DNA of 64,000 nucleotides from NCBI RefSeq assembly GCF_020405205.1, contig NZ_CP084469.1, forward strand, positions 1,302,001 to 1,366,000, written 5' to 3'. Within the stretch, counting starts at the first letter, position 1, and every line of letters starts with the position of its first letter. The translations under genes were made by a program, and so were the position numbers. Under the pieces are notes generated by a model, which worked only from the letters and a program-made list of their open reading frames with translations, ran no database searches and was not told the DNA's origin. Positions 1 to 64,000 of this stretch are shown piece by piece. The DNA is from Natrinema salinisoli (lineage in GTDB: Archaea > Halobacteriota > Halobacteria > Halobacteriales > Natrialbaceae).

Positions 1-787
1 CGATCCGCGCGCCGAGCGCGCTCCCGGCGAGCAGCGGGAGGACGATCGACAGGTCGACGCCGCCGTCCATCGCGTAGAGGAAGCTCCCGATCCCGCCCGA
101 GAAGACGATCTCGAAGAGGTCCGTTCCGACGGCGATCGGCACCGGCACACCAATCAGGTAGAACAGCGCGGGCATCCGGATGAACCCGCCGCCTACGCCG
201 AGGAAGCCCGACAGCAGCCCCGTCACGAACGCAACGCCGAGGATCATCCACAGCGACACCGAGATACCGCCGCGAAGGCTCATCATCGGCGGCACGCGGT
301 AGGACTGGATCTTCTTGGCGATATCGGGGATGTCCGCATCGTCAACTTCGGCGTCGGCGGCGTCGTGGTCGACGCCCCCGCCGTCCCCGCCTTTCAGCGC
401 CTCGGAGGTTACGAAGACGCCGATGCCGCCCAGCAGGAACACGTAGGTGACGCTGATGATGCTGCCAGCCAGTCCCAGCTCTTCGAGGTGGAGGACGAGT
501 TCCTTACCGACTTCGATGCCGGCAGTCGTGCCGGCGATCATCAACACGCCGAGCTTGTAGTCGACCTGTCCGAGATCCCGGTGCTTCAGCGTCGCGATCA
601 CGGACGTCCCGAACACGAACGCCAGGCCGCTCCCGACGGCGACGCGCGAGGGATAGCCCATCACGAGAAGAGCGGGCGTGACGAGGAACGATCCGCCCAT
701 CCCGAAGAACCCGAATAGGATCCCGATCAGCAGGCCGAACCCGACGAACAGCACCAACACTGCCAGACTGATTCCCAGTATCTCCAT
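1..787 (-). CDS. TauE/SafE family sulfite/anion permease (3' end cut by window edge)
   Basis: This is a polytopic membrane protein of the TauE/SafE family, whose members export or import sulfur oxyanions and organosulfonates. The 262 visible residues start MEILGISLAVLVLFVGFG and show the family's two-half design. Each half has glycine-rich helices with a G-x-GGG-like turn (FGFFGMGGSFLVTPAL near residue 27 and SGFLGVGGGFIRMPAL near residue 195). An acidic cytoplasmic loop rich in D and A lies between the halves. The C-terminus runs off the left edge. The start lies 2 bases after the stop of the small gene upstream, so the two are surely co-transcribed. The nearby rhodanese and TusA genes support a sulfur substrate, but the exact anion cannot be read from the sequence. 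Confidence 0.88.
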   Translation of the reverse strand, partial: MEILGISLAVLVLFVGFGLLIGILFGFFGMGGSFLVTPALLVMGYPSRVAVGSGLAFVFGTSVIATLKHRDLGQVDYKLGVLMIAGTTAGIEVGKELVLHLEELGLAGSIISVTYVFLLGGIGVFVTSEALKGGDGGGVDHDAADAEVDDADIPDIAKKIQSYRVPPMMSLRGGISVSLWMILGVAFVTGLLSGFLGVGGGFIRMPALFYLIGVPVPIAVGTDLFEIVFSGGIGSFLYAMDGGVDLSIVLPLLAGSALGARI

Positions 788-789
788 CG

Positions 790-939
790 TTAGACCCCTT
801 TGAGCCGTTCGATCACTGCACTCCCGAACGCCTGTTCCGCGAGGCCGTATCCCACGTAGAGGACGATGGCTTCGAGCAGAACGGCGCCGATCAGCACTCC
901 AGCCTCCACGGCGGCGGGGAGATCACTGACAGCTAGCAT
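790..939 (-). CDS. 49-aa single-helix membrane protein, DUF7512-like, partner of TauE/SafE
   Basis: This very short gene encodes MLAVSDLPAAVEAGVLIGAV followed by a hydrophobic stretch and a charged tail ending ERLKGV. One transmembrane helix covers about residues 12-33. It is the first gene of the unit with the TauE/SafE permease and ends 2 bases before that start. Haloarchaeal TauE genes are often preceded by a small membrane protein of this kind, annotated as DUF7512; the family name is from memory and unchecked. It is probably an accessory subunit or assembly factor for the permease, which is inference from position. Confidence 0.7.
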   Translation of the reverse strand: MLAVSDLPAAVEAGVLIGAVLLEAIVLYVGYGLAEQAFGSAVIERLKGV

Positions 940-1035
940 TCTCTCACACCGACACAATTGTGCTGTAATGTCTGGATCATACTTTTTCGTACTCGCTCTC
1001 CCCTAGCAGAGTGGAGCTAATAACGGTTTTGGACG

Positions 1036-1047
1036 TATTGCACAATA
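1036..1047. promoter_or_regulatory. Operator-like palindrome TATTG-N2-CAATA
   Basis: The arms TATTG and CAATA match perfectly around a two-base centre. A near copy, TATTG-TG-CATTA, sits at the expected transcription start of the tusA operon, which suggests one shared regulator. Confidence 0.45.
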
Positions 1048-1188
1048 TTACTGCTATGGATACACGGCGTATCCCACGGAGATACACGCATAACTTATGT
1101 CGATATGGATCTTCACCGTACGCGGCGAAACGAGAGAGGAGCGCACGCCGCGCGCGGCGTTCGGGCGTACCGCTCTCGACTCCCCATC

Positions 1189-1202
1189 TGTGAAATTTCA
1201 CA
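1189..1202. promoter_or_regulatory. 14-bp perfect palindrome TGTGAAATTTCACA before the Usp gene
   Basis: This perfect inverted repeat ends 38 bases before the start codon of the universal stress gene. It is a plausible binding site for a dimeric regulator. No protein is known to bind it from this sequence alone. Confidence 0.4.
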
Positions 1203-1240
1203 CACTAACCAATATTACGAACGGCTACGTCGTGAGAACC

Positions 1241-2074
1241 ATGAGGGCGATCTACGCGACCGACCTGTCCGCGGCCAGCGAGGCGACGATCGAGAACGAG
1301 ACGTGTCTGGACTGCCTCCGGCGCGTCGGCGTCGACGAGATCCACCTCGTGACGGTCGTGCCGTCGAACGTCCACTCGGGGATGCCCGGAATGGACTTCG
1401 AGGGACGTCGCCGCCGTGCCCTCGAGCGATACCGGGACGTGATGGAAGACGCCGGGTTCGACGTCGAGGCACACGTCGTCCGCGGAACGCCGCACCGACG
1501 CATCAACGGTATCGCCGAATCCGTTCAGGCCGAGTTGACGATCGTGGGATCGCGAGGACAGAGCCCGCTCGAGAACCGCGTGATCGGGTCGACCGCGCGG
1601 AACCTCGCGCGCACGACCGTCGTCCCGCTGCTGGTCAACCGCGTCGAGCGCGCGACCGACGAGCCCGAGGTGGTTCGAGAGCACCTCTTCCAGCGGATTC
1701 TCTACGCGACCGACTTCTCGGAGAACGCCGAACGGGCGTTCGACGCGTTCATTGCTCTTCGCCACGCGACCGAGGAAGTGACGCTCGTCCACGTCGAGTC
1801 ACCGAAGGATCCCAGCGAGGATCCCGAGGCGCAACTCGCCGAGCTCGCAGAGCGACTGGAGGACTGGGTGATCGACACGCGCATCGAACTCAGGTACGGC
1901 GACGCCGCCGACGAGATCCTCGACGTCGAGGACGAAGTCGATCCCGCGACGACGCTGATCGGCTCGCGCGGCCGGAGCCGGCTCCGTCGGCTGATGCTCG
2001 GGAGCGTCTCCGAGGAGATCGTCGCCCGGGCAGCGGGGAACGTCTACCTGGTCCCGCCGCCGCGGACGGCCTAA
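1241..2074 (+). CDS. Universal stress protein, two tandem UspA domains
   Basis: This is a cytoplasmic universal stress protein of 277 aa with two Usp folds, about residues 1-140 and 150-277. Each domain begins with the typical beta strand (MRAIYATDLS and RILYATDFS). Each also keeps the ATP-binding signature G-x2-G-x9-G-S: GSRG to GS near residue 105 in the first half and again near residue 247 in the second. Both halves are therefore predicted to bind ATP. The start was placed at the ATG that begins the first Usp strand; the frame is open further upstream, but that part has no Usp similarity. It is divergent from the TauE unit, so it may share a stress or sulfur-responsive control region. Confidence 0.88.
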   Translation: MRAIYATDLSAASEATIENETCLDCLRRVGVDEIHLVTVVPSNVHSGMPGMDFEGRRRRALERYRDVMEDAGFDVEAHVVRGTPHRRINGIAESVQAELTIVGSRGQSPLENRVIGSTARNLARTTVVPLLVNRVERATDEPEVVREHLFQRILYATDFSENAERAFDAFIALRHATEEVTLVHVESPKDPSEDPEAQLAELAERLEDWVIDTRIELRYGDAADEILDVEDEVDPATTLIGSRGRSRLRRLMLGSVSEEIVARAAGNVYLVPPPRTA

Positions 2075-2089
2075 CTTCGAGGGGCCCCG

Positions 2090-3271
2090 TCAGCCGATCG
2101 GCAACGCGACGACCGACGAGTAACCGAGGCCAAGTGCGAGCACGAGCGACCCCGCCCAGGCGCCGACGGTCACGAGCATCTTCCGCGAGCTGACGGCGCT
2201 GCCGCCCCCGACGGCCGCGCCGCTGCCGATAATCGCGCTGACGACGATTTCGTTGAACGACACGGGCACGCCCAGCAGGACGGCGAGCTGGGCGATGAGA
2301 AACGAGGGAACGAGCGCCGAGATCGACCGGCGCGGCCCCAGCGACGAGTAGTCCCGCGCGAGCGACTTGATCATTCGCGGGGCGCCGGTCCACGACCCGA
2401 CGAGGATGCCGAGCCCGCCGCCGGCGAGCACGACGAGCGGCGAGATCGTCCCGACGTCATCGAGGAGTGGGAGCAGCGGCCCGACGGCTAGCCCGACCTG
2501 GCTCCCCCCGGCCGAGAACGCGACGAGCGCACCGAGCGAGAGTAGTACGCGCCGCAGTCCGCCGTACTTGTCGCGCCGGATGTCCAGCGACACCGCGACG
2601 GCGATCCCGGCGGCGACGAGCAGCGTCAGGACGACCGGGATCGCGAGCCCGTCGACGCCGAACGTCCGTCGCGCGAGGCCGGACAGCGAGCTGGCCGTCC
2701 CGTTCGGGCCGAGGCCAGCGAACTCGACGTTGGTCAGCACCGCGCCGACGAGGCCCGCCAACACCGAGATGCTGTACCGCTCCGGGACGTCTTCTCGGGG
2801 GAGGACGCTCGCGATCCCGTAGGCGATCCCACCGCCGATGAACGGTGTCAGCACCCAGACCGTCCCGATCTGGGCGTACTTCGGCCAGACGGGCGTCCCG
2901 CCGAGCGCGAGACCGACGCCGATGACGGAACCTGTCACGGTGAAGGCCGTCGCGATCGGGTAGCCGGTCCAGATACCGATTGCCATCAGCCCGGCTCCGA
3001 TCAGCAGGACAACGATGACGCCCGTCGCCGGGAGACTGATGTCGCCGACGAGCCCGCTTCCGATGGCTTCCGAGACGTTCGATCCCTGTGTGATGGCGCC
3101 GGCGAAGCCGAAGATGCCGACGACGAACGCCGCCCGCATCGTCGAGATGGCGTTCGCGCCAACTGCCGGTGCGAAGGGAGTCGCGCCGCTGGAGCCGGCA
3201 CCGATGGCCCACGCCATAAACAGGCTGGCGAGCGCTGCGACGACGAAGAGAACGACGGTGGCTAGATACAT
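2090..3271 (-). CDS. PiT-family inorganic anion permease (phosphate or sulfate)
   Basis: This membrane carrier of about 393 aa has some ten hydrophobic segments. The PiT (inorganic phosphate transporter) signature appears near the N-terminus as VGANAISTM and again in the second half, where a NEIVVSAIIGSG turn replaces the usual asparagine motif. Most PiT members take up phosphate, but CysP-type members carry sulfate. Its place directly after two YeeE/YedE genes and a rhodanese gene favours a sulfur anion, which is inference. The start is set at the ATG before YLATVVLF, where the first helix begins. An upstream ATG at 3316 would add 15 residues and overlap the preceding gene by 26 bases. Confidence 0.78.
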   Translation of the reverse strand: MYLATVVLFVVAALASLFMAWAIGAGSSGATPFAPAVGANAISTMRAAFVVGIFGFAGAITQGSNVSEAIGSGLVGDISLPATGVIVVLLIGAGLMAIGIWTGYPIATAFTVTGSVIGVGLALGGTPVWPKYAQIGTVWVLTPFIGGGIAYGIASVLPREDVPERYSISVLAGLVGAVLTNVEFAGLGPNGTASSLSGLARRTFGVDGLAIPVVLTLLVAAGIAVAVSLDIRRDKYGGLRRVLLSLGALVAFSAGGSQVGLAVGPLLPLLDDVGTISPLVVLAGGGLGILVGSWTGAPRMIKSLARDYSSLGPRRSISALVPSFLIAQLAVLLGVPVSFNEIVVSAIIGSGAAVGGGSAVSSRKMLVTVGAWAGSLVLALGLGYSSVVALPIG

Positions 3272-3290
3272 CAGTAGAAGTGAAACTAGA

Positions 3291-3815
3291 TTAGTCCGCG
3301 CCGGCTGCTGCGGCACCGGCGTCGGCCGTCTGGCTGCGCCAGTACCCCTGGAGGTACGCGCCGACGAACATACCGGCGAGCGCCCAGAGGATCGTCACGT
3401 TACCGACGCCGAGGCTGGCGTAGGCCGCACCCGGGCAGATGCCCGAGAGGCCCCAGCCGACGCCGAAAATCCCGCCGCCGACCAGGACGTTTCGGTCGAA
3501 CGACTTCAGCCGGCGCTCGTACCGGTCGCCCGTCAACGGCGCCGCGTCGCTGATCCGCGGCATCACCGCGAAGGCGATCCCGGAGACGATCGCCGCGCCG
3601 AACATCACGAACAGCAGTCCGAAGTCCTCGAACTGCAGGAAGTCCAGCACGACCTCCGGCCGCGCCATCTGGCTGAACCCGAGTCCGAACCCGAAGATGA
3701 AACCCCCGAGCAGGATCAGCGGCATGAACAGGGGATGTCGATTCTGGCTGCTCGCGGGTCGGTCCCCTCCCCGCTCGCCGTTCCGAGACCCTCGCTCCGC
3801 TCGCGTCTCGCGCAT
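3291..3815 (-). CDS. YeeE/YedE (TsuA-like) thiosulfate transporter, C-terminal half protein
   Basis: This 174-aa membrane protein carries the second half of the YeeE/YedE fold, a family that includes the thiosulfate importer TsuA. The signature is a glycine-rich helix followed by GLSGICPGAAYAS, in which the cysteine is the conserved sulfur-relay position of the family. About five hydrophobic segments are visible. Its ATG shares one base with the TGA of the preceding gene, so the two halves are translated together. The frame is open upstream, but those residues are arginine-rich shadow sequence of the neighbouring gene and were excluded. The N-terminal 20 residues are charged and probably cytoplasmic. 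Confidence 0.85.
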   Translation of the reverse strand: MRETRAERGSRNGERGGDRPASSQNRHPLFMPLILLGGFIFGFGLGFSQMARPEVVLDFLQFEDFGLLFVMFGAAIVSGIAFAVMPRISDAAPLTGDRYERRLKSFDRNVLVGGGIFGVGWGLSGICPGAAYASLGVGNVTILWALAGMFVGAYLQGYWRSQTADAGAAAAGAD

Positions 3816-4372
3816 CACGGGCTCACCCCCAGTGCAGCGACGATCTGGGCGGTCACGATGGCGACGGTCAGGAACGTCGCGACGCCGACGAGCGACGTCT
3901 TCGACGCCGAGCCGACGCCACAGACGCCGTGGCCGGACGTACACCCTTTGCCGATCCGGGTGCCGATCCCGACCAGGACGCCGCCCACGAACAGCCGCCA
4001 GGGCTGGACGGTCGTCGACCAGAGCGTCAGACCGCCGACCTCGTAGAGCTCGCCGGTCGTTCCGGCCTCGTACAGCGATGTCGTAACGAGCCCCGACTGG
4101 ACGGTCGCGGCAAAGGCCAGCCCGCCGAGGACGATCCCGAGCGTGAACACGACGCGCCAGTCGCGCGAGGCGACGTACCGCTGGAAACGCGATTGGTCCG
4201 AGACGTACGATAGCGTCGACTCGAGGAACGTGCTCGCGCCGGCGGCGATGCCCGTCCCGACGTAGATCACGACCGCCCCGAGGCCGACGAGCAGCCCGCC
4301 GACGGCGTAGCGGCTGATCCCGTTGGGGAACAGCTCGGCGGCCAGCTGGAGCGGTGCTGGATCAACGACCAT
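3815..4372 (-). CDS. YeeE/YedE (TsuA-like) thiosulfate transporter, N-terminal half protein
   Basis: This 185-aa membrane protein of the YeeE/YedE family has about five helices. The motif GKGCTSGHGVCGV near residue 143 carries two cysteines, matching the conserved cysteine of the TsuA pore where thiosulfate is relayed by transient S-S contact. Together with the next gene it rebuilds a full transporter, which in many bacteria is a single chain. The start is 5 bases from the stop of the rhodanese-MBL gene upstream. The gene order suggests import of thiosulfate that is then cleaved by the rhodanese domain. Confidence 0.86.
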   Translation of the reverse strand: MVVDPAPLQLAAELFPNGISRYAVGGLLVGLGAVVIYVGTGIAAGASTFLESTLSYVSDQSRFQRYVASRDWRVVFTLGIVLGGLAFAATVQSGLVTTSLYEAGTTGELYEVGGLTLWSTTVQPWRLFVGGVLVGIGTRIGKGCTSGHGVCGVGSASKTSLVGVATFLTVAIVTAQIVAALGVSP

Positions 4373-4376
4373 CTAT

Positions 4377-5570
4377 TCAATCACCGGCCAGGGAGTCCTG
4401 GCTGGCGGCGCAGTTGTTCGGACCGAGCTCGAGCGTGAACGCCTCGTCGTCGTCGACCGACTCCTGGCCGAGGTTCGTCGCGATGATCTCCTCGTAGTTG
4501 GCCGGCCGGGGCGGCATGTCCGAGAGGATCAGCTCGACGAACTCGTCTTCCTCCATCGTGAGCGCGTCCATGTCTTCGAGGAGCTGGCCGATCGGCGCGG
4601 TGTAGGTACCGTCCTCGGCGGGCTCGGCAGCGTCGCTGAAGTGTGCGCCCCCGACCAGCACGTCGTCGTCGAGTGTCAGGATTCGCTCCTGGAGGGACTC
4701 GTAGAGCATGCGTGCGGCGTCGGGTGCGCCGTCATCGCCCTCCTCGAGGTCGGGTCGGGCGACCGATTCGACGAACAGCCCGTCGCCGGTCGCGAGCAGG
4801 CTGTCGCCGAGCAGGTACGAGGTCATCCCAGTCGTGTGGCCGGGCGTGGAGACAGCCTCGATCGTGGCGTCGCCGACGTCGAAGGTGTCGCCGTCCTCCG
4901 CCCGGGTCAACTCGTCGGCGTAGGTGACGCCGCGGTCGACCGCTGCCGCGGGGATGACGCCCTCGACGCCCTCGGCGTCGAGATCGCGCACGCCTGAGAT
5001 GTGGTCCGCGTGGATGTGCGTATCGATCGCGTACTTCAACTCGACACCGAGATCGTCGGCATCGTCGAGGTACCGGTCGGTGAAGGCGCGCAGCGGGTCG
5101 ACGATGACGGCCTCGCCGTCGTCGTACAGCAGGTAGCCCAGACAGCCCGAGGAGGGACGCTGGTACTGTCGGAGCGTCCCGGGACCGTCGTAGCGCTCGA
5201 CCTCGACGGTTTCGTAGATGCTGGCCCAGCCGTTCATCCCGTTCTCGAGGTGGTTGACGTCGTAGCCACGTTCGGCGAGCGTGCCCGCGACGTACTCGCT
5301 GGCACCGCCCTTTGCGCACAGAACGGTGACCTCGCGCTCGTCGGGGATCCGCTCGAGGACGTCTTCGTCTATCTCGTCGTCGAGGAACTCGAAGTAGGGG
5401 ACGTTGATCGACTCGACGGTCTCGCCGTCGATGCGCCACTCCTCGTAGTCCGAGCTCATTCGCGCGTCGAGGAGCGTGATCTCCTCGCCAGCGTCGATGC
5501 GGTCCTTCAGCGTCTCCGGAGCGATCGTTTCGACCTCGACGTCCGGAGTGGGAAAGTCGTCTGCGTTCAT
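4377..5570 (-). CDS. Rhodanese - metallo-beta-lactamase fusion (persulfide dioxygenase-like)
   Basis: This 397-aa soluble enzyme has two domains. Residues about 15-115 are a rhodanese domain whose active loop reads CAKGGAS, with the cysteine that carries the persulfide. Residues about 130-390 are a metallo-beta-lactamase domain with the zinc/iron motif THIHADH and a later STPGHTTG histidine. Such fusions are related to ETHE1-type persulfide dioxygenases, which oxidise glutathione or other low-molecular persulfides to sulfite. Here the rhodanese lies N-terminal, unlike most ETHE1 fusions. The frame is open upstream to 5732, but the ATG before NADDFPTP was chosen because earlier residues do not fit the fold. 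It leads the leftward unit with the two YeeE genes and the PiT permease. Confidence 0.88.
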   Translation of the reverse strand: MNADDFPTPDVEVETIAPETLKDRIDAGEEITLLDARMSSDYEEWRIDGETVESINVPYFEFLDDEIDEDVLERIPDEREVTVLCAKGGASEYVAGTLAERGYDVNHLENGMNGWASIYETVEVERYDGPGTLRQYQRPSSGCLGYLLYDDGEAVIVDPLRAFTDRYLDDADDLGVELKYAIDTHIHADHISGVRDLDAEGVEGVIPAAAVDRGVTYADELTRAEDGDTFDVGDATIEAVSTPGHTTGMTSYLLGDSLLATGDGLFVESVARPDLEEGDDGAPDAARMLYESLQERILTLDDDVLVGGAHFSDAAEPAEDGTYTAPIGQLLEDMDALTMEEDEFVELILSDMPPRPANYEEIIATNLGQESVDDDEAFTLELGPNNCAASQDSLAGD

Positions 5571-5653
5571 CGTACACCCCCATCTACAGGGTTGATGTAC
5601 AAAAGGGTTTTCATAGAAATTCACCAACCCCACAATACAGTTGGCCAGTCCCA

Positions 5654-5671
5654 CGCCATAATCGCCATAAT
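5654..5671. repeat. Tandem 9-bp direct repeat CGCCATAAT x2
   Basis: Two adjacent perfect copies of CGCCATAAT lie in the gap between the divergent rhodanese-MBL and tusA units. They could be a regulator site. Nothing else supports this. Confidence 0.4.
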
Positions 5672-5744
5672 ACACGCGTTCATAACACTTAGAGGCCATC
5701 CACCGTAGTAGAGATGTTCGACGTATCCACAAGAACCAATATTC

Positions 5745-5780
5745 TTTTAACCTCGGAGTTGGTATTGTGCATTAGCTCCA
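5745..5780 (+). promoter_or_regulatory. tusA promoter: TTTTAA box plus operator-like TATTGTGCATTAGCTCCA
   Basis: A TTTTAA box at 5745-5750 is followed by TATTG-TG-CATTA at 5763-5774, placed where transcription should start about 25 bases downstream. ATTAGCTCCA at 5771-5780 overlaps the palindrome. Both pieces recur in the TauE control region, so a repressor acting on both units is plausible. Confidence 0.5.
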
Positions 5781-5808
5781 AGACAGACCACCGGAGCAGA
5801 TCAAACAC

Positions 5809-6054
5809 ATGAGTTCGGAATACGACATCGCGGAGACGCTCGACGTGAAAGGCGCATCGTGCCCTATGCCGGTCGTCAAGACGAAGGGCGCCATCGACGA
5901 CCTGGCCGAAGGAGAGGTTCTCGAAGTGCTGGCGACCGACCCCGGCAGCATGAGCGACATCGACGGCTGGGCCTCGGGCACCGGCGGCGTCGAACTCGTC
6001 GACCAGTCGGAGGGCGACGACGTGTACAAGCACTACGTGCGGAAGACGGAGTAA
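5809..6054 (+). CDS. TusA-family sulfurtransferase (sulfur carrier)
   Basis: This 81-aa cytoplasmic sulfur carrier has the diagnostic CPMP motif at residues 18-21, in which Cys18 holds the persulfide. The rest follows the TusA two-layer fold: the helix after CPMPVVKTK, an EGEVLEVLATD strand, and a C-terminal strand ending KHYVRK. TusA proteins take sulfane sulfur from rhodaneses or desulfurases and pass it to DsrE-type proteins, tRNA thiolation or oxidation enzymes. The DsrE-like gene follows 2 bases after its stop, so the two form an operon and probably a relay pair. Confidence 0.92.
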   Translation: MSSEYDIAETLDVKGASCPMPVVKTKGAIDDLAEGEVLEVLATDPGSMSDIDGWASGTGGVELVDQSEGDDVYKHYVRKTE

Positions 6055-6056
6055 CG

Positions 6057-6635
6057 ATGAGCACGGACACACCAGACGCGTCGGCCGGCGATGCCCCTTC
6101 CCGCGCGGAGCTCGCTGCGCGCGTCGACGAACTGGAGGAACAGCTGTCGGAGGCAACGAGCGACACCGACGACGACTCGAAGAAGATGTCGATCATCGCG
6201 ACAAAGGGGACGCTCGACATGGCGTACCCGCCGCTGATCCTGGCGAGCACCGCCGCCGCCTTCGGCTACGAGGTGACGGTGTTCCACACCTTCTGGGGGC
6301 TCGACATCCTCCACGAGGAGCGCTCGAAGAACCTCAAGCTGAGTTCGGTCGGCAACCCCAACATGCCCCTACCGAACGCGGTCGCCGCGCTGCCCGGCAT
6401 GGATCGCGTGACCACCTCGATGATGGAAAAGAAGATCGACGACAACGACACCGCGACGATCGAGGAGCTCATCGACACCTCGCTCGACATGGGCGTCGAG
6501 TTCCAGGCCTGCCAGATGACGATCGGTCTGATGGACTACGACGAGAACGACTTCTACGATGGCGTTACCACCGGGGTCGGCGCCGCGACGGCCATCCAGG
6601 ACCTGGCCGAGGCCGACATCCAACTCCTCGTCTGA
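6057..6635 (+). CDS. DsrE/DsrF/DrsH-like sulfur-relay protein
   Basis: This 192-aa protein has a DsrE-like domain. After an acidic, possibly coiled N-terminus of about 45 residues comes KKMSIIATKGTLD, the first strand of the fold, then a long membrane-like but soluble helix (AYPPLILASTAAAFGYEVTV). Near residue 155 it has a VEFQACQMT segment whose cysteine fits the conserved active cysteine of DsrE2-type proteins. These proteins accept persulfide from TusA. The ATG lies 2 bases after the tusA stop. The start is fixed by that spacing; the frame is open further upstream only inside tusA. Confidence 0.88.
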   Translation: MSTDTPDASAGDAPSRAELAARVDELEEQLSEATSDTDDDSKKMSIIATKGTLDMAYPPLILASTAAAFGYEVTVFHTFWGLDILHEERSKNLKLSSVGNPNMPLPNAVAALPGMDRVTTSMMEKKIDDNDTATIEELIDTSLDMGVEFQACQMTIGLMDYDENDFYDGVTTGVGAATAIQDLAEADIQLLV

Positions 6636-6642
6636 TCCACCG

Positions 6643-6867
6643 ATGAATAAACTCGCGAAGCGACCGATCCCCCGAATCATCGACGCCGTCGCCGAGGGAG
6701 AGGACGTCGAGCCGCTGGCGCTCGATCCGCCGCTAGCGGAGGTCGTCGATCCGGATGCGCTCGAGGCGCTGCTCGAAGGGACGACGACGTCGGAACTCGA
6801 AATTCGGTTCACGTACCGCGGTCACGACGTTGTCGTCGACGAGAGTGGCCGCGTGCAGGTTCGCTGA
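6643..6867 (+). CDS. HalOD1 output-domain protein
   Basis: This 74-aa protein consists almost wholly of the halobacterial output domain HalOD1. It shows a DPPLAEVVDPDALEALL helix, then a short beta pair ending TYRGHDVVVDESGRVQV. HalOD1 is found in haloarchaea alone or at the end of signalling proteins, and its activity is not established. It starts 7 bases after the DsrE-like gene and closes the tusA operon, so it may modulate the relay or its expression. Confidence 0.75.
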   Translation: MNKLAKRPIPRIIDAVAEGEDVEPLALDPPLAEVVDPDALEALLEGTTTSELEIRFTYRGHDVVVDESGRVQVR

Positions 6868-7020
6868 GCCGGGCAGTCACTTCTCTTCGCAGGGTGGAGT
6901 CTCGTTAGCGGGCAGGATAAATCAACTTGATGACTGATGGCTCGATCGTGTTTGCTCAAATCCTGACGGTGAACGAATCGTGTAACCAGAGATGTCATCT
7001 GTGCCGAAATACGAATCACT

Positions 7021-9114
7021 ATGATAGTTCTCGGGGTGCTTGCCCTATCTATGGGGGCAAGTGATTGGGCAGGGACGATGGTGAAGAAGATGCAGCGGGA
7101 GTACGGAGTGGAACAAGACCGGGCCCTGCAGATAACGAACCGCGTTCGGAAACTGGTTGCCAGTCCTGATATCAAGGCGCTGGAAGAAGCGGGATTGATC
7201 GAGGGGGAGTTCACCTCGGACGTAATTCAAGATCTGATCGCGCTGCTGAACCAACAAGACGAGGGGTCAATCGAGGGGCGCTGGAATGCCCTCGCGAAGG
7301 AGCGTGGAGTCTATGATGTCGTCGGTGCTGACGCGCTCCTCTATGATCCGGCAAAAGCCGATCTTGATCCGGACAAAGAACTAGTTTCTGACGACGGGGA
7401 ATCCATCACGATACAAGAAGCGATGATTACCGCCTGGCGGGAAGAGATCCCTATCGAAGCAATCCCGCGAGGCATTCGATTAGGAAACACCGAGTTCCGG
7501 GATAGAAATAGCGGCCAGGTGACACTCTCGCAGCACGACGATGGATTCGACCAGGACGGACTGAGTGACCAACTCGACTGGGACTTGCGAAGTAGCCGGC
7601 TTGAAGTCGATGCCAATCTGCTTGCTCTGGAGGACGTCGATTTCCCCATGAAAGCACCGCGTCAGGATTGTGTGCTCGCTATTGCGGCAGCACGACGGTG
7701 CATCCTCGAACGTGGCGGTGCGTCTCGTGACGAAATCCTGGAGGCAAGGGAACCCGAGAAAAACCATCCGCTTGGGATTAACGGTGTTCAGGCCAGAACA
7801 AAGGGTTTCGAATACGAATTCCGCCATATATCGTGGGAAGACGTCGTTGCTCCCGGTTTACATTCACTTTCAGATATCACGGAGCCGCCCCACGAATCCG
7901 GGAAGTGGTTCTCCAACGAAGCGACGACGGGAGGCTTTGAATCCGAAACCACAGTCGAAAACATCCTCGACGAAGGGTACCTCTTCGAAATCGCGTATCG
8001 GGACGATACCGAAGAACAGCGGGTGGTCGGCTACCACGATGAAATTACACGGCCATCGGAAAAACCCCTCAATGGGCCGCCGGTGTTTCGTTTTCAACCG
8101 ATTGTAGGAGAAAGCCCGATCACGATTCGTCTCCCAGCTCTCCGTGAACTTCACCCGATTTCACTCGAACAGCTACCCGACGCGATCTGGGAACCTGCAA
8201 TTTCGGAATTAGTGTCGATTGCCGATGAGAACCCAGAGCAAATCCCGCTCGGAGATGTTGAGGCAGTTCTCGAAGCTGTACAGAATGACCAAGTTGAGGC
8301 CGTCCCAGCACTGACATTCGTCGCCATGGTCTTCGGGGAACGAAAAGATGTCCGCGAAGCGGTCGGCGATGAACTGGAGACCATGCTCCTCGCTCGATTA
8401 GATCTCCTTACCGATAAGGAGCAATCAGAGGAGATCGCGAAGTGCTTCGGAATTGTAGCTGAGGTAGCTCCTAAACGGGTGCTGGACGCGGTGCCAGCGA
8501 TGGCATCGGCACTCGATTCAGCGACCTTGGAAACTCGCCAGTGGTTGCTGTATGCGTTCTCGAACGTCGCAGACGCATATCCCGAGGAACTCCTCCCGGC
8601 AGTCGAGATCCTGACCGAGTGTATCGAGGAGTCCGACGAAAATCTACGTACGAACGCACTCTCGACGATCGGAACAATTGCACACGCCTACCCCGACGCG
8701 GCTAGCGATATCGCCGCCGAACTCGGTGAATCGCTCACCAGCGACGATGCGTTGGTTCGTGCAAACGCCGCTGGCCTCCTCGGTGACATCGCACAGTCGA
8801 ATCCCGAATCCGTCATCCAACTTGCTCCGGAGCTGGCAGAGTCTCTTACTGCTGAAGACGAAGAAACGAGAGTCCACGCCTCGATTGCGCTACTTCGTGC
8901 CGGGGAAGCTAATCCCGAAGCAGTTCGTGACGAACATGAGCAATTGGTCGAAGCTCTCAGCGATTCACGTTCGACCGTGCGGGCGAATGTGTGCACCTTG
9001 ATTGGGAACGCCGATGTACCAGTTCCAGATGACCAGTTGCGGCTACTCAAAGACGATCCTGATAAACGGGTTCGGGAGCAGGCAGCGTGGGCGCTTGGTC
9101 GTCGTCGGAGTTGA
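7021..9114 (+). CDS. HEAT-repeat protein with an unidentified 450-residue N-terminal region
   Basis: This acidic protein of up to 697 aa has a C-terminal part, from about residue 465, built of HEAT-type helical repeats of about 38 residues. Recurring blocks are ENLRTNALSTIGTIAHAYPD, ALVRANAAGLLGDIAQSNPE and TRVHASIALLRAGEANPE. The N-terminal 450 residues match no family I recognise. A helical segment APRQDCVLAIAAARRCILE with GGASRDEI after it resembles a winged-helix or scaffold module. Starts at 7021, 7051 or 7078 (MVKKMQREYG) are all possible; the last gives the most natural beginning. Its third-position GC is visibly lower than in the sulfur genes upstream, which hints at transfer. It converges on a DNA methyltransferase gene 112 bases further on. 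Confidence 0.75.
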   Translation: MIVLGVLALSMGASDWAGTMVKKMQREYGVEQDRALQITNRVRKLVASPDIKALEEAGLIEGEFTSDVIQDLIALLNQQDEGSIEGRWNALAKERGVYDVVGADALLYDPAKADLDPDKELVSDDGESITIQEAMITAWREEIPIEAIPRGIRLGNTEFRDRNSGQVTLSQHDDGFDQDGLSDQLDWDLRSSRLEVDANLLALEDVDFPMKAPRQDCVLAIAAARRCILERGGASRDEILEAREPEKNHPLGINGVQARTKGFEYEFRHISWEDVVAPGLHSLSDITEPPHESGKWFSNEATTGGFESETTVENILDEGYLFEIAYRDDTEEQRVVGYHDEITRPSEKPLNGPPVFRFQPIVGESPITIRLPALRELHPISLEQLPDAIWEPAISELVSIADENPEQIPLGDVEAVLEAVQNDQVEAVPALTFVAMVFGERKDVREAVGDELETMLLARLDLLTDKEQSEEIAKCFGIVAEVAPKRVLDAVPAMASALDSATLETRQWLLYAFSNVADAYPEELLPAVEILTECIEESDENLRTNALSTIGTIAHAYPDAASDIAAELGESLTSDDALVRANAAGLLGDIAQSNPESVIQLAPELAESLTAEDEETRVHASIALLRAGEANPEAVRDEHEQLVEALSDSRSTVRANVCTLIGNADVPVPDDQLRLLKDDPDKRVREQAAWALGRRRS

Positions 9115-9226
9115 GTGTTTCTGACGGACCAACGCGTTTGAGGTGTGCTGTTACCGCTTGGATTGGATCTGACTGAGATTCGACGCGAAATTGCGGAAAC
9201 TCGAGTGATGGAGGTGCTCCGAAGTT

Positions 9227-11875
9227 CTATTGGTCCAGAGACTCGTCGAGTGTGGTATCGACGCCGATCATTCGCAGATACGTCTCGTCGCCCGTGGCCG
9301 TCGCCAGGCCCTCACAGACGTCGGTGAGGTCGTCGTCGCCCCAGCGTTCGAGATACTCGGACGTCGCCTTCCCCTCCTCAAAGCGATAGCGCAGGAAGTG
9401 GGCCTTGTCTAGCGGCGTCGCGTCACCCTCCTGAATTTTGTCCTGAACGTAGGCCTGTCGGCCTTCGTCACGCCAGTCCAGCAGCGAGAACGCGCCACCA
9501 TCCATCTCGACGAGTTGCATGTCCTTGAATTGGTCTTCGGAGGCGTCGGAGTGGTGCAGATGTTTGTTCAGGTCGTCGTAGCCGGGGTTGTACTCCTCCA
9601 GCAGGTCGAGGTAGATCGCCTGCTCGCCGCGGGTGTTGTCCTGGATGATGCCGTAGATATTCTGGACGACCTCCTTGGCCGTCATGATATCCTGCCCACG
9701 ACGGACTTCTCCGTGGTGTTTCGAGTACTCTTGGAAGCACTTCCCCATCTCGATAACCCCGATGTCGCCGCCTTTGAGTTCACGGTTCTCTTCGAGGGTT
9801 TCTCTGGTATCTTTGGCGGTGCGGACGATCCGGCGGCGCAGCGCGTTCCAGGAGATGGGCGTTCGCTCCTCGGTCGGACGGGCGACGATGACGATATCGA
9901 AGGAGATAGCTTCGCCGCCGATAAATTTGTTCAGGTCCGAGTTGATTGGATATGTGGCGGTGATCTCGAAGCCGGTTTCGCAGAGGGATTCGAGGAGTTC
10001 ACCCCACGACTCCTCGTCGCTGTGGTGGTATGTGAACGCCAGGGATCCGTCCTCCTTCAGCGCCTCGTTGATGACCTCCAGCGCCTGCCCCATCTCGTGT
10101 TCGAAGTCCTCGGCGGTCTTGTCCAGATAGGGGTTCGTGACGATCGAATCCGCGCGCGGGGTCTTCTCCTTGTCGAAGCCGGGATGTACGTTTTTGAGGA
10201 GGATCTTCTGCCAGACGTAAAAGTAGTCCGAGACTTCCGAGTAGATGATGTTGTCGTAGTACGGAGGATCCGTGAAGACCATGTCGTACTCGTCTACTGC
10301 CTCGATTTTTCGCATGTCATCCAGATAGACCGCCGATTTTTGGCCGATAGGTTGGGCAAATCCGTCCGTTTTCTTCTTGTTACCAGATACGAGATAGCGC
10401 TCTGTCGGAGCACTCGAATATTCTACTCCTTTCACAGTCATCTCCCACATTGACGTGAATGAGCCAGTCCCGTGTTCCGTTCCCCAGATGTTATTCTCAA
10501 CAGGGCGCTGCGGAGGATCGAACGAATTCGAATTGAATATATTTGCGATAAGGTTCTTTCCCGGATTGTAGGAGGTCAGCATAGTATTATAGTTCAGAGT
10601 TTCAGTGAACGTGAGTAGGAGGTACTCCCGGATATTCGGATCAGAAACCTGATCGATCCTCTGTAGCAACTTTGCCAGGCATAATAGCTGTCGTTCGTTG
10701 AACATATCCGTCCATTCTTCGTACCCGTGGTCGAACACCGGGTTCCGTTCGGAGGTCATGTGTCCCGACGGAATCTCTTCACCGGGTACGTACTCATGTA
10801 AATCTGTCCGGGTGTTCCACTCGTTTTTTGCTGCCTCGAATAGTTGCTTGTCAACAGCTTCCGCCCCTTTATACCCTTTATATGCGCTCTGTGCTAGTCC
10901 TTCTTGGTCACATTCTTCACAGTAGTACTCTACCGCATAAAGACGCAGCCCGTACCCATCCTCTTCGGCGATCCCGTCAGTAATCGACTCTTTTTGCCCG
11001 CACTCGGGGCAGTTGTAGTAGCCACCGCGTGTCACGTGTCCGTCTTTGGGAACCCACTCGTGAGAACACTCGTTGCAATTACTCTTGCTCTGCCAGTCGT
11101 CGACGAGGGTAACCTCTCCACAGTCCGGACATAACACGTTGTATTTATCGTCGTTCTCGTATCGGCCCTTCGCCACTCGGTAGTCGTTAAACAGCGGAAC
11201 TGTATGTCCGCAGGAGACGCAATCGAGCTCCTTTACCCAGAAATTGTACATCACGTCTGCTTCGTGGTCGCCGTTGGAACAGGGGGTGCGGTAGTGCTGC
11301 GTGATCTCGTCGGCGACGTCTGCTTTCACCTGCTCGAATGCCTCTTGGAGCTTTTCGGGGTCGGTCTGGCCAGCCTCCAGCTCCTTTTTCGTGACGAACC
11401 ACGCAACCGGATTCAGGTCGTAGCCAACCGTCTCCGCGCCGAAGCGCGATGCCTCGACGAGTGAGGTCCCGCCGCCCGTAAACGGATCTAGCACCTTCTT
11501 GTCCTCGATGCGAACGTCCTTGGGATAGAAGTCCCAAAGTGACTCTGGATCCTCCATATCCACCTCCGAGACGGCCCGCAGGAGGTCCGACTCGTCGAGA
11601 CCATTTTCCCCGAGGGTCTGGTTATCGCCGGGCTCGTACACCGAAACCTCCGACTCGTCGGTATCGTCGTGGAGCAGCGAGTACAGCGAGATCGCCCGGA
11701 AGAGACAGCCCGGCCGCCGTGCCCACCACTTGTGCATCGTGTATACGGGACGGTAGTGCTGCTTTGCCCGACTCTCCTTTTCTGCGATCTCGTTCACGTG
11801 CTCTATCGGAAACCCTCGCTCGATGGGAAGTTTTGTCCGGTCGCCAGACTGGTCGCTCCGTGAATTCCGAGACAT
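9227..11875 (-). CDS. DUF1156-type DNA methyltransferase with five CxxC zinc-ribbon pairs
   Basis: This 882-aa protein begins with the DUF1156 signature: IERGFPIEHVNEIAEKES followed by the HKWWARRPG segment near residue 48. The SAM-binding motif DPFTGGGTS lies at residues 130-138 and the catalytic motif DPPYYDN at 536-542, as in amino-methylating DNA methylases. Between them, residues 219-322 hold five C-x2-C pairs (219/222, 249/252, 267/270, 289/292, 319/322), predicted zinc ribbons. DUF1156 methylases usually sit in multi-gene restriction or defence loci beside a DUF499 ATPase. No such partner is visible here, so it is either an orphan modification enzyme or works with the HEAT proteins nearby. 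It ends 112 bases from the convergent HEAT gene. Confidence 0.85.
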   Translation of the reverse strand: MSRNSRSDQSGDRTKLPIERGFPIEHVNEIAEKESRAKQHYRPVYTMHKWWARRPGCLFRAISLYSLLHDDTDESEVSVYEPGDNQTLGENGLDESDLLRAVSEVDMEDPESLWDFYPKDVRIEDKKVLDPFTGGGTSLVEASRFGAETVGYDLNPVAWFVTKKELEAGQTDPEKLQEAFEQVKADVADEITQHYRTPCSNGDHEADVMYNFWVKELDCVSCGHTVPLFNDYRVAKGRYENDDKYNVLCPDCGEVTLVDDWQSKSNCNECSHEWVPKDGHVTRGGYYNCPECGQKESITDGIAEEDGYGLRLYAVEYYCEECDQEGLAQSAYKGYKGAEAVDKQLFEAAKNEWNTRTDLHEYVPGEEIPSGHMTSERNPVFDHGYEEWTDMFNERQLLCLAKLLQRIDQVSDPNIREYLLLTFTETLNYNTMLTSYNPGKNLIANIFNSNSFDPPQRPVENNIWGTEHGTGSFTSMWEMTVKGVEYSSAPTERYLVSGNKKKTDGFAQPIGQKSAVYLDDMRKIEAVDEYDMVFTDPPYYDNIIYSEVSDYFYVWQKILLKNVHPGFDKEKTPRADSIVTNPYLDKTAEDFEHEMGQALEVINEALKEDGSLAFTYHHSDEESWGELLESLCETGFEITATYPINSDLNKFIGGEAISFDIVIVARPTEERTPISWNALRRRIVRTAKDTRETLEENRELKGGDIGVIEMGKCFQEYSKHHGEVRRGQDIMTAKEVVQNIYGIIQDNTRGEQAIYLDLLEEYNPGYDDLNKHLHHSDASEDQFKDMQLVEMDGGAFSLLDWRDEGRQAYVQDKIQEGDATPLDKAHFLRYRFEEGKATSEYLERWGDDDLTDVCEGLATATGDETYLRMIGVDTTLDESLDQ

Positions 11876-11966
11876 CTGCTACCAGTAGAGTGTTTGCTCT
11901 CTGGCATAAAGCACGCGACTCGTACGATGAGCCGCAGTAGAGTGAATGTCATTTAGCTGGATGAGT

Positions 11967-12030
11967 GGGTGCTAAGCCCCGTCCTCAACCAGCGAGCGGA
12001 GGGAGCGAGTAGGGCGGGGATACAGCACCC
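11967..12030 (+). mobile_element. Probable right end of an IS1341/IS605-type (TnpB) element
   Basis: A 64-base structured piece has outer arms GGGTGCT (11967-11973) and AGCACCC (12024-12030). Inner arms GCCCCGTCCT and AGGGCGGGG pair with one G-U. This hairpin, CCCCGTCCTCAA to AGTAGGGCGGGG, resembles what follows tnpB genes in haloarchaeal IS1341 elements, where it forms the end and the omega-RNA scaffold. That match is from memory. No tnpB reading frame is left beside it, so it would be a solo relic. Confidence 0.45.
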
Positions 12031-12130
12031 CTAGTCATTTTAATCAATTTCCGCCAACAGATTTACTATCGTTACAGCCGTACTGGGTAGTACGATGCTC
12101 ACCACGCTTCCGGCGTTGTTCAAACGTGGT

Positions 12131-12181
12131 TCGAAACGGCTCCGCCGTTTCGACATCACGAAGGGCGCTTCGCGCCTTTCG
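12131..12181. repeat. Two adjacent hairpins of unknown role
   Basis: The first inverted repeat has 10-bp perfect arms (TCGAAACGGC and GCCGTTTCGA) with loop TCC. The second, six bases on, has arms CGAAGGGCGC and GCGCCTTTCG with one mismatch and loop TTC. They follow the presumed IS end by 100 bases. Together with that end they account for most of the gene-free stretch 11876-12260. Confidence 0.5.
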
Positions 12182-12260
12182 AACGACGACAAAAAGCGTG
12201 CATCGTCGGTTGTGGCCAAGTGTCGATTCGGTAGGAGTGGGACACTCCGAAGGACAACGG

Positions 12261-12605
12261 ATGAGTGACGAACCCGTATCGGACTCGACGGATACCTACT
12301 ACGTTCTCACGAGCGGCGACCCTGGTCCAGATATCCCACACGGGACTGATTGGCCGAAGGAACTCAGAATTTCCTTCGACGCCCGAGAGATACGGTTGTG
12401 GCGAGGGAAGGGGCACGGACTCGGTGGCGCGTCCTACGGGTTCGACGACTTCGATGTCTCGGAGTGGGAGGGGTTTCTCCGCGACTGTGACGCCGAGTGG
12501 CTCGTCGAAGCGCTGTCTACACACGGTTCGCTCGCGGACCTTCCAGAGGCGGCATTCCTTGAGGCGGCGACCGAACGTGACACACTCGTCACCGAGGAAC
12601 ACTGA
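12261..12605 (+). CDS. Hypothetical acidic protein, 114 aa
   Basis: I do not recognise this protein. It begins MSDEPVSDSTDTYYVLTSGD and is soluble and acidic. A tryptophan-containing middle (TDWPKELRISFDAREIRLWRG) suggests a beta-rich core, and the second half is helical (EAFLEAATERDTLV). The ATG after GGACAACGG was chosen; the frame runs further upstream only through the hairpin region. It abuts the stop of a convergent small gene at the palindrome TGATCA, which contains both stop codons, so the two share one 3' boundary. Confidence 0.6.
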   Translation: MSDEPVSDSTDTYYVLTSGDPGPDIPHGTDWPKELRISFDAREIRLWRGKGHGLGGASYGFDDFDVSEWEGFLRDCDAEWLVEALSTHGSLADLPEAAFLEAATERDTLVTEEH

Positions 12606-12875
12606 TCAGGCATTCGAATCCGAGTCGTCGGAGTCACGACCGGGCCAGACCGGCGGTCGTACTCGCCGCCCGTCGTAGGTCGACGCATCTGTGCGGAACG
12701 TCTCGACGAGAGCCGCCGCTGACCTGTCTCCGCGCTGGATCGCAGCCACTTCGTCGTCGGTCAACGCGACGGACACGTCACGGACGACTGGCCCGCCCAG
12801 CAGAAAGGTGAGGATCCACTCGCCATCGTCGTCGAGCAACACGTAGGAGTACGGCTCCGTGTCGAGTACGTTCAT
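12606..12875 (-). CDS. Hypothetical protein, 89 aa
   Basis: This unrecognised small acidic protein begins MNVLDTEPYSYVLLDDDGEW, then has a hydrophobic strand (ILTFLLGG), an ALTDDEVAAIQRGD helix and a proline/aspartate-rich tail. The pattern of short strands then a helix recalls small haloarchaeal domain proteins of no known role. The internal ATG was preferred to one 24 bases upstream because it starts the compact domain. It is convergent with, and touches, the gene to its left. Confidence 0.55.
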   Translation of the reverse strand: MNVLDTEPYSYVLLDDDGEWILTFLLGGPVVRDVSVALTDDEVAAIQRGDRSAAALVETFRTDASTYDGRRVRPPVWPGRDSDDSDSNA

Positions 12876-13185
12876 TGGTGTCCGAACACATCGAGCCACG
12901 AAATTAGCTTTGAATAACGACGGTGGAATGGGGTGTCGAATTGCCGGGCATCACGACAACACCGAGGGAGACTGTACCGGCGAATCCCGATGGACCTGCA
13001 CGGCGGTCATCTTCGCTGACCCCCGATGCGCACCGACAGTACCGACCGGGAGCGTCCGTCCGACCCTAACGGGTGCCACTCGCGGTAGAAACCATTATAT
13101 TAAGAGCAGATATATTCGAACTTAGTCAACCGCCGTTGTCGCTCTCTCGGATTCGTTCGTCGACGGAGTTGGTTGGAGTGAGTAC
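12876..13185. other. Gene-free stretch before the giant NTPase-like gene
   Basis: This 310-base gap has no supported gene. It holds an AT-rich box TTATATTAA near 13095 that could be a promoter. GGAGTGA, 9-15 bases ahead of the 13186 ATG, may act as a ribosome binding site. Confidence 0.4.
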
Positions 13186-16100
13186 ATGACAGTTCATATT
13201 CGGGAAATCAGACCAGACGAACTGGCAGACGCCGTCGAGTCGGGTGGGGTGACCCTCGTTCTCGGTGCACCCGGTATCGGAACGCCACGGCACCTGCAAT
13301 CGCTGGGTCAGTCCGTCGAACAGTTGCCCGAGATCACCGCCGTCGACGATCAGGAACTCGTGATCGTCGAGGACTTCGTATCCGCGGTGTTCGACCTCGA
13401 CGACAGAACGCTGGCAGCCTATACGTACGAGTACGGCGATAAATCGCTGTTTACCAGATCGGGAGGTGCAGTGATCGTCACCCGTCCACGGAGTTTCGAC
13501 TGGCTCTGTCGGAGTGACCACGGGGTCTCCGAGAGATTCATCGAGACGGTCGACACCATTTTGTTGGTCCGAACGCCGCCGACTGGTGCCACAGCCGCAA
13601 TCGACAGGGTTCGACAGCGTCTCAATAAACGGAGTTCAGGAGGACTACAAGACGACGAGCGAAGGGCTGTGCTGGAGTGGGCCAGGTACCCGCCATACTA
13701 TTTCGACACTCCGGAGCTTCAAGCGAGCCTGGGATGGTACGACGCGACAGTCACGCCGGCAGCGTTTCTCTCCCTCTCAAAAAATGATAGCTCGGAAGTG
13801 CTGCTGCCCGGCGACGTCAGGCGAGCGTTCGGAGACCGTGACGTCTCGGTCGGGCCGTTCAGCGAGACATTTGCGGACGTCATCTCGCGATTGGTCCCGA
13901 GCGGTGGCCTCCCGAGTCGAACCCCTAACGAACGATCGCCAGCGGTCCTCGCCGCGGTCGCGCTCGTCGCCGTCGGAGTAGCAGACGACGCAGACTGGCC
14001 CGAGTCCCTCGTTCGGTATCGGACACCCCCCACAACTGCGGAGGTACTGGAAATCGCCCTGGATCTCCCGCCCGGAACGATCGATCACCTCCGCGTGTTC
14101 GCCGCCGAACCGGCGCGAGCACTGATCCGCGACCGGCTCGCAGACGACGCCGACGAGGAATCAGTCCTCGACGCGGCACGTGACGTGATAGGTGAGGCGA
14201 TGGACGCACTCCAGTCGGTGGCCCCGGCGCTCGAAACGATGTCGAACGGACCCAAGGAGTACGGCTCGTCGCCACTCGTCGGATCCTGGCACTGGGACGG
14301 CCCGCAAGCGTTGCACGATGCCGCAGTCGAGCGTGACCTTCCGGATCCGATTCGGGAGCTCGAGGGCACCGACGACGAGACGAATCCGGACTGGAGATCG
14401 CTCGTCGACGGCGACGAACTCCTCGAGGCGCTCGACGGGGGACTGGTCGTCGTCTCCGGTCCCAGAGCGAGCGGGAAGCGACAGCTGGCCGCGTCCCTCG
14501 CCTCGGAACTCGCAGACTGGGGAACGACCGTCACACTTCCCGATCTCACGCGTCCCGACCACATCCGGACGGGGATCGAGGCGACGCGGAACGCGGTCGT
14601 CGTCGCGACGTACGGTGCCGAACCTGCGGCCATCAACGGCGACGACGGCGTTCGAGCGCTCCCAGAGTGGATCGACGACGGGAGTTGTGCGGGTGCGGTG
14701 CTCATCTGTGACGACACCAACCGCGAGCGGCTCGAGGACGTCGCCGAGCGGGCGGGCTGTGAGGAATTGACGGCCTGGACCGACCGCGTCGAATTTTCGC
14801 TGGCCGATCCGACCGTCGATATCGACCGAAACCCGGCGACCGTCGCTCGCGACCTGCTCGATGCGATCGGCTGGAACGAGGTCCAGTCGCCGTCTCGTCG
14901 GACCGTCGACGTCGAGCCGGTCACGGATCAGAGCACGCTGGCAGCGATCGCGGGTGTTCCGGATCACGCCCTGGACGGCGAGTTCGTCGGAACCGTCGTC
15001 GCCGAAACCGTCGACGTCATTTCGACGACGCACGGGCCGGCCGCGGCCGAGCGGTGGCTCTCGTTCATCGACGACCTCGTTGCCGACGTCGGGCGAAATC
15101 GAACCGCCGACTCGGACGAGTCCCTCCTGTACCGGGGCGACGTATACGAGACCGCGATCGCAGCCGTCGCACGAGCGAACCCGAGGACTGACGAGTGGGT
15201 CCACGCGGTCGCGCGCGGCGTTCTCGAAGTCACGAACGAAACCGCCGCTCCGTTCGCCGGTCGAGAATCCGTCGGTGGCGATCTGGAACCGTTTGCCACC
15301 GCCTTCGCGGGCGCGCTGGCGAGGCTCGCACAGCCGCCGGACGGGTCGACCGTGAGCCACGGCGCGATCGGGTGTGTCGACGAAGCCCTCCACGCGATGG
15401 TCATCGACGACGGCTGGGGATTCCCGCTCTACTACGTCTACGGGGGCGCAGTCGGTCGAATCGCACGCCGCGCCGACGATCCGAGGGCGGCCAACGGCGG
15501 CATCTCCACCATCGTCTCCCGCGTCCGCCAGTACGCGCTGGCACCGCACGAGTACCACACGGCGGCCGTCCTCGGGAAGAGTTTCGCGTCGATGCTCGGG
15601 GCCGTCGCGAGCGTCGACGGGTCGCCCGAGGAGCGGGCGGCCTGGATCGAGGATATCGAGTCGCGGGCCAGGGACGCAGTTCAGGACGTCACCGGAGCGG
15701 ACAATCGGCGGTTACTGCTCTCGGAGCTCTACATCGCGGGGCTCGGTCTGTGGGTGTTCGAGCACGGTTGTCCGGACGAAGCGTTCAGTTCCTTCCTCGA
15801 GGCCGCTGGCCGGAGCGTTTGCCAAACCGCGACATCGCCGTACCTCGGCGACGAATCCGAGGCGTACGCCCTCGACGTGTACGGCCAGGCCGTTCGGATC
15901 GTCGTCCAGTCAGGCGAGCTGGACCGAGCAGAACGGTTCTTCGCGGAGTGTCACCGGCTCGTCGACGCTATCGCCGCCTGGGACGGGTTCGAGAACGAGC
16001 GAGACGCCCGAGCGGCACTTCACGCGGAGGCATTCGCCAACTTCGGCCAGATCGAACTCGAGTACCCGACCGCAGCCAGTAGCCGTCCCTACGGCCAGGA

Positions 16101-17526
16101 CACGATCGCGTTCGCGGACTCACTCGGCTTCGAGGACTGGATGGAACTGTACGACCCGTCCGTCACCAGAGGGCACACAGCCGACGCTGCCACCGACGAA
16201 ACGACGGCGCTTTCCGACGAGGCGGGGGAGCAGGCGGACGAGGCGACGCAGTATCTCACCGACGTCTACCGTGGGGCACTGTCTACGCACGTCCGTGGCT
16301 TCGATCCGGAGTCCGAGCACTGGTACGATTCGGACGACGGCGCGACACCTCGCGGGGAACGTACCTGGTACGCTGGGCTGACGGCAGTGATCGAATCGCG
16401 AGCGACGTCGAACGAAGTGGTGGATGACCCGGTGGGATTCCTCGCGGACGTCTACGGCGGTGCAGCCGCCACGTGGGCTGCGGATGGTGAGTCGAGTCGG
16501 ACCCAGGAGTGGGTCACGGTGCTCGTGGAGTCGTTGCGGACCAGTCGCGAGTCCATCGACGGGCCGCGGAATCCGGCGTGGTTCGACGCGTTCGCGTCGA
16601 CTGATGCCGAGATTCTCGCGGCGGTGTTGATGCGGACGGACGTCGGTGAACGGACGCACGAACGCCTGCTCGAAGCGGTCCTGTCCGAGATCACGATGAC
16701 GGCGAAAGCGCCGGATAATCCACCACATCCTGTCGTGTACGTGGCCTCGGTCTTCGGCGGGGCACTCGCTCTCGCCGCCGACGCTCCACCCGAGGAGGTC
16801 CGGTTCGGGGTGACCGAGGTGCTGGCCGTCCTCGACGACGGCTTCTCCCTCGAGTGGATCGGCCTCGAGCGAGCAGCGGTCTTCGAGCGGATCTATGCCG
16901 ACGCGCTCGTGAGGGTCGGTCGCACGCATTCCGACGTCACGGAGACGACAGCGTGGTTCGATCTCGTGAGTACCGAGATCGAAGCGACCGCGACGAGAGA
17001 AGCGCCGGAGCAGCCGGCCGAGTTCGTCGCCGACGTGTACGTTCGGGCCATCTTCGAAGCAGCTCAGGACGAGGCCGACGAGTGGCGCAGACGCCTCGAT
17101 GCGGAACTCCGTGAATTCACGAGGGGACCGTGCGTGAACGAGCCGGCGGCGTTCCTGGAAGAGACGTACGCCGACGTGGTCGTGGAGGGAGCGAAGAGCC
17201 ACGGCCCCCGGACCCGGATCGAAGCGTGTATCGATGCCGTGAGCGAGTCGATCGAGGCCGCAGACGACGCGGACCTGCTCCCGGACGATGACGCCCTGGA
17301 ACGAACGGTTTCGCAGGCCGCCGACACGCTCTCGTCGGCCACCGTCAGGAATCCCGGCGATTTCGTGATCCGCATCGACCACGGCCTCCGAAAAACGGGC
17401 CACGAGTCCCTCGCAAACGACCTGTTCGACAATGGCGGTGACGGCAAACCCGTTTCCGATGGCGAGTCGACCTCGAATACTGACCGCGGGCTCGGCAGTA
17501 ACTCGCCGGAATCGGAGGATCGGTGA
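13186..17526 (+). CDS. Giant protein with two P-loop-like segments and a long VY-repeat helical region
   Basis: This 1446-aa protein belongs to no family I can name. Residues 22-34 (LVLGAPGIGTP) form a P-loop-like turn without the usual lysine, with a Walker-B-like ELVIVED at 57-63. Residues 425-432 (GPRASGKR) form a second, more canonical Walker A with arginine in the Ser/Thr place, followed by a Walker-B-like AVLICDD at 504-510. From about residue 650 to 1340 at least eleven imperfect helical repeats occur, each with a core like DVY-x2-A-x4-A (for example DVYETAIAAVA, VYGGAVGRIA, DVYGQAVRIVV, DVYRGALSTHV, DVYGGAAATWA, DVYVRAIFEAA). The order of NTPase core then helical superstructure resembles STAND proteins. 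A HEAT gene follows after 113 bases, probably in the same unit. Confidence 0.75.
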   Translation: MTVHIREIRPDELADAVESGGVTLVLGAPGIGTPRHLQSLGQSVEQLPEITAVDDQELVIVEDFVSAVFDLDDRTLAAYTYEYGDKSLFTRSGGAVIVTRPRSFDWLCRSDHGVSERFIETVDTILLVRTPPTGATAAIDRVRQRLNKRSSGGLQDDERRAVLEWARYPPYYFDTPELQASLGWYDATVTPAAFLSLSKNDSSEVLLPGDVRRAFGDRDVSVGPFSETFADVISRLVPSGGLPSRTPNERSPAVLAAVALVAVGVADDADWPESLVRYRTPPTTAEVLEIALDLPPGTIDHLRVFAAEPARALIRDRLADDADEESVLDAARDVIGEAMDALQSVAPALETMSNGPKEYGSSPLVGSWHWDGPQALHDAAVERDLPDPIRELEGTDDETNPDWRSLVDGDELLEALDGGLVVVSGPRASGKRQLAASLASELADWGTTVTLPDLTRPDHIRTGIEATRNAVVVATYGAEPAAINGDDGVRALPEWIDDGSCAGAVLICDDTNRERLEDVAERAGCEELTAWTDRVEFSLADPTVDIDRNPATVARDLLDAIGWNEVQSPSRRTVDVEPVTDQSTLAAIAGVPDHALDGEFVGTVVAETVDVISTTHGPAAAERWLSFIDDLVADVGRNRTADSDESLLYRGDVYETAIAAVARANPRTDEWVHAVARGVLEVTNETAAPFAGRESVGGDLEPFATAFAGALARLAQPPDGSTVSHGAIGCVDEALHAMVIDDGWGFPLYYVYGGAVGRIARRADDPRAANGGISTIVSRVRQYALAPHEYHTAAVLGKSFASMLGAVASVDGSPEERAAWIEDIESRARDAVQDVTGADNRRLLLSELYIAGLGLWVFEHGCPDEAFSSFLEAAGRSVCQTATSPYLGDESEAYALDVYGQAVRIVVQSGELDRAERFFAECHRLVDAIAAWDGFENERDARAALHAEAFANFGQIELEYPTAASSRPYGQDTIAFADSLGFEDWMELYDPSVTRGHTADAATDETTALSDEAGEQADEATQYLTDVYRGALSTHVRGFDPESEHWYDSDDGATPRGERTWYAGLTAVIESRATSNEVVDDPVGFLADVYGGAAATWAADGESSRTQEWVTVLVESLRTSRESIDGPRNPAWFDAFASTDAEILAAVLMRTDVGERTHERLLEAVLSEITMTAKAPDNPPHPVVYVASVFGGALALAADAPPEEVRFGVTEVLAVLDDGFSLEWIGLERAAVFERIYADALVRVGRTHSDVTETTAWFDLVSTEIEATATREAPEQPAEFVADVYVRAIFEAAQDEADEWRRRLDAELREFTRGPCVNEPAAFLEETYADVVVEGAKSHGPRTRIEACIDAVSESIEAADDADLLPDDDALERTVSQAADTLSSATVRNPGDFVIRIDHGLRKTGHESLANDLFDNGGDGKPVSDGESTSNTDRGLGSNSPESEDR

Positions 17527-17639
17527 ACGAATGCAGATGAGAAACGCATGCAGCGTGGTGTATCGCCGACACGCGTCTTCGATGGCTGCCTGAATCGAGC
17601 GATACGTAACCGAATACGGGATCGAATTCACGACACATC

Positions 17640-18779
17640 ATGACCGATCACACGAACGCACCCGACGATCCAGCACAACGAGTCGACTACCTTCGAGAAA
17701 CCGTCGATCCCGCCACGGCAACCGACGCCGACATCGACGCGTGGTGTGAGTTGCTCACCGACTACAATGCGCGCACGGACGCCGACGAGGCACTGGGCGA
17801 AATCGCCAAAGAAAGTCCGGACGGCGTACGGCGAGTCGCCGAGGGGCTTCACCCCTACTTCGTTCACGAAACCAAACGAGTGTGGGAGATCGCCGCCGAC
17901 ATCCTCACGTGGCTCTCACTGGTCGATCCTGACGCGCTCGATATCACTGTCGACTTTCTCAGAGAACACCTGGACGCCGACGACGAGTACCGGCGGGAAG
18001 CCGCCTGGTCCGTCCTCGGCAAACTCGCCGATGTAACGCCCGAACTGGTTCGCCCGCACGTGGACGAGATCATCGAGTACCTCGACCACGACGACGCCGG
18101 GCTACAGAGCGAGGCCATCGGTATGCTGGGGAGGCTCTCGGATACGTACCCGGAAGCGATCGCGTCAGCCGGCGACGACCTGCTCGCGATCACCAGGGAC
18201 GAGAGTGTGGATGCGAGCGCGCTCCCTGGACCGCTCACGCCGATCGCGTTGGTCCGGCCCGATATCGTCCGTCCGGTCGTCGAGAACTTGCGGGACACGC
18301 TCGCTGCCGAGGCGTTCCAGGTTCGGATCAGGGCTGCAAGCTCGCTCGCCACGATCCCGGTCGCATATCCCGACGAACGCTCGCTCGTGATCGACGACTT
18401 GCTTTTGCTTGCCGAGGAAGACTCCGGAGAGCATCATACCGATCTCGTGCGCGGCGCAGCGCTCAATTCACTCAGAAATCTCGCGATCGACGATCCCGAC
18501 GCAGTCGTTCCGGAACTGCCCCGTGTCAGGGATCATCTCGACGACGAGTCCCGACTCGTTCGCGAAGCCGCCGTCGACATCCTCGGCTCCGTCGCCACCG
18601 AGCGCCCTACTGAAGTCCGATCGAACGTCGAGGATCTACTGGCGTTGCTCGCAGACGAAGACGAGCACGTCCAACTCTCGGCCGTGCGCGCACTTGGCAA
18701 GCTCGCAGCTGCGGATGCCACGGTCGCCCCACGTGTCGTCGAGGCGGTACACGAATGGTTCGATCGCGCCGAGAAATGA
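17640..18779 (+). CDS. HEAT-repeat protein, upstream part of a gene interrupted by TGA
   Basis: This 379-aa acidic protein is composed of HEAT/PBS-lyase-like repeats of 35-40 residues (for example RREAAWSVLGKLADVTPELV, VREAAVDILGSVATERP, QLSAVRALGKLAAADA). Such rods scaffold other proteins. The TGA at its end is followed in the same frame, after 10 sense codons, by the ATG of the next HEAT gene. Those 10 codons read as the start of another HEAT unit, so the two genes are probably one 650-residue gene broken by a nonsense change (a TGG to TGA change would restore it). It lies 113 bases after the giant NTPase-like gene on the same strand. Confidence 0.75.
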   Translation: MTDHTNAPDDPAQRVDYLRETVDPATATDADIDAWCELLTDYNARTDADEALGEIAKESPDGVRRVAEGLHPYFVHETKRVWEIAADILTWLSLVDPDALDITVDFLREHLDADDEYRREAAWSVLGKLADVTPELVRPHVDEIIEYLDHDDAGLQSEAIGMLGRLSDTYPEAIASAGDDLLAITRDESVDASALPGPLTPIALVRPDIVRPVVENLRDTLAAEAFQVRIRAASSLATIPVAYPDERSLVIDDLLLLAEEDSGEHHTDLVRGAALNSLRNLAIDDPDAVVPELPRVRDHLDDESRLVREAAVDILGSVATERPTEVRSNVEDLLALLADEDEHVQLSAVRALGKLAAADATVAPRVVEAVHEWFDRAEK

Positions 18780-18809
18780 AACCGGCTTCTCGACGGTTTT
18801 GAGTTCGGT

Positions 18810-19598
18810 ATGCGGGGGTCGATCATCGAGGCGTACGGGCGAATCGGTACGAGCCAGCCGGACGCCCTCGAGCCCGTCGTGGACGACATTCGGGACTCCC
18901 TCGCCGAGGCCGGTCTCGCTTCGAACGCCGCCGAGGCGCTCGGTGAGATCGGTGCTGCCCGTCCCGACATCGTGGAGCCCGCCGTCGCGGACCTTCACGA
19001 GTTGCTCGCCGACGGCGACTACCTGAATCGGGAATCGGCCGCCGTCGCGCTCGGAAAGATCGGGGCCGCCGATCTCGACGTGGCGTCACTCGTCGTCGAC
19101 GATCTGCGGACGCTTACCGCCGACGACCGACAGCACGGGCGAGCGGCAGCCGCCGAAGCGCTGGGAACGATCGCAACAGCCGATTCGAACGTGGCGGCGC
19201 AGGTCGGGGACGATATCCGGCCGCTCGTGAACGACGACGATCGCGACGTCCGATCGGCGGCGCTCGAAGCGCTCGGGAAGACCGGCGTCGAGGATCCGGA
19301 GACGGCGTCGCTCGTCCTCGACGATCTCCAGGCCGGCCTCCGCGATGTCGATCCGGAGGTACGTTCGTCGGCAGCCAACGCGCTCGGAGCGGTCGGCGCT
19401 GCCCACCGTGAGTTCGCTCCCCTTGCTACCGACGCGCTTTGTTCGCGTCTCGAGCGCGACGACGAATATCTGTACGTACGAGCGTCGATCGCCGAGGGGT
19501 TGCAGTCCATCAAGGCGTCCCACCCCGACGTAGTCCCGCTTCCCAGTTCGGAACTCCGGGGCCACATCGATGCCGCCGCCGACTTGCTGCGTGAGTGA
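18810..19598 (+). CDS. HEAT-repeat protein, downstream part of the same interrupted gene
   Basis: This 262-aa product has at least six HEAT-type repeats with the regular pattern R-x3-A-x2-LG-x-IG (for example NRESAAVALGKIGAADLD, GRAAAAEALGTIATADSN, VRSAALEALGKTGVEDPE, VRSSAANALGAVGAAH). The first repeat begins before the ATG, in the codons after the upstream TGA (LLDGFEFG then MRGSIIEAYGRIG), which is the main sign that this ATG is not the original start. If translated alone it would need internal initiation. The repeats are closer to each other than those upstream, suggesting recent duplication. Confidence 0.7.
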   Translation: MRGSIIEAYGRIGTSQPDALEPVVDDIRDSLAEAGLASNAAEALGEIGAARPDIVEPAVADLHELLADGDYLNRESAAVALGKIGAADLDVASLVVDDLRTLTADDRQHGRAAAAEALGTIATADSNVAAQVGDDIRPLVNDDDRDVRSAALEALGKTGVEDPETASLVLDDLQAGLRDVDPEVRSSAANALGAVGAAHREFAPLATDALCSRLERDDEYLYVRASIAEGLQSIKASHPDVVPLPSSELRGHIDAAADLLRE

Positions 19599-20053
19599 AT
19601 CCGCGGTGTCCCGGTCTCAAAAAGTCACGTCGTCACTGCGTTCGGAGTCGCGATGCGAGGGGAGTCAGTTCGTCGCGTTCGTCGACCGACGACAACCACC
19701 GCTCCGGAAGCTCGCTCGTAGCGAACCGTGTGAGTGAGGAGACGCTTCGCACCGCTTGCGATCCGGTGTTGGCCGACGGCGCGGCTTTCCACGGAACTGC
19801 ACCGCTGAGCGGAGATAGTTGCTGGGGTCTACCCCGGGTGGCGAATCCCCGCGCTGAGGTACGTCTGACTGGTGGAACGTTCTCCCACCGCGATAGTTCC
19901 GTCGCAGGATACACCGACGGTTCGTTTTCGCGACTGGATCACGAGGTCCGAAGCGTTCGGGGTGAACACCGGTGTATCGCGGGTACTGGAATCCGAGACA
20001 ACGATACGAAACCCGCTACGGATTTATTATGAATGATCACATACCGCCTACTC
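19599..20053. other. Gene-free stretch after the HEAT genes
   Basis: Open frames exist on both strands here, but their products are proline, serine and arginine-rich, without regular structure, and look like chance frames. The stretch may hold remnants of a decayed gene. Nothing further can be supported. Confidence 0.4.
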
Positions 20054-20060
20054 TTTTATA
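20054..20060 (+). promoter_or_regulatory. TATA box TTTTATA for the alcohol dehydrogenase gene
   Basis: TTTTATA lies 24-30 bases before the ATG, the right distance for transcription to start at or just before the first codon, giving a leaderless mRNA as is common in haloarchaea. Confidence 0.65.
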
Positions 20061-20083
20061 GTCGCTGACTCAACCTATAATCC

Positions 20084-21145
20084 ATGCGAGCAGCCGTACT
20101 CGAGGAACATGGTGAACCGCTTGCGGTCAAAGACGTCGACTATCCGGAGCCGAAGCCGGACCAGGTCATCGTCGAAACCGAGGCGTGTGGGATCTGCCGA
20201 AGCGACTGGCACGCCTGGCAGGGCGACTGGAGCTGGATCGGTGCCGGCGTCCCCGAGGGACAGGTTCTCGGCCACGAGCCCGCCGGCGTCGTGTCGGCGG
20301 TCGGCAGCGACGTCGAGACGCTCGAGGAAGGAGACCGCGTAGCGGTGCCGTTCCACCTCGGTGACGGAAGCTGTTCTCACTGTCGCGAAGGCCGCGCAAA
20401 CAACTGCGAGACGGTGCTGCCTCTCGGGCTATCGGAGTACGCACCGGGCGCGTTCGCGGAGGCGTTCCCCGTTCGCGAGGCCGATTTCAACTGCGTCAAA
20501 CTCCCCGACGAGGTCGACTTCGCGGAAATGGCCGGCCTCGGCTGCCGGTTCATGACGGCCTATCACGCGCTGGCCGACCGGGCCAACCTCCGACCCGGCG
20601 ACTGGGTTGCCGTTCACGGCTGTGGCGGCGTCGGCCTCTCGGCGATCCATATCGCGCAGGCACTGGGCGCGCACCCGATCGCGATCGACGTGCTCGACAG
20701 CAAACTCGAGCGAGCCGAGGAACTCGGCGCGGTCGAGACGATCAACAGCACCGAGGTCGACAGCGCGCCGCAGGAAGTGCAGTCGATCACCGGCGACGGT
20801 GCCGACGTCTCGATCGACGCGCTGGGCATCGCGGAAACCTGCCAGAACTCGGTCAACAGCCTCGGAACCCGCGGGAGCCACGTCCAGGTCGGTCTCACGA
20901 CCGGCGAGGAACAGGGCCAGATCGAACTCCCCGTCGACGTCATGACGATGCAGGAGATCGACTTCCACGGCTCCTTCGGGATGCCGCTGGTCCGCTACGA
21001 GGAACTGTTCAACCTGATCGCACAGGGCACCCTCGAGCCGAGCAAGATCATCGGCGAGACGCTCTCGCTCGAGGAGGCACCGGAGACGCTGGCCTCGATG
21101 GACGACTACGAGACGGTCGGCATTCCGGTCATCACGGAGTTCTAA
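20084..21145 (+). CDS. Zinc-dependent medium-chain alcohol dehydrogenase family protein
   Basis: This 353-aa NAD(P)-dependent dehydrogenase has a catalytic zinc site formed by Cys38 (CGICRSD) and the GHE at 63-65. The structural zinc loop at 94-108 reads D-x2-C-x2-C-x7-C, so the first of the four usual cysteines is an aspartate, as in some archaeal enzymes where one ligand is acidic. The Rossmann motif GCGGVGLS lies near residue 182, followed by an acidic strand end (AIDVLDSKLERA) that suggests NAD rather than NADP. The substrate cannot be read. It stands alone with its own promoter. Confidence 0.88.
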   Translation: MRAAVLEEHGEPLAVKDVDYPEPKPDQVIVETEACGICRSDWHAWQGDWSWIGAGVPEGQVLGHEPAGVVSAVGSDVETLEEGDRVAVPFHLGDGSCSHCREGRANNCETVLPLGLSEYAPGAFAEAFPVREADFNCVKLPDEVDFAEMAGLGCRFMTAYHALADRANLRPGDWVAVHGCGGVGLSAIHIAQALGAHPIAIDVLDSKLERAEELGAVETINSTEVDSAPQEVQSITGDGADVSIDALGIAETCQNSVNSLGTRGSHVQVGLTTGEEQGQIELPVDVMTMQEIDFHGSFGMPLVRYEELFNLIAQGTLEPSKIIGETLSLEEAPETLASMDDYETVGIPVITEF

Positions 21146-21692
21146 GCAGTGACGGTCGGACCGATCGACGATCGGTTCGGCGACGGGAGTCACCGGCCGC
21201 TATACGAACTGGGTTACGAACCCCGGGCGGGGCGGGAACCGCCCCGGGCGTGAGAGACATGAGCGTACTCGAAGCGGGGGCGAGTCCACGTCGAGCGATC
21301 CGGGCATGAACGCACGCAATCGGCTGGTCAGCGCGTCGGATGGGCCGAGCGCGTACCCGGCGGGGTTTTCTCCCCGCACGTCGGACGATGCGTGTGTCGG
21401 CCATTGTTATGCGGGCGCTTGGACACCGGTAGCGTCCGCGAACCGCCCGCAGGTGGCGTATACTCCGCTCGTAGCCCGATGTTACGAAGCGATTGCTGGC
21501 ACTTTGGAGCCGATAATCGGTGTCTATATTCGCGACCGTACTAGCGGGATTCCAGCCGTGACGGACGGTCCCGTCTTCTCGATCCGGAACCAGAATAGAA
21601 AGCCGCGAACTGAAGCGATTCGGGTTCTTGGCGGCGCGGTGCTTGCCTGCGACGCCTCCAGAAGGATGGCGCTGGACGTCGTTCGAAGGCGT
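21146..21692. other. 547-base gap with two inverted repeats
   Basis: No gene is supported. Just after the alcohol dehydrogenase stop lies ACCGATCG-A-CGATCGGT (21160-21176). A GC-rich inverted repeat, CCCCGGGCGGGG to CCGCCCCGGG, lies around 21220-21248. Either may help end transcription, though no T-run follows. The frame of the next gene is open through much of the gap, but the upstream codons do not resemble its family. Confidence 0.4.
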
Positions 21693-22730
21693 ATGCCAGA
21701 TGGCGCTCCGCCACGCCCGATTCGGATCGGTATCGTCGGCCTGGGATACATCGGAACCACTGTCGGCGGTCAGTTCCACCGCCACTCGGACGCGACCGTC
21801 GGGGCGATATGCGATCTCGACGCGGATCGGCTCGAGTCTATCGGGGACGAATTCGACGTCCCCGACGACCGGCGCTACGCCGAGTATCCGTCGATGCTCG
21901 AGGACGGGGGTATCGACGCCGTCCTCGTCGGAACGCCCCATACCCTGCACTACGAGCAGGTCGTCGCCGCCCTCGAGCGAGGCTGCCACGTCTACTGTGA
22001 CAAGCCGTTGACGACGGACCTCGATCGGGCTCGCGACCTCACGGCGCGAGCCGAACGGAGCGATCTGACCGTCATGGTCGGCTACCAGCGACACTTGCAG
22101 ACGGCCTTTCGGACGGCTCGCGAGCGGTTTACCGACCACGATCCGAGGTGGGTAACCGCCTCGATCACGCAAGACTGGATCGACGACTCGCGGGGGACCT
22201 GGCGACTCGACCCGGAGCTGTCGGGCGGGGGATTCCTGTACGATACCGGGAGTCACGTCCTCGACGGCGTGCTCTGGACGACCGGCCTCGAGCCGGTGTC
22301 CGTCGCTGCGAGCATGGACTTCCACGACGACGAGAACCGCGTCGATAGCCGCGCCCACCTCGACGTGGCGTTCGCGAACGGCGCGACCGGAACGTTCTCT
22401 TTCCACGGCGACGGCCCGTCGGTCCGCGAGCACCTCCACCTCTGGGACGACGACGGCGCGGTCTACCTCGAGGGAACGCAGTGGGGACCGCGGGACGTCC
22501 GCGAGATCCATGCCGATGCCGGAGAGTACGTTCCCTACGTCGATCCCCGCGGCGAGCAGTCCCGCGCCGATGCCTTCCTCGAGAGCGTCGAGGGGGGAAC
22601 CGAGCCACCGGCGACGGCTCGAGACGCACTCCGAGTGACGGCACTGACCGAGGCGGCGTACGAAGCGGCGCTGTCGGGCGAGCGGGTCGCTATTGACGGC
22701 CTCAACGCCGACTTCGCGGAACGGGAGTGA
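21693..22730 (+). CDS. Gfo/Idh/MocA family oxidoreductase
   Basis: This NAD(P)-dependent sugar or inositol dehydrogenase of about 345 aa has a Rossmann motif GIVGLGYIG near the N-terminus, with a DLDADR stretch after the second strand. The family hallmark CDKPLTTDL (E/DKP with the catalytic lysine) lies near residue 104. Residues 180-200 (GGGFLYDTGSHVLD) carry the G-x2-D-x3-H catalytic motif of the C-terminal domain. Starts at 21666 or 21693 are possible; the second puts the Rossmann strand 11 residues in, as is usual. The substrate is unknown. No neighbour in the same direction tells its pathway. Confidence 0.87.
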   Translation: MPDGAPPRPIRIGIVGLGYIGTTVGGQFHRHSDATVGAICDLDADRLESIGDEFDVPDDRRYAEYPSMLEDGGIDAVLVGTPHTLHYEQVVAALERGCHVYCDKPLTTDLDRARDLTARAERSDLTVMVGYQRHLQTAFRTARERFTDHDPRWVTASITQDWIDDSRGTWRLDPELSGGGFLYDTGSHVLDGVLWTTGLEPVSVAASMDFHDDENRVDSRAHLDVAFANGATGTFSFHGDGPSVREHLHLWDDDGAVYLEGTQWGPRDVREIHADAGEYVPYVDPRGEQSRADAFLESVEGGTEPPATARDALRVTALTEAAYEAALSGERVAIDGLNADFAERE

Positions 22731-23074
22731 GCTGGGATACGATACCGAACGACCGCGCGACTCTCCGAGTTGCTATCGGGACGGCGTCCGCTCGTAAAAT
22801 ATTTCGATAAACTGTTATATACTGGCTCGATTCGAGAGGAAATACGGTTTTTCGTCGGGGAAATCAACGGGCCGACGACGGGAGGACAGGTCGGTGCTTC
22901 CTCCTGATTATACAGTGATTACTCGCGGTCTGTCCGGTGTGATCGATCGTGGATAGTCGGCGGGGCCCAAACAGTCACTCTCATTGACCAAGACCACGGT
23001 AAGAGCCCGATAGTCACTCGTCCCTTTCGGTTACAAGCCGGATAACTACAACCGGTGGCGGGTATCGAACGGGT
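22731..23074. other. 344-base gap with an AT-rich patch
   Basis: No gene is seen. An AT-rich patch (AAAATATTT and GTTATATAC, 22796-22822) stands out from the GC-rich surroundings and could hold a promoter, but it lies 250 bases before the next start. Confidence 0.35.
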
Positions 23075-23290
23075 ATGATCACCTGCACTAACTGCGAGAC
23101 CGCCCAGTTCCTGCAGATCACGCAGAGCCGCGTCTACTTCGAGGACGGCGAGATGATCAACGAAATCTCCGAGACCTACGAGTGTACCCTCTGTGGGTCG
23201 ACCGGCCAATACGTCTACGACGACGATAGCGACGAGGAGACCATCACGGGCGACGTCGAACAGACGACGGAACGCCCGAAGTACGCCTGA
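23075..23290 (+). CDS. Zinc-ribbon microprotein, 71 aa
   Basis: This small acidic protein has two C-x2-C knuckles, CTNC at residues 4-7 and CTLC near residue 37, separated by a beta hairpin. Together they make a zinc ribbon. Beyond the ribbon it is a short acidic tail (DDDSDEETITGD). Haloarchaea encode many such zinc-finger microproteins, most without a known role. It lies alone, convergent with the end of the gas-vesicle cluster. Confidence 0.7.
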   Translation: MITCTNCETAQFLQITQSRVYFEDGEMINEISETYECTLCGSTGQYVYDDDSDEETITGDVEQTTERPKYA

Positions 23291-23396
23291 CAGCCGGCCT
23301 CCGTTCGGGGGCACGACCGGCCCGTTCGCTCTTCCGGATCGAAGACAGGTGTGATTCGCGCTGCGCGGTCTCTCTCTGGTCCCCTCGATTTCCCCG

Positions 23397-23720
23397 TCAT
23401 TCCTCCGGTTCGTCTCGCTCTTCGACACCGTCGTGAGTACTGCCGACGCCGAGTTCGGTCAGTTCGTCGAACTCCTCGTTCCGCTCGCGGTCGTCGTTCT
23501 GACGCCGGCTGATCCCCGCGAGTCGCCGATTGGTGTCCCATTCTTCGAAGAGGCCGTACTCGTTCATCGTCTCCATGCCCGCGATCGCCGCCGTGAGTTT
23601 GATTCCCACCAGCGGGATGTCTGCGACCGAGACGATCACGTCCGCCCGGAGGATCGCGCCGTCCCTGAGCAGCACGTCGAGCACGTCGACGAACGACTCG
23701 TCGTCCTTTCTCGGTCTCAT
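23397..23720 (-). CDS. gvpM: Gas vesicle protein GvpM
   Basis: This 107-aa member of the GvpA/J family has a VDVLDVLLRDGAILRADVIV block and an IPLVGIKLTAAIAGMETM block that match the GvpA core (first helix, beta turn, second helix). A hydrophilic tail of 45 residues follows. GvpM is a minor, hydrophobic component needed at the start of vesicle assembly. It is the last gene of the leftward unit, its ATG overlapping the gvpL stop by 4 bases. It was told apart from GvpJ by this position. Confidence 0.88.
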   Translation of the reverse strand: MRPRKDDESFVDVLDVLLRDGAILRADVIVSVADIPLVGIKLTAAIAGMETMNEYGLFEEWDTNRRLAGISRRQNDDRERNEEFDELTELGVGSTHDGVEERDEPEE

Positions 23721-24667
23721 GGGTGCGGATTCGCATCGTTCGCGGCGGCTGCGTTTCCGTCGCTCTCACCGCCCAGTTCCGGCGCGAACGTGTACGGTGG
23801 CCACGGGCCGGTGAACCTGACCTCGAGTCCCTCGTTCGCGGCCACGTCGTCGAGTATCGACCCGATCGCTCCCTCGTCGTCCTCGTGAGCCAGCAGGGTG
23901 AGCCGGGAGAGGGTCTCGCCGGCGTCTGAGTCGGACCCGTCACTTCCCGACCCGCTTCCGGCCACGTCGTCTGAGAATGTTGCGCTCGGTGATCGTTCCA
24001 GGGCGTGGACTTCCCGCGCCTCGGTGGCCAACCGCTCCTCGAGAGACGCGGTCAGCGACTCCCGTCGCGCGGCCCGGAGTTCCGCCAGTCGCTGGTCGAA
24101 CTTCTTTTCGAGCAGGAACGCGGTCCCGTCCCCGGAGTCACCGATCTGCTCGTCGAGCTCGCGCAGGCGCTCGTCGCGTTCGATCAGCGCCGCGTCGCTG
24201 ATCGGATCGACTTCGACGATCTCGACGCGGTACTCCCAGTGGCCCGCGAGTCCGGAGAGGGCGCGCTCGAGGGTGTCCGACTCCTCGCGGAGCCACTCCC
24301 TGACCCGGTCGTCGTCTCCGCGGAGGATCGTATCGAACTGGAACGGGATCGGCGTGCCGAAGGACTGTCCCGCCTCGTCGACGACCGTCTGGTGGCGGAC
24401 GAGCCAGCGCCTGATCTGTGCGAGGTCCGCCGAGTCGTAGATCCCGTCACAGGCGTGGACGACTGCACCGATACCGTCCTCGACGACGACCGAAACCGCT
24501 TCGCCGTCGACGCCGGTCGTCTCGAGTGTCGCGTCCTCGTCGGCGCGGACGATACAGTAGAGGTAGCGCCCCTCGTCGATCGGCGGTGCGTCCGCCGGTT
24601 CAGCGGTCGCTTGCTCCTCGATTTCCTCGAGACGTTCGGTGGGAGTATCGGAGTCGCCGTCGCTCAT
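23717..24667 (-). CDS. gvpL: Gas vesicle protein GvpL
   Basis: This 316-aa member of the GvpF/GvpL family starts with an acidic extension of about 30 residues, then YLYCIVRADED, the first strand of the N-terminal domain. The GTPIPFQFDTIL segment and the final RFTGPWPPYTFAP block near residue 290 are the family's signatures. GvpL is an accessory protein that contacts several other Gvp proteins during nucleation. A serine/glycine/aspartate-rich linker near residue 240 is an insertion. Its ATG overlaps the gvpK stop. Confidence 0.9.
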   Translation of the reverse strand: MSDGDSDTPTERLEEIEEQATAEPADAPPIDEGRYLYCIVRADEDATLETTGVDGEAVSVVVEDGIGAVVHACDGIYDSADLAQIRRWLVRHQTVVDEAGQSFGTPIPFQFDTILRGDDDRVREWLREESDTLERALSGLAGHWEYRVEIVEVDPISDAALIERDERLRELDEQIGDSGDGTAFLLEKKFDQRLAELRAARRESLTASLEERLATEAREVHALERSPSATFSDDVAGSGSGSDGSDSDAGETLSRLTLLAHEDDEGAIGSILDDVAANEGLEVRFTGPWPPYTFAPELGGESDGNAAAANDANPHP

Positions 24668-25008
24668 TCCTCGTCACCCCCGAACACGGAATACCCGGGT
24701 TTGCGGGCGGCCGTCGGCTCGCCGTGAAGCCCTTCGATCGCGTCGTTGACCAGCCCGTCGAGGTCGCCTCGAAGGTCGTCGACGCCGTTTTCGATCCCCT
24801 CGTCCGTTTTGAGCCGTTCGATCTCGGCCTCGATCGTCGCGAGTTGCTCCCCGAGGCGCTCGACCTCTTCGTCAGTGAGATTTCCCGACTCCATGCGCCG
24901 GACGGCCTCCCGCTCGAGCGCTTCGATCAGGATCTCGACGACGGTAACGATCAGCGTCATCAGCCCGTCCCGTGCGTCCTCGCCGTCGCCGACGTCGATC
25001 GCGGTCAC
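24664..25008 (-). CDS. gvpK: Gas vesicle protein GvpK
   Basis: This 114-aa helical protein has the GvpK core DGLMTLIVTVVEILIEALEREAVRRM followed by LTDEEVERLGEQLATIEAEI, which form the conserved helix pair. The C-terminal PGYSVFGG tail is free. GvpK is required for vesicle assembly but its biochemical role is unknown. It overlaps gvpJ and gvpL by 4 bases on each side, so expression must be coupled. Confidence 0.9.
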   Translation of the reverse strand: MTAIDVGDGEDARDGLMTLIVTVVEILIEALEREAVRRMESGNLTDEEVERLGEQLATIEAEIERLKTDEGIENGVDDLRGDLDGLVNDAIEGLHGEPTAARKPGYSVFGGDEE

Positions 25009-25571
25009 GACTCGTCACCCTCCGCTTCCGCGTCGGCGTCGTCCGGCTCGGCGTTCGATTCCTCGTCGGGCGATTCCGTCTCGGCCTCGTTCGCGTCGTC
25101 GTCCGAGTCATCGCTGAGCAGGTCGGTCCCGCCGCTGGTCGGCCGCTGGGGGTTCGGCCTAGCTCCGAGGTGTTCGCTCACGCGTTCCTCCTCGCCGACG
25201 GCAAGCTTGCTCTCCCCCGACTCGGCGCTTTCCTCGGCGGTCGCCTCGTCGCTCGCGTCTTCCTCGTCCGCCGTGACGTTGACACCTCTGGTCGGATCGA
25301 TCACTGGGTTCGGTCGGTCCATCTCCGCGATTTCGGGGTCGCCGACCGCTTCCGCGACTCGCCGCATGTCCGTCCCCTCGGGGAACTCGAGGCCGTACTT
25401 CGCCGCGGTCTCGAAGGAGGCGATCGCGGCGCGGACCTGGACGCCGAGCAGTTGCGTGTCGCCGATCGAGACGGCGATGTCGGCGTTGATGACGATCCCC
25501 TTGTCCAGGAGCATCTCGACGACCTCGGCGAGGTCGGTCTTCTGGCGGCTCGGCTGGAAGTCATCGACCAT
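25005..25571 (-). CDS. gvpJ: Gas vesicle protein GvpJ with a long acidic tail
   Basis: This 188-aa protein of the GvpA/J family has its core in residues 11-80 (DLAEVVEMLLDKGIVINAD, then GVQVRAAIASFETAAKYGL). The last 90 residues are a low-complexity acidic tail rich in D, E, S and A (SPDEESNAEPDDADAEAEG), longer than in the best-known haloarchaeal GvpJ. The start is set at ATG-GTC-GAC-GAC; the upstream open frame has no similarity. GvpJ is a minor component linked to the vesicle tip or to nucleation. Confidence 0.88.
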   Translation of the reverse strand: MVDDFQPSRQKTDLAEVVEMLLDKGIVINADIAVSIGDTQLLGVQVRAAIASFETAAKYGLEFPEGTDMRRVAEAVGDPEIAEMDRPNPVIDPTRGVNVTADEEDASDEATAEESAESGESKLAVGEEERVSEHLGARPNPQRPTSGGTDLLSDDSDDDANEAETESPDEESNAEPDDADAEAEGDES

Positions 25572-25652
25572 CGCGATCACCTCCGACGAGGGACGGCCAC
25601 AGATCGGTCGGTCGGGCCGCACAGCCGGTCGGTCGCTGCAGTGGTGGGTCAG

Positions 25653-26711
25653 TCATTGGTGTTCCTCCGCTGTCGCGGTCTCGTTGTTTCGCCGCTGTCG
25701 GTCCTCCGCTGTCGCGGTCTCGTTGTTTCGCCGCTGTCGGTCCTCCGCTGTCGCGGTCTCGTTGTTTCGCCGCTGTCGGTCCTCCGCTGTCGCGGTCTCG
25801 TTGTTTCGCCGCTGTCGTTCCCGCTCGAGTTCGAATCGCCGGCCGTAGATCCGCTTTCGGCTGGGCGCCGTCGAGAGTTTGACGTCCCGAGGGACCGTCG
25901 AGTAGCGGGCACCGCCGCCCAGATCGCGTCGGTCGGTCGGGATCGTCGACGCCGCCGTCGGGTTCCGTGAGTTCGTACTCGTATCCGTGGTACGCATCTT
26001 CTCGCGGTTGTACTCGTAGAGTTGCTCGAATTTCTCGTGGGTCTCGAGCAGCGCCGTCCGGAAGGCGTCGATCCCCCGCATCGCCTGTTGCTGAATGGCG
26101 ACCTGATACGCCTCGGGGTCCTTCGCGACGTCGATATCGCCCAGCGCCTGCTTCGCCGCGGAGCCTGCGTCCATCCCCGTACCGAGCACGTCGTCCTCGT
26201 CGCCCCCGAGCAGTCCGTCACCCTCCTCGTCGCCGTTCACGACGTCCGACGCCGCGTCTTCGACCATCCCGGCGCCGTCGCCGTCCTCGAGATCGTCGAG
26301 GGCGTCGTCCAGTTCGCCCTTCTCCCGCCAGATATCGCTCAGATCCGTGGCGTTCCAGGCGTTCAGCAGGTCGATCGCGTCGAACACTGCCGTGAAGTCG
26401 ACGACGTCGGAGAGGTCCTCGTCGTCGTTCGCCATCGCGTCGGGGATCTCGCCGACTTCGATCGCGTTCAGGAGTTCCTCCCCGTCGACCGCGTCGGGCA
26501 GTTCGCTGAGATCCAGCTCGTTGAGCAGCTCGACGGTCTCTTCGGCCACACGGACGAGGGTGTCGACGTCGCCGATTACCCTCTCGACGGTGTCGCCCTC
26601 GAGTTCGTCGATCCCGTCGGCGTCCTCGAGAGTCCCCTCGAGTCGCTCGAGGCTCGCTTCGGCTTCCTCGAGCAGCGCGTCGAACGTGTCCGCCGACTCG
26701 GCGTCACTCAT
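25653..26711 (-). CDS. gvpI: Gas vesicle protein in the gvpI position, unusually long, with C-terminal tandem repeats
   Basis: This 352-aa protein lies between gvpH and gvpJ, where haloarchaeal clusters carry gvpI, which is normally only about 140 aa and basic. Residues 1-195 are acidic and helical (DALLEEAEASLERLEGTL, LLNELDLSELPDAVD) and match nothing I know. Residues about 205-300 are basic (STIPTDRRDLGGGARYSTVP, SRKRIYGRRFELER) and fit GvpI better. Residues 298-349 are four copies of the 13-residue unit QRRNNETATAEDR, encoded by a perfect DNA repeat. The gvpI name rests mainly on gene order. Its ATG overlaps the gvpH stop. Confidence 0.65.
   Translation of the reverse strand: MSDAESADTFDALLEEAEASLERLEGTLEDADGIDELEGDTVERVIGDVDTLVRVAEETVELLNELDLSELPDAVDGEELLNAIEVGEIPDAMANDDEDLSDVVDFTAVFDAIDLLNAWNATDLSDIWREKGELDDALDDLEDGDGAGMVEDAASDVVNGDEEGDGLLGGDEDDVLGTGMDAGSAAKQALGDIDVAKDPEAYQVAIQQQAMRGIDAFRTALLETHEKFEQLYEYNREKMRTTDTSTNSRNPTAASTIPTDRRDLGGGARYSTVPRDVKLSTAPSRKRIYGRRFELERERQRRNNETATAEDRQRRNNETATAEDRQRRNNETATAEDRQRRNNETATAEEHQ
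25663..25818. repeat. Four tandem copies of a 39-bp unit inside the gvpI-position gene
   Basis: The units at 25663-25701, 25702-25740, 25741-25779 and 25780-25818 are identical except for the last base of the fourth. They encode a 13-residue unit rich in R, N and E. Such identity points to recent expansion, and copy number may vary between strains. Confidence 0.92.
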
Positions 26712-27274
26712 GAGTCCACCTCCGTCTCGTCAGTGGTCTCGTCCGACGGTTCGGGCCTGATCTGAACGGTCAGCACGCCGTTCTTGATCATCGCTCTGGA
26801 CTCCGTCTCGCGCCACGGGACCTCGATGCGGTCGAGTTCGCGCCCTTCGACGACGATGACGAGCATCGAATCGTCGAACCCGACCGTGACGTCGTCCGGA
26901 TCGGCGCCGGCGACGTCCGCGGAGACGACGAATTCATCGTCGTAGGTCCGGGTCGAGACGGTGTGGTCGCTCGAGGGGCGGATGCGGCGCTTCCGCGGCC
27001 GATCGCTGTTCCGATCCAGCGATCGATCTCTGGGCCGGTCGTCGATGTGAGTGCTGTCGAACGGCGAGTCCCCCGCCGAGAGATCGTCACCCGATCGGAT
27101 CGAAATGTCGTAATCGAAGACGGTTCGATCGCTCCGTTTTCGACCCGAGGTCGACGTCGAACCCCTGTCGAGCGATTGCAGCGCGGACAGCAGGCTCGAG
27201 AGCCAGTGATCGTCCTCGGGAGGACGATCGTCGGCCGATTCGTCGCGGTCGTCGTCGGAATGTGGTCCGCTCAT
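26708..27274 (-). CDS. gvpH: Gas vesicle protein GvpH, Hsp20-like
   Basis: This 188-aa protein has a charged, disordered first half (DDDRDESADDRPPEDD). The second half is an alpha-crystallin/Hsp20 domain with DDEFVVSADVAGADPDDVTV, DSMLVIVVEGRE and AMIKNGVLTVQI, the last being the A-x-x-x-n-GVL signature of small heat-shock proteins. GvpH is thought to chaperone Gvp proteins. The gene follows gvpG with one base between and overlaps the next gene by 4. Confidence 0.9.
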   Translation of the reverse strand: MSGPHSDDDRDESADDRPPEDDHWLSSLLSALQSLDRGSTSTSGRKRSDRTVFDYDISIRSGDDLSAGDSPFDSTHIDDRPRDRSLDRNSDRPRKRRIRPSSDHTVSTRTYDDEFVVSADVAGADPDDVTVGFDDSMLVIVVEGRELDRIEVPWRETESRAMIKNGVLTVQIRPEPSDETTDETEVDS

Positions 27275-27275
27275 G

Positions 27276-27530
27276 TTATCGTTTCACCTCCACGCGCCCG
27301 CTCGAGAGCTGTTCGTGTACCTCCCGTGCGGTCTCGAGCTCCGCTTCGAGTTCTTCTTTCCGGCGCCGATACTCCTCCTCGGAGCGCTCGCCGAGTTCGT
27401 ACAGCAGCTGGTTCTCCTTGCGCTCGTCCTCGAGGGCCTCCACGTCGTAGAGTTCGTCGAGCGCGATGGTGTGGAGGGCGTCGATGATGCCGACGAACGG
27501 CCGGAACAGGAGGTCGTCGATGATGAACAT
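27276..27530 (-). CDS. gvpG: Gas vesicle protein GvpG
   Basis: This 84-aa protein shows the GvpG pattern: a hydrophobic N-terminus FIIDDLLFRPFVGIIDALH followed by a long charged coiled coil (ERSEEEYRRRKEELEAELE). GvpG is a minor accessory protein. The gene is 4 bases after gvpF. Confidence 0.9.
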   Translation of the reverse strand: MFIIDDLLFRPFVGIIDALHTIALDELYDVEALEDERKENQLLYELGERSEEEYRRRKEELEAELETAREVHEQLSSGRVEVKR

Positions 27531-27534
27531 GGTC

Positions 27535-28155
27535 TCACTGGGCTCCGATTTTCACGTCGACGAAGCTGTAGGGTGCGAACGGCCCCGTATACTGGACCAT
27601 GAGCTCCTCGTGGTCGTCTTCGAGGTGGGCGATCGCTTCGTCGAACGCGTCGCGCTCGTCTTTGTCGACGAGATACGACCGGTTGAGTACGAGCCGATCG
27701 CTGAACAGGTCGTTTTCGACGGACTGTGCCGCGAGTGGTTCGAGGCGATCCGCGACGTCGGCCTCGATCGCTTCGCGGTCGACATCGGCGTCGCTCTCGC
27801 GAACGAGTTTGAGACCGAGTTCGAGCTTTCCCTCGATATCGTTCATCGCGCGCCTGAACGCCGGCCGCGCCCCGCGAAGGACGTTCTTCAGTGCCCGGTC
27901 GCTCTCGAAGGCCATGCCGAACTGCATGGGGACGACGGTCGTCCCGCCGTCGTAGTCCATGATCTCGCGAAGCACGTCGTCGTGAATCTGGGCGTCCTCG
28001 TCGGTTTCTTCGGGATCGGTGGTGTCGATGTCGGAGACGACGGCACCGAGTCGGCGATGCGAAATCGTGTAGACGCGGTCGGCACCGGCGACCGCCTCCG
28101 TCTCGAACTCGACGGTCTGGGACTCGACGACGCCGTAGACGTACCGGTTACTCAT
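27535..28155 (-). CDS. gvpF: Gas vesicle protein GvpF
   Basis: This 206-aa protein of the GvpF/L family has the strand NRYVYGVVES at its start, a GTTVVPMQFGMAF block near residue 73 and the terminal QYTGPFAPYSFVDV motif. GvpF binds GvpA and helps it to the growing vesicle, and is part of the gas-vesicle envelope base. It is the first gene of the leftward unit here, because no gvpD or gvpE precedes it. Confidence 0.92.
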   Translation of the reverse strand: MSNRYVYGVVESQTVEFETEAVAGADRVYTISHRRLGAVVSDIDTTDPEETDEDAQIHDDVLREIMDYDGGTTVVPMQFGMAFESDRALKNVLRGARPAFRRAMNDIEGKLELGLKLVRESDADVDREAIEADVADRLEPLAAQSVENDLFSDRLVLNRSYLVDKDERDAFDEAIAHLEDDHEELMVQYTGPFAPYSFVDVKIGAQ

Positions 28156-28454
28156 CGTGAATCACTCGCTGGTCGGGCATGACGTTCGTTGATGGGGCGA
28201 CTGGGTGACATGTAGCTGCGATAGCAGTGCTCCTCGCGACCGAGAGTACCGCGGTACCGAGCACTCGAGTATCGTCAGGGGTAATTCGTCCCGGCGGCGG
28301 GTTACCGTAGTGCTTGCAGTCGCAGCCCGTAGGGCTGGGCCACAACCTGTAACGCGCTACGGTCGCTGAGGCCGGTTCCGACGGCCGCAACGACCCGATC
28401 GGCTTGCAGTAGCAGTCCAAGGCGTGTTACGAACGGCCGGTCAACTCCGGGTAC
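28156..28454. promoter_or_regulatory. Divergent gvpF / gvpA control region
   Basis: The 299 bases between the two gas-vesicle units hold no gene. No clear TATA box was found before gvpA. No match to the GvpE activator site known from other haloarchaea was seen, in line with the missing gvpE. An inverted run AGTACC-GCGGTACC sits near 28248. Confidence 0.5.
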
Positions 28455-28742
28455 ATGGCACAACCACAACGAAGACCCGACTCCTCGAGCCTCGCGGAAG
28501 TATTGGACCGCGTCCTCGACAAGGGCGTCGTCATCGACGTCTGGGCGCGAATCTCGGTCGTTGGGATCGAGCTGCTGACGATCGAAGCCCGCGTCGTGGT
28601 CGCCTCGGTCGACACCTTCCTGCACTACGCGGAGGAGATCGCGAAAATTGAGCAGGCCACGGCGGAGGGCGATCTCGAGGAGCTCGAGGAGCTCGAGGTC
28701 GAGCCCCGTCCGGAATCGTCGCCGAAATCGGCGACGGAGTAA
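28455..28742 (+). CDS. gvpA: Major gas vesicle structural protein GvpA
   Basis: This 95-aa protein has the nearly invariant GvpA core of residues 10-65: [40 protein letters not shown] and [14 protein letters not shown]. It self-assembles into the ribbed vesicle wall. The C-terminal tail of 28 residues rich in E, P and S is longer than in Halobacterium GvpA, which ends soon after the core. It heads the rightward unit, with gvpN 6 bases downstream. Confidence 0.95.
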
Positions 28743-28748
28743 CCTCAC

Positions 28749-29783
28749 ATGGCCGACGACACGTCGCGCAAGCGAAAGGTCCGCGGCACGAAGATCAGGG
28801 CCAGTCGCGAGCAGAAGGAGGGTCGCAAAGCGAAGAAAGCGCTCGCGCGCAAGGCATCGAGCGCCGGTGAACGAAACGGCGACAGCCCCCTCTCCGAGCC
28901 CGAGGACGTCGTTCCAGACCCGTTCGTCGAGACCGACGCGGTCCGGTCGCTACGCGACCGGATCAACGGCTGGCTCGAGGCGGACCAGCCGGTCCACCTG
29001 ATCGGGCCGACGGGCTGTGGGAAGACGGCGCTCGCGCTGTCGGCCGCGGCCGAACGCGGCCGACCGGTCGTCTGGCTCAACGGCGACGAGGCGGTCGACA
29101 CCGCGGCGCTCGTCGGCTCCCACGCGGGCGGCGAACGGTATGAGGAACACGACCGGTACGTCAGCGGCGTCGACAAGAAAACCCAGATCGTCCGCGAGCG
29201 CTGGGTGGATAACCCGCTGTCCGTAGCGGTTCGAGAGGGCGCGACGCTCGTCTACAACGAGTTCTCGCGCAGCGATCCCGCCGCTCACAACGTCCTGCTC
29301 TCGGTCTTCGAGGAGGGCGTCCTGGAGCGGCCCGGCAAGCGCGGCGACGACCGGACGATCGACGTCCATCCCGAGTTCCGGGCGATCCTCACGTCGAACG
29401 ACGCCGAGTACGCCGGCGTCCACGAGCAACAGGACGCGCTGCTCGATCGGTTCATCGGCGTCCGCGTGGACTACTACGACGAGGAAACCGAACGCGAAAT
29501 CGTCGGTGCACACGTCGACCTCTCCGAAGATGACATCGCGTCCATCGTCCAGACGACGCGAGCGCTCCGAGACGAACTCGATATCGTGGTCGGGACCCGC
29601 GCGGCGATCACGGCCGCGAAGGGAGCCGCCGTCTTCGACGGGCACGACGAGAACGGTGAGGGCGGTGCGTTCGACGACGAGACGCTGACGAACGTCTTCA
29701 CGGACGTACTCGCACCGAAGGTCACCGGCGAGGACGACGGCGACGTCGACGACCTGCGATCACGGATTGCGGAGACGATCTGA
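28749..29783 (+). CDS. gvpN: Gas vesicle AAA+ ATPase GvpN
   Basis: This 344-aa MoxR-type AAA+ ATPase has Walker A GPTGCGKTA near residue 91, a Walker-B-like TLVYNEF near residue 164 and a sensor segment FRAILTSND. A lysine/arginine-rich N-terminus of 50 residues (KRKVRGTKIRASREQKEGRK) precedes it. GvpN is needed for vesicles to reach full size. It lies between gvpA and gvpO, where many other clusters have gvpC first. Confidence 0.93.
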   Translation: MADDTSRKRKVRGTKIRASREQKEGRKAKKALARKASSAGERNGDSPLSEPEDVVPDPFVETDAVRSLRDRINGWLEADQPVHLIGPTGCGKTALALSAAAERGRPVVWLNGDEAVDTAALVGSHAGGERYEEHDRYVSGVDKKTQIVRERWVDNPLSVAVREGATLVYNEFSRSDPAAHNVLLSVFEEGVLERPGKRGDDRTIDVHPEFRAILTSNDAEYAGVHEQQDALLDRFIGVRVDYYDEETEREIVGAHVDLSEDDIASIVQTTRALRDELDIVVGTRAAITAAKGAAVFDGHDENGEGGAFDDETLTNVFTDVLAPKVTGEDDGDVDDLRSRIAETI

Positions 29784-29840
29784 CCCGCCAGCGAGGCGAT
29801 CGAATCGACCCACACGACTCACCGACCCGAACCCAGACAA

Positions 29841-30374
29841 ATGGCCGAAGCCGACACGCAATCACGGGAGCAGTGCAAGGCACTCACCGCGGACGGCGAG
29901 CGCTGCTCGCGACCGTCTCGGGACGACGGGTTCTGCTACCAACACGACGAGAGTGATCCAACAGTGAGCGACAGCCAGACAACGCAAGAGGACGAACAGG
30001 CCGAGTCCGGCGACGTCGAGGAGCCCCAATCCCGGGGAACCGTCAGCATGACCGCCGAGGAGATGACCGATCCCGACGAGGTCGACGTCGACATCGATAC
30101 CGATCGAGAGGAAATCGCGGGCGTCCTCGCGGTCCGTCAGACGGTCCAGTCGACGGCCAGCCAGCTCATCGGCCACGAGTTCGACGGCGTCAGCGAAATC
30201 TCGCCGACCGACGACGGCTGGCGATCCGTCGTCGAGGTCGTCGAACGCCGAGCCGTCCCCGACACCCAGGACATCATCGGCCGCTACGAGATCGAACTCG
30301 ACACCGACGCCACCGTCCACGGCTACCGCCGCGTCGACCGCTACCGGCGCGGTGACACCGCCCAGTTCGAGTAA
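29841..30374 (+). CDS. gvpO: Gas vesicle protein GvpO with an N-terminal Cys/His module
   Basis: The C-terminal 100 residues of this 177-aa protein are typical GvpO (ISPTDDGWRSVVEVVERRAV, DTQDIIGRYEIELD, YRRVDRYRRGD). GvpO is thought to affect expression of the cluster. The N-terminus is odd: residues 12-35 hold C-x9-C-x9-C-x2-H (CKALTADGERC then FCYQH), a short metal-binding-like module that I do not associate with GvpO. An acidic linker joins the two parts. It starts 57 bases after gvpN. Confidence 0.9.
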   Translation: MAEADTQSREQCKALTADGERCSRPSRDDGFCYQHDESDPTVSDSQTTQEDEQAESGDVEEPQSRGTVSMTAEEMTDPDEVDVDIDTDREEIAGVLAVRQTVQSTASQLIGHEFDGVSEISPTDDGWRSVVEVVERRAVPDTQDIIGRYEIELDTDATVHGYRRVDRYRRGDTAQFE

Positions 30375-30517
30375 CGATCGAGCGCTATAGTCCGTCTCCG
30401 AGGGCGCTCGAGCGGAAACGCCGTCGTGTCGTTCACTGCTGTGGTCGTCCTATCTCGTCGCGGGTTCGTACCGGCCGATCGCTCAGTGCGTCGAGCCTGA
30501 CAGAGTCTTCCCGTGGC

Positions 30518-31483
30518 TCAGACACCTCGATAGGAACTGGTGACGTCAATTCGGTGCCAGCTACCCTCGTATAGAACGTACTCCACCTGTTCGGACGTAA
30601 CGTCATCGTTACGCTCGGACTCCGCCTCAAGCGAGGCGAGCATCGTTTCGAGTTCACTTGCCGCCTCCCGCCGTCGCTCGGCTGCTTCTTCGTCTTCTTC
30701 CTCGCTGGTATCGTCATCGCAGACCATCACGTGGCCGTCGGTCTCCTTCGCTTCATCGAGGAGCATCCGAACATCGTCGCTCGGTTCGAACGACGTCGAT
30801 CCGCGTCGTTCGAGAACGTAGTCGGCGAACGCGTCGGCGTCCTCGAAGACGGTTTCAGCGGTGTAGCGAAACCGTTTTGCAGTACCTTCTCCCGCACCGA
30901 CATGATCAAGTTCCGCGACACCGCTGTCAGCCCGGATAGCGGACGCCTCTACGCCTGCAGCGAGGACCGATTCGTCTTGGGCGTCGGAGTCGAGATAGCC
31001 GGCGACGAACGGTATCGAAAACCGCATCCCGTCGAGGTGCTCGATGGCGAGGTCGGCCGCTTCGTTGACTCGCCATCGATCGTGACGTGGTAAATCGGCG
31101 AACGATATCGCATCATCGGGCGAGATCGATTCCGTCTCGCTATCACGAGAGAGTTCGTACTTCGGGCCGGAAACCAGTCCTTTGTCGACTACCTCTTCGG
31201 CAATCTTGTAGAACCGGCCATTCCGCTCGAGGTACGTGAGCCAACTGAGCGGCCCGCGGTGGAGCGTTTCGACTACTGGGTCGTCCCCCGTGGTCGATCG
31301 GATGGCCAGGTCAGCCATCATCGTCGGCGTCCTGTCGAGATCCGATGCTGCCCGCGATGCAATCGCCGCTGCATTGACCGAGTGAAACTCGACACGAGTG
31401 CCACTACAGCCGCTACTAGTGCAGCCGGCCACTGCACAGATACCCCCTGTAGAAATACACGAAATGAAGGACCTGCGATTCAT
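30518..31483 (-). CDS. Putative lipoprotein, Tat-type signal, unknown function
   Basis: This 321-aa protein has a haloarchaeal lipoprotein signal: twin arginine in MNRRSFISC and the lipobox AVAGC around residue 21. It is therefore probably exported and lipid-anchored. The mature part is acidic with no domain I recognise; near the C-terminus is a charged coiled coil rich in E (EEEDEEAAERRREAASE). A TTTAA box 23-27 bases upstream of the ATG suggests a leaderless transcript. It is convergent with gvpO. Confidence 0.72.
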   Translation of the reverse strand: MNRRSFISCISTGGICAVAGCTSSGCSGTRVEFHSVNAAAIASRAASDLDRTPTMMADLAIRSTTGDDPVVETLHRGPLSWLTYLERNGRFYKIAEEVVDKGLVSGPKYELSRDSETESISPDDAISFADLPRHDRWRVNEAADLAIEHLDGMRFSIPFVAGYLDSDAQDESVLAAGVEASAIRADSGVAELDHVGAGEGTAKRFRYTAETVFEDADAFADYVLERRGSTSFEPSDDVRMLLDEAKETDGHVMVCDDDTSEEEDEEAAERRREAASELETMLASLEAESERNDDVTSEQVEYVLYEGSWHRIDVTSSYRGV

Positions 31484-31566
31484 ATTACTGTGGTGGAGCA
31501 TATGATTAAATGCTTTGTGTGTTGATTGGTAGAACTACCGATCGTCACGTTTGTCCGAATAGTCGT

Positions 31567-31731
31567 TCAATATTGTGGAATTTCTTCTGGATTGAATTTG
31601 AAGGTCAGGTATCTATGATCCGTGGGATTTACACACTCTAGCAGTCGGTCCGAGCCCACGATCAATACTGTCCAATCCCAAAACCAAAGCACCCGCCAGC
31701 CGTCGATCCACTTGTGCAATATATCGGTGGC
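31567..31731 (-). pseudogene. Possible 3' remnant of a gene (low confidence)
   Basis: The last 54 codons of a leftward frame encode protein-like sequence (KWIDGWRVLWFWDWTVLIVG, then RYLTFKFNPEEIPQY) with lower GC than around it. Further upstream the frame is only the antisense of the CHY zinc-finger gene. It could be the tail of a gene lost by recombination. Confidence 0.25.
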
Positions 31732-32064
31732 TACCCCGTCCACGGCGTCGACGTCGGTCCGGAAACACGGTGTGCTCACTACGCCACCGAGCGCGACGTC
31801 GTCGCGTTCCGATTCGCCTGCTGCGAGGAGTTTTTCCCCTGTTTTCGCTGTCACGAGGAACGCACGGATCACGAGGCCGTCCCGTGGCCTCGAGCGCGGT
31901 TCGACGAGCCGTCCGTCCTCTGTGGCGTCTGTGGGAGCGAACTCACCGTTCCCGGCTACCTCGAGGCCGATTACAGCTGCCCGGCCTGTGACGCCCCGTT
32001 CAATCCCGGCTGTGCGAACCACGCGGAGTTGTACTTCGAGACGGCGGATTCGAACGGGGAGTGA
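31714..32064 (+). CDS. CHY-type zinc-finger protein
   Basis: This 116-aa protein matches the CHY zinc finger: RCAHY near residue 19, ACCEEFFPCFRCHEERTDHEA, CGVCGSEL near residue 70 and CPACDAPFNPGC near residue 89. The many Cys and His residues bind several zinc ions; such proteins often act in ubiquitin-like or redox contexts, but the archaeal role is unknown. The start is a GTG. No ATG lies in frame before a stop at 31639, and the family's usual first residues (about GYPVHGVDVG) follow closely. Confidence 0.82.
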   Translation: MQYIGGYPVHGVDVGPETRCAHYATERDVVAFRFACCEEFFPCFRCHEERTDHEAVPWPRARFDEPSVLCGVCGSELTVPGYLEADYSCPACDAPFNPGCANHAELYFETADSNGE

Positions 32065-32106
32065 GGGCCGACCGAGAAACCGTCGCACAGCGTCGACCGA
32101 GAACAG

Positions 32107-33468
32107 TCAATCGTCAGCGGGGGCCGGTTCCGCGTCGCCGGTCGGCGGGGAATCGCCACCGAGCGCCGCTTGAACCCGCGCCGGGAGTTCGTTGACGATC
32201 GAGCGGCCGTCCCGTTCTCGCACGACCAGGTCGTCGTCCTCGAGCCCCGCGAGGTGATGTGAGACCGTGCTGGGATCGCGCTCGAGTTCGTCCGCGAGCC
32301 GACCGTTGTGCGCCCGGCCGAGCTCCGCGAGCGCCTCGAGCACGTCGCGTTTGGCCGGTTCCGCGAGCGCGGCCTGCAGTTCGGCGTCGGCCCCGTCGAG
32401 GAAGTAGCGGCGCTTCCCGGTGTGCTTGCTCGTGGTTATCAGGTCCTCTTCCTCGAGGATGCGGACGTGATGGCGGACCGTCGAGAGGGGGACACCGGTC
32501 TCGTCGCTGAGTTGGGAGAGGTACGAGCCCGGCTCGGCCTCGATCGTCTCGTAGATCGACCGGCGGCGGTCGTGCTCGAGCGGATCGGAATCGTCGTACT
32601 GGCTGTACCTGAACAGCGGCAGGACCTTCCAGAGGTCCGTCCCGGCCCGTCGGAGTAGTCGCGTCTCGCGGAGGGCGTGCAGCCACCCGGCCGTCGCGGC
32701 GCTCCCGCCGCCGGCCGTCCCAGTCGCACCGGCACCGCTGGCCGCCGCGCCGGAGGCGGTGATCGCCCCCAGCATCCCGACCAATATCGCGTCCGTCGCC
32801 GTTTCGGTGCCGTCGGACGCTCCGTCGGCGTCGCCACCGCTGCCCGCGCTCCCGTTCGCGTCCGTGGCCGTTCCGTCGCTCGAGCTGTTCGGACTCGATT
32901 CACGCGTTCCGAGACCGGCCTCGGCCTCGAGAGTAGTATCGATCGTCGCTTCGTCGACGGTCCGCTCGAGGGCGTCATTCGTTCCGCCAGTCGTCTCGTC
33001 GACGGCTTCCCCCGTTTTGTCAACGGTGCCGTCGACGGTATCGGTCGTCGTATCGACGGTGCCGTCGACGGTATCGGTCGTCGTATCGACGGTGCCGTCG
33101 ACCCCATCGCCTGTCTCACCGGACCCGTCAGAAATGTCAGTCTCGTTCTCGAGGGTGTCGGTCGTACTATCGGTCGTGTCCTCGCCCGAATCGGTCGTCG
33201 TCCCCGAGGTATTCTCGACGGAGTCCGTCGTAGTATTGGTCGTGTCTTCGACGGTATCGGTCGTCGTCTCGGTGGTGTTCTCGAGCGTCTCCGTCGTCTC
33301 ACCGAGCGAGCCGTCGACCACATCGGTCGTCGAGAGCGCGGTCGAACTCGACAGTACCGACCCGGCACTCGAGGCACCGGCCGCGGTACCTGCACCCGCG
33401 CCGCCGACTACCATCGCGACGACGAGACACGCGAGCAGGCGCGTCGCGATCGACGATTCCGATTGCAT
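32107..33468 (-). CDS. Membrane-tethered regulator: Thr-rich outside domain, one helix, two winged helices inside
   Basis: This 453-aa protein begins with a signal-like hydrophobic segment (residues 9-31). A low-complexity part follows to about residue 230, rich in T, D and S, with repeats such as [11 protein letters not shown] and several N-x-S/T sites for N-glycosylation. A hydrophobic stretch at about 230-265 ([21 protein letters not shown]) should cross the membrane. The C-terminal 150 residues are two winged helices ([19 protein letters not shown] and [19 protein letters not shown]). The layout is an outside sensor or stalk and a cytoplasmic DNA-binding head, a one-component membrane regulator. 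Its target genes are unknown. It is divergent from mutS. Confidence 0.75.
33025..33102. repeat. 33-bp tandem repeat, 2.4 copies, in the Thr-rich segment
   Basis: Copies at 33025-33057 and 33058-33090 are identical, followed by a 12-base partial copy. They encode the 11-residue unit [11 protein letters not shown] on the minus strand, part of the outside stalk. Confidence 0.88.
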
Positions 33469-33607
33469 GCTACGCCGATTATGTGCGGTCGAGCGTAATA
33501 CGCTTTGTCCGTTTCCTGACTGTCACGTCGCTCGACGGACGGGTACCCGAGGGACCATCGCGGCCGATCCAGCAAGGTATTTCCGCATCGGGCGGCCGAA
33601 TTCGGGT

Positions 33608-36334
33608 ATGGACCCGGCGCTTGGCCCGCCCGAGCAGATGGCCGAGAAACGCGACGAGCTGACGCCGATGATGGCGCAGTACCACGACCTCTGTGCGCGC
33701 TACGACGACGCGATCGTCCTCTTTCAGGTGGGGGACTTCTACGAGACGTTCTGCGGCGCGGCCGAACGCACCGCGCGCCTGCTCGAGATCGCCCTGACCA
33801 GCCGCGAGGACTCGACCGGCGAGTATCCGATGGCCGGGATCCCGATCGACAACGCCGAATCGTACATCGAGGACCTGCTCGAGGCGGGGTATCGGGTCGC
33901 GGTGGCGGATCAGGTCGAAGAGCCCGGAGAGACCACCGGAGTCGTCGAACGCGCCGTCACGCGCGTGATAACGCCGGGGACGCTCACCGAGGACGAACTG
34001 CTCGCGAGCGACGACAACAACTTCGTGGCCGCCCTCGCTCGCGAGCGCACGGCCGGCGCGGACGACGAACTGGCCCTGGCCCTGCTCGACGTCTCGACGG
34101 GGGACTTCCTCGCGACGAGTTCGACCTCGAGGGAGGCCATCGCGGACGAGGTGAGCCGGTTTGCTCCCGCGGAGGCCGTCGTCGGGCCGGATGCGCCAGC
34201 CGACGTGCTCCCGGAAGAGTGCATGGTCACACCGTACGATGAAGGGGCGTTCGACCGCGAGCGGGCCGGAGAGAAGCTTTCGACGTACTTCCGCAACCCC
34301 GACGCGCTGCTCGCGAGCGACGCCGAAGTTCGGGCCTGCGGTGCGTTGCTCTCCTACGCGGAGTACGTCCGCGGCGGCACACACGAAGGCGAGCGCGGCG
34401 ACGCGAGGGATGCCGACGAAGACACCGCTTCGAGTTCGGGCGACGACTCCCGCCTCGAGTATCTCACCCACCTCACGCGGTACGATCCCCGCGAATACCT
34501 CCTGCTTGACGCCGTCGCTCTGCGGAGCCTCGAGCTGTTCGAACCCCGGGCCGTCCACGGCCGGGACGAGGCGACGCTCGTCGGCGTCCTCGACGAGACG
34601 GCGAGCGCCCTGGGCGGCCGGAAACTCCGCGACTGGCTCCGGCGGCCGCTGCTCGAGCCCGACCGGATCGAGGCGCGACTGGACGCCGTCGAGGAGCTCA
34701 CGAGTGCGGTCCAGACCCGTGAACGATTGCACGAGCTCCTGCGGAACGTCTACGATCTCGAGCGGCTGATCGGGCGCATTTCTCGAGAACGGGCGAACGC
34801 ACGAGATCTCCGCTCGCTCCGCGACACCCTCGCGGTGGTCCCCGACGTTCGAGACGAACTCGCCGACGCCGACTGCGACCGACTCCAGCGGCTCCACGAC
34901 GATCTGGATCCGCTGACGGACGTTCGCGAGTTGCTCGAGGACGCGATCGATTCCGATCCCCCCATCGAGATCACCGAGGGGGACATCATCGCGGAAGGGT
35001 ACGACGAGGACTTAGACGAGCTTCGCCGGACCGCGCGAGAGGGCAAGCAGTGGATCGACGATCTCGAGGAGAGCGAAGCCGAGCGCACCGGGATCGATTC
35101 GCTGAAGGTCGATTACAACTCGGTCCACGGCTACTACATCGAGGTGACGAACCCGAACCTCGACTCGGTGCCCGACGACTACCAGCGCCGCCAAACCCTG
35201 AAGAATTCGGAGCGATTCGTCACGCCGGAGCTCAAGGAACGCGAGGACGAGATCGTCGGCGCGGAAGAGCGCGCGGACGAACGCGAGTACGAACTCTTCT
35301 GCGACGTGCGTCGCGACATCGCAGCGGAGGTCGAACGCGTACAAGGCCTCGCCGAGGCGCTCGCGACCCTCGACGCCCTCGTCTCGCTGGCGACGGCCGC
35401 CGCCCAGTACGACTACTGCCGACCCGAGATACGGGAGCGCGGCGGCAGTCGGACCCTCGAGATCGAGGGCGGTCGCCACCCCGTCGTCGAGCGCACCCAG
35501 GAGTCCTTCGTCCCGAACGACGCCCGCTTCGCGAGCGATCGGCGGCTGGCGGTGATCACGGGGCCGAACATGTCGGGGAAGTCGACGTACATGCGACAGG
35601 TCGCCCAGATCGTCTTGCTGGCACAGGTCGGGAGTTTCGTTCCCGCCAGCGCCGCCCGGATTACCCCTGTCGATCGGATTTTCACCCGGGTGGGTGCCAG
35701 CGACGACATCGCGGGCGGTCGCTCGACGTTCATGGTCGAGATGGACGAACTCGCGACCATTCTGCGGGAGGCCGACGAGCACTCGCTGGTCCTGCTCGAT
35801 GAGGTGGGACGAGGCACGTCGACCGCCGACGGGATGGCCATCGCGCAGGCGATCACCGAACACCTCCACGACGAGGTCGGCGCGACGACGCTGTTCGCGA
35901 CCCACCACCACCCGCTGACCGAACTCGCGGACGACCTCGCGGCCGCGTTCACCCTGCACTTCCAGGTCGAACAGGACGACGACGAGGTCGTCTTCCACCA
36001 CGAGATCGCGCCCGGCGCGGCGACGGGATCCTACGGCGTCGAGGTCGCGACCGCGGCCGGCGTCCCCGAGTCCGTCGTCGAGCGCTCGCGGGAACTGGTC
36101 GTAGACGCAGGCGACGATGGACTCGAGTCCGTCGGAGAGAACGATCAGGGCCACGACACCGACTCGAGTCCCACTCCGACTCACGGCACGGAGACAACTG
36201 GGACTGCGACAGCAGATGGCGGCGACATTCCCGCCGACGTCGCCGCGGAACTCCGCGCGCTCGATCTCGCCCACCTCACGCCAGTCGAAGCGCTGACGGA
36301 ACTCGATCGGCTGAAGCAGCTGCTCGAGGAGTAA
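33608..36334 (+). CDS. mutS: DNA mismatch repair protein MutS
   Basis: This 908-aa protein has the full MutS1 layout. The mismatch-binding N-terminal domain has VGDFYETF near residue 46, the position of the F-x-E motif that stacks on the mismatch. It is followed by connector, lever and clamp domains. The ATPase has Walker [10 protein letters not shown] at 652-660, Walker [10 protein letters not shown] at 731-739 and an ATHHHPLT segment. A charged linker and the terminal [16 protein letters not shown] helices end it. The ATG before [13 protein letters not shown] was taken; the frame is open far upstream only as antisense of the membrane regulator. No mutL is next to it in this window. Confidence 0.95.
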
Positions 36335-36340
36335 CGGCCG

Positions 36341-36868
36341 TCACTCGTCGCCGACGAGCGATTTTTCGTAAACGATCAGCGTGAACGGATCGCCGAAGTC
36401 CTCGATCCGCCCGCGGTGCGTCTCCTCGTACCCCATCGACTCGTAGAGTCGACGCGCCGCCGTCTGTTTCGCCGTAGTATCGAGGACGATGTGCGTGACT
36501 CCCTGCGACCGAGCGCGGTCCTCGAGTTCGGCACAGAGCCGTCGCCCGTAGCCGTACCGCTGGTGGTCGGGGTCGACGCGCACTCGAGTCAATTCGACCG
36601 TCGAACCCGACCGCTCCGAAACGTCCCGGTCGAGGGAGTCCGTCTCGTCGATCGGTCGAAACGCGCCCATCGCGACGATTCTCTCGTCGATCTCTCCGAC
36701 GAGGAACTCGCCGCCTCCCTCGAGGTAGGTCTCGCTGACGGCCTCGAGGTCGTCGTCCGCGACGCCTTCGGTATAGGCATCGACGTCTCGCATCGCAGTC
36801 TCGTGGAGTTCTCGCACGCGTGAACCGTCTCCCTGCCGGTAGCGACGGAGCGATAGCCCGCCCCTCAT
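36341..36868 (-). CDS. GNAT-family N-acetyltransferase
   Basis: This acetyl-CoA-dependent transferase of about 175 aa has motif A ELTRVRVDPDHQRYGYGRRL, whose Q/R-x2-G-x-G/A loop (QRYGYG) binds the pyrophosphate of acetyl-CoA. LDTTAKQTAARRLYESMGY is the motif-B helix. The substrate is unknown. The start is the ATG before RGGLSLRR; a TTG two codons upstream is the only alternative. Its 3' end is 7 bases from the convergent mutS stop. Confidence 0.85.
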   Translation of the reverse strand: MRGGLSLRRYRQGDGSRVRELHETAMRDVDAYTEGVADDDLEAVSETYLEGGGEFLVGEIDERIVAMGAFRPIDETDSLDRDVSERSGSTVELTRVRVDPDHQRYGYGRRLCAELEDRARSQGVTHIVLDTTAKQTAARRLYESMGYEETHRGRIEDFGDPFTLIVYEKSLVGDE

Positions 36869-36973
36869 GTTCAATTATATTTTCCCCACGTCGAAAAGTA
36901 GTGCCGGTCGGATTGATATTCGGGCTGCAAGACCCGGCACAACGCACAACCGTCTCGGCCGCGGTATAGTTGT

Positions 36974-37117
36974 ATGACATATCGAACGACGATCGGCTGG
37001 TCGCTCATTTCCTCGGGAATCGTCACGCTATTGCTGGCGTATCTTCCGGGGAAGTCGTGGTGGTGGGGCGTTGCCCTCCTGCTCGTCGGAATCGCGATCT
37101 TCACCGTACGACGGTAG
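36974..37117 (+). CDS. 47-aa two-helix membrane microprotein
   Basis: This short gene encodes MTYRTTIGWSLISSGIVTLL, then a turn with PGKSWWW, then a second helix and the positive end FTVRR. Two transmembrane segments (about residues 8-24 and 31-44) with charged ends make a hairpin in the membrane. Positive charges at both ends put both termini inside. It occupies most of the gap between the acetyltransferase and nucS. No function is known; the even hydrophobicity argues against chance. Confidence 0.55.
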   Translation: MTYRTTIGWSLISSGIVTLLLAYLPGKSWWWGVALLLVGIAIFTVRR

Positions 37118-37211
37118 CGGATCCTTCTTCGCTCGGCGACACTGGTCGCTGGACCCGTCGAACGTCCGCGATCGGGAGGACGATTGCTGGCCGACTGGGT
37201 AGAAACGCCGG

Positions 37212-37955
37212 TCAGTCGGCCGGCGGCTCGAGCGAGACGAACTCGAGGCCGTGTTCCGTCAGCAGTCCGTTCGCGCGATCGGTTACCGAAGGGGCAACGA
37301 GGACGCCGCGAACCGCGGCGTCGGCGTGGAGGTCGCGCTCGAGGGCGTCGACGTACCGGCGGAGTTGGCTCACCGCGTCGGGGCCGACTCGACGCCGCTT
37401 CAGTTCGACGACGACCGCGCGGTCGGCCGCGTCCTCGCCGTAGATGTCGACGGCTCCCGCGGGAGTTTCCCGTTCGGTCGCCAGCGGCGTGAACCCCGGT
37501 TCGAGTAGGTCGGGCTCCTCGAGGATCCGCTGGCGGAGGTCCTCCTCGGTTCCGACGAGCGCGAGGTCGTTCTCGTCGGACCCCGAGAACGCGGAGACCT
37601 GCAGGACGTCCTCGAATCGAACGCGGAGCCGTTCGTTCGGAGTCGAACGGACGCTTTTGAGCACGACCGTGCCGTCCTCATGGAGGACCTCGTGGTCACA
37701 GCCCGGGGGTTGCCAGTTGACCGGCTGTTGGCCCTCGTCGGAGTGGACCAGCGCCGCACCGTCGGGCTTGAGCATCACGTGCCGATGGCCCGCCTCGAGC
37801 CGGCTCGAGGCCCGTCCGTCGTAGTCGACCGTGCAACGACCGTAGGCGGTCACGATCGCGTCGCGGTCGAGTCCGCGTGCGATCAGGTCGCAGGCGGCCG
37901 CCGGCGTCGGTCCCTGGAGGGTTTCCGTTCGCTGGCTGCCTTCTGAATCCGTCAC
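37212..37955 (-). CDS. nucS: Endonuclease NucS (EndoMS), mismatch-specific
   Basis: This 247-aa nuclease has an N-terminal DNA-binding domain (residues 1-125, with GRASSRLEAGHRHVMLKPDG) and a C-terminal PD-(D/E)xK nuclease domain. The catalytic set is visible: D170 (AVDIYG), E184 and K186 (VVELKRR), followed by the helix QLRRYVDALE. NucS/EndoMS cuts both strands at mismatches and is an archaeal/actinobacterial alternative to MutS-MutL repair. The start is GTG (VTDSEGSQRTETL), the usual family N-terminus; the open frame upstream lacks similarity. It usually works with PCNA. Confidence 0.93.
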   Translation of the reverse strand: MTDSEGSQRTETLQGPTPAAACDLIARGLDRDAIVTAYGRCTVDYDGRASSRLEAGHRHVMLKPDGAALVHSDEGQQPVNWQPPGCDHEVLHEDGTVVLKSVRSTPNERLRVRFEDVLQVSAFSGSDENDLALVGTEEDLRQRILEEPDLLEPGFTPLATERETPAGAVDIYGEDAADRAVVVELKRRRVGPDAVSQLRRYVDALERDLHADAAVRGVLVAPSVTDRANGLLTEHGLEFVSLEPPAD

Positions 37956-38087
37956 TGGTTGGGGGTACGATGGGGATGGACAAAAGGTGCGCGCTGTCGG
38001 GTGAATCTGCTGCGGTTCGCTCGCTGCCGCGCGGCGTGGCGACAACGCAGAAGGTATATTTTCGTCCGTTTCTTCGATTCAGAGACA

Positions 38088-38636
38088 ATGTCGAATATTC
38101 CGACCCGCCGGAGCTTCCTCGCGCTCACCGGCACCGCTGCCGCCGCGTCGCTCGCCGGTTGTTCCCAGTTCGGATCGACGGACCAGTCCGCCGACGGATC
38201 GGAGGACCCGGTGACGGTACAGATCACGGCGGACGAAGAGGAGGTAACGAGTCTCAGAGAGGAAATCGAGGCCGATATCGAGAGCGGTGATCTCAGCCAG
38301 CAGGAGGGACAGCTGGAGTATCAAGAACGGCGACTCGAGCTGGTCGAATCGGCGGCGACCTCGTTCGAGGGATCGGTATCGGACAGCGAGTTCACGATCG
38401 AGGAGTCCGAAACGGCGTACGGACTCTTCCTCGTCGCTGGCTCCGCCGACGCGATCCTGTCGGAACTCCAGAACGGCTCCGTCGGTGGGGTTTATCCCGG
38501 CGATCAATACGAGCAACGCGTCCAACAGCAGCAACAGCAAGCCCAACGGCGCGAGCAACAGCGCGCACTCCTCGAGCAACAACAGCAAGCGGCGGACAAC
38601 GAAACAACGAACGAAACGAACGAGACCGACGGCTAG
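38088..38636 (+). CDS. Tat lipoprotein with a Gln-rich tail, unknown function
   Basis: This 182-aa exported lipoprotein has the twin-arginine signal TRRSFLALTGTAAAASLAGC with the lipobox cysteine near residue 26. The mature domain of about 110 residues is acidic (EEEVTSLREEIEADIESGDL) and ends in a run rich in glutamine and charged residues (QRVQQQQQQAQRREQQ), then an N-E-T tail with possible glycosylation sites. The ATG at the signal was chosen. A TATATT box lies 30 bases upstream. It is likely surface anchored. Confidence 0.75.
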   Translation: MSNIPTRRSFLALTGTAAAASLAGCSQFGSTDQSADGSEDPVTVQITADEEEVTSLREEIEADIESGDLSQQEGQLEYQERRLELVESAATSFEGSVSDSEFTIEESETAYGLFLVAGSADAILSELQNGSVGGVYPGDQYEQRVQQQQQQAQRREQQRALLEQQQQAADNETTNETNETDG

Positions 38637-38674
38637 CTCGAGAGCGACGTCGTCTCGGTCCCACTGCCGGGCCC

Positions 38675-39160
38675 TTACCGATCGACGGAGAAGGGACTCT
38701 CGCGCTCGGTCCAGTTCCAGCCGGGGAGTCGCTCCTGGAAGCCGGCGGCGAGGGCCGCCTCGCAGTCGTCGACACCCGCGTTTTCGTCGGCGTCGCCGTG
38801 GACGCGAACGTCCGCGTAGTGGAAGGTCGCTTCGCCGAGGGTCCGTAACGGCTGGCTGCCGGCGATCGTCGCGGCCAGCTCGCGGCCGAAGATCTCGTCG
38901 ACCACGAACCCCGGATAATCCCCATCCACGTCGAGTTCCCTGAGTATCGCGACCATCGCGGCGACGTTGACCGCCAGATCGCCGTCCGCGAAGACGGCGT
39001 CGACCTCCTCTCTGTACTGTTCGTCGGAAACCGAATCCACATCGGTGTCGAAGACATCGCCGAGATCGTCGCGAACGTCGTTGATCAGCGGGACGACGGT
39101 GTCGGCTCGGTTCGCTACCCAATCGCGTTCCTCGGCGACTCGAGTCGGTGTCAGACGCAT
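38675..39160 (-). CDS. Conserved-looking haloarchaeal protein, 161 aa
   Basis: The protein starts MRLTPTRVAEERDWVANRAD and is a compact acidic helical protein. Repeated short helices (LGDVFDTDVDSVSDEQY, NVAAMVAILRELDVDGD) give it the look of a conserved family, but I cannot name it. A TATAAAAG box on the same strand (39207-39214) sits about 50 bases before the start, allowing a short leader. It is divergent from the aCPSF1 gene and convergent with the lipoprotein. Confidence 0.7.
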   Translation of the reverse strand: MRLTPTRVAEERDWVANRADTVVPLINDVRDDLGDVFDTDVDSVSDEQYREEVDAVFADGDLAVNVAAMVAILRELDVDGDYPGFVVDEIFGRELAATIAGSQPLRTLGEATFHYADVRVHGDADENAGVDDCEAALAAGFQERLPGWNWTERESPFSVDR

Positions 39161-39515
39161 CTGTTGGCCGTGACTACTGTCCCTGTGGCCCTTATTTTTG
39201 CGAAGGCTTTTATACCACGCAAAGAATAGCGTCGAGTAAGCGGGTTCTCCCTGGAATTGTCCCGCACGGACCAGGATAACCGATCCGGGAGCATGTTCGT
39301 CACGGCACGGAGTCGGATACAATGATTCGGAAGACGAACCGGAGTCCGAGCGTTGTCCCGCGCGGACGACGAGACGCGCTACTCACTCCGGACCGACAGC
39401 GGCCGCTTGACGGCCGTCGCGTCGATACCGGCCGACCGTCTCCACCCTCCGACTCCTGCCCTGACGTCGTGTCCGATCCCGGACGACGAGTTCACGCAAG
39501 CCACATTGGCGACCT
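39161..39515. promoter_or_regulatory. Divergent gap before the aCPSF1 gene
   Basis: This gap of 355 bases has no supported gene. It holds the leftward TATAAAAG box. No equally clear TATA box was found near the rightward aCPSF1 start. Confidence 0.45.
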
Positions 39516-41450
39516 ATGAGCACTGTAGAGCAGCAACTCGACGATCTCGAAGCACAGATCACGAGCGAGTTACCGAGCGATATCTCGGTCTCCTCGGTGA
39601 AATACGAAGGCCCCGAACTGGTGGTCTACACGCGCGACCCGAAGAAGTTCGCCCAGCAGGGCGACCTCATTCGGCAACTCGCGAGCAAGCTTCGCAAGCG
39701 GATCACCGTTCGCCCAGACCCCAGCGTTCTCTCACGGCCCGAACAGGCCCGCGAAGAGATCATGGACGTCATCCCCGGCGATGCGGGGGTCACCGACCTC
39801 GACTTCCACGCCGACACCGGCGAGGTCGTCATCGAGGCCGAAAAACCAGGCATGGTTATCGGTCGCCACGGGTCGACGCTCCGCGAAATCACGAAGAACG
39901 TCGGCTGGACGCCCGAAGTCGTCCGCACGCCGCCGATCGAATCCTCGACCGTCTCGAACGTCCGTAGCTTCCTCAAGCAGGAACGCGACGAACGTCGGGA
40001 CATCCTCGAGAAGGTCGGCCGCCAGATCCACCGCGAGGAGATGTCCGACGACGAGTACGTCCGCATCACCACGCTGGGCTGCTGTCGCGAGGTCGGCCGC
40101 GCGTCGTTCATCCTCTCGACCCCCGAGACGCGGATCCTCATCGACTGCGGCGACAAACCCGGCGCGGAAGGCGAAGTGCCGTACCTCCACGCGCCCGAGG
40201 CGCTCGGCGCGGGCCCACAGACCATCGACGCGGTCGTCCTCACCCACGCCCACCTCGACCACTCCGCGCTGATCCCGCTCCTGTTCAAGTACGGCTACGA
40301 CGGCCCGATCTACTGTACCGAACCCACGCGGGACCTCATGGGCCTGCTGACGCTCGATTACCTCGACGTCGCGGCCAAGGAGGGTCGGAGCCCGCCCTAC
40401 GAGAGCGAGCAGGTCCGGGAAGCGATCAAACACTGCATCCCCCTCGAGTACGGCGACGTCACCGACATCGCGCCCGACGTCAAGCTCACCTTCCACAACG
40501 CGGGCCACATCCTCGGCTCGGCCGTCTCGCACTTCCACATCGGCGACGGCCTCTACAACGTGGCCTTCTCCGGCGACATTCACTACGACGACACCCGCCT
40601 GTTCAACGGCGCGGTCAACGACTTCCCGCGCGTCGAGACGCTCGTCCTCGAGTCGACCTACGGCGGTCGCAACGACTACCAGACCGACCAGTCGGACTCC
40701 GAGCGGAACCTCAAGGAGGTCATCAAGGAGACCTACGAGAAGGACGGCAAGGTCGTTATCCCCGCCTTCGCGGTCGGCCGATCCCAGGAGATCATGCTCG
40801 TCCTCGAGGAGGCGATGCGCAGCGGCGACATCCCCACGATGCCGGTCCACCTCGACGGCATGATCTGGGAGGCGACGGCGATCCACACCACCTACCCCGA
40901 GTACCTCAGAGACGACCTGCGGGACCGCATCTTCCACGAGGACGAGAACCCGTTCCTCGCCGAGCAGTTCAACCACATCGACGGCGGCGAGGAAGAACGG
41001 CAGGACGTCGCCGACGGCGAGCCCTGCATCATCCTCTCGACCTCGGGGATGGTCACCGGCGGTCCGATCATGTCCTGGCTCTCCCACATCGGTCCCGACC
41101 CGGACTCGACGCTCGTCTTCGTCGGCTACCAGGCACAGGGAACGCTGGGCCGACGGATCCAGAACGGCTGGGACGAGATTCCCACCAGCGAAGTCGGTGC
41201 CATGGGCAACGGCGGCGGCCGCGGCACCCTCTCGCTGAACATGGACGTCGAAACGGTCGACGGCTTCTCCGGCCACGCCGACCGCGCCGGCCTCGAGAAC
41301 TTCGTCAAAACGATGAATCCGCGCCCCGAGAAGGTCCTCTGCGTCCACGGCGACGAGCGCTCCACGCAGGACCTCTCCTCGGCACTGTACCACGAGTACG
41401 ACATGCGCACCTTCGCGCCGAAGAACCTGGAGACCTTCCGCTTCCTCTGA
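39516..41450 (+). CDS. aCPSF1 / FttA beta-CASP ribonuclease, transcription termination factor
   Basis: This 644-aa archaeal CPSF-like nuclease has KH domains at the N-terminus (a GxxG-type loop IGRHGS at 115-120). The metallo-beta-lactamase core carries THAHLDH at 243-249 and the later zinc ligands GHILGSA and FSGDIHYD. The beta-CASP cap (IPAFAVGRSQEIM, the region near 390-410) and the final GFSGHADRAGL and CVHGDE motifs complete the active site. In archaea this protein cuts the 3' end of nascent RNA at U-rich sites and ends transcription. The length and order fit the orthodox aCPSF1. Three hairpins follow the gene. Confidence 0.95.
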   Translation: MSTVEQQLDDLEAQITSELPSDISVSSVKYEGPELVVYTRDPKKFAQQGDLIRQLASKLRKRITVRPDPSVLSRPEQAREEIMDVIPGDAGVTDLDFHADTGEVVIEAEKPGMVIGRHGSTLREITKNVGWTPEVVRTPPIESSTVSNVRSFLKQERDERRDILEKVGRQIHREEMSDDEYVRITTLGCCREVGRASFILSTPETRILIDCGDKPGAEGEVPYLHAPEALGAGPQTIDAVVLTHAHLDHSALIPLLFKYGYDGPIYCTEPTRDLMGLLTLDYLDVAAKEGRSPPYESEQVREAIKHCIPLEYGDVTDIAPDVKLTFHNAGHILGSAVSHFHIGDGLYNVAFSGDIHYDDTRLFNGAVNDFPRVETLVLESTYGGRNDYQTDQSDSERNLKEVIKETYEKDGKVVIPAFAVGRSQEIMLVLEEAMRSGDIPTMPVHLDGMIWEATAIHTTYPEYLRDDLRDRIFHEDENPFLAEQFNHIDGGEEERQDVADGEPCIILSTSGMVTGGPIMSWLSHIGPDPDSTLVFVGYQAQGTLGRRIQNGWDEIPTSEVGAMGNGGGRGTLSLNMDVETVDGFSGHADRAGLENFVKTMNPRPEKVLCVHGDERSTQDLSSALYHEYDMRTFAPKNLETFRFL

Positions 41451-41458
41451 AAGCCCTC

Positions 41459-41480
41459 GCGATCGCTTGGCAGCGATCGC
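41459..41480 (+). terminator. Hairpin with 9-bp stem after aCPSF1, then T-run
   Basis: GCGATCGCT and AGCGATCGC are perfect arms around TGGC, followed by CTCGCCCTTTT. The layout is terminator-like and lies 9 bases after the stop codon. Confidence 0.6.
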
Positions 41481-41512
41481 TCGCCCTTTTCATTTCCGCC
41501 AGGACAGCCACA

Positions 41513-41540
41513 GCGCGGCGCGCGGATCCGCGCGCCGCGC
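41513..41540. repeat. 28-bp perfect palindrome centred on GGATCC
   Basis: GCGCGGCGCGCGG is followed by ATCC and the mirror half with no loop. A perfect palindrome of 28 bp by chance is improbable even in GC-rich DNA. Confidence 0.9.
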
Positions 41541-41561
41541 GGTCGGCCTGCCCTCCCCCGT

Positions 41562-41603
41562 GACTCGAGCGCCCGCCTCGATAGAGAGGCGGGCGCTCGA
41601 GTC
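41562..41603. repeat. Inverted repeat, 18-bp perfect arms, 6-base loop
   Basis: GACTCGAGCGCCCGCCTC (41562-41579) pairs with its exact complement at 41586-41603 around GATAGA. Lying between two convergent genes, it can fold in both RNAs and may end both. Confidence 0.92.
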
Positions 41604-41656
41604 GGCCATATCGAAAGAGTCGGCAGGTACAAATTGACACTGGTACCGGGTTGCTC

Positions 41657-42166
41657 TCAGTTCTCGACTTTCGGGAGTTCGACGACGAACGCCGCGCCGC
41701 CCTGGTCGGCGGTTTCGACCCAGACGTCGCCGCCGTAGCCTTCGACGAGGGTGGCGACGAGGTAGAGTCCGACGCCGGTCCCCTCGCTCTCGAGGCCCTT
41801 CTCGCCGCGACCGAAGATTTCCTCGCGCTGTCCGTCGGGGACGCCGGGGCCGTTGTCAGAGACGCGGACGCGGACCGTCTCGTCCCGGTCTTCGACGGAG
41901 ACCACTACGCGGGGCGTGTCCGATCCGTTGTGCAAGACCGCGTTGTTGAGGAGGTTGGTAAAGACGGACGAGAGCATCTCGTTCGCGCGAACGACCGGTG
42001 CCGGCGACGGTTGGTCGCCCAGCGCGAATTCGGCCTGCGGGTAGCTGGTTCGGGCCTTCTCGAGCGGGACCAGGTCGGGACGTCTCGTCGCCGTCTCCAC
42101 CGCGACGTCGACCCTCTCACACGGTCGATGGTCGGACCGGCAGCACGCTCGAGGGACGTCGTCGTT
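41657..42166 (-). pseudogene. Histidine kinase remnant: ATPase domain only
   Basis: The frame encodes the HATPase_c half of a sensor kinase: N-box NLLNNAVLHN, G1-box SDNGPGVP, F-box EEIFGRGEKG and G2-box GTGVGLYLVATLV. The sensor and the phosphorylated-His dimer domain are missing. The frame is open upstream only to a TAG at 42167, and no ATG begins it, although kinase-like sequence (VDVAVETATRRPDLVPLEKA) continues through the annotated GTG. It is best read as the 3' relic of a truncated gene. Confidence 0.7.
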
Positions 42167-42341
42167 CTATGAGAGAAAATGTGTGTAATGCTGTCAACAC
42201 TATATACTCTGCATGAGTGGTTAACGTTTTGGCACTACCGGCGTGACGGCCAGCGAGCCGCTGCCGACCGCCCTCCGAACGGCCCTCCCCGGCGTGCCGA
42301 CGCGCAGAACTCATTTACGCCCGGCGACCGACCACGACGTA

Positions 42342-43112
42342 ATGGACGATTCGACGGCAGCGGAAACGCGGACTCGCATCCACACGGCTCCGCGAACGGA
42401 CGTTTCGCAGAATCAGGGCAAATTCAGGATCCACCTCAACTTCCCCGGGCACGCGGTCCCGGGACACGACGACCACGGCTACGGGCCGCTGGCGACCGTC
42501 GTCGAGTCCTTCATGGATCCGGGAACGCTGATCCGAATGCACCAACACCGCAACGAGGAGATCATTTCGTGGGTACCCGAGGGCGTGATGCGCCACGACG
42601 ACCGTCACGGCAACGAACTGATCACGGACCCCGACCATCTGATGGTGATGAACGCCGGTAGCGGCTTCTGGCACGCCGAGGAGACGTACGAAGACGACCC
42701 GCCGCTGCGGATGCTGCAGATATTCGTCCGCCCGCACAGTCTCGACCTCGAGCCCGGCATCCAACACGAGCCGATTCCCGACGGGGTTCCAAACGAGTGG
42801 CGCCACCTGTTCGGCCCCGAGGACGGCGAGGCACCGCTATACGTCCGGAACGATGTCGACTTCTACGACTGTCGTCTCGAGGCCGGTGCGACCGTCACGC
42901 TGCCGTCACGACCCGGCTGGGACACCTACCTTTACGTGTTCGACGGTGCCGTGACGGTCGGTGATGTGGGAGCAGCAATCGGCTACACCGAAAGCGCACT
43001 CGTGACTGGTGAGGGCGATGTCCCCGTGACGGCGACCGAAAAGTCCCTCGTCGTCGCGTTCCGTATCGATCCCGACGCGCCGATCACCCGTCAGGGGACG
43101 ATCGGCCGCTGA
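42342..43112 (+). CDS. Pirin family protein (cupin)
   Basis: This 256-aa bicupin has its first cupin carrying the pirin metal site: PLATVVESFMDPGTLIRMHQHRNEEIISWVPEG (H-x-H then E), with a distant FWHAEE. The second cupin (CRLEAGATVTLPSRPG, YLYVFDGAVTVGD) completes it. Bacterial pirins can be quercetin dioxygenases or regulators; the archaeal role is not established. The ATG before DDSTAAETRTR was chosen as the family N-terminus follows it. It stands alone between the kinase relic and the ABC unit. Confidence 0.85.
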   Translation: MDDSTAAETRTRIHTAPRTDVSQNQGKFRIHLNFPGHAVPGHDDHGYGPLATVVESFMDPGTLIRMHQHRNEEIISWVPEGVMRHDDRHGNELITDPDHLMVMNAGSGFWHAEETYEDDPPLRMLQIFVRPHSLDLEPGIQHEPIPDGVPNEWRHLFGPEDGEAPLYVRNDVDFYDCRLEAGATVTLPSRPGWDTYLYVFDGAVTVGDVGAAIGYTESALVTGEGDVPVTATEKSLVVAFRIDPDAPITRQGTIGR

Positions 43113-43259
43113 GCGGCGGTTCGGGAGCGACTCCTTCTGTCGCTGTTTTCACACCCACGCGGAGACGGCGAGCGTTCCATCGAGTGTCCGCACGAGCGAG
43201 TTATTTTCGTGAGTCGAAAACAGTGGAACCTCGAGTTTCGATCGGTGACCGTCGGCCGA

Positions 43260-44063
43260 TCAGGACAGCTGTTTCGAGAGCCAGTCCAGATTCGTCGCGA
43301 TCGCCGCGACCGCGATCGCGCCGATCGAGATGAGGATGAGGAACGTCGAGACGACGCTCACCATCGGGTCCAGCGACTGTCGCAGCGTCGTCCACGCGAC
43401 GACCGGGATGGTCTCCGTGTTGTGACTCGAGAGGAACAGCGCCATGACGAACTCCTGGAGGCTGACGATGAAGGCCAGGAGCGCGCCGACGAAGATCCCG
43501 TGTTTGACGTTGGGGAGGACGGCGTAGACGAACGACTGAATCGGCCCGGCGCCGAGGTCGCGCGCGGCGTCGAGCAGTCGCCAGTCGAACCGGCTGAACA
43601 CCGACCGCATCACGAAGTAGACGAGCGGCGTCGCCCACAGGGTGTGTGCGAGGATGATGCTCAGATACGAGGCGTCCATCCCGGCCTTGACGAAGTACAC
43701 GCGCATCGAGATCCCGAGGATGATCGGCGGGATCAGCAGCGGGACGAGGACGAGCGGTGCGAGCACCTGTCCGGCCCGCCCGTCGTCGAGTTCGTGGCCG
43801 AACGCGGCCGTGACGCCGAGCGTGGTCGCGACGATCGTCGTTCCGACGCCGACGAGGATGCTGTTGTCGAACGCCGATATCCAGCGCGTCTCCTCGAAGA
43901 ACCCGCGGTAGTGAACCAGCGAGTAGTTCTCCGGCGGGAACAGGAGCTGGCCGGACTCCGCGAACGACGTCACGACGACGACCGCGAGCGGCAACAGCAT
44001 GAACGCCAGGATCGACAGGTAGGACGCCCTGAATAGCGCGTCCTCGATCGTCTCTCTATGCAT
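43260..44063 (-). CDS. ABC transporter permease, PotC-like
   Basis: This inner-membrane permease of 267 aa has six hydrophobic segments and the binding-protein-dependent transport EAA loop, here LLDAARDLGAGPIQSF near residue 165, which docks to the ATPase. The family places it with spermidine/putrescine or similar transporters (PotC/CysW). The ATG overlaps the previous gene by 8 bases (ATGCATAG), so a start at the ATG further upstream is unlikely. It is the last gene of the four-gene unit. Confidence 0.88.
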   Translation of the reverse strand: MHRETIEDALFRASYLSILAFMLLPLAVVVVTSFAESGQLLFPPENYSLVHYRGFFEETRWISAFDNSILVGVGTTIVATTLGVTAAFGHELDDGRAGQVLAPLVLVPLLIPPIILGISMRVYFVKAGMDASYLSIILAHTLWATPLVYFVMRSVFSRFDWRLLDAARDLGAGPIQSFVYAVLPNVKHGIFVGALLAFIVSLQEFVMALFLSSHNTETIPVVAWTTLRQSLDPMVSVVSTFLILISIGAIAVAAIATNLDWLSKQLS

Positions 44064-44979
44064 ATTCGAATTCACCTCCGAAGACGTTGAGCACGGCGGT
44101 GAGAAGGGCAATGCTCACGAGCATCAGGAGTAGCATGACGAGCGCGTACGCCGTCGCGATCTCCCACTGGAGGTTCGACAGCAACCGCTTCTCGACCTCG
44201 AGCGCGAACGCCAGGTCGTCTCCCGCACCGAGCAGGCCGGGGGCGGCGTACGCGCCGACGCTCCAGGCGAAGGAGATCACGGTCGCGACGATGATCCCGG
44301 GCATCGCCTGGGGAACGACGATTTCGAGAGCCGCGCGAGGACGGCTCGCCCCGAGATCGCGCGCGGCTTCGACGAGCCCCCAGTCCATCGTCGACAGCAC
44401 GCTGTAGATCGCCAGTACGGCGTAGGGCAACACGATGTAGACCTGGCCCACGATCACACCGGTCGTGCCGGGGACGAACTGGATCGGCTCGGAGATCAGG
44501 TTCAACGAGACGAGGATGTCGTTGACCGTCCCCGTGGGCGAGAGCAGCGGCCAGAACGCGTACGTCTTGATGACGAGCGTCGTCAGCAGGGGCAAGACCA
44601 CCGAGAACAGCAGGAGGGATTTGAGCAGCCCCTCGGCTCGCCAGATCGCGTACGCGTACCCCGTCGCGATCACGACGGCGATCGCCGTGGCGGCCAGCCC
44701 CATCTTGAACGAGTAGGCGATGGCTCCCAGCAGGACGTCAGTGGTGAACACCTCGGCGTACCCCTCGAGCGACCACGTCCCGGGAGCGTATCGGAGGTCC
44801 GTCGATCCCTCCGTGACGCTGATCCGCAGCAAGATCAGGAACGGCGCGACGAAGAGCAGCAACTCGAACAGCAGGAGCGGCGCCATCAACAACAGCGCCC
44901 GCTTCGAGCGGGATCGCTCCAGCAGCGGCTCCCAGACGCGAGCGACCGGCGCCGGCAGCGACGAGTGGGTTCCGGTCAT
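44056..44979 (-). CDS. ABC transporter permease, PotB-like
   Basis: This 307-aa inner-membrane protein has six helices and the EAA loop VEAARDLGASRPRAALEIV near residue 205. It also has a 25-residue cytoplasmic start with arginine and lysine (ERSRSKR). It pairs with the smaller permease downstream in a heterodimeric channel. Two bases separate it from the ATPase gene, giving a tight operon. Confidence 0.88.
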   Translation of the reverse strand: MTGTHSSLPAPVARVWEPLLERSRSKRALLLMAPLLLFELLLFVAPFLILLRISVTEGSTDLRYAPGTWSLEGYAEVFTTDVLLGAIAYSFKMGLAATAIAVVIATGYAYAIWRAEGLLKSLLLFSVVLPLLTTLVIKTYAFWPLLSPTGTVNDILVSLNLISEPIQFVPGTTGVIVGQVYIVLPYAVLAIYSVLSTMDWGLVEAARDLGASRPRAALEIVVPQAMPGIIVATVISFAWSVGAYAAPGLLGAGDDLAFALEVEKRLLSNLQWEIATAYALVMLLLMLVSIALLTAVLNVFGGEFEYA

Positions 44980-44981
44980 CG

Positions 44982-46121
44982 TTACAGGTCGACCCTCGAG
45001 CCGTCGTCCCGGAACGCGAGGACGTCCGCGCCGTCCCAGCTGATCCGAACCTCGTCGCCGGCGTCGAACTCGCCGGAGTCGGCGACGGTACGCTCGACGA
45101 ACACCGACGTCCCGTCGACTGCGACGGAGTAGCGAACCGTCGACCCCCGGTAGAGCACGTTCTCGACCGTCCCGACGATGGAGTTCGTCGTGCTGCCGTC
45201 GGCGAGCGCGGTCTGGCCGGTCGCGTCGTCCTCGGACCCCGATTCGGCCGATTCCGTCGAGAGAATCTCGGGGCGAAGCGACAGCGTCAGCGACGTTCCC
45301 TCGGAGAGCGTCTCGGGGTTCGCCGTCGAGAGCACGACTTCGCGACCCAGTTCGGTTTCGACGCGAACCGAGTCCGGCGTCGTCCGTTCGACCGTGCCCT
45401 CGACGAAGTTCGTATCGCCGAGGAACCCTTCGATGAACCGGTTCTTCGGATTCTCGTAGACCTCGTCGGGCTCCCCGACCTGTACGAGGCTGCCCTCGGC
45501 CATGATGCCGATCCGATCGGCCAGGGTGAAGGCCTCGTCCTGATCGTGGGTCACGTGGACGAACGTCTCCTCGAACTCCTCGTGAATCTCGCGGAGTTCG
45601 ATCTGCATGTCCTCGCTGAGCCGCTTGTCGAGGTTCGAGAGCGGCTCGTCGAGCAGCAGCACGTCGGGGTTGACCGCGAGCGCCCGTGCGAGTGCGACCC
45701 GCTGTTTCTGGCCACCGCTGAGGTTCATCGGGTTTTCGTCGGCGTGGGACTCCATTCGAACGCGCTCGAGCATTCCGCGGGCTTGCTCACGGCGTTCCGT
45801 TTTCCCCACGCCCTCCATCTTGAGCCCGAAGGCGACGTTTTCGAGGACCGACTTGTGGGGAAACAGTGCCCAGTCCTGGAACACCGTCGCAGTGGTGCGT
45901 TCGTACGCGGGGCGGTCGGTCACGTCCTCGTCGCCGATGTGGATCGTGCCGTCAGTCGGCGTCTCGAGGCCGGCGAGCATCCGAAGCGTCGTCGACTTGC
46001 CGCTCCCGCTGGGCCCGAGCAGACAGAGCAGTTCGCCGTCGTCGATCGTCACCGAGACGTCCTCGACGGCGAGCGTGTCTCCGTACCGTTTCTCGAGTCC
46101 GGAAAGCGTAATTTCTGACAT
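44982..46121 (-). CDS. ABC transporter ATPase, PotA-like
   Basis: This 379-aa ATPase has Walker A GPSGSGKST at 36-44, the Q-loop in TATVFQDWALFPH, signature LSGGQKQR, Walker B LLLDEP and the switch histidine in VTHDQDEAF. The C-terminal 140 residues form a TOBE-type regulatory domain (NFVEGTVERTTP, VYGGSTVRYSV-like strands). It energises the two permeases. The acid-rich linker ESAESGSEDDA within the C-domain is an insertion seen in halophiles. Confidence 0.92.
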   Translation of the reverse strand: MSEITLSGLEKRYGDTLAVEDVSVTIDDGELLCLLGPSGSGKSTTLRMLAGLETPTDGTIHIGDEDVTDRPAYERTTATVFQDWALFPHKSVLENVAFGLKMEGVGKTERREQARGMLERVRMESHADENPMNLSGGQKQRVALARALAVNPDVLLLDEPLSNLDKRLSEDMQIELREIHEEFEETFVHVTHDQDEAFTLADRIGIMAEGSLVQVGEPDEVYENPKNRFIEGFLGDTNFVEGTVERTTPDSVRVETELGREVVLSTANPETLSEGTSLTLSLRPEILSTESAESGSEDDATGQTALADGSTTNSIVGTVENVLYRGSTVRYSVAVDGTSVFVERTVADSGEFDAGDEVRISWDGADVLAFRDDGSRVDL

Positions 46122-46145
46122 GAGTACAAATACGATACCGATCTG

Positions 46146-47297
46146 TTAGGAGTTCGACTGCATCGCGGTGAACTCGTCGGAGAGCTCCCCGCTGTAGTCC
46201 GCGAGGAACTCCCAGTCCGGGAAGGCGATGTTAGCCGCTTCCTCGCTGTTGCTGGGCAGGTCGTCGGCCAGATCGCCGGCGTACTCGGTGTTCTCGTTAC
46301 AGAACAGGGTCGGCATCTCCTCGGACCACGCCGACTGGACCTCGGCGTCCATGAGGAAGTTGATGAACTCCTCGGCCTGGTCTCGCTTGTCGGTGCCCTT
46401 GACGACACACCAGTGGTTCAGGTATCCGGTCGTCTCCTCGGGCATCGTGTGGGTCAGTCCGTCGTAGTCGCCGATGTCGTACTCCACCTGCTCGTAGTAC
46501 CACTGGGCGACGTCGATGACGTCGTTCTGGAAGGCCTGCCAGATGTCTTCGCCGGAGCTCGCCCAGCTTTCGATCGGCCAGTTCCGAACGGTTTCGAAGA
46601 CGTCGTCGTGGAGGTCGGGATCGTGCATCTCTTCCCCGAGTTCCCGGTCGTCCATACCGACGGCCGCGGCGTACATCGGATACCACCAGAAGCCGGTGTC
46701 GACCCCCACGCCGTTGCTTTCCTGGACGGCCGTCGAGGAGAGGTCGGCCCAGGACTCCGGCTCGAAGTCGAGGTCCTCGCGGTGCATGATGGTACAGGGT
46801 GCGCCGTCGACCGGCATCCCGTACTCCGTGCTCCGGAACTCCGCGTAGTGATCGATGAGCTCGTCGGCGTTCGGGACGTTCTCCCGCCTGATCTCGTGGA
46901 AGAGGTCGTCCTGTCGGCCGTAGTAGTAGAAGTTCCCCTCCGTGATCGTGACGTCGTACGGCGGGTCGTCGTCCGGTGCCGTCTGGATGTTGCTGAGAAT
47001 ATCGTTCCAACCCCGCTGAATTTGGATCTCCGCGTCGAACTCCTCTTCGTACCTGGGGACGACGGATTCTTCGAACCGATCCGCGTAGTTCCCGCTCCAG
47101 ACGCTGACGCGGAGCGGGTCGCCGCCGCCACCGCTGGAGACCAGTTCCGTACAACCGGCGAGGGCAGTCACCGATCCGACCGCCGTCGCCGACAACAGTC
47201 CTCGACGCGAGACGGACTCCCGCACTCGTTCAGTTGACGACATCGATTCCGACTCGGACTCGCTCGTCTCTGCAACCCGATCCGGGCTTGCAGGCAT
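46146..47297 (-). CDS. ABC substrate-binding lipoprotein, PotD/polyamine-like
   Basis: This 383-aa secreted binding protein has a twin-arginine signal SRRGLLSATAVGSVTALAGC with the lipobox cysteine near residue 49. The mature part fits the extracellular solute-binding family of PotD/ spermidine-putrescine type: LRVSVWSGNYADRFEESV at the start and repeated WYP, WAD and W-rich contacts such as DTGFWWYPMY. The ligand is not certain; polyamine, iron or another cation is possible. ATGs at 47297 and 47243 are both acceptable. It is the first gene of the unit. Confidence 0.87.
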   Translation of the reverse strand: MPASPDRVAETSESESESMSSTERVRESVSRRGLLSATAVGSVTALAGCTELVSSGGGGDPLRVSVWSGNYADRFEESVVPRYEEEFDAEIQIQRGWNDILSNIQTAPDDDPPYDVTITEGNFYYYGRQDDLFHEIRRENVPNADELIDHYAEFRSTEYGMPVDGAPCTIMHREDLDFEPESWADLSSTAVQESNGVGVDTGFWWYPMYAAAVGMDDRELGEEMHDPDLHDDVFETVRNWPIESWASSGEDIWQAFQNDVIDVAQWYYEQVEYDIGDYDGLTHTMPEETTGYLNHWCVVKGTDKRDQAEEFINFLMDAEVQSAWSEEMPTLFCNENTEYAGDLADDLPSNSEEAANIAFPDWEFLADYSGELSDEFTAMQSNS

Positions 47298-47512
47298 TGG
47301 TACCCCGGGTCTACCCCGATTCCAACATAAAACAGTTGTGAAGCTCGAAACGCTCTCGAATGAGTCCCACACGTCGTGTGCCCGGTTTACTCAGCGACGT
47401 CGACCGATCGGCAGCCTCGTCCTCTCCGCACCAGCGCCCTTCCCGGACGATCGCCACGGCGGTCCCGACGACTACGCCACCGACGGACACGGATCGCTTC
47501 GACTGTCGGCCG

Positions 47513-48325
47513 TCACTCGAGCGCCTCGGCAGGATCGACGACCTCGTCCGTCGCGGGGTAGACGCCGACCTGATCACACAGGTCGGCCATCGGGCAGGCG
47601 TCGGGATCCTCGAGACAGGCCGGCTTGCGCGCCGTACAGTACTCGCGACCGAACTGGATCGTCGCCGTGTGACCGAACCCGCACTTCGCCGCGGGGACGT
47701 CGCGCTCGAGGGCGGCCCGGACGTCCTCGTGGTCCGCGTCAGGACTCGCGATGCCCATGCGGCGGTAGATCCGATGGACGTGCGTGTCGACGGGGAAGAC
47801 GCCGCCGCGACCGCCCGCGAACAGCAACACGCAGTCGGCGGTCTTCGGACCGACGCCCCTGACCTCGAGGAGCGTCTCGCGGACGACCGACGGCTCCTCG
47901 TCTTTGACGAATGCGTCGAACGCCACGGCCGAGCCGAACTCCTCGAGGACCCACGCGGCGGTGTCGATGATGGTCTCGGACTTCTGGTTGTACAGGCCCG
48001 CGCCGCTGATCGTCTCGGCGAGCGTCGATCGCTCGGCGCTCGCGAGGGATTCGGCGAGGTCGATACCGTCGCCGCCGTAGCGATCGATCAGCGCGTCGTG
48101 AGCCGGCTGGCTCGCCTTGTCGCTGGTGTTCTGGCTCAGTATCGTTCGCACGAGGCAGGTGAACGCATCGCGGCCGCCGTACTCTTTCTGCCAGAACAGC
48201 TCGCCCAATCGGTCGATGACCTCCTCCGCGCGGGTTTCCGCGGTGGCCGGATCGAACTCGGCCGCTGCCCCGCCGCCCGCCGTGCCACCGCTGATATTGA
48301 CCGCAGGTTCCGGATCGTCACTCAT
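47513..48325 (-). CDS. nth: Endonuclease III (Nth family DNA glycosylase/AP lyase)
   Basis: This 270-aa enzyme has the helix-hairpin-helix EVRGVGPKTADCVL, with catalytic Lys161, and the catalytic Asp180 in FPVDTHVHR. The iron-sulfur cluster cysteines are at 230, 237, 244 and 250, spaced 6, 6 and 5; most bacterial enzymes have 6, 2 and 5, so one gap is longer. It removes oxidised pyrimidines from DNA. An N-terminal glycine/alanine-rich extension of about 25 residues precedes the fold. Confidence 0.92.
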   Translation of the reverse strand: MSDDPEPAVNISGGTAGGGAAAEFDPATAETRAEEVIDRLGELFWQKEYGGRDAFTCLVRTILSQNTSDKASQPAHDALIDRYGGDGIDLAESLASAERSTLAETISGAGLYNQKSETIIDTAAWVLEEFGSAVAFDAFVKDEEPSVVRETLLEVRGVGPKTADCVLLFAGGRGGVFPVDTHVHRIYRRMGIASPDADHEDVRAALERDVPAAKCGFGHTATIQFGREYCTARKPACLEDPDACPMADLCDQVGVYPATDEVVDPAEALE

Positions 48326-48425
48326 GTCCTGCCGTTAGGACTCCGAGAGCAAAACCGCGACGGACTTACTGCCGGCAGCCGCCCGGCTCGAGGAACTCCC
48401 CCGGTCGATACCCCCACAGCAGCGC

Positions 48426-48839
48426 CTACTCGACGGTGATCGTCACCGTCGCCTCGGCCCCGTCGGCCAGCGCGGCGACGAGGTCGCGGTCGAATCCCTC
48501 GGCCGCGAATTCGGCACCCACCACGACAGTGCGGTCGTCGACGTACTCGCTCGTCCGCCCGACCGCGCTGCGCTCGTTCGTGAACTCGAGGTCGGGATCG
48601 CCCCGCCCTGTCACGGACTCCGTGTACCCGCCGGCCTCGATCGTGACCGTGATCGTCGCATCGGCGTCCCGGCACGCGTCGACGAATTCGGGGTCGAAGT
48701 CCGCCGGCGCGCGGTCGGCCTCGATCGCGAGAATACAGTCGCCCGCAGGAGTGAGGTAATCGTCTGTCGTCACTTCGAAGGTGCTCGCGTGCTCGGCGCT
48801 GACGTTCTCGTGGCCGCGAGCACGAATGACTTCGTCCAT
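48426..48839 (-). CDS. DUF371 family protein
   Basis: This 137-aa protein has the DUF371 signature at its start (VIRARGHENVSAEHASTFEV) followed by a DYLTPAGDCILAIEAD strand-turn-strand. The remainder alternates beta strands and an ADATITVTIEAGG piece. DUF371 is a common archaeal family with no known biochemical role. It stands alone between nth and a membrane protein. Confidence 0.88.
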   Translation of the reverse strand: MDEVIRARGHENVSAEHASTFEVTTDDYLTPAGDCILAIEADRAPADFDPEFVDACRDADATITVTIEAGGYTESVTGRGDPDLEFTNERSAVGRTSEYVDDRTVVVGAEFAAEGFDRDLVAALADGAEATVTITVE

Positions 48840-48941
48840 GGCTGGCGATTCGTTGCGGGGCGGAAAACGGGATCGAATCGGACCGGCGCAACGGCGCGAC
48901 GCCGCGGTTCGTCACGTTCCGACTCGAGAGGCGAACAGTCC

Positions 48942-49310
48942 CTAGGACGTGGACCGATAGCCGGTTCGGAACTCGCGAACCCCCGCACCGATGACGTTCC
49001 CGAGGACGACGACGAACAGGATCCCGACCAGCCCGATGGTCGTCTCGTCGTGGGGAGAGCCGGTCGCAATGCCCGCGATCGCCGCACTTACCCCGCCGAC
49101 GACTCCGAAGACGGCCAGTCCCAACTGGAGGGACGACCCGCTCCGCCGCGACAGGAGGTACTGCGGAAGTCCGACGCCGACGGCCAGATAGATGGCCGTT
49201 CCGGCGGCCGTCACCCCGAGTATCGCGGGGCTCGCGGTGAGGAAGCCGGTGATGCCGGCGAGCAACAGTGCGAGGACGAAGCAGCCGCCGACGACGAGTG
49301 CGTCGTTCAT
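48942..49310 (-). CDS. Small integral membrane protein, 122 aa
   Basis: This protein has four transmembrane segments (about residues 4-23, 27-46, 62-82 and 91-111) with short charged ends and no catalytic motif. It is not recognised. The start is set at the ATG before NDALVVGG; one further upstream adds only MRRD and is the alternative. Confidence 0.68.
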   Translation of the reverse strand: MNDALVVGGCFVLALLLAGITGFLTASPAILGVTAAGTAIYLAVGVGLPQYLLSRRSGSSLQLGLAVFGVVGGVSAAIAGIATGSPHDETTIGLVGILFVVVLGNVIGAGVREFRTGYRSTS

Positions 49311-49368
49311 ATCTCGTCGCATGATGTCAGCAGAGGAATAGCTTCCGGGACTCGAGATCGCTCGCCGC

Positions 49369-50712
49369 TCAGACCAGGCTCGTGCCGTCGAAGTCGCCGC
49401 GACTGTACTCGACGTCCATCAGGTCGAGGATCGTCGGCGTGATGTCGAACAGGTCGGCGTCGTCGATCGTCGCGTCGGCGTGGTCGATGTACAGCGACGT
49501 GTCGTCGAAGCTGTGCATTCCGTTTCGCGGCCCCGTGTCGAAGATCTCCGAGTCGCCCTTGAATCCGGACTTGAGGTCGAAGCCGTTGGTCGGAATCGCG
49601 ACCAGATCCGGCGCGATGTCGTCGTGGTCGCCGCGGAACGCCTCCTCCTTCTCGACGACGCGCTCGACCACCTTGTTGCCGTTCGGTCCCTCGAGGGCCT
49701 CGAGGTCGGCCTTGAGCTCGTCTCTGACCGCGTCGTACTCGTCTTCGGGGACCGAGCCGCGCGGTTCGCGGCCCTCGAGGTTGATGTAGAAGCGGCCGGG
49801 GATGAACGAGTAGGCCTTCGTGTCGTCGGCGATGTCGTTCAGCTCCTCGGGGTCGTCGGTCCGGAAGGAGAGCCAGCCCTCCTCTCGGAGCCACTCGTTG
49901 AAGTGAACTTCGTAGTCGAGGCTGGTGAAGCCGTGGTCGGAGGCGACGATCATGGTGACGTCGTCGGGCAGCGATTCCCGAAGCCGGCCGATGTAGTCGT
50001 CGACTTTTGTGTAGAACTCGATGAACGCCTCCTTGTTCTCGCCGTCGCGCTCGTAGTCCCTGAAGAGGAAGTGGTTGACCCGGTCGGTCGTCATGAAAAC
50101 GCCGAAGAACAGGTCCCAGTCGTCCTCCTCGATGTAGTGCTGGAAGGCCTCGAACCGTGCGTCGATCGTCGCGTGTGCATCTTCGATGAACTCGGACTTG
50201 TCCTCCTGGTGGCCGAGTTTCGGATTGACGTCGATCCGGTAGTCGAGCGTCTCGAGGTAGTCGCGAACGTCGTCGGGATACGCCGCCTTGTCGAGTCCGG
50301 GCGAGAGGAAGCCCGAGACCATACGCTGGACGTTGCGCTGGGGTGGGAAGGTGACGGGGACGTTCATCACCGTCGCTTTCCGGCCGTTCTCCTGGACGCG
50401 GTCCCAGACTCGTTCGGCCTGGACCTCTCGGCCCATCGGGACGTAGGTATCGTAGGAACCGACTTCGCGATCCTGAAAACCGTAGACGCCGGTCTCGCCG
50501 GGGTTCATCCCGGTCGTCAGCGACGGCCAGCAGGCGCTGGATTCCGGCGGGACGATGCTCGAAATCTCCGCGGCGGTCCCGTCGTCGGCGATCGCAGCGA
50601 AATTCGGAAACAGTTCCTCGTTCTCCGAAAGGAGACTATACGGCACGCCATCGACCCCAATAAACGCGACCCGGGGATCACCGTCGCCCCGTAATCGATC
50701 GAACAGACCCAT
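49369..50712 (-). CDS. Type I phosphodiesterase / nucleotide pyrophosphatase-like protein
   Basis: This 447-aa member of the alkaline phosphatase superfamily has the first metal ligand and fold start at RVAFIGVDGVPYSLL. The nucleophile region is PESSACWPSLTTGMNPG, where the phosphorylated Thr/Ser lies. The later ligands are in TTDRVNHFLF and VASDHGF. It probably hydrolyses phosphodiesters or phosphonates; the substrate is unknown. The ATG before GLFDRLRG was chosen over one 27 bases upstream. No signal peptide, so it is cytoplasmic. Confidence 0.87.
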   Translation of the reverse strand: MGLFDRLRGDGDPRVAFIGVDGVPYSLLSENEELFPNFAAIADDGTAAEISSIVPPESSACWPSLTTGMNPGETGVYGFQDREVGSYDTYVPMGREVQAERVWDRVQENGRKATVMNVPVTFPPQRNVQRMVSGFLSPGLDKAAYPDDVRDYLETLDYRIDVNPKLGHQEDKSEFIEDAHATIDARFEAFQHYIEEDDWDLFFGVFMTTDRVNHFLFRDYERDGENKEAFIEFYTKVDDYIGRLRESLPDDVTMIVASDHGFTSLDYEVHFNEWLREEGWLSFRTDDPEELNDIADDTKAYSFIPGRFYINLEGREPRGSVPEDEYDAVRDELKADLEALEGPNGNKVVERVVEKEEAFRGDHDDIAPDLVAIPTNGFDLKSGFKGDSEIFDTGPRNGMHSFDDTSLYIDHADATIDDADLFDITPTILDLMDVEYSRGDFDGTSLV

Positions 50713-51175
50713 GGACGGACGTAGTTCGAGCGCACACAAGAAGGTTCGTTTCGAGACAGTGTTTTGCGAATTGCTGACACTCCATGCCTTGTGTTGACAA
50801 TCGACCGGGACGACCAGCGCTGGGACGAATTACGGTGATTGCCAGACGTCGGTAGAGAGGGCGGGCGACGATCGGGACGAGCTGGCGGGAGCCGTCGATC
50901 GGCTAATCGACGCGACCGCTCGAGTCGTCGGGATCGAAGTTGGTCGGGACGACCGTGGGATGGGCCATACCGACGGCTGATTTGGTCGCGTCGTCGGCCG
51001 AAGATGACGGTTTCGGGGAATGATCGGATGCTGCCATACAGGGACGACTACGGCGCTCTCGGGGATAAAATTACCCATGCTCATAACGCATGTCCCGGCC
51101 CGACATCGATAACTCTCGGGAATCGGATCGGAGCGATAGCGACAGAACGGATCGCACCGGGGTCGCGGTGCGCGG
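50713..51175. other. 463-base gap
   Basis: No gene is well supported. A 44-codon leftward frame (MAASDHSPKPSSS, ending SSGRVD at a TAG) lies at 50903-51037, but it is too short and plain to call. No tRNA-like cloverleaf was found. Confidence 0.35.
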
Positions 51176-51706
51176 CTAGAAGTGCTCGTCGTAGAGGTCC
51201 TGGGCGTGCTCGATCGCGTCGTAGGCGGCCTGCCTGTCCTCCCAGCCCTGTGTCTCGACTTCCTTCCCCTCCTCGAGGTTCTTGTAGGTCGCGAAGAACT
51301 CGTCGATCTCGTCGAGTTCCTGCTGTGGGATGTCCTCGAGGTCCTCGATGTGATCGTAGCGCGGGTCCTCCGAGGGAACGGCGATCACCTTGTCGTCTTG
51401 CTCGCCGTCGTCGTCCATCTTCATGAGGGCGACGGGACGGGCCTCGATGACGCAGCCGGGGAACGTCTGATCCTCGACGAGGACGAGCACGTCGAAGGGG
51501 TCCTCGTCGTCGTAGTACGACTGCGGAATGAACCCGTAGTCGCTCGGATAGTGGACGTTGCTGTGGAGGACACGGTCCAGCACGACGCCCGGGACGTCCT
51601 TGTCGTACTCGTACTTGTTTCGCTCGCCCTTGAGACATTCTACGACGGCATAGATCTCTTCCGGCGGATTCGGTCCAGTTTCGAGGTCTTCCCAGAGGTT
51701 GACCAT
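51176..51706 (-). CDS. ppa: Inorganic pyrophosphatase (soluble, family I)
   Basis: This 176-aa enzyme hydrolyses pyrophosphate to two phosphates and pulls biosynthesis forward. The metal-binding core DDEDPFDVLVL (D-x-D-P-x-D) is near residue 66, the phosphate-contact lysines in GERNKYEYDKD near residue 30, and the segment YPSDYGFIPQSY is the family strand. The C-terminal helices are acidic as in halophilic homologues. It has no co-directional partner close by, and was identified without doubt. Confidence 0.95.
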   Translation of the reverse strand: MVNLWEDLETGPNPPEEIYAVVECLKGERNKYEYDKDVPGVVLDRVLHSNVHYPSDYGFIPQSYYDDEDPFDVLVLVEDQTFPGCVIEARPVALMKMDDDGEQDDKVIAVPSEDPRYDHIEDLEDIPQQELDEIDEFFATYKNLEEGKEVETQGWEDRQAAYDAIEHAQDLYDEHF

Positions 51707-51882
51707 GTACCGGAGAATCCACGGTCGATCAAAAAGTACTTTCGTAATCGAGTGTCACTACCTACGTGACGGTTGCCAGATAATCGACAGACGCGAATCG
51801 GGCACAAACACCAGTGTCCGGCGGCGCTGCGGCCGGTTTCGGGCTGTCTGACCGGCTGATACGAAGGAATAGTTGACAAGTC

Positions 51883-51889
51883 TTAAATA
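51883..51889 (+). promoter_or_regulatory. TATA-like box TTAAATA before the PadR gene
   Basis: TTAAATA lies 23-29 bases ahead of the ATG, allowing transcription to begin at or near the start codon. Confidence 0.6.
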
Positions 51890-51911
51890 GTCTGGTGACA
51901 TTTACACAGGT

Positions 51912-52271
51912 ATGTCAGAGGCACAATCAATCACCGGCGAAGAAAGTATTGCGCGCGAACTCACAGCGTTTCAGAACAACATCCTCGTCATCCTCGCCAA
52001 AGAGCCGATGTACGGACTGGCGATCAAACGCGAGCTCGAGGACTACTACGGGACCGAAGTAAACCACGGCCGACTCTACCCCAACCTCGACGAACTCGTC
52101 GACCTGGGTCTGGTCGAGAAGAGCGAACTCGACAAGCGAACCAACCAGTACTCGCTGACCGACGACGGCTACGACGCCGTCCTCGACGGACTCCAGTGGA
52201 CCCTCTCGAAGGTCGTCACGGGCGACGACCGCGCCGACGAGATCACCGAGATCGTCGAAAACAGCTACTAG
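51912..52271 (+). CDS. PadR-family transcriptional regulator
   Basis: This 119-aa winged-helix protein has the PadR core ILVILAKEPMYGLAIKREL, then VNHGRLYPNLDELVDLGLVEK, the recognition helix and wing, and finally NQYSLTDDGYDAVLDG. PadR proteins bind operators as dimers, often repressing stress genes. Its target cannot be read, although the adjacent convergent gene is not one. The last 4 bases overlap the end of the gene on the other strand. Confidence 0.9.
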   Translation: MSEAQSITGEESIARELTAFQNNILVILAKEPMYGLAIKRELEDYYGTEVNHGRLYPNLDELVDLGLVEKSELDKRTNQYSLTDDGYDAVLDGLQWTLSKVVTGDDRADEITEIVENSY

Positions 52272-52900
52272 AACTGACTCTCCGGGACCGGCTCTCCCGC
52301 CGTCTCGAAGACCAGACGAATCGATTCCGCGATAACCTCCTGTTGTTTTTCCGACGGCCAGGCGTTCCGAACGACGTAGTCCGTCCGAAACTCCGCTAAC
52401 TCTTCGCCCGTCAGCGATTCCATCGGCTTCGCGTAGTGATTGCCCGCGAAGTCAGCGAGCACTGCCGCGTTATCGCCGTGAACGTCGCCGTGGGCCTCCC
52501 TGACGTCCGCCACGAGGGCTCGGTTGTGCTCGTCGACCGCTTCCCAGTCGTCCGGATCCTCGGTCCCCTCGAGCGGAATTTCGACCGCACGGTCGATGTT
52601 CTCGATCCGTTCGGTCCTGATGACGCCCTCCTCGTGCCACTCGTCGGGATGGCAGACGAGGACGTCGTCGCCGTCGTCGTCGCGGATGCGCGACGTGAAG
52701 TCGTGCTCGTCGAGCAGTTCGTCGCGACGGGTCTCGTAGGCCTCGATCTCGTTGTCGTCGACCGCGGAGCGCTCGAGTCGAGTGAGGCGTTCGATTTCGT
52801 CGACGACGTCCCTGGGGAGTTCCGTGTCGTTGGTCTCGGCCTCGGCACCGTCTCCAGTGTCGGCCTCGGCATCGGCGTCGATCGCGTTCTGATCGGTCAT
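52268..52900 (-). CDS. Conserved haloarchaeal protein next to rnhA
   Basis: This 210-aa acidic protein has a coiled-coil-like part (VVDEIERLTRLERSAVDDN) and a second half with NHYAKPMESLTGEELAEFRTDYV and a conserved-looking WPSEKQQEVI. It is often annotated as an rnhA operon protein in haloarchaea; this is from memory. It follows rnhA after 75 bases in the same direction, so both are likely expressed together. Its function is unknown. Confidence 0.75.
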   Translation of the reverse strand: MTDQNAIDADAEADTGDGAEAETNDTELPRDVVDEIERLTRLERSAVDDNEIEAYETRRDELLDEHDFTSRIRDDDGDDVLVCHPDEWHEEGVIRTERIENIDRAVEIPLEGTEDPDDWEAVDEHNRALVADVREAHGDVHGDNAAVLADFAGNHYAKPMESLTGEELAEFRTDYVVRNAWPSEKQQEVIAESIRLVFETAGEPVPESQF

Positions 52901-52975
52901 GGACGATCGTACGTGTTCGAACGGTTTTGCCCTTGCCGATCCGGTCTCGGCGGTCAGTACTCGCCCGGATCGACA

Positions 52976-53569
52976 CTAGGCCTGATCCAGCGCCTCGTTG
53001 ACCAGCTCGTCCGCACGCTCGTTCGCTTCGCGCGGCACGTGCTCGAGCGTCCACTCGTCGAAGGCCCGCAGGAGTTCGTGGACGGTCACGCGCTTTTCGC
53101 GGAGTTCGGGGTTGTTGGTGTCGTACTCGCCGCGGACCTGCTTGACGATGAGTTCGGAGTCGCCGCGGGCGTGGACTTCGTCGTAGTCGTAGTCGCGGGC
53201 GGCCTCGAGCGCCGTGATGAGCGCCTCGTACTCGGCCTGATTGTTCGTCGCCGTGCCGATCGTCTCGCCGCCTTCGGCGACGATCCCGTCGCCCGTGACG
53301 ACCACCCAGCCGATCGCGGCCGGGCCGGGATTCCCCCGGGAGCCGCCGTCGAAATAGACGTGGGCACGGCCGCCGCCCTCCCGGAGCAGCGCCTCGATGT
53401 CACGCGGATCCGATCCCTGAATCACGACCTTGTCGTCGTAGGCGACCGCGCTCGCACCGCCGCGACTCGCCCGCCAGCGCTCGTGATCGGTGTTTCCGGA
53501 GTCGACGGCGACACCCGCCTCCTCAAGTCGTTCGCGAGCCGCCTCGACGTCGCACTCGATGACCGGCAT
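52976..53569 (-). CDS. rnhA: Ribonuclease HI
   Basis: This 197-aa enzyme cuts RNA in RNA-DNA hybrids. The four acidic catalytic residues are visible: D74 (YFDGGSRGNPGPA), E114 (NNQAEYEAL), D137 (GDSELIV) and D187 (ANERADEL). A 65-residue N-terminal extension (ERWRASRGGASAV) is typical of haloarchaeal RNase HI. The gene is divergent from tfb, a neighbourhood common in haloarchaea. Confidence 0.93.
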   Translation of the reverse strand: MPVIECDVEAARERLEEAGVAVDSGNTDHERWRASRGGASAVAYDDKVVIQGSDPRDIEALLREGGGRAHVYFDGGSRGNPGPAAIGWVVVTGDGIVAEGGETIGTATNNQAEYEALITALEAARDYDYDEVHARGDSELIVKQVRGEYDTNNPELREKRVTVHELLRAFDEWTLEHVPREANERADELVNEALDQA

Positions 53570-53696
53570 TCGTCTCGGTCATCGGCCAGTCCCGGATAAA
53601 ATCCTTCCGATTCTGAATCGTAAACTTCCACTTTCAAACCCCCTATCGACTGTTTTCGGGTGTTACGCTTCAGTGCCGCAAAACGTCCACCAAACA

Positions 53697-53704
53697 TTTA
53701 TATA
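53697..53704 (+). promoter_or_regulatory. TATA box TTTATATA of the tfb gene
   Basis: TTTATATA starts 35 bases before the ATG and ends 28 before it, a canonical haloarchaeal TATA distance for a leaderless or nearly leaderless transcript. Confidence 0.7.
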
Positions 53705-53731
53705 CTATGGTGATACTACTATAAAAGTGCG

Positions 53732-54694
53732 ATGACACGGTCCACCCGCCAGCGGGAGCGAACGCGCGAGACGGACGAGACCGAGGATCAGGAGGGGGTA
53801 CGTGCCTGCCCCGAGTGTGAATCGGATAATCTCGTTAAGGACTCCGACCGGGGTGAGCTCATCTGTGAAGACTGTGGGCTCGTCGTGGAGGAAGAACAGA
53901 TCGATCCCGGCCCGGAGTGGCGGGCGTTCAACCACCAGGAACGACAGGAAAAGTCCCGCGTCGGCGCGCCGACGACGCAGACGATGCACGACAAGGGACT
54001 GACGACGACGATCGACTGGAAGGACAAAGACGCCTACGGACGCTCGATTTCTTCGAAAAAACGCAGCCAGATGCACCGGCTGCGCAAGTGGCAGGAGCGC
54101 ATCCGCACCAAAGACGCCGGCGAGCGTAATCTCCAGTTCGCGCTCAGCGAGATCGACCGGATGGCCTCTGCACTCGGTGTCCCACGTTCTGTCCGCGAGG
54201 TCGCGTCGGTCATCTACCGACGCGCGCTCAAGGAAGACCTCATCCGCGGTCGCTCGATCGAAGGCGTCGCGACGTCCGCACTGTACGCCGCCTGTCGAAA
54301 GGAAGGAATTCCGCGAAGCCTCGAGGAAATCTCGGAAGTCTCCCGCGTCGAACGCAAAGAGATCGGTCGCACGTATCGATACATCTCGCAGGAACTCGGC
54401 CTCGAGATGCGTCCCGTCGACCCGAAAAAGTACGTCCCCCGATTCTGTTCCGAACTCGAACTGTCCGAAGAGGTCCAGACCAAAGCCAACGAGATCATCG
54501 AGAAAACGGCCGAGGAAGGGCTACTGTCCGGGAAGTCACCGACCGGGTACGCCGCGGCCGCGATCTACGCTGCGTCCCTGCTCTGCAACGAAAAGAAGAC
54601 CCAGCGCGAAGTCGCAGACGTCGCACAGGTGACCGAAGTGACGATTCGGAACCGCTACCAGGAACAGATCGAAGCGATGGGCATTCACGGCTAA
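53732..54694 (+). CDS. tfb: Transcription initiation factor IIB (TFB)
   Basis: This 320-aa general transcription factor has an N-terminal zinc ribbon with Cys26, Cys29, Cys45 and Cys48 (CPECES, CEDCGL). It is followed by the B-reader/linker region ([18 protein letters not shown]) and two cyclin-like repeats (residues about 125-215 and 220-315, with [20 protein letters not shown] and [17 protein letters not shown]). It bridges TBP-bound DNA and RNA polymerase. Haloarchaea have several TFB copies, so this is one paralogue. Confidence 0.95.
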
Positions 54695-54719
54695 CCGTCG
54701 CCGCGCCGTTCCAGACCCG

Positions 54720-54725
54720 TTTTTT
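54720..54725 (+). terminator. T6 run after tfb
   Basis: Six thymines 26 bases after the stop codon give a U-rich 3' end of the kind used by archaeal termination. Confidence 0.4.
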
Positions 54726-54850
54726 ATCGCATCGCGATACCGAACCGACACCGAGTTGTTGTCCCACGAGTCCGGACTCACGTACTGGTGGCTCGAGAAA
54801 ACCAGCCGATCGCTAGCGATCGCAGGCAGTACTGTCGTCGGAAAACGCTG

Positions 54851-55504
54851 CTATTCGTCTTTGCCGACGCTGATGACCTGCAACAGCGAGTAGATGGGGA
54901 CGCCCTCGAGCTCCTCGAGACCCTGTTTGTCCGCGAGGACGATACAGGCGAGCGGTTTGCCGCCTTCGGCGCGGATCGCCTCGATCGTCTCGCGCATGGT
55001 CGTCCCGCTGGTGATGGTGTCGTCGACGATGTAACACTCGCGGTCGCGGATGCTGGCGAAGTTCCGCGAGAAGGTGCCGCCGAGTTCCTCGATATCGCCT
55101 TCCTCCCACTGGTGTTTCGCGGGGGTGTAGGTCCCGAGGTCGGTTTCGAGCTCGCTGGCGACGAGGGTCGCGATGGGGCCGCCGGCCTTCTCGATGCCGA
55201 TCGTCAGGTCGACGTCCTCGCCGTGTTTGGCGAGCATGTCGGCCATCGCCTCGGCGATGGCGCTCATTCGCTTGCTGTCCCGTCCGATGGCGGACCAGTC
55301 GACGTGGATGTCCTGCGGACCGCTCCGGCCGTTATCCGGTTCTGGAGGGGTCTGGTCGGTCTGTTGGGGGCTCGTGCTGCTCCGTTCGACGAGCCAGCTC
55401 GCGGTCTCTCGGGAGACGTTCAACTCGTCCGCGATTTCACCCTTCGAGAGGCCGCGGGAGGCGAGCTCGGCCGCGCTCTCGATGAGATCGTCGACGTTTT
55501 TCAT
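54851..55504 (-). CDS. gfcR: GfcR: HTH-phosphoribosyltransferase regulator of sugar catabolism
   Basis: This 217-aa protein joins an N-terminal helix-turn-helix (residues 5-40, LSKGEIADELNVSRETASWL) to an orotate phosphoribosyltransferase-like domain. The PRPP loop YIVDDTITSGTT lies near residue 158. In Haloferax volcanii GfcR controls the semi-phosphorylative Entner-Doudoroff genes for glucose and fructose. Its ATG overlaps the stop of the glucose dehydrogenase gene (ATGA), so enzyme and regulator are one unit, as in Haloferax. Confidence 0.92.
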   Translation of the reverse strand: MKNVDDLIESAAELASRGLSKGEIADELNVSRETASWLVERSSTSPQQTDQTPPEPDNGRSGPQDIHVDWSAIGRDSKRMSAIAEAMADMLAKHGEDVDLTIGIEKAGGPIATLVASELETDLGTYTPAKHQWEEGDIEELGGTFSRNFASIRDRECYIVDDTITSGTTMRETIEAIRAEGGKPLACIVLADKQGLEELEGVPIYSLLQVISVGKDE

Positions 55505-56625
55505 ATGCCTTCGAATTCGACCGCCGTTTTTATAGTCGTGTCGTCATCCGCAGGGGTTGCCGACCCGTGTCCGCCAGCGGCGACCGACGCGGTCGCTTCG
55601 GGGAACGCTCGATCGAACGCTTCGAGGCCGTAGACGCCGCTGACGAGGTCCTCGAGGGCCCAGTCGGGAAGCGCGGAGAGGGTATCGATCGCTCGCTCGA
55701 AGTGTCTGCGATTCGAATTGACGCTGCCGACGAGGGCCTTGTTGTGGAGAACGAGTTCGCGGTGGAGGCGGCCGCCGTCGACGTCGAACTCCCAGTCGCC
55801 GGGGACGCCGAGCAGGGCGGCGACGCCGTTGGGTGCGAGCGCCTCGATCGACTCGAAGGCGTGTTTCGCGTACCCCGTCGCCTCGTAGACGAAGTCCATT
55901 TGTTCGTAGGCGGTCGGTATCTCGGGGACTGGCGTCTCCCGGGAGTCGATGTACGTCGCGCCGAGTTCTTCGATAATGTCGATGGAGGGGTCGGGCCGAT
56001 CCCGGCGGCCGAGACAGTAGACACGATCGTACCCCAGCGTCTCGGTGAACATCGCGACGGTCAACAGTCCCAGGGAACCGTTCCCGAGGACGATCGCGGA
56101 TTCGGGCTGCCAGTCGAACGCCGATCGGGTCGCGCGGGCGTGCTCGATCGCCTTCTCGGTGATGCTGATCGGTTCGACGAGGAATCCGAGCGGTGCCAGG
56201 TCCGCCGGAATCGGCACGAGACAGTCGGCCGGGCTCGTTACGTACTCCGCCATGAACCCGTGGGCTCCGACGATACCCCGTTCGACGTACTCGCCTTCGG
56301 GTGCCATATCCGGCTCACCGTTGTCGAAGTACTCGTTTCGCTCGACGCCGGCGGGCAGCCGTCGAACCGTCGGGACGACGTACTGTCCCTCCTCGAGGTC
56401 GGTTCCGTTCGCATCCTCGACGACGCCGACGGCCTCGTGGCCGAGAATCAACTGGTCTTCGCCCTCGGGAACGCCGCCGTGGCTGCCTTCGATGACCTCG
56501 TAATCGGTACCGTCGACGCCCACGCGGCAGATCCGAACGAGGGCCTCGCCCGCCGACGGCTCGGGAACGGGCCGCTCGACGATTTCGGGGACGCCCGCCC
56601 CGGGCGCAACTGCGATGGCTTTCAT
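55501..56625 (-). CDS. gdh: Glucose 1-dehydrogenase
   Basis: This 374-aa medium-chain zinc dehydrogenase matches the haloarchaeal glucose dehydrogenase. Asp38 (GVDGTDYEV), His63-Glu64 (LGHEAVG) and Glu151 (LVEPISITEK) fit the known catalytic zinc site, in which Asp replaces the usual Cys. The Rossmann motif VLGNGSLGLL lies near residue 190, and GRRDRPD suggests NADP. It oxidises glucose to gluconolactone, the first step of the modified Entner-Doudoroff route. The ATG before KAIAVAPGAG was taken; the longer frame is shadow. An AT-rich box 35-45 bases upstream is a likely promoter. Confidence 0.93.
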   Translation of the reverse strand: MKAIAVAPGAGVPEIVERPVPEPSAGEALVRICRVGVDGTDYEVIEGSHGGVPEGEDQLILGHEAVGVVEDANGTDLEEGQYVVPTVRRLPAGVERNEYFDNGEPDMAPEGEYVERGIVGAHGFMAEYVTSPADCLVPIPADLAPLGFLVEPISITEKAIEHARATRSAFDWQPESAIVLGNGSLGLLTVAMFTETLGYDRVYCLGRRDRPDPSIDIIEELGATYIDSRETPVPEIPTAYEQMDFVYEATGYAKHAFESIEALAPNGVAALLGVPGDWEFDVDGGRLHRELVLHNKALVGSVNSNRRHFERAIDTLSALPDWALEDLVSGVYGLEAFDRAFPEATASVAAGGHGSATPADDDTTIKTAVEFEGI

Positions 56626-56788
56626 GCTCCCAGGTAGGAACCGTGAGGGTAAATATTTATTCCTAATCGAGTAAATACCTTGAGTATCCGATGATCGAAC
56701 CGTCGACCGGACACGAGCGGACGAAAACGGGGTGCCGAACCGAGCGATACCGGAAACGATTATCCGCCTCCCACTGCCTGTAGTCCAC

Positions 56789-58105
56789 ATGGAACGATAC
56801 GACCTCATCTACCAGCTCTACGACGAGTACGACACGAAGACGTTGCGGGAGTACCAGGAGTTCGTCGACGTCTTTCCCGCGGTCGATTCGCGGGTCGCCC
56901 TCGAGCACTGGCAGGGCGCGACCGAGGAACTCGAAGAACGCAAGGACGAGATCCGGTCGTCGTTCGCGGCCGGCGAAACGTTCGCGGAGATCGCCGCGCG
57001 GGCGACCCGCGATCAGGCCTTCACCGCGCTCGACCTCGAGGCGAAGTACGGCCGCGCGGTGAACGTCCTCGTGCTCGACGTCGACGAGACGCTGCGCTCC
57101 GCGGGCGGGACCGACAACGAGATTCCCCGAGACACGCTGCATCTGTTGACCGAGTTCCACGACGCCGGCGTGCCCATCGTCATCTGCACGGGCCAGACTC
57201 TGGAGAACGTCAAAGGGTTCGCGATCCAGGGGCTGGGCAGCGAGATCGTCCACTCGGGCGACCTGTCGATCGTCTACGAGGCGGGGACGGGCGTGTTCAC
57301 GCCGGGCCACGGCGCGGACACGAAGCAACTGCTCTACGAGGACCTCGAGGAGTCGATTCGGACCGTCTTCGACGACGTCCGATCGCGCGTGCTGCCCGAG
57401 GCCCCCGAGGAACTGCGACGGGGCTGTCACCTGCAGGGCAACGAGTTCAACGTCACGATGAAGCCCAACTACGAGACGGGGTCGACGGACGCCCGCGAAA
57501 TCATCGACGAGGCGCTGGTCTACCTCATCGACCTGCTCGCCGACGCCGTCGGGACGACCCTCGAAGGAGACGGTGATGCCGCCGGCGAGAGCGCTCCCGA
57601 GTCGGACGACGGGGACGATGGCAACGGCGAGACGAAACTGGCCGGCGAGACCGTCGTCGACTGGACCCGCGCGTTCTACGCGGCGCAGGATCCGGAAATC
57701 AGGGCCGTCCTCGAGGGCGAGGGGGCCTACCCCGACCTCGACGCCGGGGAGGTGCCCGACGACCTCGCGGCGGTCCTCGAACGGATCGACGTCGCCTACT
57801 ACGAGGCCGACGCGGCCGAGATCGGGAGCCTCGAATTGAACAAGGTCGTCGGCGTCGAACGCGCGCTGGACGTGCTCGGCGTCGACGACCCGTTCGCGCT
57901 CGTCATGGGCGACTCCAAGAGCGATCTCCGCGTCATGGAGTGGGTCGCCGAGAACGACGCCGGGATCGCAGCCGCGCCGGAACACGCTTCGCAAGACACC
58001 TTAGAACACGTCCTCGAAACCGACGAGCTCGTCTTCGATCGGGGCAAGAGCGCGGACGTACTCCAGACGGTGTACGCGCTCAATCGACTCGCCCGTCTGG
58101 GGTAG
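56789..58105 (+). CDS. HAD-superfamily phosphatase, 438 aa
   Basis: This large cytoplasmic HAD protein has the catalytic motif VLDVDETLR near residue 94 (D-x-D-x-T), the threonine motif IVICTGQT near residue 129 and the late acidic motif MGDSKSDLRVMEW near residue 375. A leading helical part (YQLYDEYDTKTLREYQEF) and an acidic insertion (ESAPESDDGDDGNG) lengthen it. The substrate is unknown; the cap is of the phosphoglycolate phosphatase class. It is divergent from gdh. Confidence 0.8.
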   Translation: MERYDLIYQLYDEYDTKTLREYQEFVDVFPAVDSRVALEHWQGATEELEERKDEIRSSFAAGETFAEIAARATRDQAFTALDLEAKYGRAVNVLVLDVDETLRSAGGTDNEIPRDTLHLLTEFHDAGVPIVICTGQTLENVKGFAIQGLGSEIVHSGDLSIVYEAGTGVFTPGHGADTKQLLYEDLEESIRTVFDDVRSRVLPEAPEELRRGCHLQGNEFNVTMKPNYETGSTDAREIIDEALVYLIDLLADAVGTTLEGDGDAAGESAPESDDGDDGNGETKLAGETVVDWTRAFYAAQDPEIRAVLEGEGAYPDLDAGEVPDDLAAVLERIDVAYYEADAAEIGSLELNKVVGVERALDVLGVDDPFALVMGDSKSDLRVMEWVAENDAGIAAAPEHASQDTLEHVLETDELVFDRGKSADVLQTVYALNRLARLG

Positions 58106-58409
58106 CGTCACCGATCACCGACCACCGTCGATATCCCGGTTCCGTCATCGGTTTTTGACCGTCATCAGGGGGCACGTGTTCCCTTAAACCCCCGGAACAC
58201 AAAGGCCGGCTCATCAACCGTATTCGAGTCCTCCCTTCTATCAGCACGATCCGGTGAGCGTGGTCGTCAGCACAGTACGAGCTGTCGTCGGCGGGACGTA
58301 CCGAACGCGAACGAACGGATCGGGTTGGAGACGTCTCGAGCGGACGGACCACGCGACGGCGGCGTCGGTCGCCGATCGGACCCGAGTCAGCGCTACGAGG
58401 TGAGTACCA
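58106..58409. other. 304-base gap
   Basis: No gene is supported. GTTCCC-TTAAACCCCC-GGAACA forms a small inverted repeat near 58180-58200 around a TTAAA box, which could be a promoter, though it lies over 200 bases ahead of the next start. Confidence 0.35.
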
Positions 58410-59090
58410 ATGACGACGATCGCAGCACTCTCTATTTCGACGGACGAGTTCGCACTCGCAGAGACCGTCCAACGACTACCAGGCCTCGAGGTTCGCGTCG
58501 AAAGCGTCGTCGCGGAGGGGCCGCGCCGAACGGCACCGCTCGTCTGGTTCTCGAACGTCAATCGGGAGGACCTCGAGCCCGCCCTGGACGCGGACCCGAC
58601 CGTCGACGAGTTCCGGCAACTACTCGGAAACACGGCGGACGGCGAACTGTTCTACCGGCTTCAGTACAGCGAGGAGGTCGGCTCGGTCTGTCGGTGCGTG
58701 TACGAACACGGTGGAACGGTTCTCGATGTCCGAATCTCCGACGGGCAGTGGACGCTCCGGCTCCTCTTTCCGCACCGCGAGGAGCTTTCGAGCGCCGTGT
58801 CCGACATCGAAGACCGCGGCGTCCGGATCGACGTCAAACGAATGGTCGAGGCCGGCCAGGACGAGGAGCTCGAGACGACCGCGGCGCTGACCGACCCCCA
58901 ACAGGAGGCCATCGCCGAGGCCTACCGGCAGGGCTACTACGACGTCCCCAGGGAGATCTCGCTCGAGGAACTGGCGAACGAACTCGACATCTCCCATCAG
59001 GCGCTCTCCGAGCGACTCCGCCGAGCGAACCGCGTCCTCGCTGGCGAGCAGTTGGACGAGCCGGGGAGCGAGATGGCGACGCCCGATTGA
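58410..59090 (+). CDS. Bacterio-opsin activator-type (HTH_10) regulator
   Basis: This 226-aa haloarchaeal regulator has an N-terminal small-molecule-sensing part of 160 residues, of the GAF/BAT kind (FRQLLGNTADGELFYRLQY). The C-terminal HTH_10 has the signature LTDPQQEAIAEAYRQGYYD, PREISLEELANELDISHQAL and SERLRRANR. Such proteins are common one-component regulators. It precedes the aldolase gene by 90 bases on the same strand and may regulate it, which is inference. Confidence 0.88.
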   Translation: MTTIAALSISTDEFALAETVQRLPGLEVRVESVVAEGPRRTAPLVWFSNVNREDLEPALDADPTVDEFRQLLGNTADGELFYRLQYSEEVGSVCRCVYEHGGTVLDVRISDGQWTLRLLFPHREELSSAVSDIEDRGVRIDVKRMVEAGQDEELETTAALTDPQQEAIAEAYRQGYYDVPREISLEELANELDISHQALSERLRRANRVLAGEQLDEPGSEMATPD

Positions 59091-59180
59091 GGCTCGAAGC
59101 GCCGCCAGCGAGATCGTTCGAACGCGACGTGGCGGACAGCCGGCAATCGTTTTTTGCACGCGCTCGATGGAGGATCGCCC

Positions 59181-60098
59181 ATGGCGTATCACGATCCCGG
59201 CGCTGCCGATCCGCTGTCGCTCTACGGCGTCGTCCCGCCGACCGTCACCGCGTATCACGAGGACGAGTCCGTCGATTACGAGACGACGGCCGCACACGCA
59301 CGCTTCGTCGTCGACCGCGGCGCTCACGGGGCGTTCCCGCTGGGAACCAACGGCGAGTTCCCGCTGCTGTCAGGCGAGGAACGCGACCGGGTGGTCGAAG
59401 CGGTCGTCGACGAAGTCGGCGACGAGGTCCCAGTAATCGCCGGCGTCGGCGCACCGAGTACGTACCGGACCGTCGCCCACGCCGAGCACGCCGAGTCGGT
59501 CGGCGCGGACAGCATCGTCGTCGTGACGCCGTACTACTATCCGCTGGACCACCGGGGTGCCCTCGAGCACTACCGACGGGTCGCAGAGGCCGTCTCACTC
59601 CCGGTCTACATCTACCACATCCCGAGCAAGACCGGCAACGAACTGTCCCTCGAGACCCTCGCCGACCTCGCGGCGATCGACGCCGTCGCGGGGGTCAAGG
59701 ACTCGAGCAAGGACGTCCCCTGGCTCGCCCAGGCGATCGACGCCCATCCGGACCTGACCTTCCTCGCCGGATCGGACTCGCTGGTCTTCACCGGGCTCGA
59801 GGTCGGGTGCTCGGGGGCAGTCAGCGCCGTCGCGAACGCCTTTCCCGAACTCGTCGTCGACTGTTATGCGGCCTACGACGCGGGCGAGGAGGATAGAGCG
59901 CGCGAGCTGCAGAGCGACATCTTCCGGGTGCGCAACGCGTTCAAAACCGGCGGTGCGTACATGTCCGGCGTCAAGACCGCGCTCCGGATGCGCGAGTTCG
60001 ACGCCGGGCCGCTGCGGAGCCCGCTTCGGCGCAAAGACGACGACTCCGCCGCGGAGATGCGCGAGCGGCTTCGGGGGCTGGATCTCGAGGGGATCTGA
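59181..60098 (+). CDS. kdgA: DHDPS-family aldolase, probable 2-keto-3-deoxy(phospho)gluconate aldolase
   Basis: This 305-aa class I aldolase of the dihydrodipicolinate synthase/N-acetylneuraminate lyase family has Schiff-base Lys173 in GVKDSSKD, Tyr145 in YIYHIPSKTG and the GTNGEF substrate loop near residue 55. It could make dihydrodipicolinate, but the glucose dehydrogenase and GfcR genes 3 kb away point to KDG aldolase, as in Haloferax, where kdgA lies in the same region. That choice is inference from context. The start was set at MAYHDPG. Confidence 0.8.
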   Translation: MAYHDPGAADPLSLYGVVPPTVTAYHEDESVDYETTAAHARFVVDRGAHGAFPLGTNGEFPLLSGEERDRVVEAVVDEVGDEVPVIAGVGAPSTYRTVAHAEHAESVGADSIVVVTPYYYPLDHRGALEHYRRVAEAVSLPVYIYHIPSKTGNELSLETLADLAAIDAVAGVKDSSKDVPWLAQAIDAHPDLTFLAGSDSLVFTGLEVGCSGAVSAVANAFPELVVDCYAAYDAGEEDRARELQSDIFRVRNAFKTGGAYMSGVKTALRMREFDAGPLRSPLRRKDDDSAAEMRERLRGLDLEGI

Positions 60099-60152
60099 GG
60101 GCCGCCCGTCGGCCCGCGAGCACGACACGGAGATTTTTGCCACGGCCGTCGA

Positions 60153-61286
<1,134 letters not shown>

Positions 61287-61371
61287 ACCACACCGAACAG
61301 GGCCGTCGCGATACCGGTGGACGGGTGGTGCGACCGAAGTTCCTATTCCCCTGTCGCTCGTATCAGCGGCC

Positions 61372-61911
61372 GTGACCGAGTACGATGCCGTCGTCTACGA
61401 TCTGGACGGAACGCTCGTCGATCTGGACGTCGACTGGAACGCGGTTGCCATCGACGTCCGCGCAGTGTACGACGACGCGAACGTCGAGCCGCCGAGCGAC
61501 GGGCTCTGGGACATGCTCGAGGCCGCGGCCGACGTCGGACTGGCCGCCGAGGTAGAAGCGGCCATCGCCACCCACGAACACGACGGTGCGCGGACCTCGG
61601 ATCGACTCGCCCGCGCGGACGAACTGCTCGAGCGGTCGCTCCCGGCGGGCGTCTGTTCGCTGAACTGCGAGCGGGCCTGCCGGATCGCGCTCGAGGAACA
61701 CGCGCTGACGGCCGCGGTCGGCCCCGTCGTCGGCCGCGATACGGTCGGGACGTGGAAGCCCGATCCGGAGCCGCTGCTCGCGACGATCCGGGCGCTCGAG
61801 GTCGACCCGGAGCGGGCGCTGTTTATCGGTGATTCGGCGCGCGATCAGCGGACGGCAGAACGGGCGGGCGTCGACTTCGAGTACGTCGGCGACGGGCCGT
61901 CGGGCGTGTGA
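61372..61911 (+). CDS. HAD-family hydrolase (phosphoglycolate phosphatase-like)
   Basis: This 179-aa HAD phosphatase has motif I VVYDLDGTLVDL at residue 8, the motif III lysine in GTWKPDPEPLL and motif IV FIGDSARDQRTA. The cap is a short helical insertion, as in phosphoglycolate phosphatase and related enzymes. The start is GTG (VTEYDAVVYD); the longer frame upstream is antisense-like to the acyl-CoA dehydrogenase gene. Its substrate is unknown. Confidence 0.85.
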   Translation: MTEYDAVVYDLDGTLVDLDVDWNAVAIDVRAVYDDANVEPPSDGLWDMLEAAADVGLAAEVEAAIATHEHDGARTSDRLARADELLERSLPAGVCSLNCERACRIALEEHALTAAVGPVVGRDTVGTWKPDPEPLLATIRALEVDPERALFIGDSARDQRTAERAGVDFEYVGDGPSGV

Positions 61912-61941
61912 ACCCGGTCCATCGCTCGCGGATTCGGGTCG

Positions 61942-62175
61942 CTACGTCTGTGTGCGCTTGGCGTACGCGAACACCACGAGCGACGTGACCAACCAGACGG
62001 GGGCGCCGACTCGGATCGCGAACTCGACGCGATCGGCCCACGTGGGAAGGGTCGCGGTCGCTGACAGCGCGGCGACGAGCGGCGCGCCGACGAGGATGGT
62101 CGCGACGAAGGTCGTCTGCATTACCCAGCCGTAATCGACCCCGTCGGGAGCGGTCGTGTCGACGCGTTCGGGCAC
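61942..62175 (-). CDS. Two-helix membrane protein, 77 aa
   Basis: This small protein has two transmembrane segments (about residues 18-38 and 53-71) and ends FAYAKRTQT. It resembles a DUF5822-like haloarchaeal protein, a name I cannot verify. The start is GTG. A TATTTAA box 26-32 bases upstream on the same strand (62201-62207) supports it. Confidence 0.68.
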   Translation of the reverse strand: MPERVDTTAPDGVDYGWVMQTTFVATILVGAPLVAALSATATLPTWADRVEFAIRVGAPVWLVTSLVVFAYAKRTQT

Positions 62176-62258
62176 AGATGGGTATGACTACCCGGTCCTC
62201 TTAAATACGCCGGCTCGTCCGAGAGCGGACGACGCGAGGTATCAGAAAAACAACGACG

Positions 62259-62264
62259 TTTAAT
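62259..62264 (+). promoter_or_regulatory. TATA-like box TTTAAT before panB
   Basis: TTTAAT lies 23-28 bases upstream of the panB ATG. It fits a leaderless transcript. Confidence 0.55.
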
Positions 62265-62286
62265 CGTGGGGCACCAATCTCTGCGT

Positions 62287-63099
62287 ATGCCTACCGTGCG
62301 GGACATCAGGGCAACCGCTGGCGAGGAACCGATCACGATGTTGACAGCCTACGATGCGCCCACGGCGTCGATCGTGGACGAGGCCGGCGTCGACATCATT
62401 CTCGTCGGCGACAGCCTCGGCAACACTACTCTGGGTCACGAGAACACGCTCCCGGTGACCGTCGACGATATGGCCCGGCACACCGGCGCGGTCGCGCGTG
62501 CGACCGACGACGCGCTCGTCGTCGCCGACATGCCGTTCCTCTCGATCGGCGTCGACGAAGCGGCCAGTATCGAGAACGCCGGACGGATGCTCAAGGAGGA
62601 GGACGCACACGCGGTCAAACTCGAGTGCGGTCCCCACACCGTCGATCTCACCGAAAAACTGGTCGAGCTCGGAATCCCCGTGATGGCCCACCTCGGGCTG
62701 ACGCCCCAGCACGTCAACCAGTACGGCGGCTACCCGCGACAAGGAACGGAGCAGGCGGCCGCGGAACGCATCCTCGAACTGGCTCAGGCGCACGCGGATG
62801 CCGGGGCGTTCTCGCTCGTCCTCGAGCACGTGCCGTCGAACCTCGCGGCCGATGTGACGGCGGCGCTGGATATTCCGACGATCGGGATCGGTGCCGGTCC
62901 TGACTGTGACGGACAGGTCCTCGTGGTCGACGACGCGGTCGGACTCAGCGAGTGGTCGCCATCGTTCTCGAAACAGTTCGGGAACGTCCGTCGGGAGATG
63001 GAATCCGCCGTCGGAGAGTACGTGTCGGCGGTCGAGTCCGGCGAGTTCCCCGCCGAGGAACACAGCCACGAAGAGGGCGATCTCGAAGACATCTACTGA
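62287..63099 (+). CDS. panB: 3-methyl-2-oxobutanoate hydroxymethyltransferase (PanB)
   Basis: This 270-aa enzyme makes ketopantoate from ketoisovalerate and methylene-tetrahydropterin, the first step of pantothenate and CoA synthesis. Signatures are LTAYDAPTASIVDEAGVD, the Mg-binding VGDSLGNT near residue 40, DMPF near residue 81, KLECG near residue 108 and GLTPQHVNQYGGYPRQG near residue 135. The ATG before PTVRDIRATAG was chosen because an earlier ATG would add seven residues outside the fold. Confidence 0.94.
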   Translation: MPTVRDIRATAGEEPITMLTAYDAPTASIVDEAGVDIILVGDSLGNTTLGHENTLPVTVDDMARHTGAVARATDDALVVADMPFLSIGVDEAASIENAGRMLKEEDAHAVKLECGPHTVDLTEKLVELGIPVMAHLGLTPQHVNQYGGYPRQGTEQAAAERILELAQAHADAGAFSLVLEHVPSNLAADVTAALDIPTIGIGAGPDCDGQVLVVDDAVGLSEWSPSFSKQFGNVRREMESAVGEYVSAVESGEFPAEEHSHEEGDLEDIY

Positions 63100-63286
63100 G
63101 CGGTCGACGCTCGACACGGTGTAGGTGACTCCCGCACGGGGCGGGGATCGATATCTGAGAGGGGGCGCAGGTTCCGACTACGTCCCGTTCGCGACGATGG
63201 TCCGATTCCCCGACATATTAGGGCAATAATACCACATATAATCATAAGCCACACACAGTGGCAGTATTTATATGTCGTGGTAGAGT

Positions 63287-63517
63287 GTGTCGAGACACAG
63301 CGCGGAGGATCACACCATTTCAGAATCTTCGAGCCACACGCCCGGCGAGCGGGGGTGGGCCGCCGATCGGTCGTCGCGGCTACAGCACGTCACCGTCGAG
63401 CAGGAGGACGTGGCCGTCTGTACAATGTTTCCGAAAGAGATCGACGAGGACGTGATGTCGACGAAATGGATCACCGCGACCACCGATTCGTTCGTCCCCC
63501 TCGAGCAACGCAGGTAG
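63287..63517 (+). CDS. Small haloarchaeal protein, DUF7511-like, 76 aa
   Basis: The last 40 residues, EQEDVAVCTMFPKEIDEDVM then KWITATTDSFVPLE, look like a compact conserved haloarchaeal domain; the DUF7511 label is from memory. The start is a GTG. TATTTATA at 63265-63272 is only 20 bases ahead, so transcription may begin inside this start and the true first codon is uncertain. Confidence 0.55.
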   Translation: MSRHSAEDHTISESSSHTPGERGWAADRSSRLQHVTVEQEDVAVCTMFPKEIDEDVMSTKWITATTDSFVPLEQRR

Positions 63518-63567
63518 CACCGACGTTCGGGGATCCCGACGACGACGCTACCCTGGCGCTCGCTTTC

Positions 63568-64000
63568 TCAGTACCAGTCCCGGCCTCGTTCGCTGTCGAC
63601 TTCCGCGAGAAATTCGTCGACGACATCGTTGAACGCTGCTGGCCGCTCGACCATCGCCAGATGTGCGGCGTCCTCGATCTCGGCGAGTCCCCCACCGTCG
63701 ATTTCTTCGGCGAGGTATTCGTGGAACCACGGCGGCGTGAGTTGGTCGTGTTCTCCGTACACTGCCAATGCGGGAGTGTCGATCTCGGCGACGCGGTCGC
63801 GGACGTCGAACTCGTGGCAGGTCAGGAAATCCCGGCGCGTGACCGCCTGTCCGCACTCGCGCATCCGCTCCACCGACCGCTCTCGCTGATCCGGGTCGGG
63901 GTCGTGGAAGAGCCGGTCCGGTCCGTGGAGGAACTCGACCGCCTGATCGAAGTCCGACTTGAGCCACGTCAGCAGATCCTCGAGCACGCCGAGTCGGGCA
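63568..64000 (-). CDS. Alpha/beta hydrolase, 5' part beyond window edge
   Basis: The visible 143 residues are the C-terminal half of an alpha/beta hydrolase: the lid region (LEDLLTWLKSDFDQAVEFL), then TPALAVYGEHDQLTPPWFHEY with the catalytic Asp and IEDAAHLAMVERP with the catalytic His. The nucleophile Ser would lie in the missing part. The frame continues upstream through the last base. The substrate is unknown. Confidence 0.85.
   Translation of the reverse strand, partial: ARLGVLEDLLTWLKSDFDQAVEFLHGPDRLFHDPDPDQRERSVERMRECGQAVTRRDFLTCHEFDVRDRVAEIDTPALAVYGEHDQLTPPWFHEYLAEEIDGGGLAEIEDAAHLAMVERPAAFNDVVDEFLAEVDSERGRDWY

What the first reader, a model, noticed from the sequence alone, without database searches (positions are those of the whole stretch)
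13186..19598. Giant NTPase-like repeat protein coupled to HEAT genes: a candidate new system
A 1446-aa protein carries two P-loop-like segments (the first lacking the lysine, the second GPRASGKR with Arg in the Ser/Thr place) and at least eleven VY-core helical repeats. HEAT-repeat genes follow at once on the same strand. The layout of NTPase core, helical superstructure and scaffold partner is like STAND-type defence or signalling proteins, yet no known family was recognised. Its neighbourhood also holds a DNA methyltransferase.
Basis: partly seen in the sequence, partly recalled or inferred. Interest (0 to 1): 0.6.

Follow-up and report, generated by a model that had tools for sequence, protein, structure and literature searches.

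The report
Haloarchaeal degenerate STAND-like giant repeat protein
The 1446-residue gene belongs to a patchily spread, so far unnamed haloarchaeal family built like the STAND switch proteins behind plant, fungal and bacterial immune receptors; in this branch both ATP-binding loops have decayed while the protein stays under selection, so it is a candidate inactive immune-type sensor, not yet shown to defend anything.

Summary
The ORF, its two P-loop-like segments and its helical repeats are real. It belongs to an unnamed haloarchaeal family (25 of 391 Halobacteria genomes at E<1e-10). Distant relatives show a STAND layout: a P-loop domain with the signature DDF...TRPRSLDWL, a hydrophobic segment, a second P-loop domain with canonical GPHGTGKT, a GNPEIAKIA motif, a winged-helix-like stretch, then helical repeats. 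In the window's clade (14 members) loop 1 has lost its lysine, loop 2 has Arg for Ser/Thr, and the GxP/winged-helix stretch is gone, yet dN/dS is about 0.3: a probable pseudo-NTPase under selection. The best structural match of domain 2 is the STAND core of Avs5 (Z 12.6). The two 'HEAT genes' are one 651-aa gene broken by an in-frame TGA. Intact orthologues sit directly downstream of the giant in six other genomes, but the partner is deleted or decaying in the window's nearest relatives. A 114-aa gene follows the family too (11 of 12 genomes). The methyltransferase is not conserved at these loci, and no defence-island enrichment was found. Most likely a degenerate STAND-type sensor or scaffold for biological conflict; the conflict role is inferred.

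The parts
13186..17526 (+). Giant STAND-like repeat protein, 1446 aa
   Evidence: dN/dS 0.30-0.34 against relatives at 75-82% identity
13186..13860 (+). Domain 1 (residues 1-225), P-loop-like domain with family signature (E/D)DF...TRPRSFDWL
   Evidence: clade A/B versus distant relatives hhalign Prob 99.8
13264..13290 (+). Loop 1, GAPGIGTPR (Lys lost), residues 27-35
   Evidence: Alignment with GAPSVGKS/GAPYIGKT/GAPAMGKS relatives
13354..13377 (+). Walker-B-like ELVIVEDF, residues 57-64
13861..14385 (+). Linker with hydrophobic helix (residues 251-269 SPAVLAAVALVAVGVADDA) and conserved LPPGT motif; some relatives have a stronger hydrophobic segment here
14386..14985 (+). Domain 2 (residues 401-600), AAA+/STAND-type P-loop domain; GxP/winged-helix region lost relative to distant homologues
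   Evidence: (Avs5 Z 12.6, model 398-592)
14458..14481 (+). Loop 2, GPRASGKR, residues 425-432
   Evidence: Arg in 20 of the 21 clade A/B tree rows, GK[ST] in all distant relatives
14986..17430 (+). Helical solenoid with VY-core repeats (residues 601-1415)
   Evidence: pLDDT 83, about 34 helices; repeat scan above shuffles
17640..19598 (+). Single HEAT-repeat partner gene (about 652 codons) interrupted by an in-frame stop
   Evidence: tblastn with L044 651-aa orthologue, one frame, 69% identity; Pfam HEAT
18777..18779 (+). In-frame TGA that splits the HEAT gene
12261..12605 (+). Small conserved associated gene c3, 114 aa
   Evidence: 12 of 391 genomes, 11 of them with the giant; dN/dS 0.27
12606..12875 (-). 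Small conserved associated gene c4, 89 aa
   Evidence: Recurs in 11 family loci; dN/dS 0.32

Best explanation
The giant is a degenerate member of a haloarchaeal family of STAND-like proteins: two P-loop NTPase-type domains in tandem followed by a long helical solenoid. Shown: homology to relatives with intact motifs, decay of both Walker A loops and loss of the GxP/winged-helix stretch in this clade, purifying selection, predicted solenoid fold, patchy presence at different chromosomal and plasmid sites, and an operon-like HEAT partner in part of the clade. Inferred: the solenoid recognises a ligand, perhaps an invader's protein; the dead or nucleotide-binding-only core acts as a fixed scaffold or sensor and not as an ATP-driven switch; it hands the signal to other solenoid partners (HEAT protein, giant TPR-like protein) or to an active paralogue of clade B, which keeps an intact loop 1. 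In the window strain the HEAT partner is broken and probably dispensable. A role in biological conflict is the most likely function but is not shown.
For: Motif table and tree: clade A (14 rows) and clade B (7 rows) each separate from the other by one change, 100/100 support; the loop-1 Lys is lost in all of A and kept in all of B. Distant relatives carry GPHGTGKT, GNPEIAKIA and tandem VY repeats. A profile of distant relatives alone finds the window gene: E 7.8e-33 (domain 1) and 1.7e-14 (domain 2). Avs5 STAND core is the top VIA match, Z 12.6, rmsd 2.9, 130 residues; Foldseek top hit is the plant NLR RPP1, only E 1.4e-3. nSTAND3 above cut-off in L105 (28.3 vs 27.2); Avs5 also carries nSTAND3 (PMC12931631). 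Tandem repeats in relatives are 79% identical within a protein and 33% between proteins, the pattern described for fungal NLR sensor repeats (PMC4986451). Presence 25/391 genomes at E<1e-10. In the genus the flank is present in nearly all species, yet the giant sits next to it only in the window and G069 among those compared. Decayed copies in G042, G054, G064, G043, G250.
Against: No effector domain was recognised in any member. No defence-island enrichment: about as many strongly PADLOC-matching neighbours as in control regions. No homologue in viral contigs. The domain 1 model is poor (pLDDT mostly under 60) and its fold was not confirmed. nSTAND3 does not pass its cut-off for the window protein. 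Patchiness fits any accessory gene.
Confidence: 0.55

Rival explanations
1. A cellular scaffold or trafficking-type protein without a conflict role: the solenoid organises proteins in the cell, and the P-loop domains are structural leftovers.
For: The best solenoid matches are designed repeat proteins, then generic HEAT/ARM scaffolds; neighbours are mostly ordinary metabolic genes; no effector found.
Against: Only 25 of 391 genomes carry it, at different sites and on plasmids; recurrent decay; near-identical tandem repeats in relatives.
Confidence: 0.25
2. A decaying gene in a lineage that is losing it, without present function: degenerate loops, broken HEAT partner, truncated copies elsewhere.
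For: Lys loss with unconstrained substitutes (T, Q, S, G, M) at loop 1; HEAT interrupted in the window and deleted in G069; several truncated copies.
Against: Open over 1446 codons with dN/dS about 0.3 overall for eight pairs; loop 2 GKR is near-invariant in clades A and B.
Confidence: 0.1
3. The clade A protein remains a working nucleotide-dependent switch: loop 2 GKR binds nucleotide with Arg replacing the Mg-coordinating Ser/Thr.
For: Loop 2 Lys invariant and Arg conserved in 20 of 21 clade A/B rows; domain 2 fold retained.
Against: All distant relatives have GK[ST]; the GxP and winged-helix elements through which STANDs read nucleotide state are missing in clades A and B. In PaAvs5 mutating the Walker A Gly or Lys abolishes immunity (PMC12931631).
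Confidence: 0.1

Closest known systems
Avs5 (AVAST type 5), SIR2-STAND antiphage protein
   Same: STAND-type P-loop core (best VIA match, Z 12.6), nSTAND3 in Avs5 (PMC12931631) and in relative L105, C-terminal helical repeats
   Different: No SIR2 or other effector found; an extra N-terminal P-loop domain; both Walker A loops degenerate and GxP/winged-helix lost in the window clade; haloarchaeal; no antiviral test
iSTAND proteins (Kaur et al. 2020, PMC7159879)
   Same: Catalytically inactive STAND core kept in multi-component loci
   Different: No recurrent MoxR/vWA couple noticed at these loci; partners are HEAT, giant TPR-like and small proteins; sequence relationship to iSTAND not tested
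Fungal NLRs with highly conserved repeats (HET-D/E, NWD; PMC4986451)
   Same: STAND-like core plus near-identical tandem repeats within a protein that differ between proteins (in the distant relatives)
   Different: The window protein's own repeats are diverged; different repeat type; no effector
nSTAND3 family (Pfam PF20720)
   Same: Relative L105 passes the cut-off
   Different: Window protein scores 12.0 bits against a cut-off of 27.2

Membership tests
STAND NTPases | Canonical Walker A GxxxxGK[ST] in the core | tested here: not met
   Window GAPGIGTPR and GPRASGKR; met in distant relatives (GPHGTGKT)
STAND NTPases | AAA+-class P-loop fold of the core | tested here: met
   Residues 398-592 match the Avs5 STAND core, Z 12.6, rmsd 2.9 over 130 residues; other AAA+ structures score Z 9-11, so class rather than subfamily is fixed
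STAND NTPases | GxP-containing ARC segment and winged helix after the NTPase core | tested here: not met
   Present in relatives as GNPEIAKIA...W.(L/V)(S/T)P.IY; replaced and deleted in clades A and B. The winged-helix reading in relatives is from sequence, not modelled
STAND NTPases | C-terminal superstructure-forming repeats | tested here: met
   Helical solenoid, pLDDT 83
Avs / antiphage STAND | N-terminal effector (nuclease, SIR2, protease, TM and so on) | tested here: inconclusive
   No effector family in Pfam, PADLOC or NCBIfam; domain 1 model too weak to exclude one
Avs / antiphage STAND | Antiviral activity triggered by a viral protein | not testable with these tools
   Needs experiment
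Defence-island gene | Enriched near known defence genes | tested here: inconclusive
   146 neighbours versus 133 control proteins: similar, small numbers of strong PADLOC matches
iSTAND ternary systems | Neighbouring MoxR and vWA genes | tested here: inconclusive
   Not among the 25 commonest Pfam families of neighbours; not searched one by one
HEAT-repeat proteins (partner gene) | HEAT repeats | tested here: met
   PF13646/PF13513/PF02985 above cut-off

The most novel reading that the evidence does not exclude
Clade A (both P-loops degenerate) and clade B (loop 1 intact) form a sensor-helper pair, an archaeal counterpart of plant NLR pairs, with HEAT, giant TPR-like and small proteins as further modules. 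Clade A and B copies lie within about 15 kb of each other in G054 (B copy decayed) and G260, and clade B's small partner gene persists beside clade A giants in the window and G067.
Probability: 0.15. Interest if true: 0.8.

Novelty: new variant of a known kind. Interest (0 to 1): 0.5.

Why it matters
Immune-receptor-like STAND proteins are well studied in bacteria, fungi, plants and animals but little in archaea. A haloarchaeal family that runs from canonical STAND-like proteins with near-identical repeats to a clade with both loops decayed would allow a test of whether a STAND scaffold can work without its ATP switch. A member sits on pHME505 of Haloferax mediterranei, a laboratory organism, so the question can be tested.

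Tried and rejected
Two separate HEAT genes: rejected, one gene with an in-frame stop. Methyltransferase as part of the system: rejected, not recurrent at family loci. Viral origin: no homologue in IMG/VR contigs. Known PADLOC or NCBIfam family: none; PADLOC hits of relatives are P-loop-only. Domain 1 as a duplicate of domain 2: profile comparison gives only a P-loop match, Prob 5%. Domain 1 against PDB sequences: no relative. Family outside Halobacteria: only P-loop-sized matches in the phylum sample. Short hits in G199 and G296 were not accepted as family members (the G296 neighbour protein scanned is a histidine kinase); G077's 1051-aa protein (L065) is a weak, unsettled case. The 1400-aa HEAT proteins of G076/G077 are a different HEAT-PQQ family. 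HEAT without giant: G002 has an intact orthologue near the end of an 8.8-kb contig beside other locus genes, so absence of the giant there is unsure.

Full report
What is there. The window lies in a genome that groups with Natrinema (G000:C1:1302001-1366000; named relatives). ORF 13186-17526 encodes 1446 aa. It has no Pfam match above cut-off (best AAA_16, E 0.014; nSTAND3, 12.0 bits against a cut-off of 27.2), no PADLOC match and no NCBIfam match. Plasmid-borne homologues are annotated 'hypothetical protein'.

Family. Protein searches found the gene in 16 of 125 genomes of the same family, and a profile of residues 1-625 found 33 of 391 Halobacteria genomes, of which 25 have matches better than 1e-10; the rest are P-loop-only. 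In a tree of 28 proteins clade A (window and 13 others) and clade B (7) are separated with 100/100 support, and the distant relatives L063, L099-L103 and L105 form the other side. Clade B row L051 falls nearest to clade A on that tree. Outside the class only P-loop-sized matches were seen.

Anatomy. In the distant relatives the order is: domain 1 (P-loop GAPxxGK[ST] in L099/L100, Walker-B-like LVILDDF, then TRPRSLDWL; loop 1 is degenerate in the others); a hydrophobic segment; LPPxT; domain 2 with GPHGTGKT; GNPEIAKIA; a stretch ending in W.(L/V)(S/T)P.IY that I read as a winged helix (inference); then, in most of them, tandem repeats with core FLxNVYxMAI. In clades A and B domain 2 keeps GK but has R for S/T (20 of 21 rows), GNPEIAKIA is replaced and the following stretch deleted. 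Clade B keeps GK[ST] in domain 1; clade A has T, Q, S, G or M for the Lys. Homology of both domains across this divide is supported by profile-profile comparison (Prob 99.8 and 99.3) and by a profile of distant relatives that finds the window gene (E 7.8e-33 and 1.7e-14).

Structure. Residues 600-1446 are predicted as an all-helical solenoid (pLDDT 83, pTM 0.80). Residues 1-625 are predicted poorly overall (pLDDT 58), but residues 398-592 align best with the STAND core of EfAvs5 (9jap_A, Z 12.6, rmsd 2.9, 130 residues), with another Avs5 structure third (Z 11.0); many other AAA+ proteins follow at Z 9-11. Foldseek's top hit is the plant NLR RPP1 at E 1.4e-3, with low TM-score. This fixes the AAA+/STAND class and leans to STAND; it does not prove it. 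Solenoid matches are generic.

Selection and decay. dN/dS for the giant is 0.29-0.39 over eight pairs, with no domain near 1, so the degenerate protein is maintained. Truncated or split copies occur in G042, G043, G054, G064 and G250.

HEAT partner. The two HEAT ORFs are one gene: a 651-aa orthologue from G060 aligns end to end in one frame across TGA 18777-18779. Orthologues occur in 8 of 391 genomes; in 7 of them (window included) they lie directly behind a clade A giant (hypergeometric p 1.4e-8). In G069, the closest relative, a clean deletion removes window 17614-19450, that is nearly the whole HEAT gene, while the giant stays intact. G067 keeps only a remnant, and several clade A loci have none. 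So the partnership is real but dispensable and is breaking down in this lineage.

Other partners. A 114-aa gene (12261-12605) occurs in 12 of 391 genomes, 11 of which carry the giant (p 7e-14), usually right behind a clade B giant; an 89-aa antisense neighbour (12606-12875) recurs in 11 loci. A giant TPR-like protein (1000-1400 aa or longer) flanks the giant in G054, G260, G362, G044 and on H. mediterranei pHME505. A gene of about 396 aa that looks beta-propeller-like by eye recurs in G044, G067, G260, G183 and next to the HEAT orthologue of G002; it has no Pfam match.

Context. The alcohol dehydrogenase/oxidoreductase flank (20084-22730) is present in nearly all species of the genus, but the sequence upstream of about 20000 differs in the eight genomes compared; only G069 shares the insert. 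The giant is thus an accessory insertion at variable sites, also on plasmids. Neighbour proteins gave a few strong PADLOC matches (BrxC, a UvrD-type helicase, TnpB/Cas12f-like, DUF1156 methylase), and control regions gave similar numbers (Cas4/Cas6, IetA), so no island enrichment is claimed; neighbours are mainly metabolic.

Mechanism. Shown: anatomy, decay, selection, association. Inferred: a solenoid sensor on a STAND-derived core that no longer switches by ATP hydrolysis, acting as scaffold or decoy with partner solenoid proteins or an active clade B paralogue. Inactive STANDs in conflict systems have a precedent (iSTAND, PMC7159879), and near-identical repeats within a protein, as in the distant relatives (79% within, 33% between), are a mark of fungal NLR sensors under diversifying selection (PMC4986451). 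No effector and no antiviral assay exist, so conflict function stays an inference.

Verdict. The STAND-like interpretation is supported at family level; the window protein is a degenerate derivative that fails two defining features of an active STAND. I rate it a new variant of a known kind.

Noticed in passing
23717-29783: Gas-vesicle (gvp) gene cluster judged from the protein sequences by eye: GvpF/L-like, GvpJ/A-like, GvpH-like and GvpN-like ORFs.
   Followed up: no
25663-25821: 39-bp tandem repeat, 4.1 copies at 99% match, inside ORF 25653-26711 (13-aa unit containing QRRNNETATAED); probably a recent expansion in a gas-vesicle gene.
   Followed up: no
7021-9114: A second HEAT-repeat protein (697 aa) with an N-terminal part without a Pfam match, beside the DUF1156 methyltransferase.
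   Followed up: partly
9227-11875: DUF1156 DNA methylase similar to HmaB (E 1e-36); no other Hma gene was noticed beside it.
   Followed up: partly
L107:1-16391 (G250:C1:240001-256391): Run of large same-strand genes (1039, 573, 1280, 1227 aa) about 11 kb from a truncated second copy of the giant; may be a BREX-like cluster.
   Followed up: no
L063, L102, L103, L105 (C-terminal halves of the giant relatives): Near-identical tandem VY repeats with 44-50 aa units that differ between proteins; candidates for repeat-number variation between strains.
   Followed up: partly
L110:7309-11322 and L111:9176-13384: Haloarchaeal 1340-1400 aa proteins that join HEAT repeats to a PQQ-type beta-propeller.
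   Followed up: no

Follow-up and report, generated by a model that had tools for sequence, protein, structure and literature searches.

The 64,000-nucleotide stretch of Natrinema salinisoli DNA that we analyzed (contig NZ_CP084469.1; hereafter, the window) carries a gas-vesicle cluster at about 23.4-30.4 kb and, beyond it, a minus-strand open reading frame (ORF) whose product we call REG, followed by mutS (Table 1). Within the cluster, GvpO was identified by Pfam, and the other gvp names are ones that we take from gene order and resemblance. One ORF of the cluster (25653-26711, minus strand) contains a 39-bp repeat (4.1 copies, 99%) and has a repetitive C-terminus of RQRRNNETATAED units. Between the cluster and REG lie a lipoprotein-like ORF (30518-31501, minus strand), which matched no Pfam or NCBIfam family at a meaningful E-value and had a homologue in 0 of 77 other loci (E ≤ 1e-12), and the gene for a CHY zinc-finger protein (PF05495; 31714-32064, plus strand), which stays beside gvp and mutS in many relatives, whether or not they carry REG. 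A plus-strand ORF running through REG into mutS (32759-36334) was rejected as an artefact; the alignments of relatives begin at mutS residue 1, at 33608.

Table 1. Features of REG and its upstream region, in coordinates of the window
Feature	Coordinates	Strand	Evidence
Whole ORF, REG, 453 aa, predicted membrane-tethered double winged-helix protein	32107..33468	minus	ATG start, Pfam matches, homologues
Signal-peptide-like N-terminus, residues 1-31	33376..33468	minus	KD 2.07; predicted
Thr/Asp/Glu/Ser-rich stalk, about residues 32-225	32794..33375	minus	composition, low column majority, pN/pS about 0.58
Degenerate 33/66-bp repeat array of the stalk	33145..33297		repeat scan
33-bp perfect tandem repeat, 2.4 copies	33023..33102		repeat scan
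Putative transmembrane segment, residues 226-245, Ala/Gly-rich	32734..32793	minus	KD 1.56, insertion score 3.11, conservation, low-confidence helix in model
Conserved juxtamembrane motif, residues 286-295	32584..32613	minus	ten-column majority 0.91, highest of the aligned part
Winged helix 1, residues about 297-360	32389..32580	minus	PF12840, PF24266, AlphaFold2
Winged helix 2, residues about 366-428, ArsR/SmtB-like	32185..32373	minus	PF01022, NF033788, Foldseek, VIA-align
Conserved REG promoter: TGACAGTCA, GAAACGG, then CGTATTACG about 25 bp before the ATG	33494..33525	minus	comparison of REG-mutS intergenic regions

A preliminary description had proposed that this ORF encodes a membrane-tethered one-component regulator composed of a signal-like start, a stalk, a hydrophobic segment, and two winged helices. 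That anatomy is right and recurs in relatives, and the regulator remains the best reading of it; the tether stands less firmly, as the segment is only marginally hydrophobic and its insertion is a prediction. We observed the gene, its domains, their conservation, and the dynamics of its repeats directly; the architecture is well supported, and the mechanism is what we infer from it. The signal-like start proposed earlier corresponds to a hydrophobic 19-mer (residues 11-29) with a Kyte-Doolittle (KD) mean of 2.07. In 53 of 54 family orthologue loci, the stalk is preceded by a hydrophobic stretch with a KD of at least 1.9; this count includes L047 and L053, whose starts are misplaced.

The stalk had been described as Thr-rich, with glycosylation sites and a perfect 33-bp tandem repeat, and each of these statements was borne out. 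Its 197 residues comprise 27% Thr, 11% Ser, 24% Asp plus Glu, and 2% Lys plus Arg and contain six N-X-S/T sequons, and the tandem repeat matches at 100% over 80 bp, beyond chance. The longest exact DNA repeat in the stalk measures 47 nt, against a maximum of 16 nt in 500 codon shuffles of the same stalk (0/500 reach 47), and exact repeats of at least 30 nt were present in 15 of 71 stalks. Stalk length ranges from 121 to 502 residues among the 47 orthologues with clean starts (L047 and L053 left out). Between REG and its nearest relative, L116, the stalk had an approximate pN/pS of 0.58, compared with 0.19 for the membrane and juxtamembrane part and 0.24 for the winged helices; all seven gap columns of the alignment fell within the stalk. 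Across 53 aligned orthologues, the column majority was 0.10-0.38 for residues 176-225 (gaps partly lower these figures) and climbed from 0.38 at the stalk end to 0.81 in the membrane segment (residues 226-235, followed by 0.68 for residues 236-245) and 0.91 in the juxtamembrane motif. By these sequence measures, the stalk evolves rapidly in its length, repeats, and composition, and the membrane segment does not. A fast-changing stalk between fixed neighbors would fit a spacer or a physical sensor better than a ligand pocket. None of the 25 Pfam matches listed (of 28) marks a recognizable sensor domain within the stalk. In haloarchaeal S-layer glycoproteins, according to the accessible text of PMC2913515, Thr-rich O-glycosylated spacers precede the membrane domain.

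The proposed single membrane helix is conserved and scores as more membrane-like than the controls, but its best KD window reaches only 1.56, and higher stretches occur in MutS (1.58) and GvpA (1.79). Its score on approximate values of a biological insertion scale was 3.11, compared with 4.02-14.18 for 12 neighboring control proteins, lower being more membrane-like; the lowest control score (4.02) comes from a protein that begins with a signal-like stretch. Across the 71 family loci with a stalk, the best KD had a median of 1.63 and was at least 1.6 in 40, at least 1.3 in 64, and below 1.3 in seven; in two of these seven (L106 and L041), the segment sits further upstream, with KD values of 1.52 and 1.48. 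Outside the family, the KD was at least 1.3 in 12 of 18 loci and below 1.3 in the other six (L180, L183, L184, L185, L188, and L191; lowest 0.82, in L183). The 30 residues before the segment carry a median of one Lys or Arg and six Asp or Glu over the 71 loci, and the stretch after it (median 45 residues) a median of four Lys or Arg, a charge pattern that would suit an N-out/C-in topology. Conservation backs the membrane segment more than hydropathy does, and we consider its predicted insertion likely.

The two winged helices claimed for the C-terminal part were confirmed: HTH_20 and HTH_5 exceed their whole-protein cut-offs with two matched stretches each, and AlphaFold2 agrees. The profile scores, with the cut-offs in parentheses, were 46.2 (31) bits for PF24266, 54.1 (22) for HTH_5, and 76.3 (55) for HTH_metalloreg NF033788. 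In the AlphaFold2 model (residues 215-453, six sequences), the mean pLDDT was 70.6, with 79-93 per ten-residue block in the winged helices and below 50 in the membrane part. VIA-align, the rows of which test mainly model residues 122-230, matched winged helix 2 to ArsR/SmtB, HlyU, and MarR structures, with a CzrA mutant as the best (4ggg_B; Z 13.5, 5.0 Å, 90 residues). Foldseek also lists ArsR/SmtB and HlyU structures, at lower ranks than its top rows (ScpB and others), which extend across both winged helices with an rmsd above 10 Å and were given no weight. A PDB sequence search with REG matched 5duk and 2jsc. Winged helix 2 thus has the winged-helix fold of the ArsR/SmtB family, as judged by NF033788 and CzrA 4ggg_B. 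The sole Cys of the ORF lies in the signal-like start, and because the winged helices carry none, REG has no cysteine metal site; the metal-ligand cysteines of cysteine-type ArsR/SmtB metal sensors are absent from both winged helices.

REG has relatives well beyond the genus. Its nearest named relative by sequence is Natrinema salsiterrestre (94% identity). In its own family, 66 of 125 genomes match at E ≤ 1e-20, representing 17 of 29 genera, and in its own order the membrane and winged-helix part is matched in 130 of 392 genomes at E ≤ 1e-15, representing 47 of 95 genera; paralogues and short soluble forms count toward both figures, and many of the weaker matches across the order fall in short frames. 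The family search gave 78 loci for examination, the window included: 54 orthologues and 24 other paralogues, some of them soluble. A further, nonrandom sample of 20 loci was drawn from the strongest out-of-family matches, and 18 of them retain the signal-like start, stalk, and winged helices (the exceptions were L175 and L193). Judged from sequence, the REG-type layout occurs in many related archaea. Three soluble paralogues (L066, L067, and L108) are 178-186 aa long, share 53-59% identity with the REG double winged helix, and have neither signal nor stalk; given these stalk-less proteins and the short frames, the tether is not required for the work of every member. The genome of N. salinisoli itself encodes a paralogue at 3.56 Mb (L040:6347-7807) with the same layout of signal, stalk, hydrophobic segment, and double winged helix, in which the stalk consists of about 20 or more (DKPGKP) repeats. 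A frameshift origin of this Lys/Pro-rich stalk was rejected, because its reading frame is uninterrupted and the (DKPGKP)n repeat genuine. Three of the four L040 relatives looked at (L079, L110, and L073) have DDP-rich stalk repeats.

Upstream of REG, 32 of 38 REG-mutS intergenic regions share a site that ends in GTAT(T/A)AC and lies about 25 bp ahead of the start. Of the 38 REG-bearing regions, 11 contain the exact sequence TGACNGTCA; none of 24 regions upstream of mutS in loci without REG does. A matrix scan of the 38 loci found no second REG-promoter-like site, with 32 sites scoring at least 23.8 and the best elsewhere 14.6. This conserved motif may serve autoregulation or be no more than a basal promoter. 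In the genome of the window, TGACNGTCANGAAACGG occurs at 25 places with at most two mismatches, against five for the reversed control. We fetched the surroundings of three of these 25 regions and compared one, before a MaoC-like gene, in relatives; of 108 matching genomes, 30 loci were used, four of them with starts that could not be placed. The motif was present in 2 of 15 REG-bearing genomes (that of the window and its sister) and in 0 of 11 genomes without REG, and the gene was rejected as a conserved REG target. The search for a regulon by way of the REG promoter motif thus ended with a lead that failed in relatives, and no signal, partner, or target of REG was found, the MaoC-like gene being the sole candidate target examined.

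The neighborhood of REG is shared by many of its orthologues. Within the fetched 12 kb of the 54 orthologue loci, window included, gvp genes occur in 44, mutS in 42, and the gene for the CHY zinc-finger protein in 35; none of the 24 paralogue loci has gvp or mutS. Three loci of family f6 (L176, L184, and L188) have the same gvp-CHY-REG order and orientation, with no mutS match within 12 kb. In the tree, the linked regulators of f6 and of family f1 are separated by well-supported branches carrying unlinked ones, and the link between gvp and REG is therefore either old or arisen twice. Upstream of gvpA, we observed a motif, (C/T)TTGCANNNGCA, that occurs in the window at 28313-28324 and 28403-28414 and in 73 of 81 loci; with one exception, the nearest copy lies 48-60 bp ahead of the start. 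The 1.0 Mb of fetched loci contains CTTGCANNNGCA 132 times, and 116 of these occurrences are within 160 bp upstream of gvpA. The GvpD P-loop domain PF07088 was not among 25 of 28 REG Pfam matches listed and had no match in the genome of the window at E ≤ 0.001. The same model matched 60 of 125 family genomes at E ≤ 0.001, 34 of them over the cut-off (best E 1.4e-7), and 3 of 14 control genomes below the cut-off; because it looks general, these counts give no conclusion.

Transmembrane transcription regulators (TTRs) are one-component proteins that combine a DNA-binding domain with one or more predicted membrane segments, and the accessible text of the survey by Demey et al. (2023, PMC10269533) counts 1,384 of them in 404 archaeal species, the single-pass form being the commonest (about 56%). 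REG resembles them in its predicted DNA-binding domain (PF12840, PF01022, and PF24266 above cut-off); its candidate membrane region is marginal by KD yet conserved and below the 12 controls in insertion score. It differs from the TTRs as described in that text in its signal-like start, its predicted N-out/C-in arrangement with a C-terminal DNA-binding part, its two winged helices, and a repetitive low-complexity stalk in place of a folded sensor. The accessible main text of the survey contains none of the terms halo, signal peptide, disordered, and arsR. ArnR and ArnR1 of Sulfolobus acidocaldarius were, to their authors' knowledge in 2019, the first archaeal membrane-bound transcription factors analyzed biochemically, and the accessible part of that paper (PMC6396743) gives ArnR an N-terminal HTH, a putative HAMP, a sensor domain, and two C-terminal membrane helices. 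As is predicted for REG, they are archaeal membrane-bound one-component regulators with an HTH domain. The order is reversed in REG, which has one internal segment and neither HAMP nor sensor among 25 of 28 Pfam matches listed, and its HTH units are C-terminal with no hydrophobic window after them. REG shares domains with the HVO_0163 N-terminal HTH family (PF24266) and with ArsR/SmtB repressors, the CzrA/SmtB folds matching winged helix 2; HVO_0163 itself is an ArsR-type protein reported to increase under hypochlorite stress (PMC10294847, accessible part). Compared with both groups, REG adds a predicted membrane segment, stalk, and export signal. The yeast cell-wall sensors Wsc1 and Mid2, which sense envelope stress, have a signal peptide, a Ser/Thr-rich glycosylated stalk, and one membrane helix. 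They use cytoplasmic signaling proteins and carry no DNA-binding domain, and the likeness is an analogy only. In the open-licence PMC papers searched, we recognized no description of a stalked REG family, found no papers on DUF7343 and related families, and obtained nothing relevant on haloarchaeal membrane-anchored Thr-rich HTH proteins. REG is real and conserved, and probably a variant of the membrane-bound one-component regulators.

We favor the reading that REG is a single-pass transmembrane transcription regulator with a flexible, glycosylatable stalk spacer that reports envelope state, and we give it a probability of about 0.5. Topology, sensing, and targets would be as follows. The N-terminus would be exported and probably cleaved, and the low-complexity, acidic, Thr-rich stalk, lying outside the cell, would serve as a flexible spacer open to glycosylation that extends into the zone beneath the S-layer. 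A single Ala/Gly-rich helix is predicted to span the membrane, and the C-terminal double winged helix would bind promoters, perhaps that of REG itself, from the inner membrane face. Because it turns over so fast, the stalk probably registers a physical condition of the envelope (spacing, crowding, glycan load, or proteolysis) rather than binding a ligand in a pocket. The signal would pass via the conserved membrane helix and the FRYSRYDDSDP motif, so that REG, we infer, relays surface state to DNA.

The same anatomy admits other readings. Regulated proteolysis, in which a surface event exposes a helix-destabilized segment to an intramembrane protease (e.g., a rhomboid) and frees the double winged helix for DNA, is in our view possible, if rather unlikely. 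The membrane segment is conserved and rich in Gly, Ala, Ser, and Thr; the accessible part of PMC3494066 reports that helix-destabilizing residues guide rhomboid substrate choice, and that of PMC11985538 that Haloferax volcanii has two rhomboids with natural substrates yet to be identified. Small residues are, however, also found in plain membrane anchors and in helix-packing motifs, and it is composition alone that suggests the lability of the segment. We think it very unlikely that the weak segment fails to cross the membrane, leaving the export-like start as the only anchor and REG no surface sensor: its KD lies within the range of soluble proteins here and six of the 18 out-of-family loci are weaker still, but the segment is conserved in sequence, its insertion score is below those of the 12 controls, and DNA-binding domains outside the cell would be senseless. 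ArsR/SmtB-like domains are usually regulators. This speaks against a structural role in which REG is no sensor and ties chromosome regions to the membrane; its presence in only 66 of 125 family genomes likewise points more to an accessory regulator. A pair of DNA-binding units following a membrane segment, and a stalk with no recognizable sensor domain among the listed Pfam matches, would suit such an anchor, which we nevertheless hold to be highly doubtful.

The gene neighborhood invites a further guess, that REG is the missing gas-vesicle regulator of haloarchaea without gvpD and gvpE. The vac regions of these haloarchaea are reported without gvpDE and their control is called unknown in the accessible text of PMC4390858, and gvp genes share the 12-kb locus in most orthologues, in the f6 loci even with the same order and orientation. 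The comparisons with relatives nevertheless make this reading improbable. At 40 family gvp loci without REG at the spot, mutS and the CHY gene were each kept in 25. REG orthologues were found in 51 of 111 genomes with GvpO and were kept in 3 of 14 without it (Fisher p 0.094, kinship ignored). Among the 20 sampled out-of-family REG genomes, 10 lacked GvpO, and of the 17 outside f6, seven have GvpO far from REG. The gvpA-promoter motif was equally common with REG (35/41 loci) and without (38/40), and the matrix scan gave no second REG-promoter-like site across the 38 REG loci. The adjacency of gvp and REG is thus mostly inherited gene order, since relatives without REG keep the order, half of the sampled out-of-family REG genomes lack gvpO, and the gvpA motif is independent of REG.

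To our knowledge, the means by which archaea monitor an envelope of a single membrane plus S-layer are poorly understood, and laboratory work has covered few of their membrane-bound transcription factors. Beyond the reading of REG as a stalked transmembrane regulator, one may speculate on a widespread class of archaeal envelope mechanosensors, unlikely as we judge it in full: a mucin-like stalk of fast-changing repeats would report the state beneath the S-layer, an unstable conserved helix would be cut when the stalk is pulled or unmasked, the double winged helix would go from the surface to DNA, and paralogues, such as the one with the (DKPGKP)n stalk, would respond to different physical cues. 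The REG locus is also a clean case in which a tempting guess from a gas-vesicle neighborhood was weakened by comparative controls. The REG family is simple and modular, occurs in many Halobacteriales, and has separable parts (stalk, helix, and winged helices), which would make the control of transcription by a disordered stalk directly testable in tractable haloarchaea.
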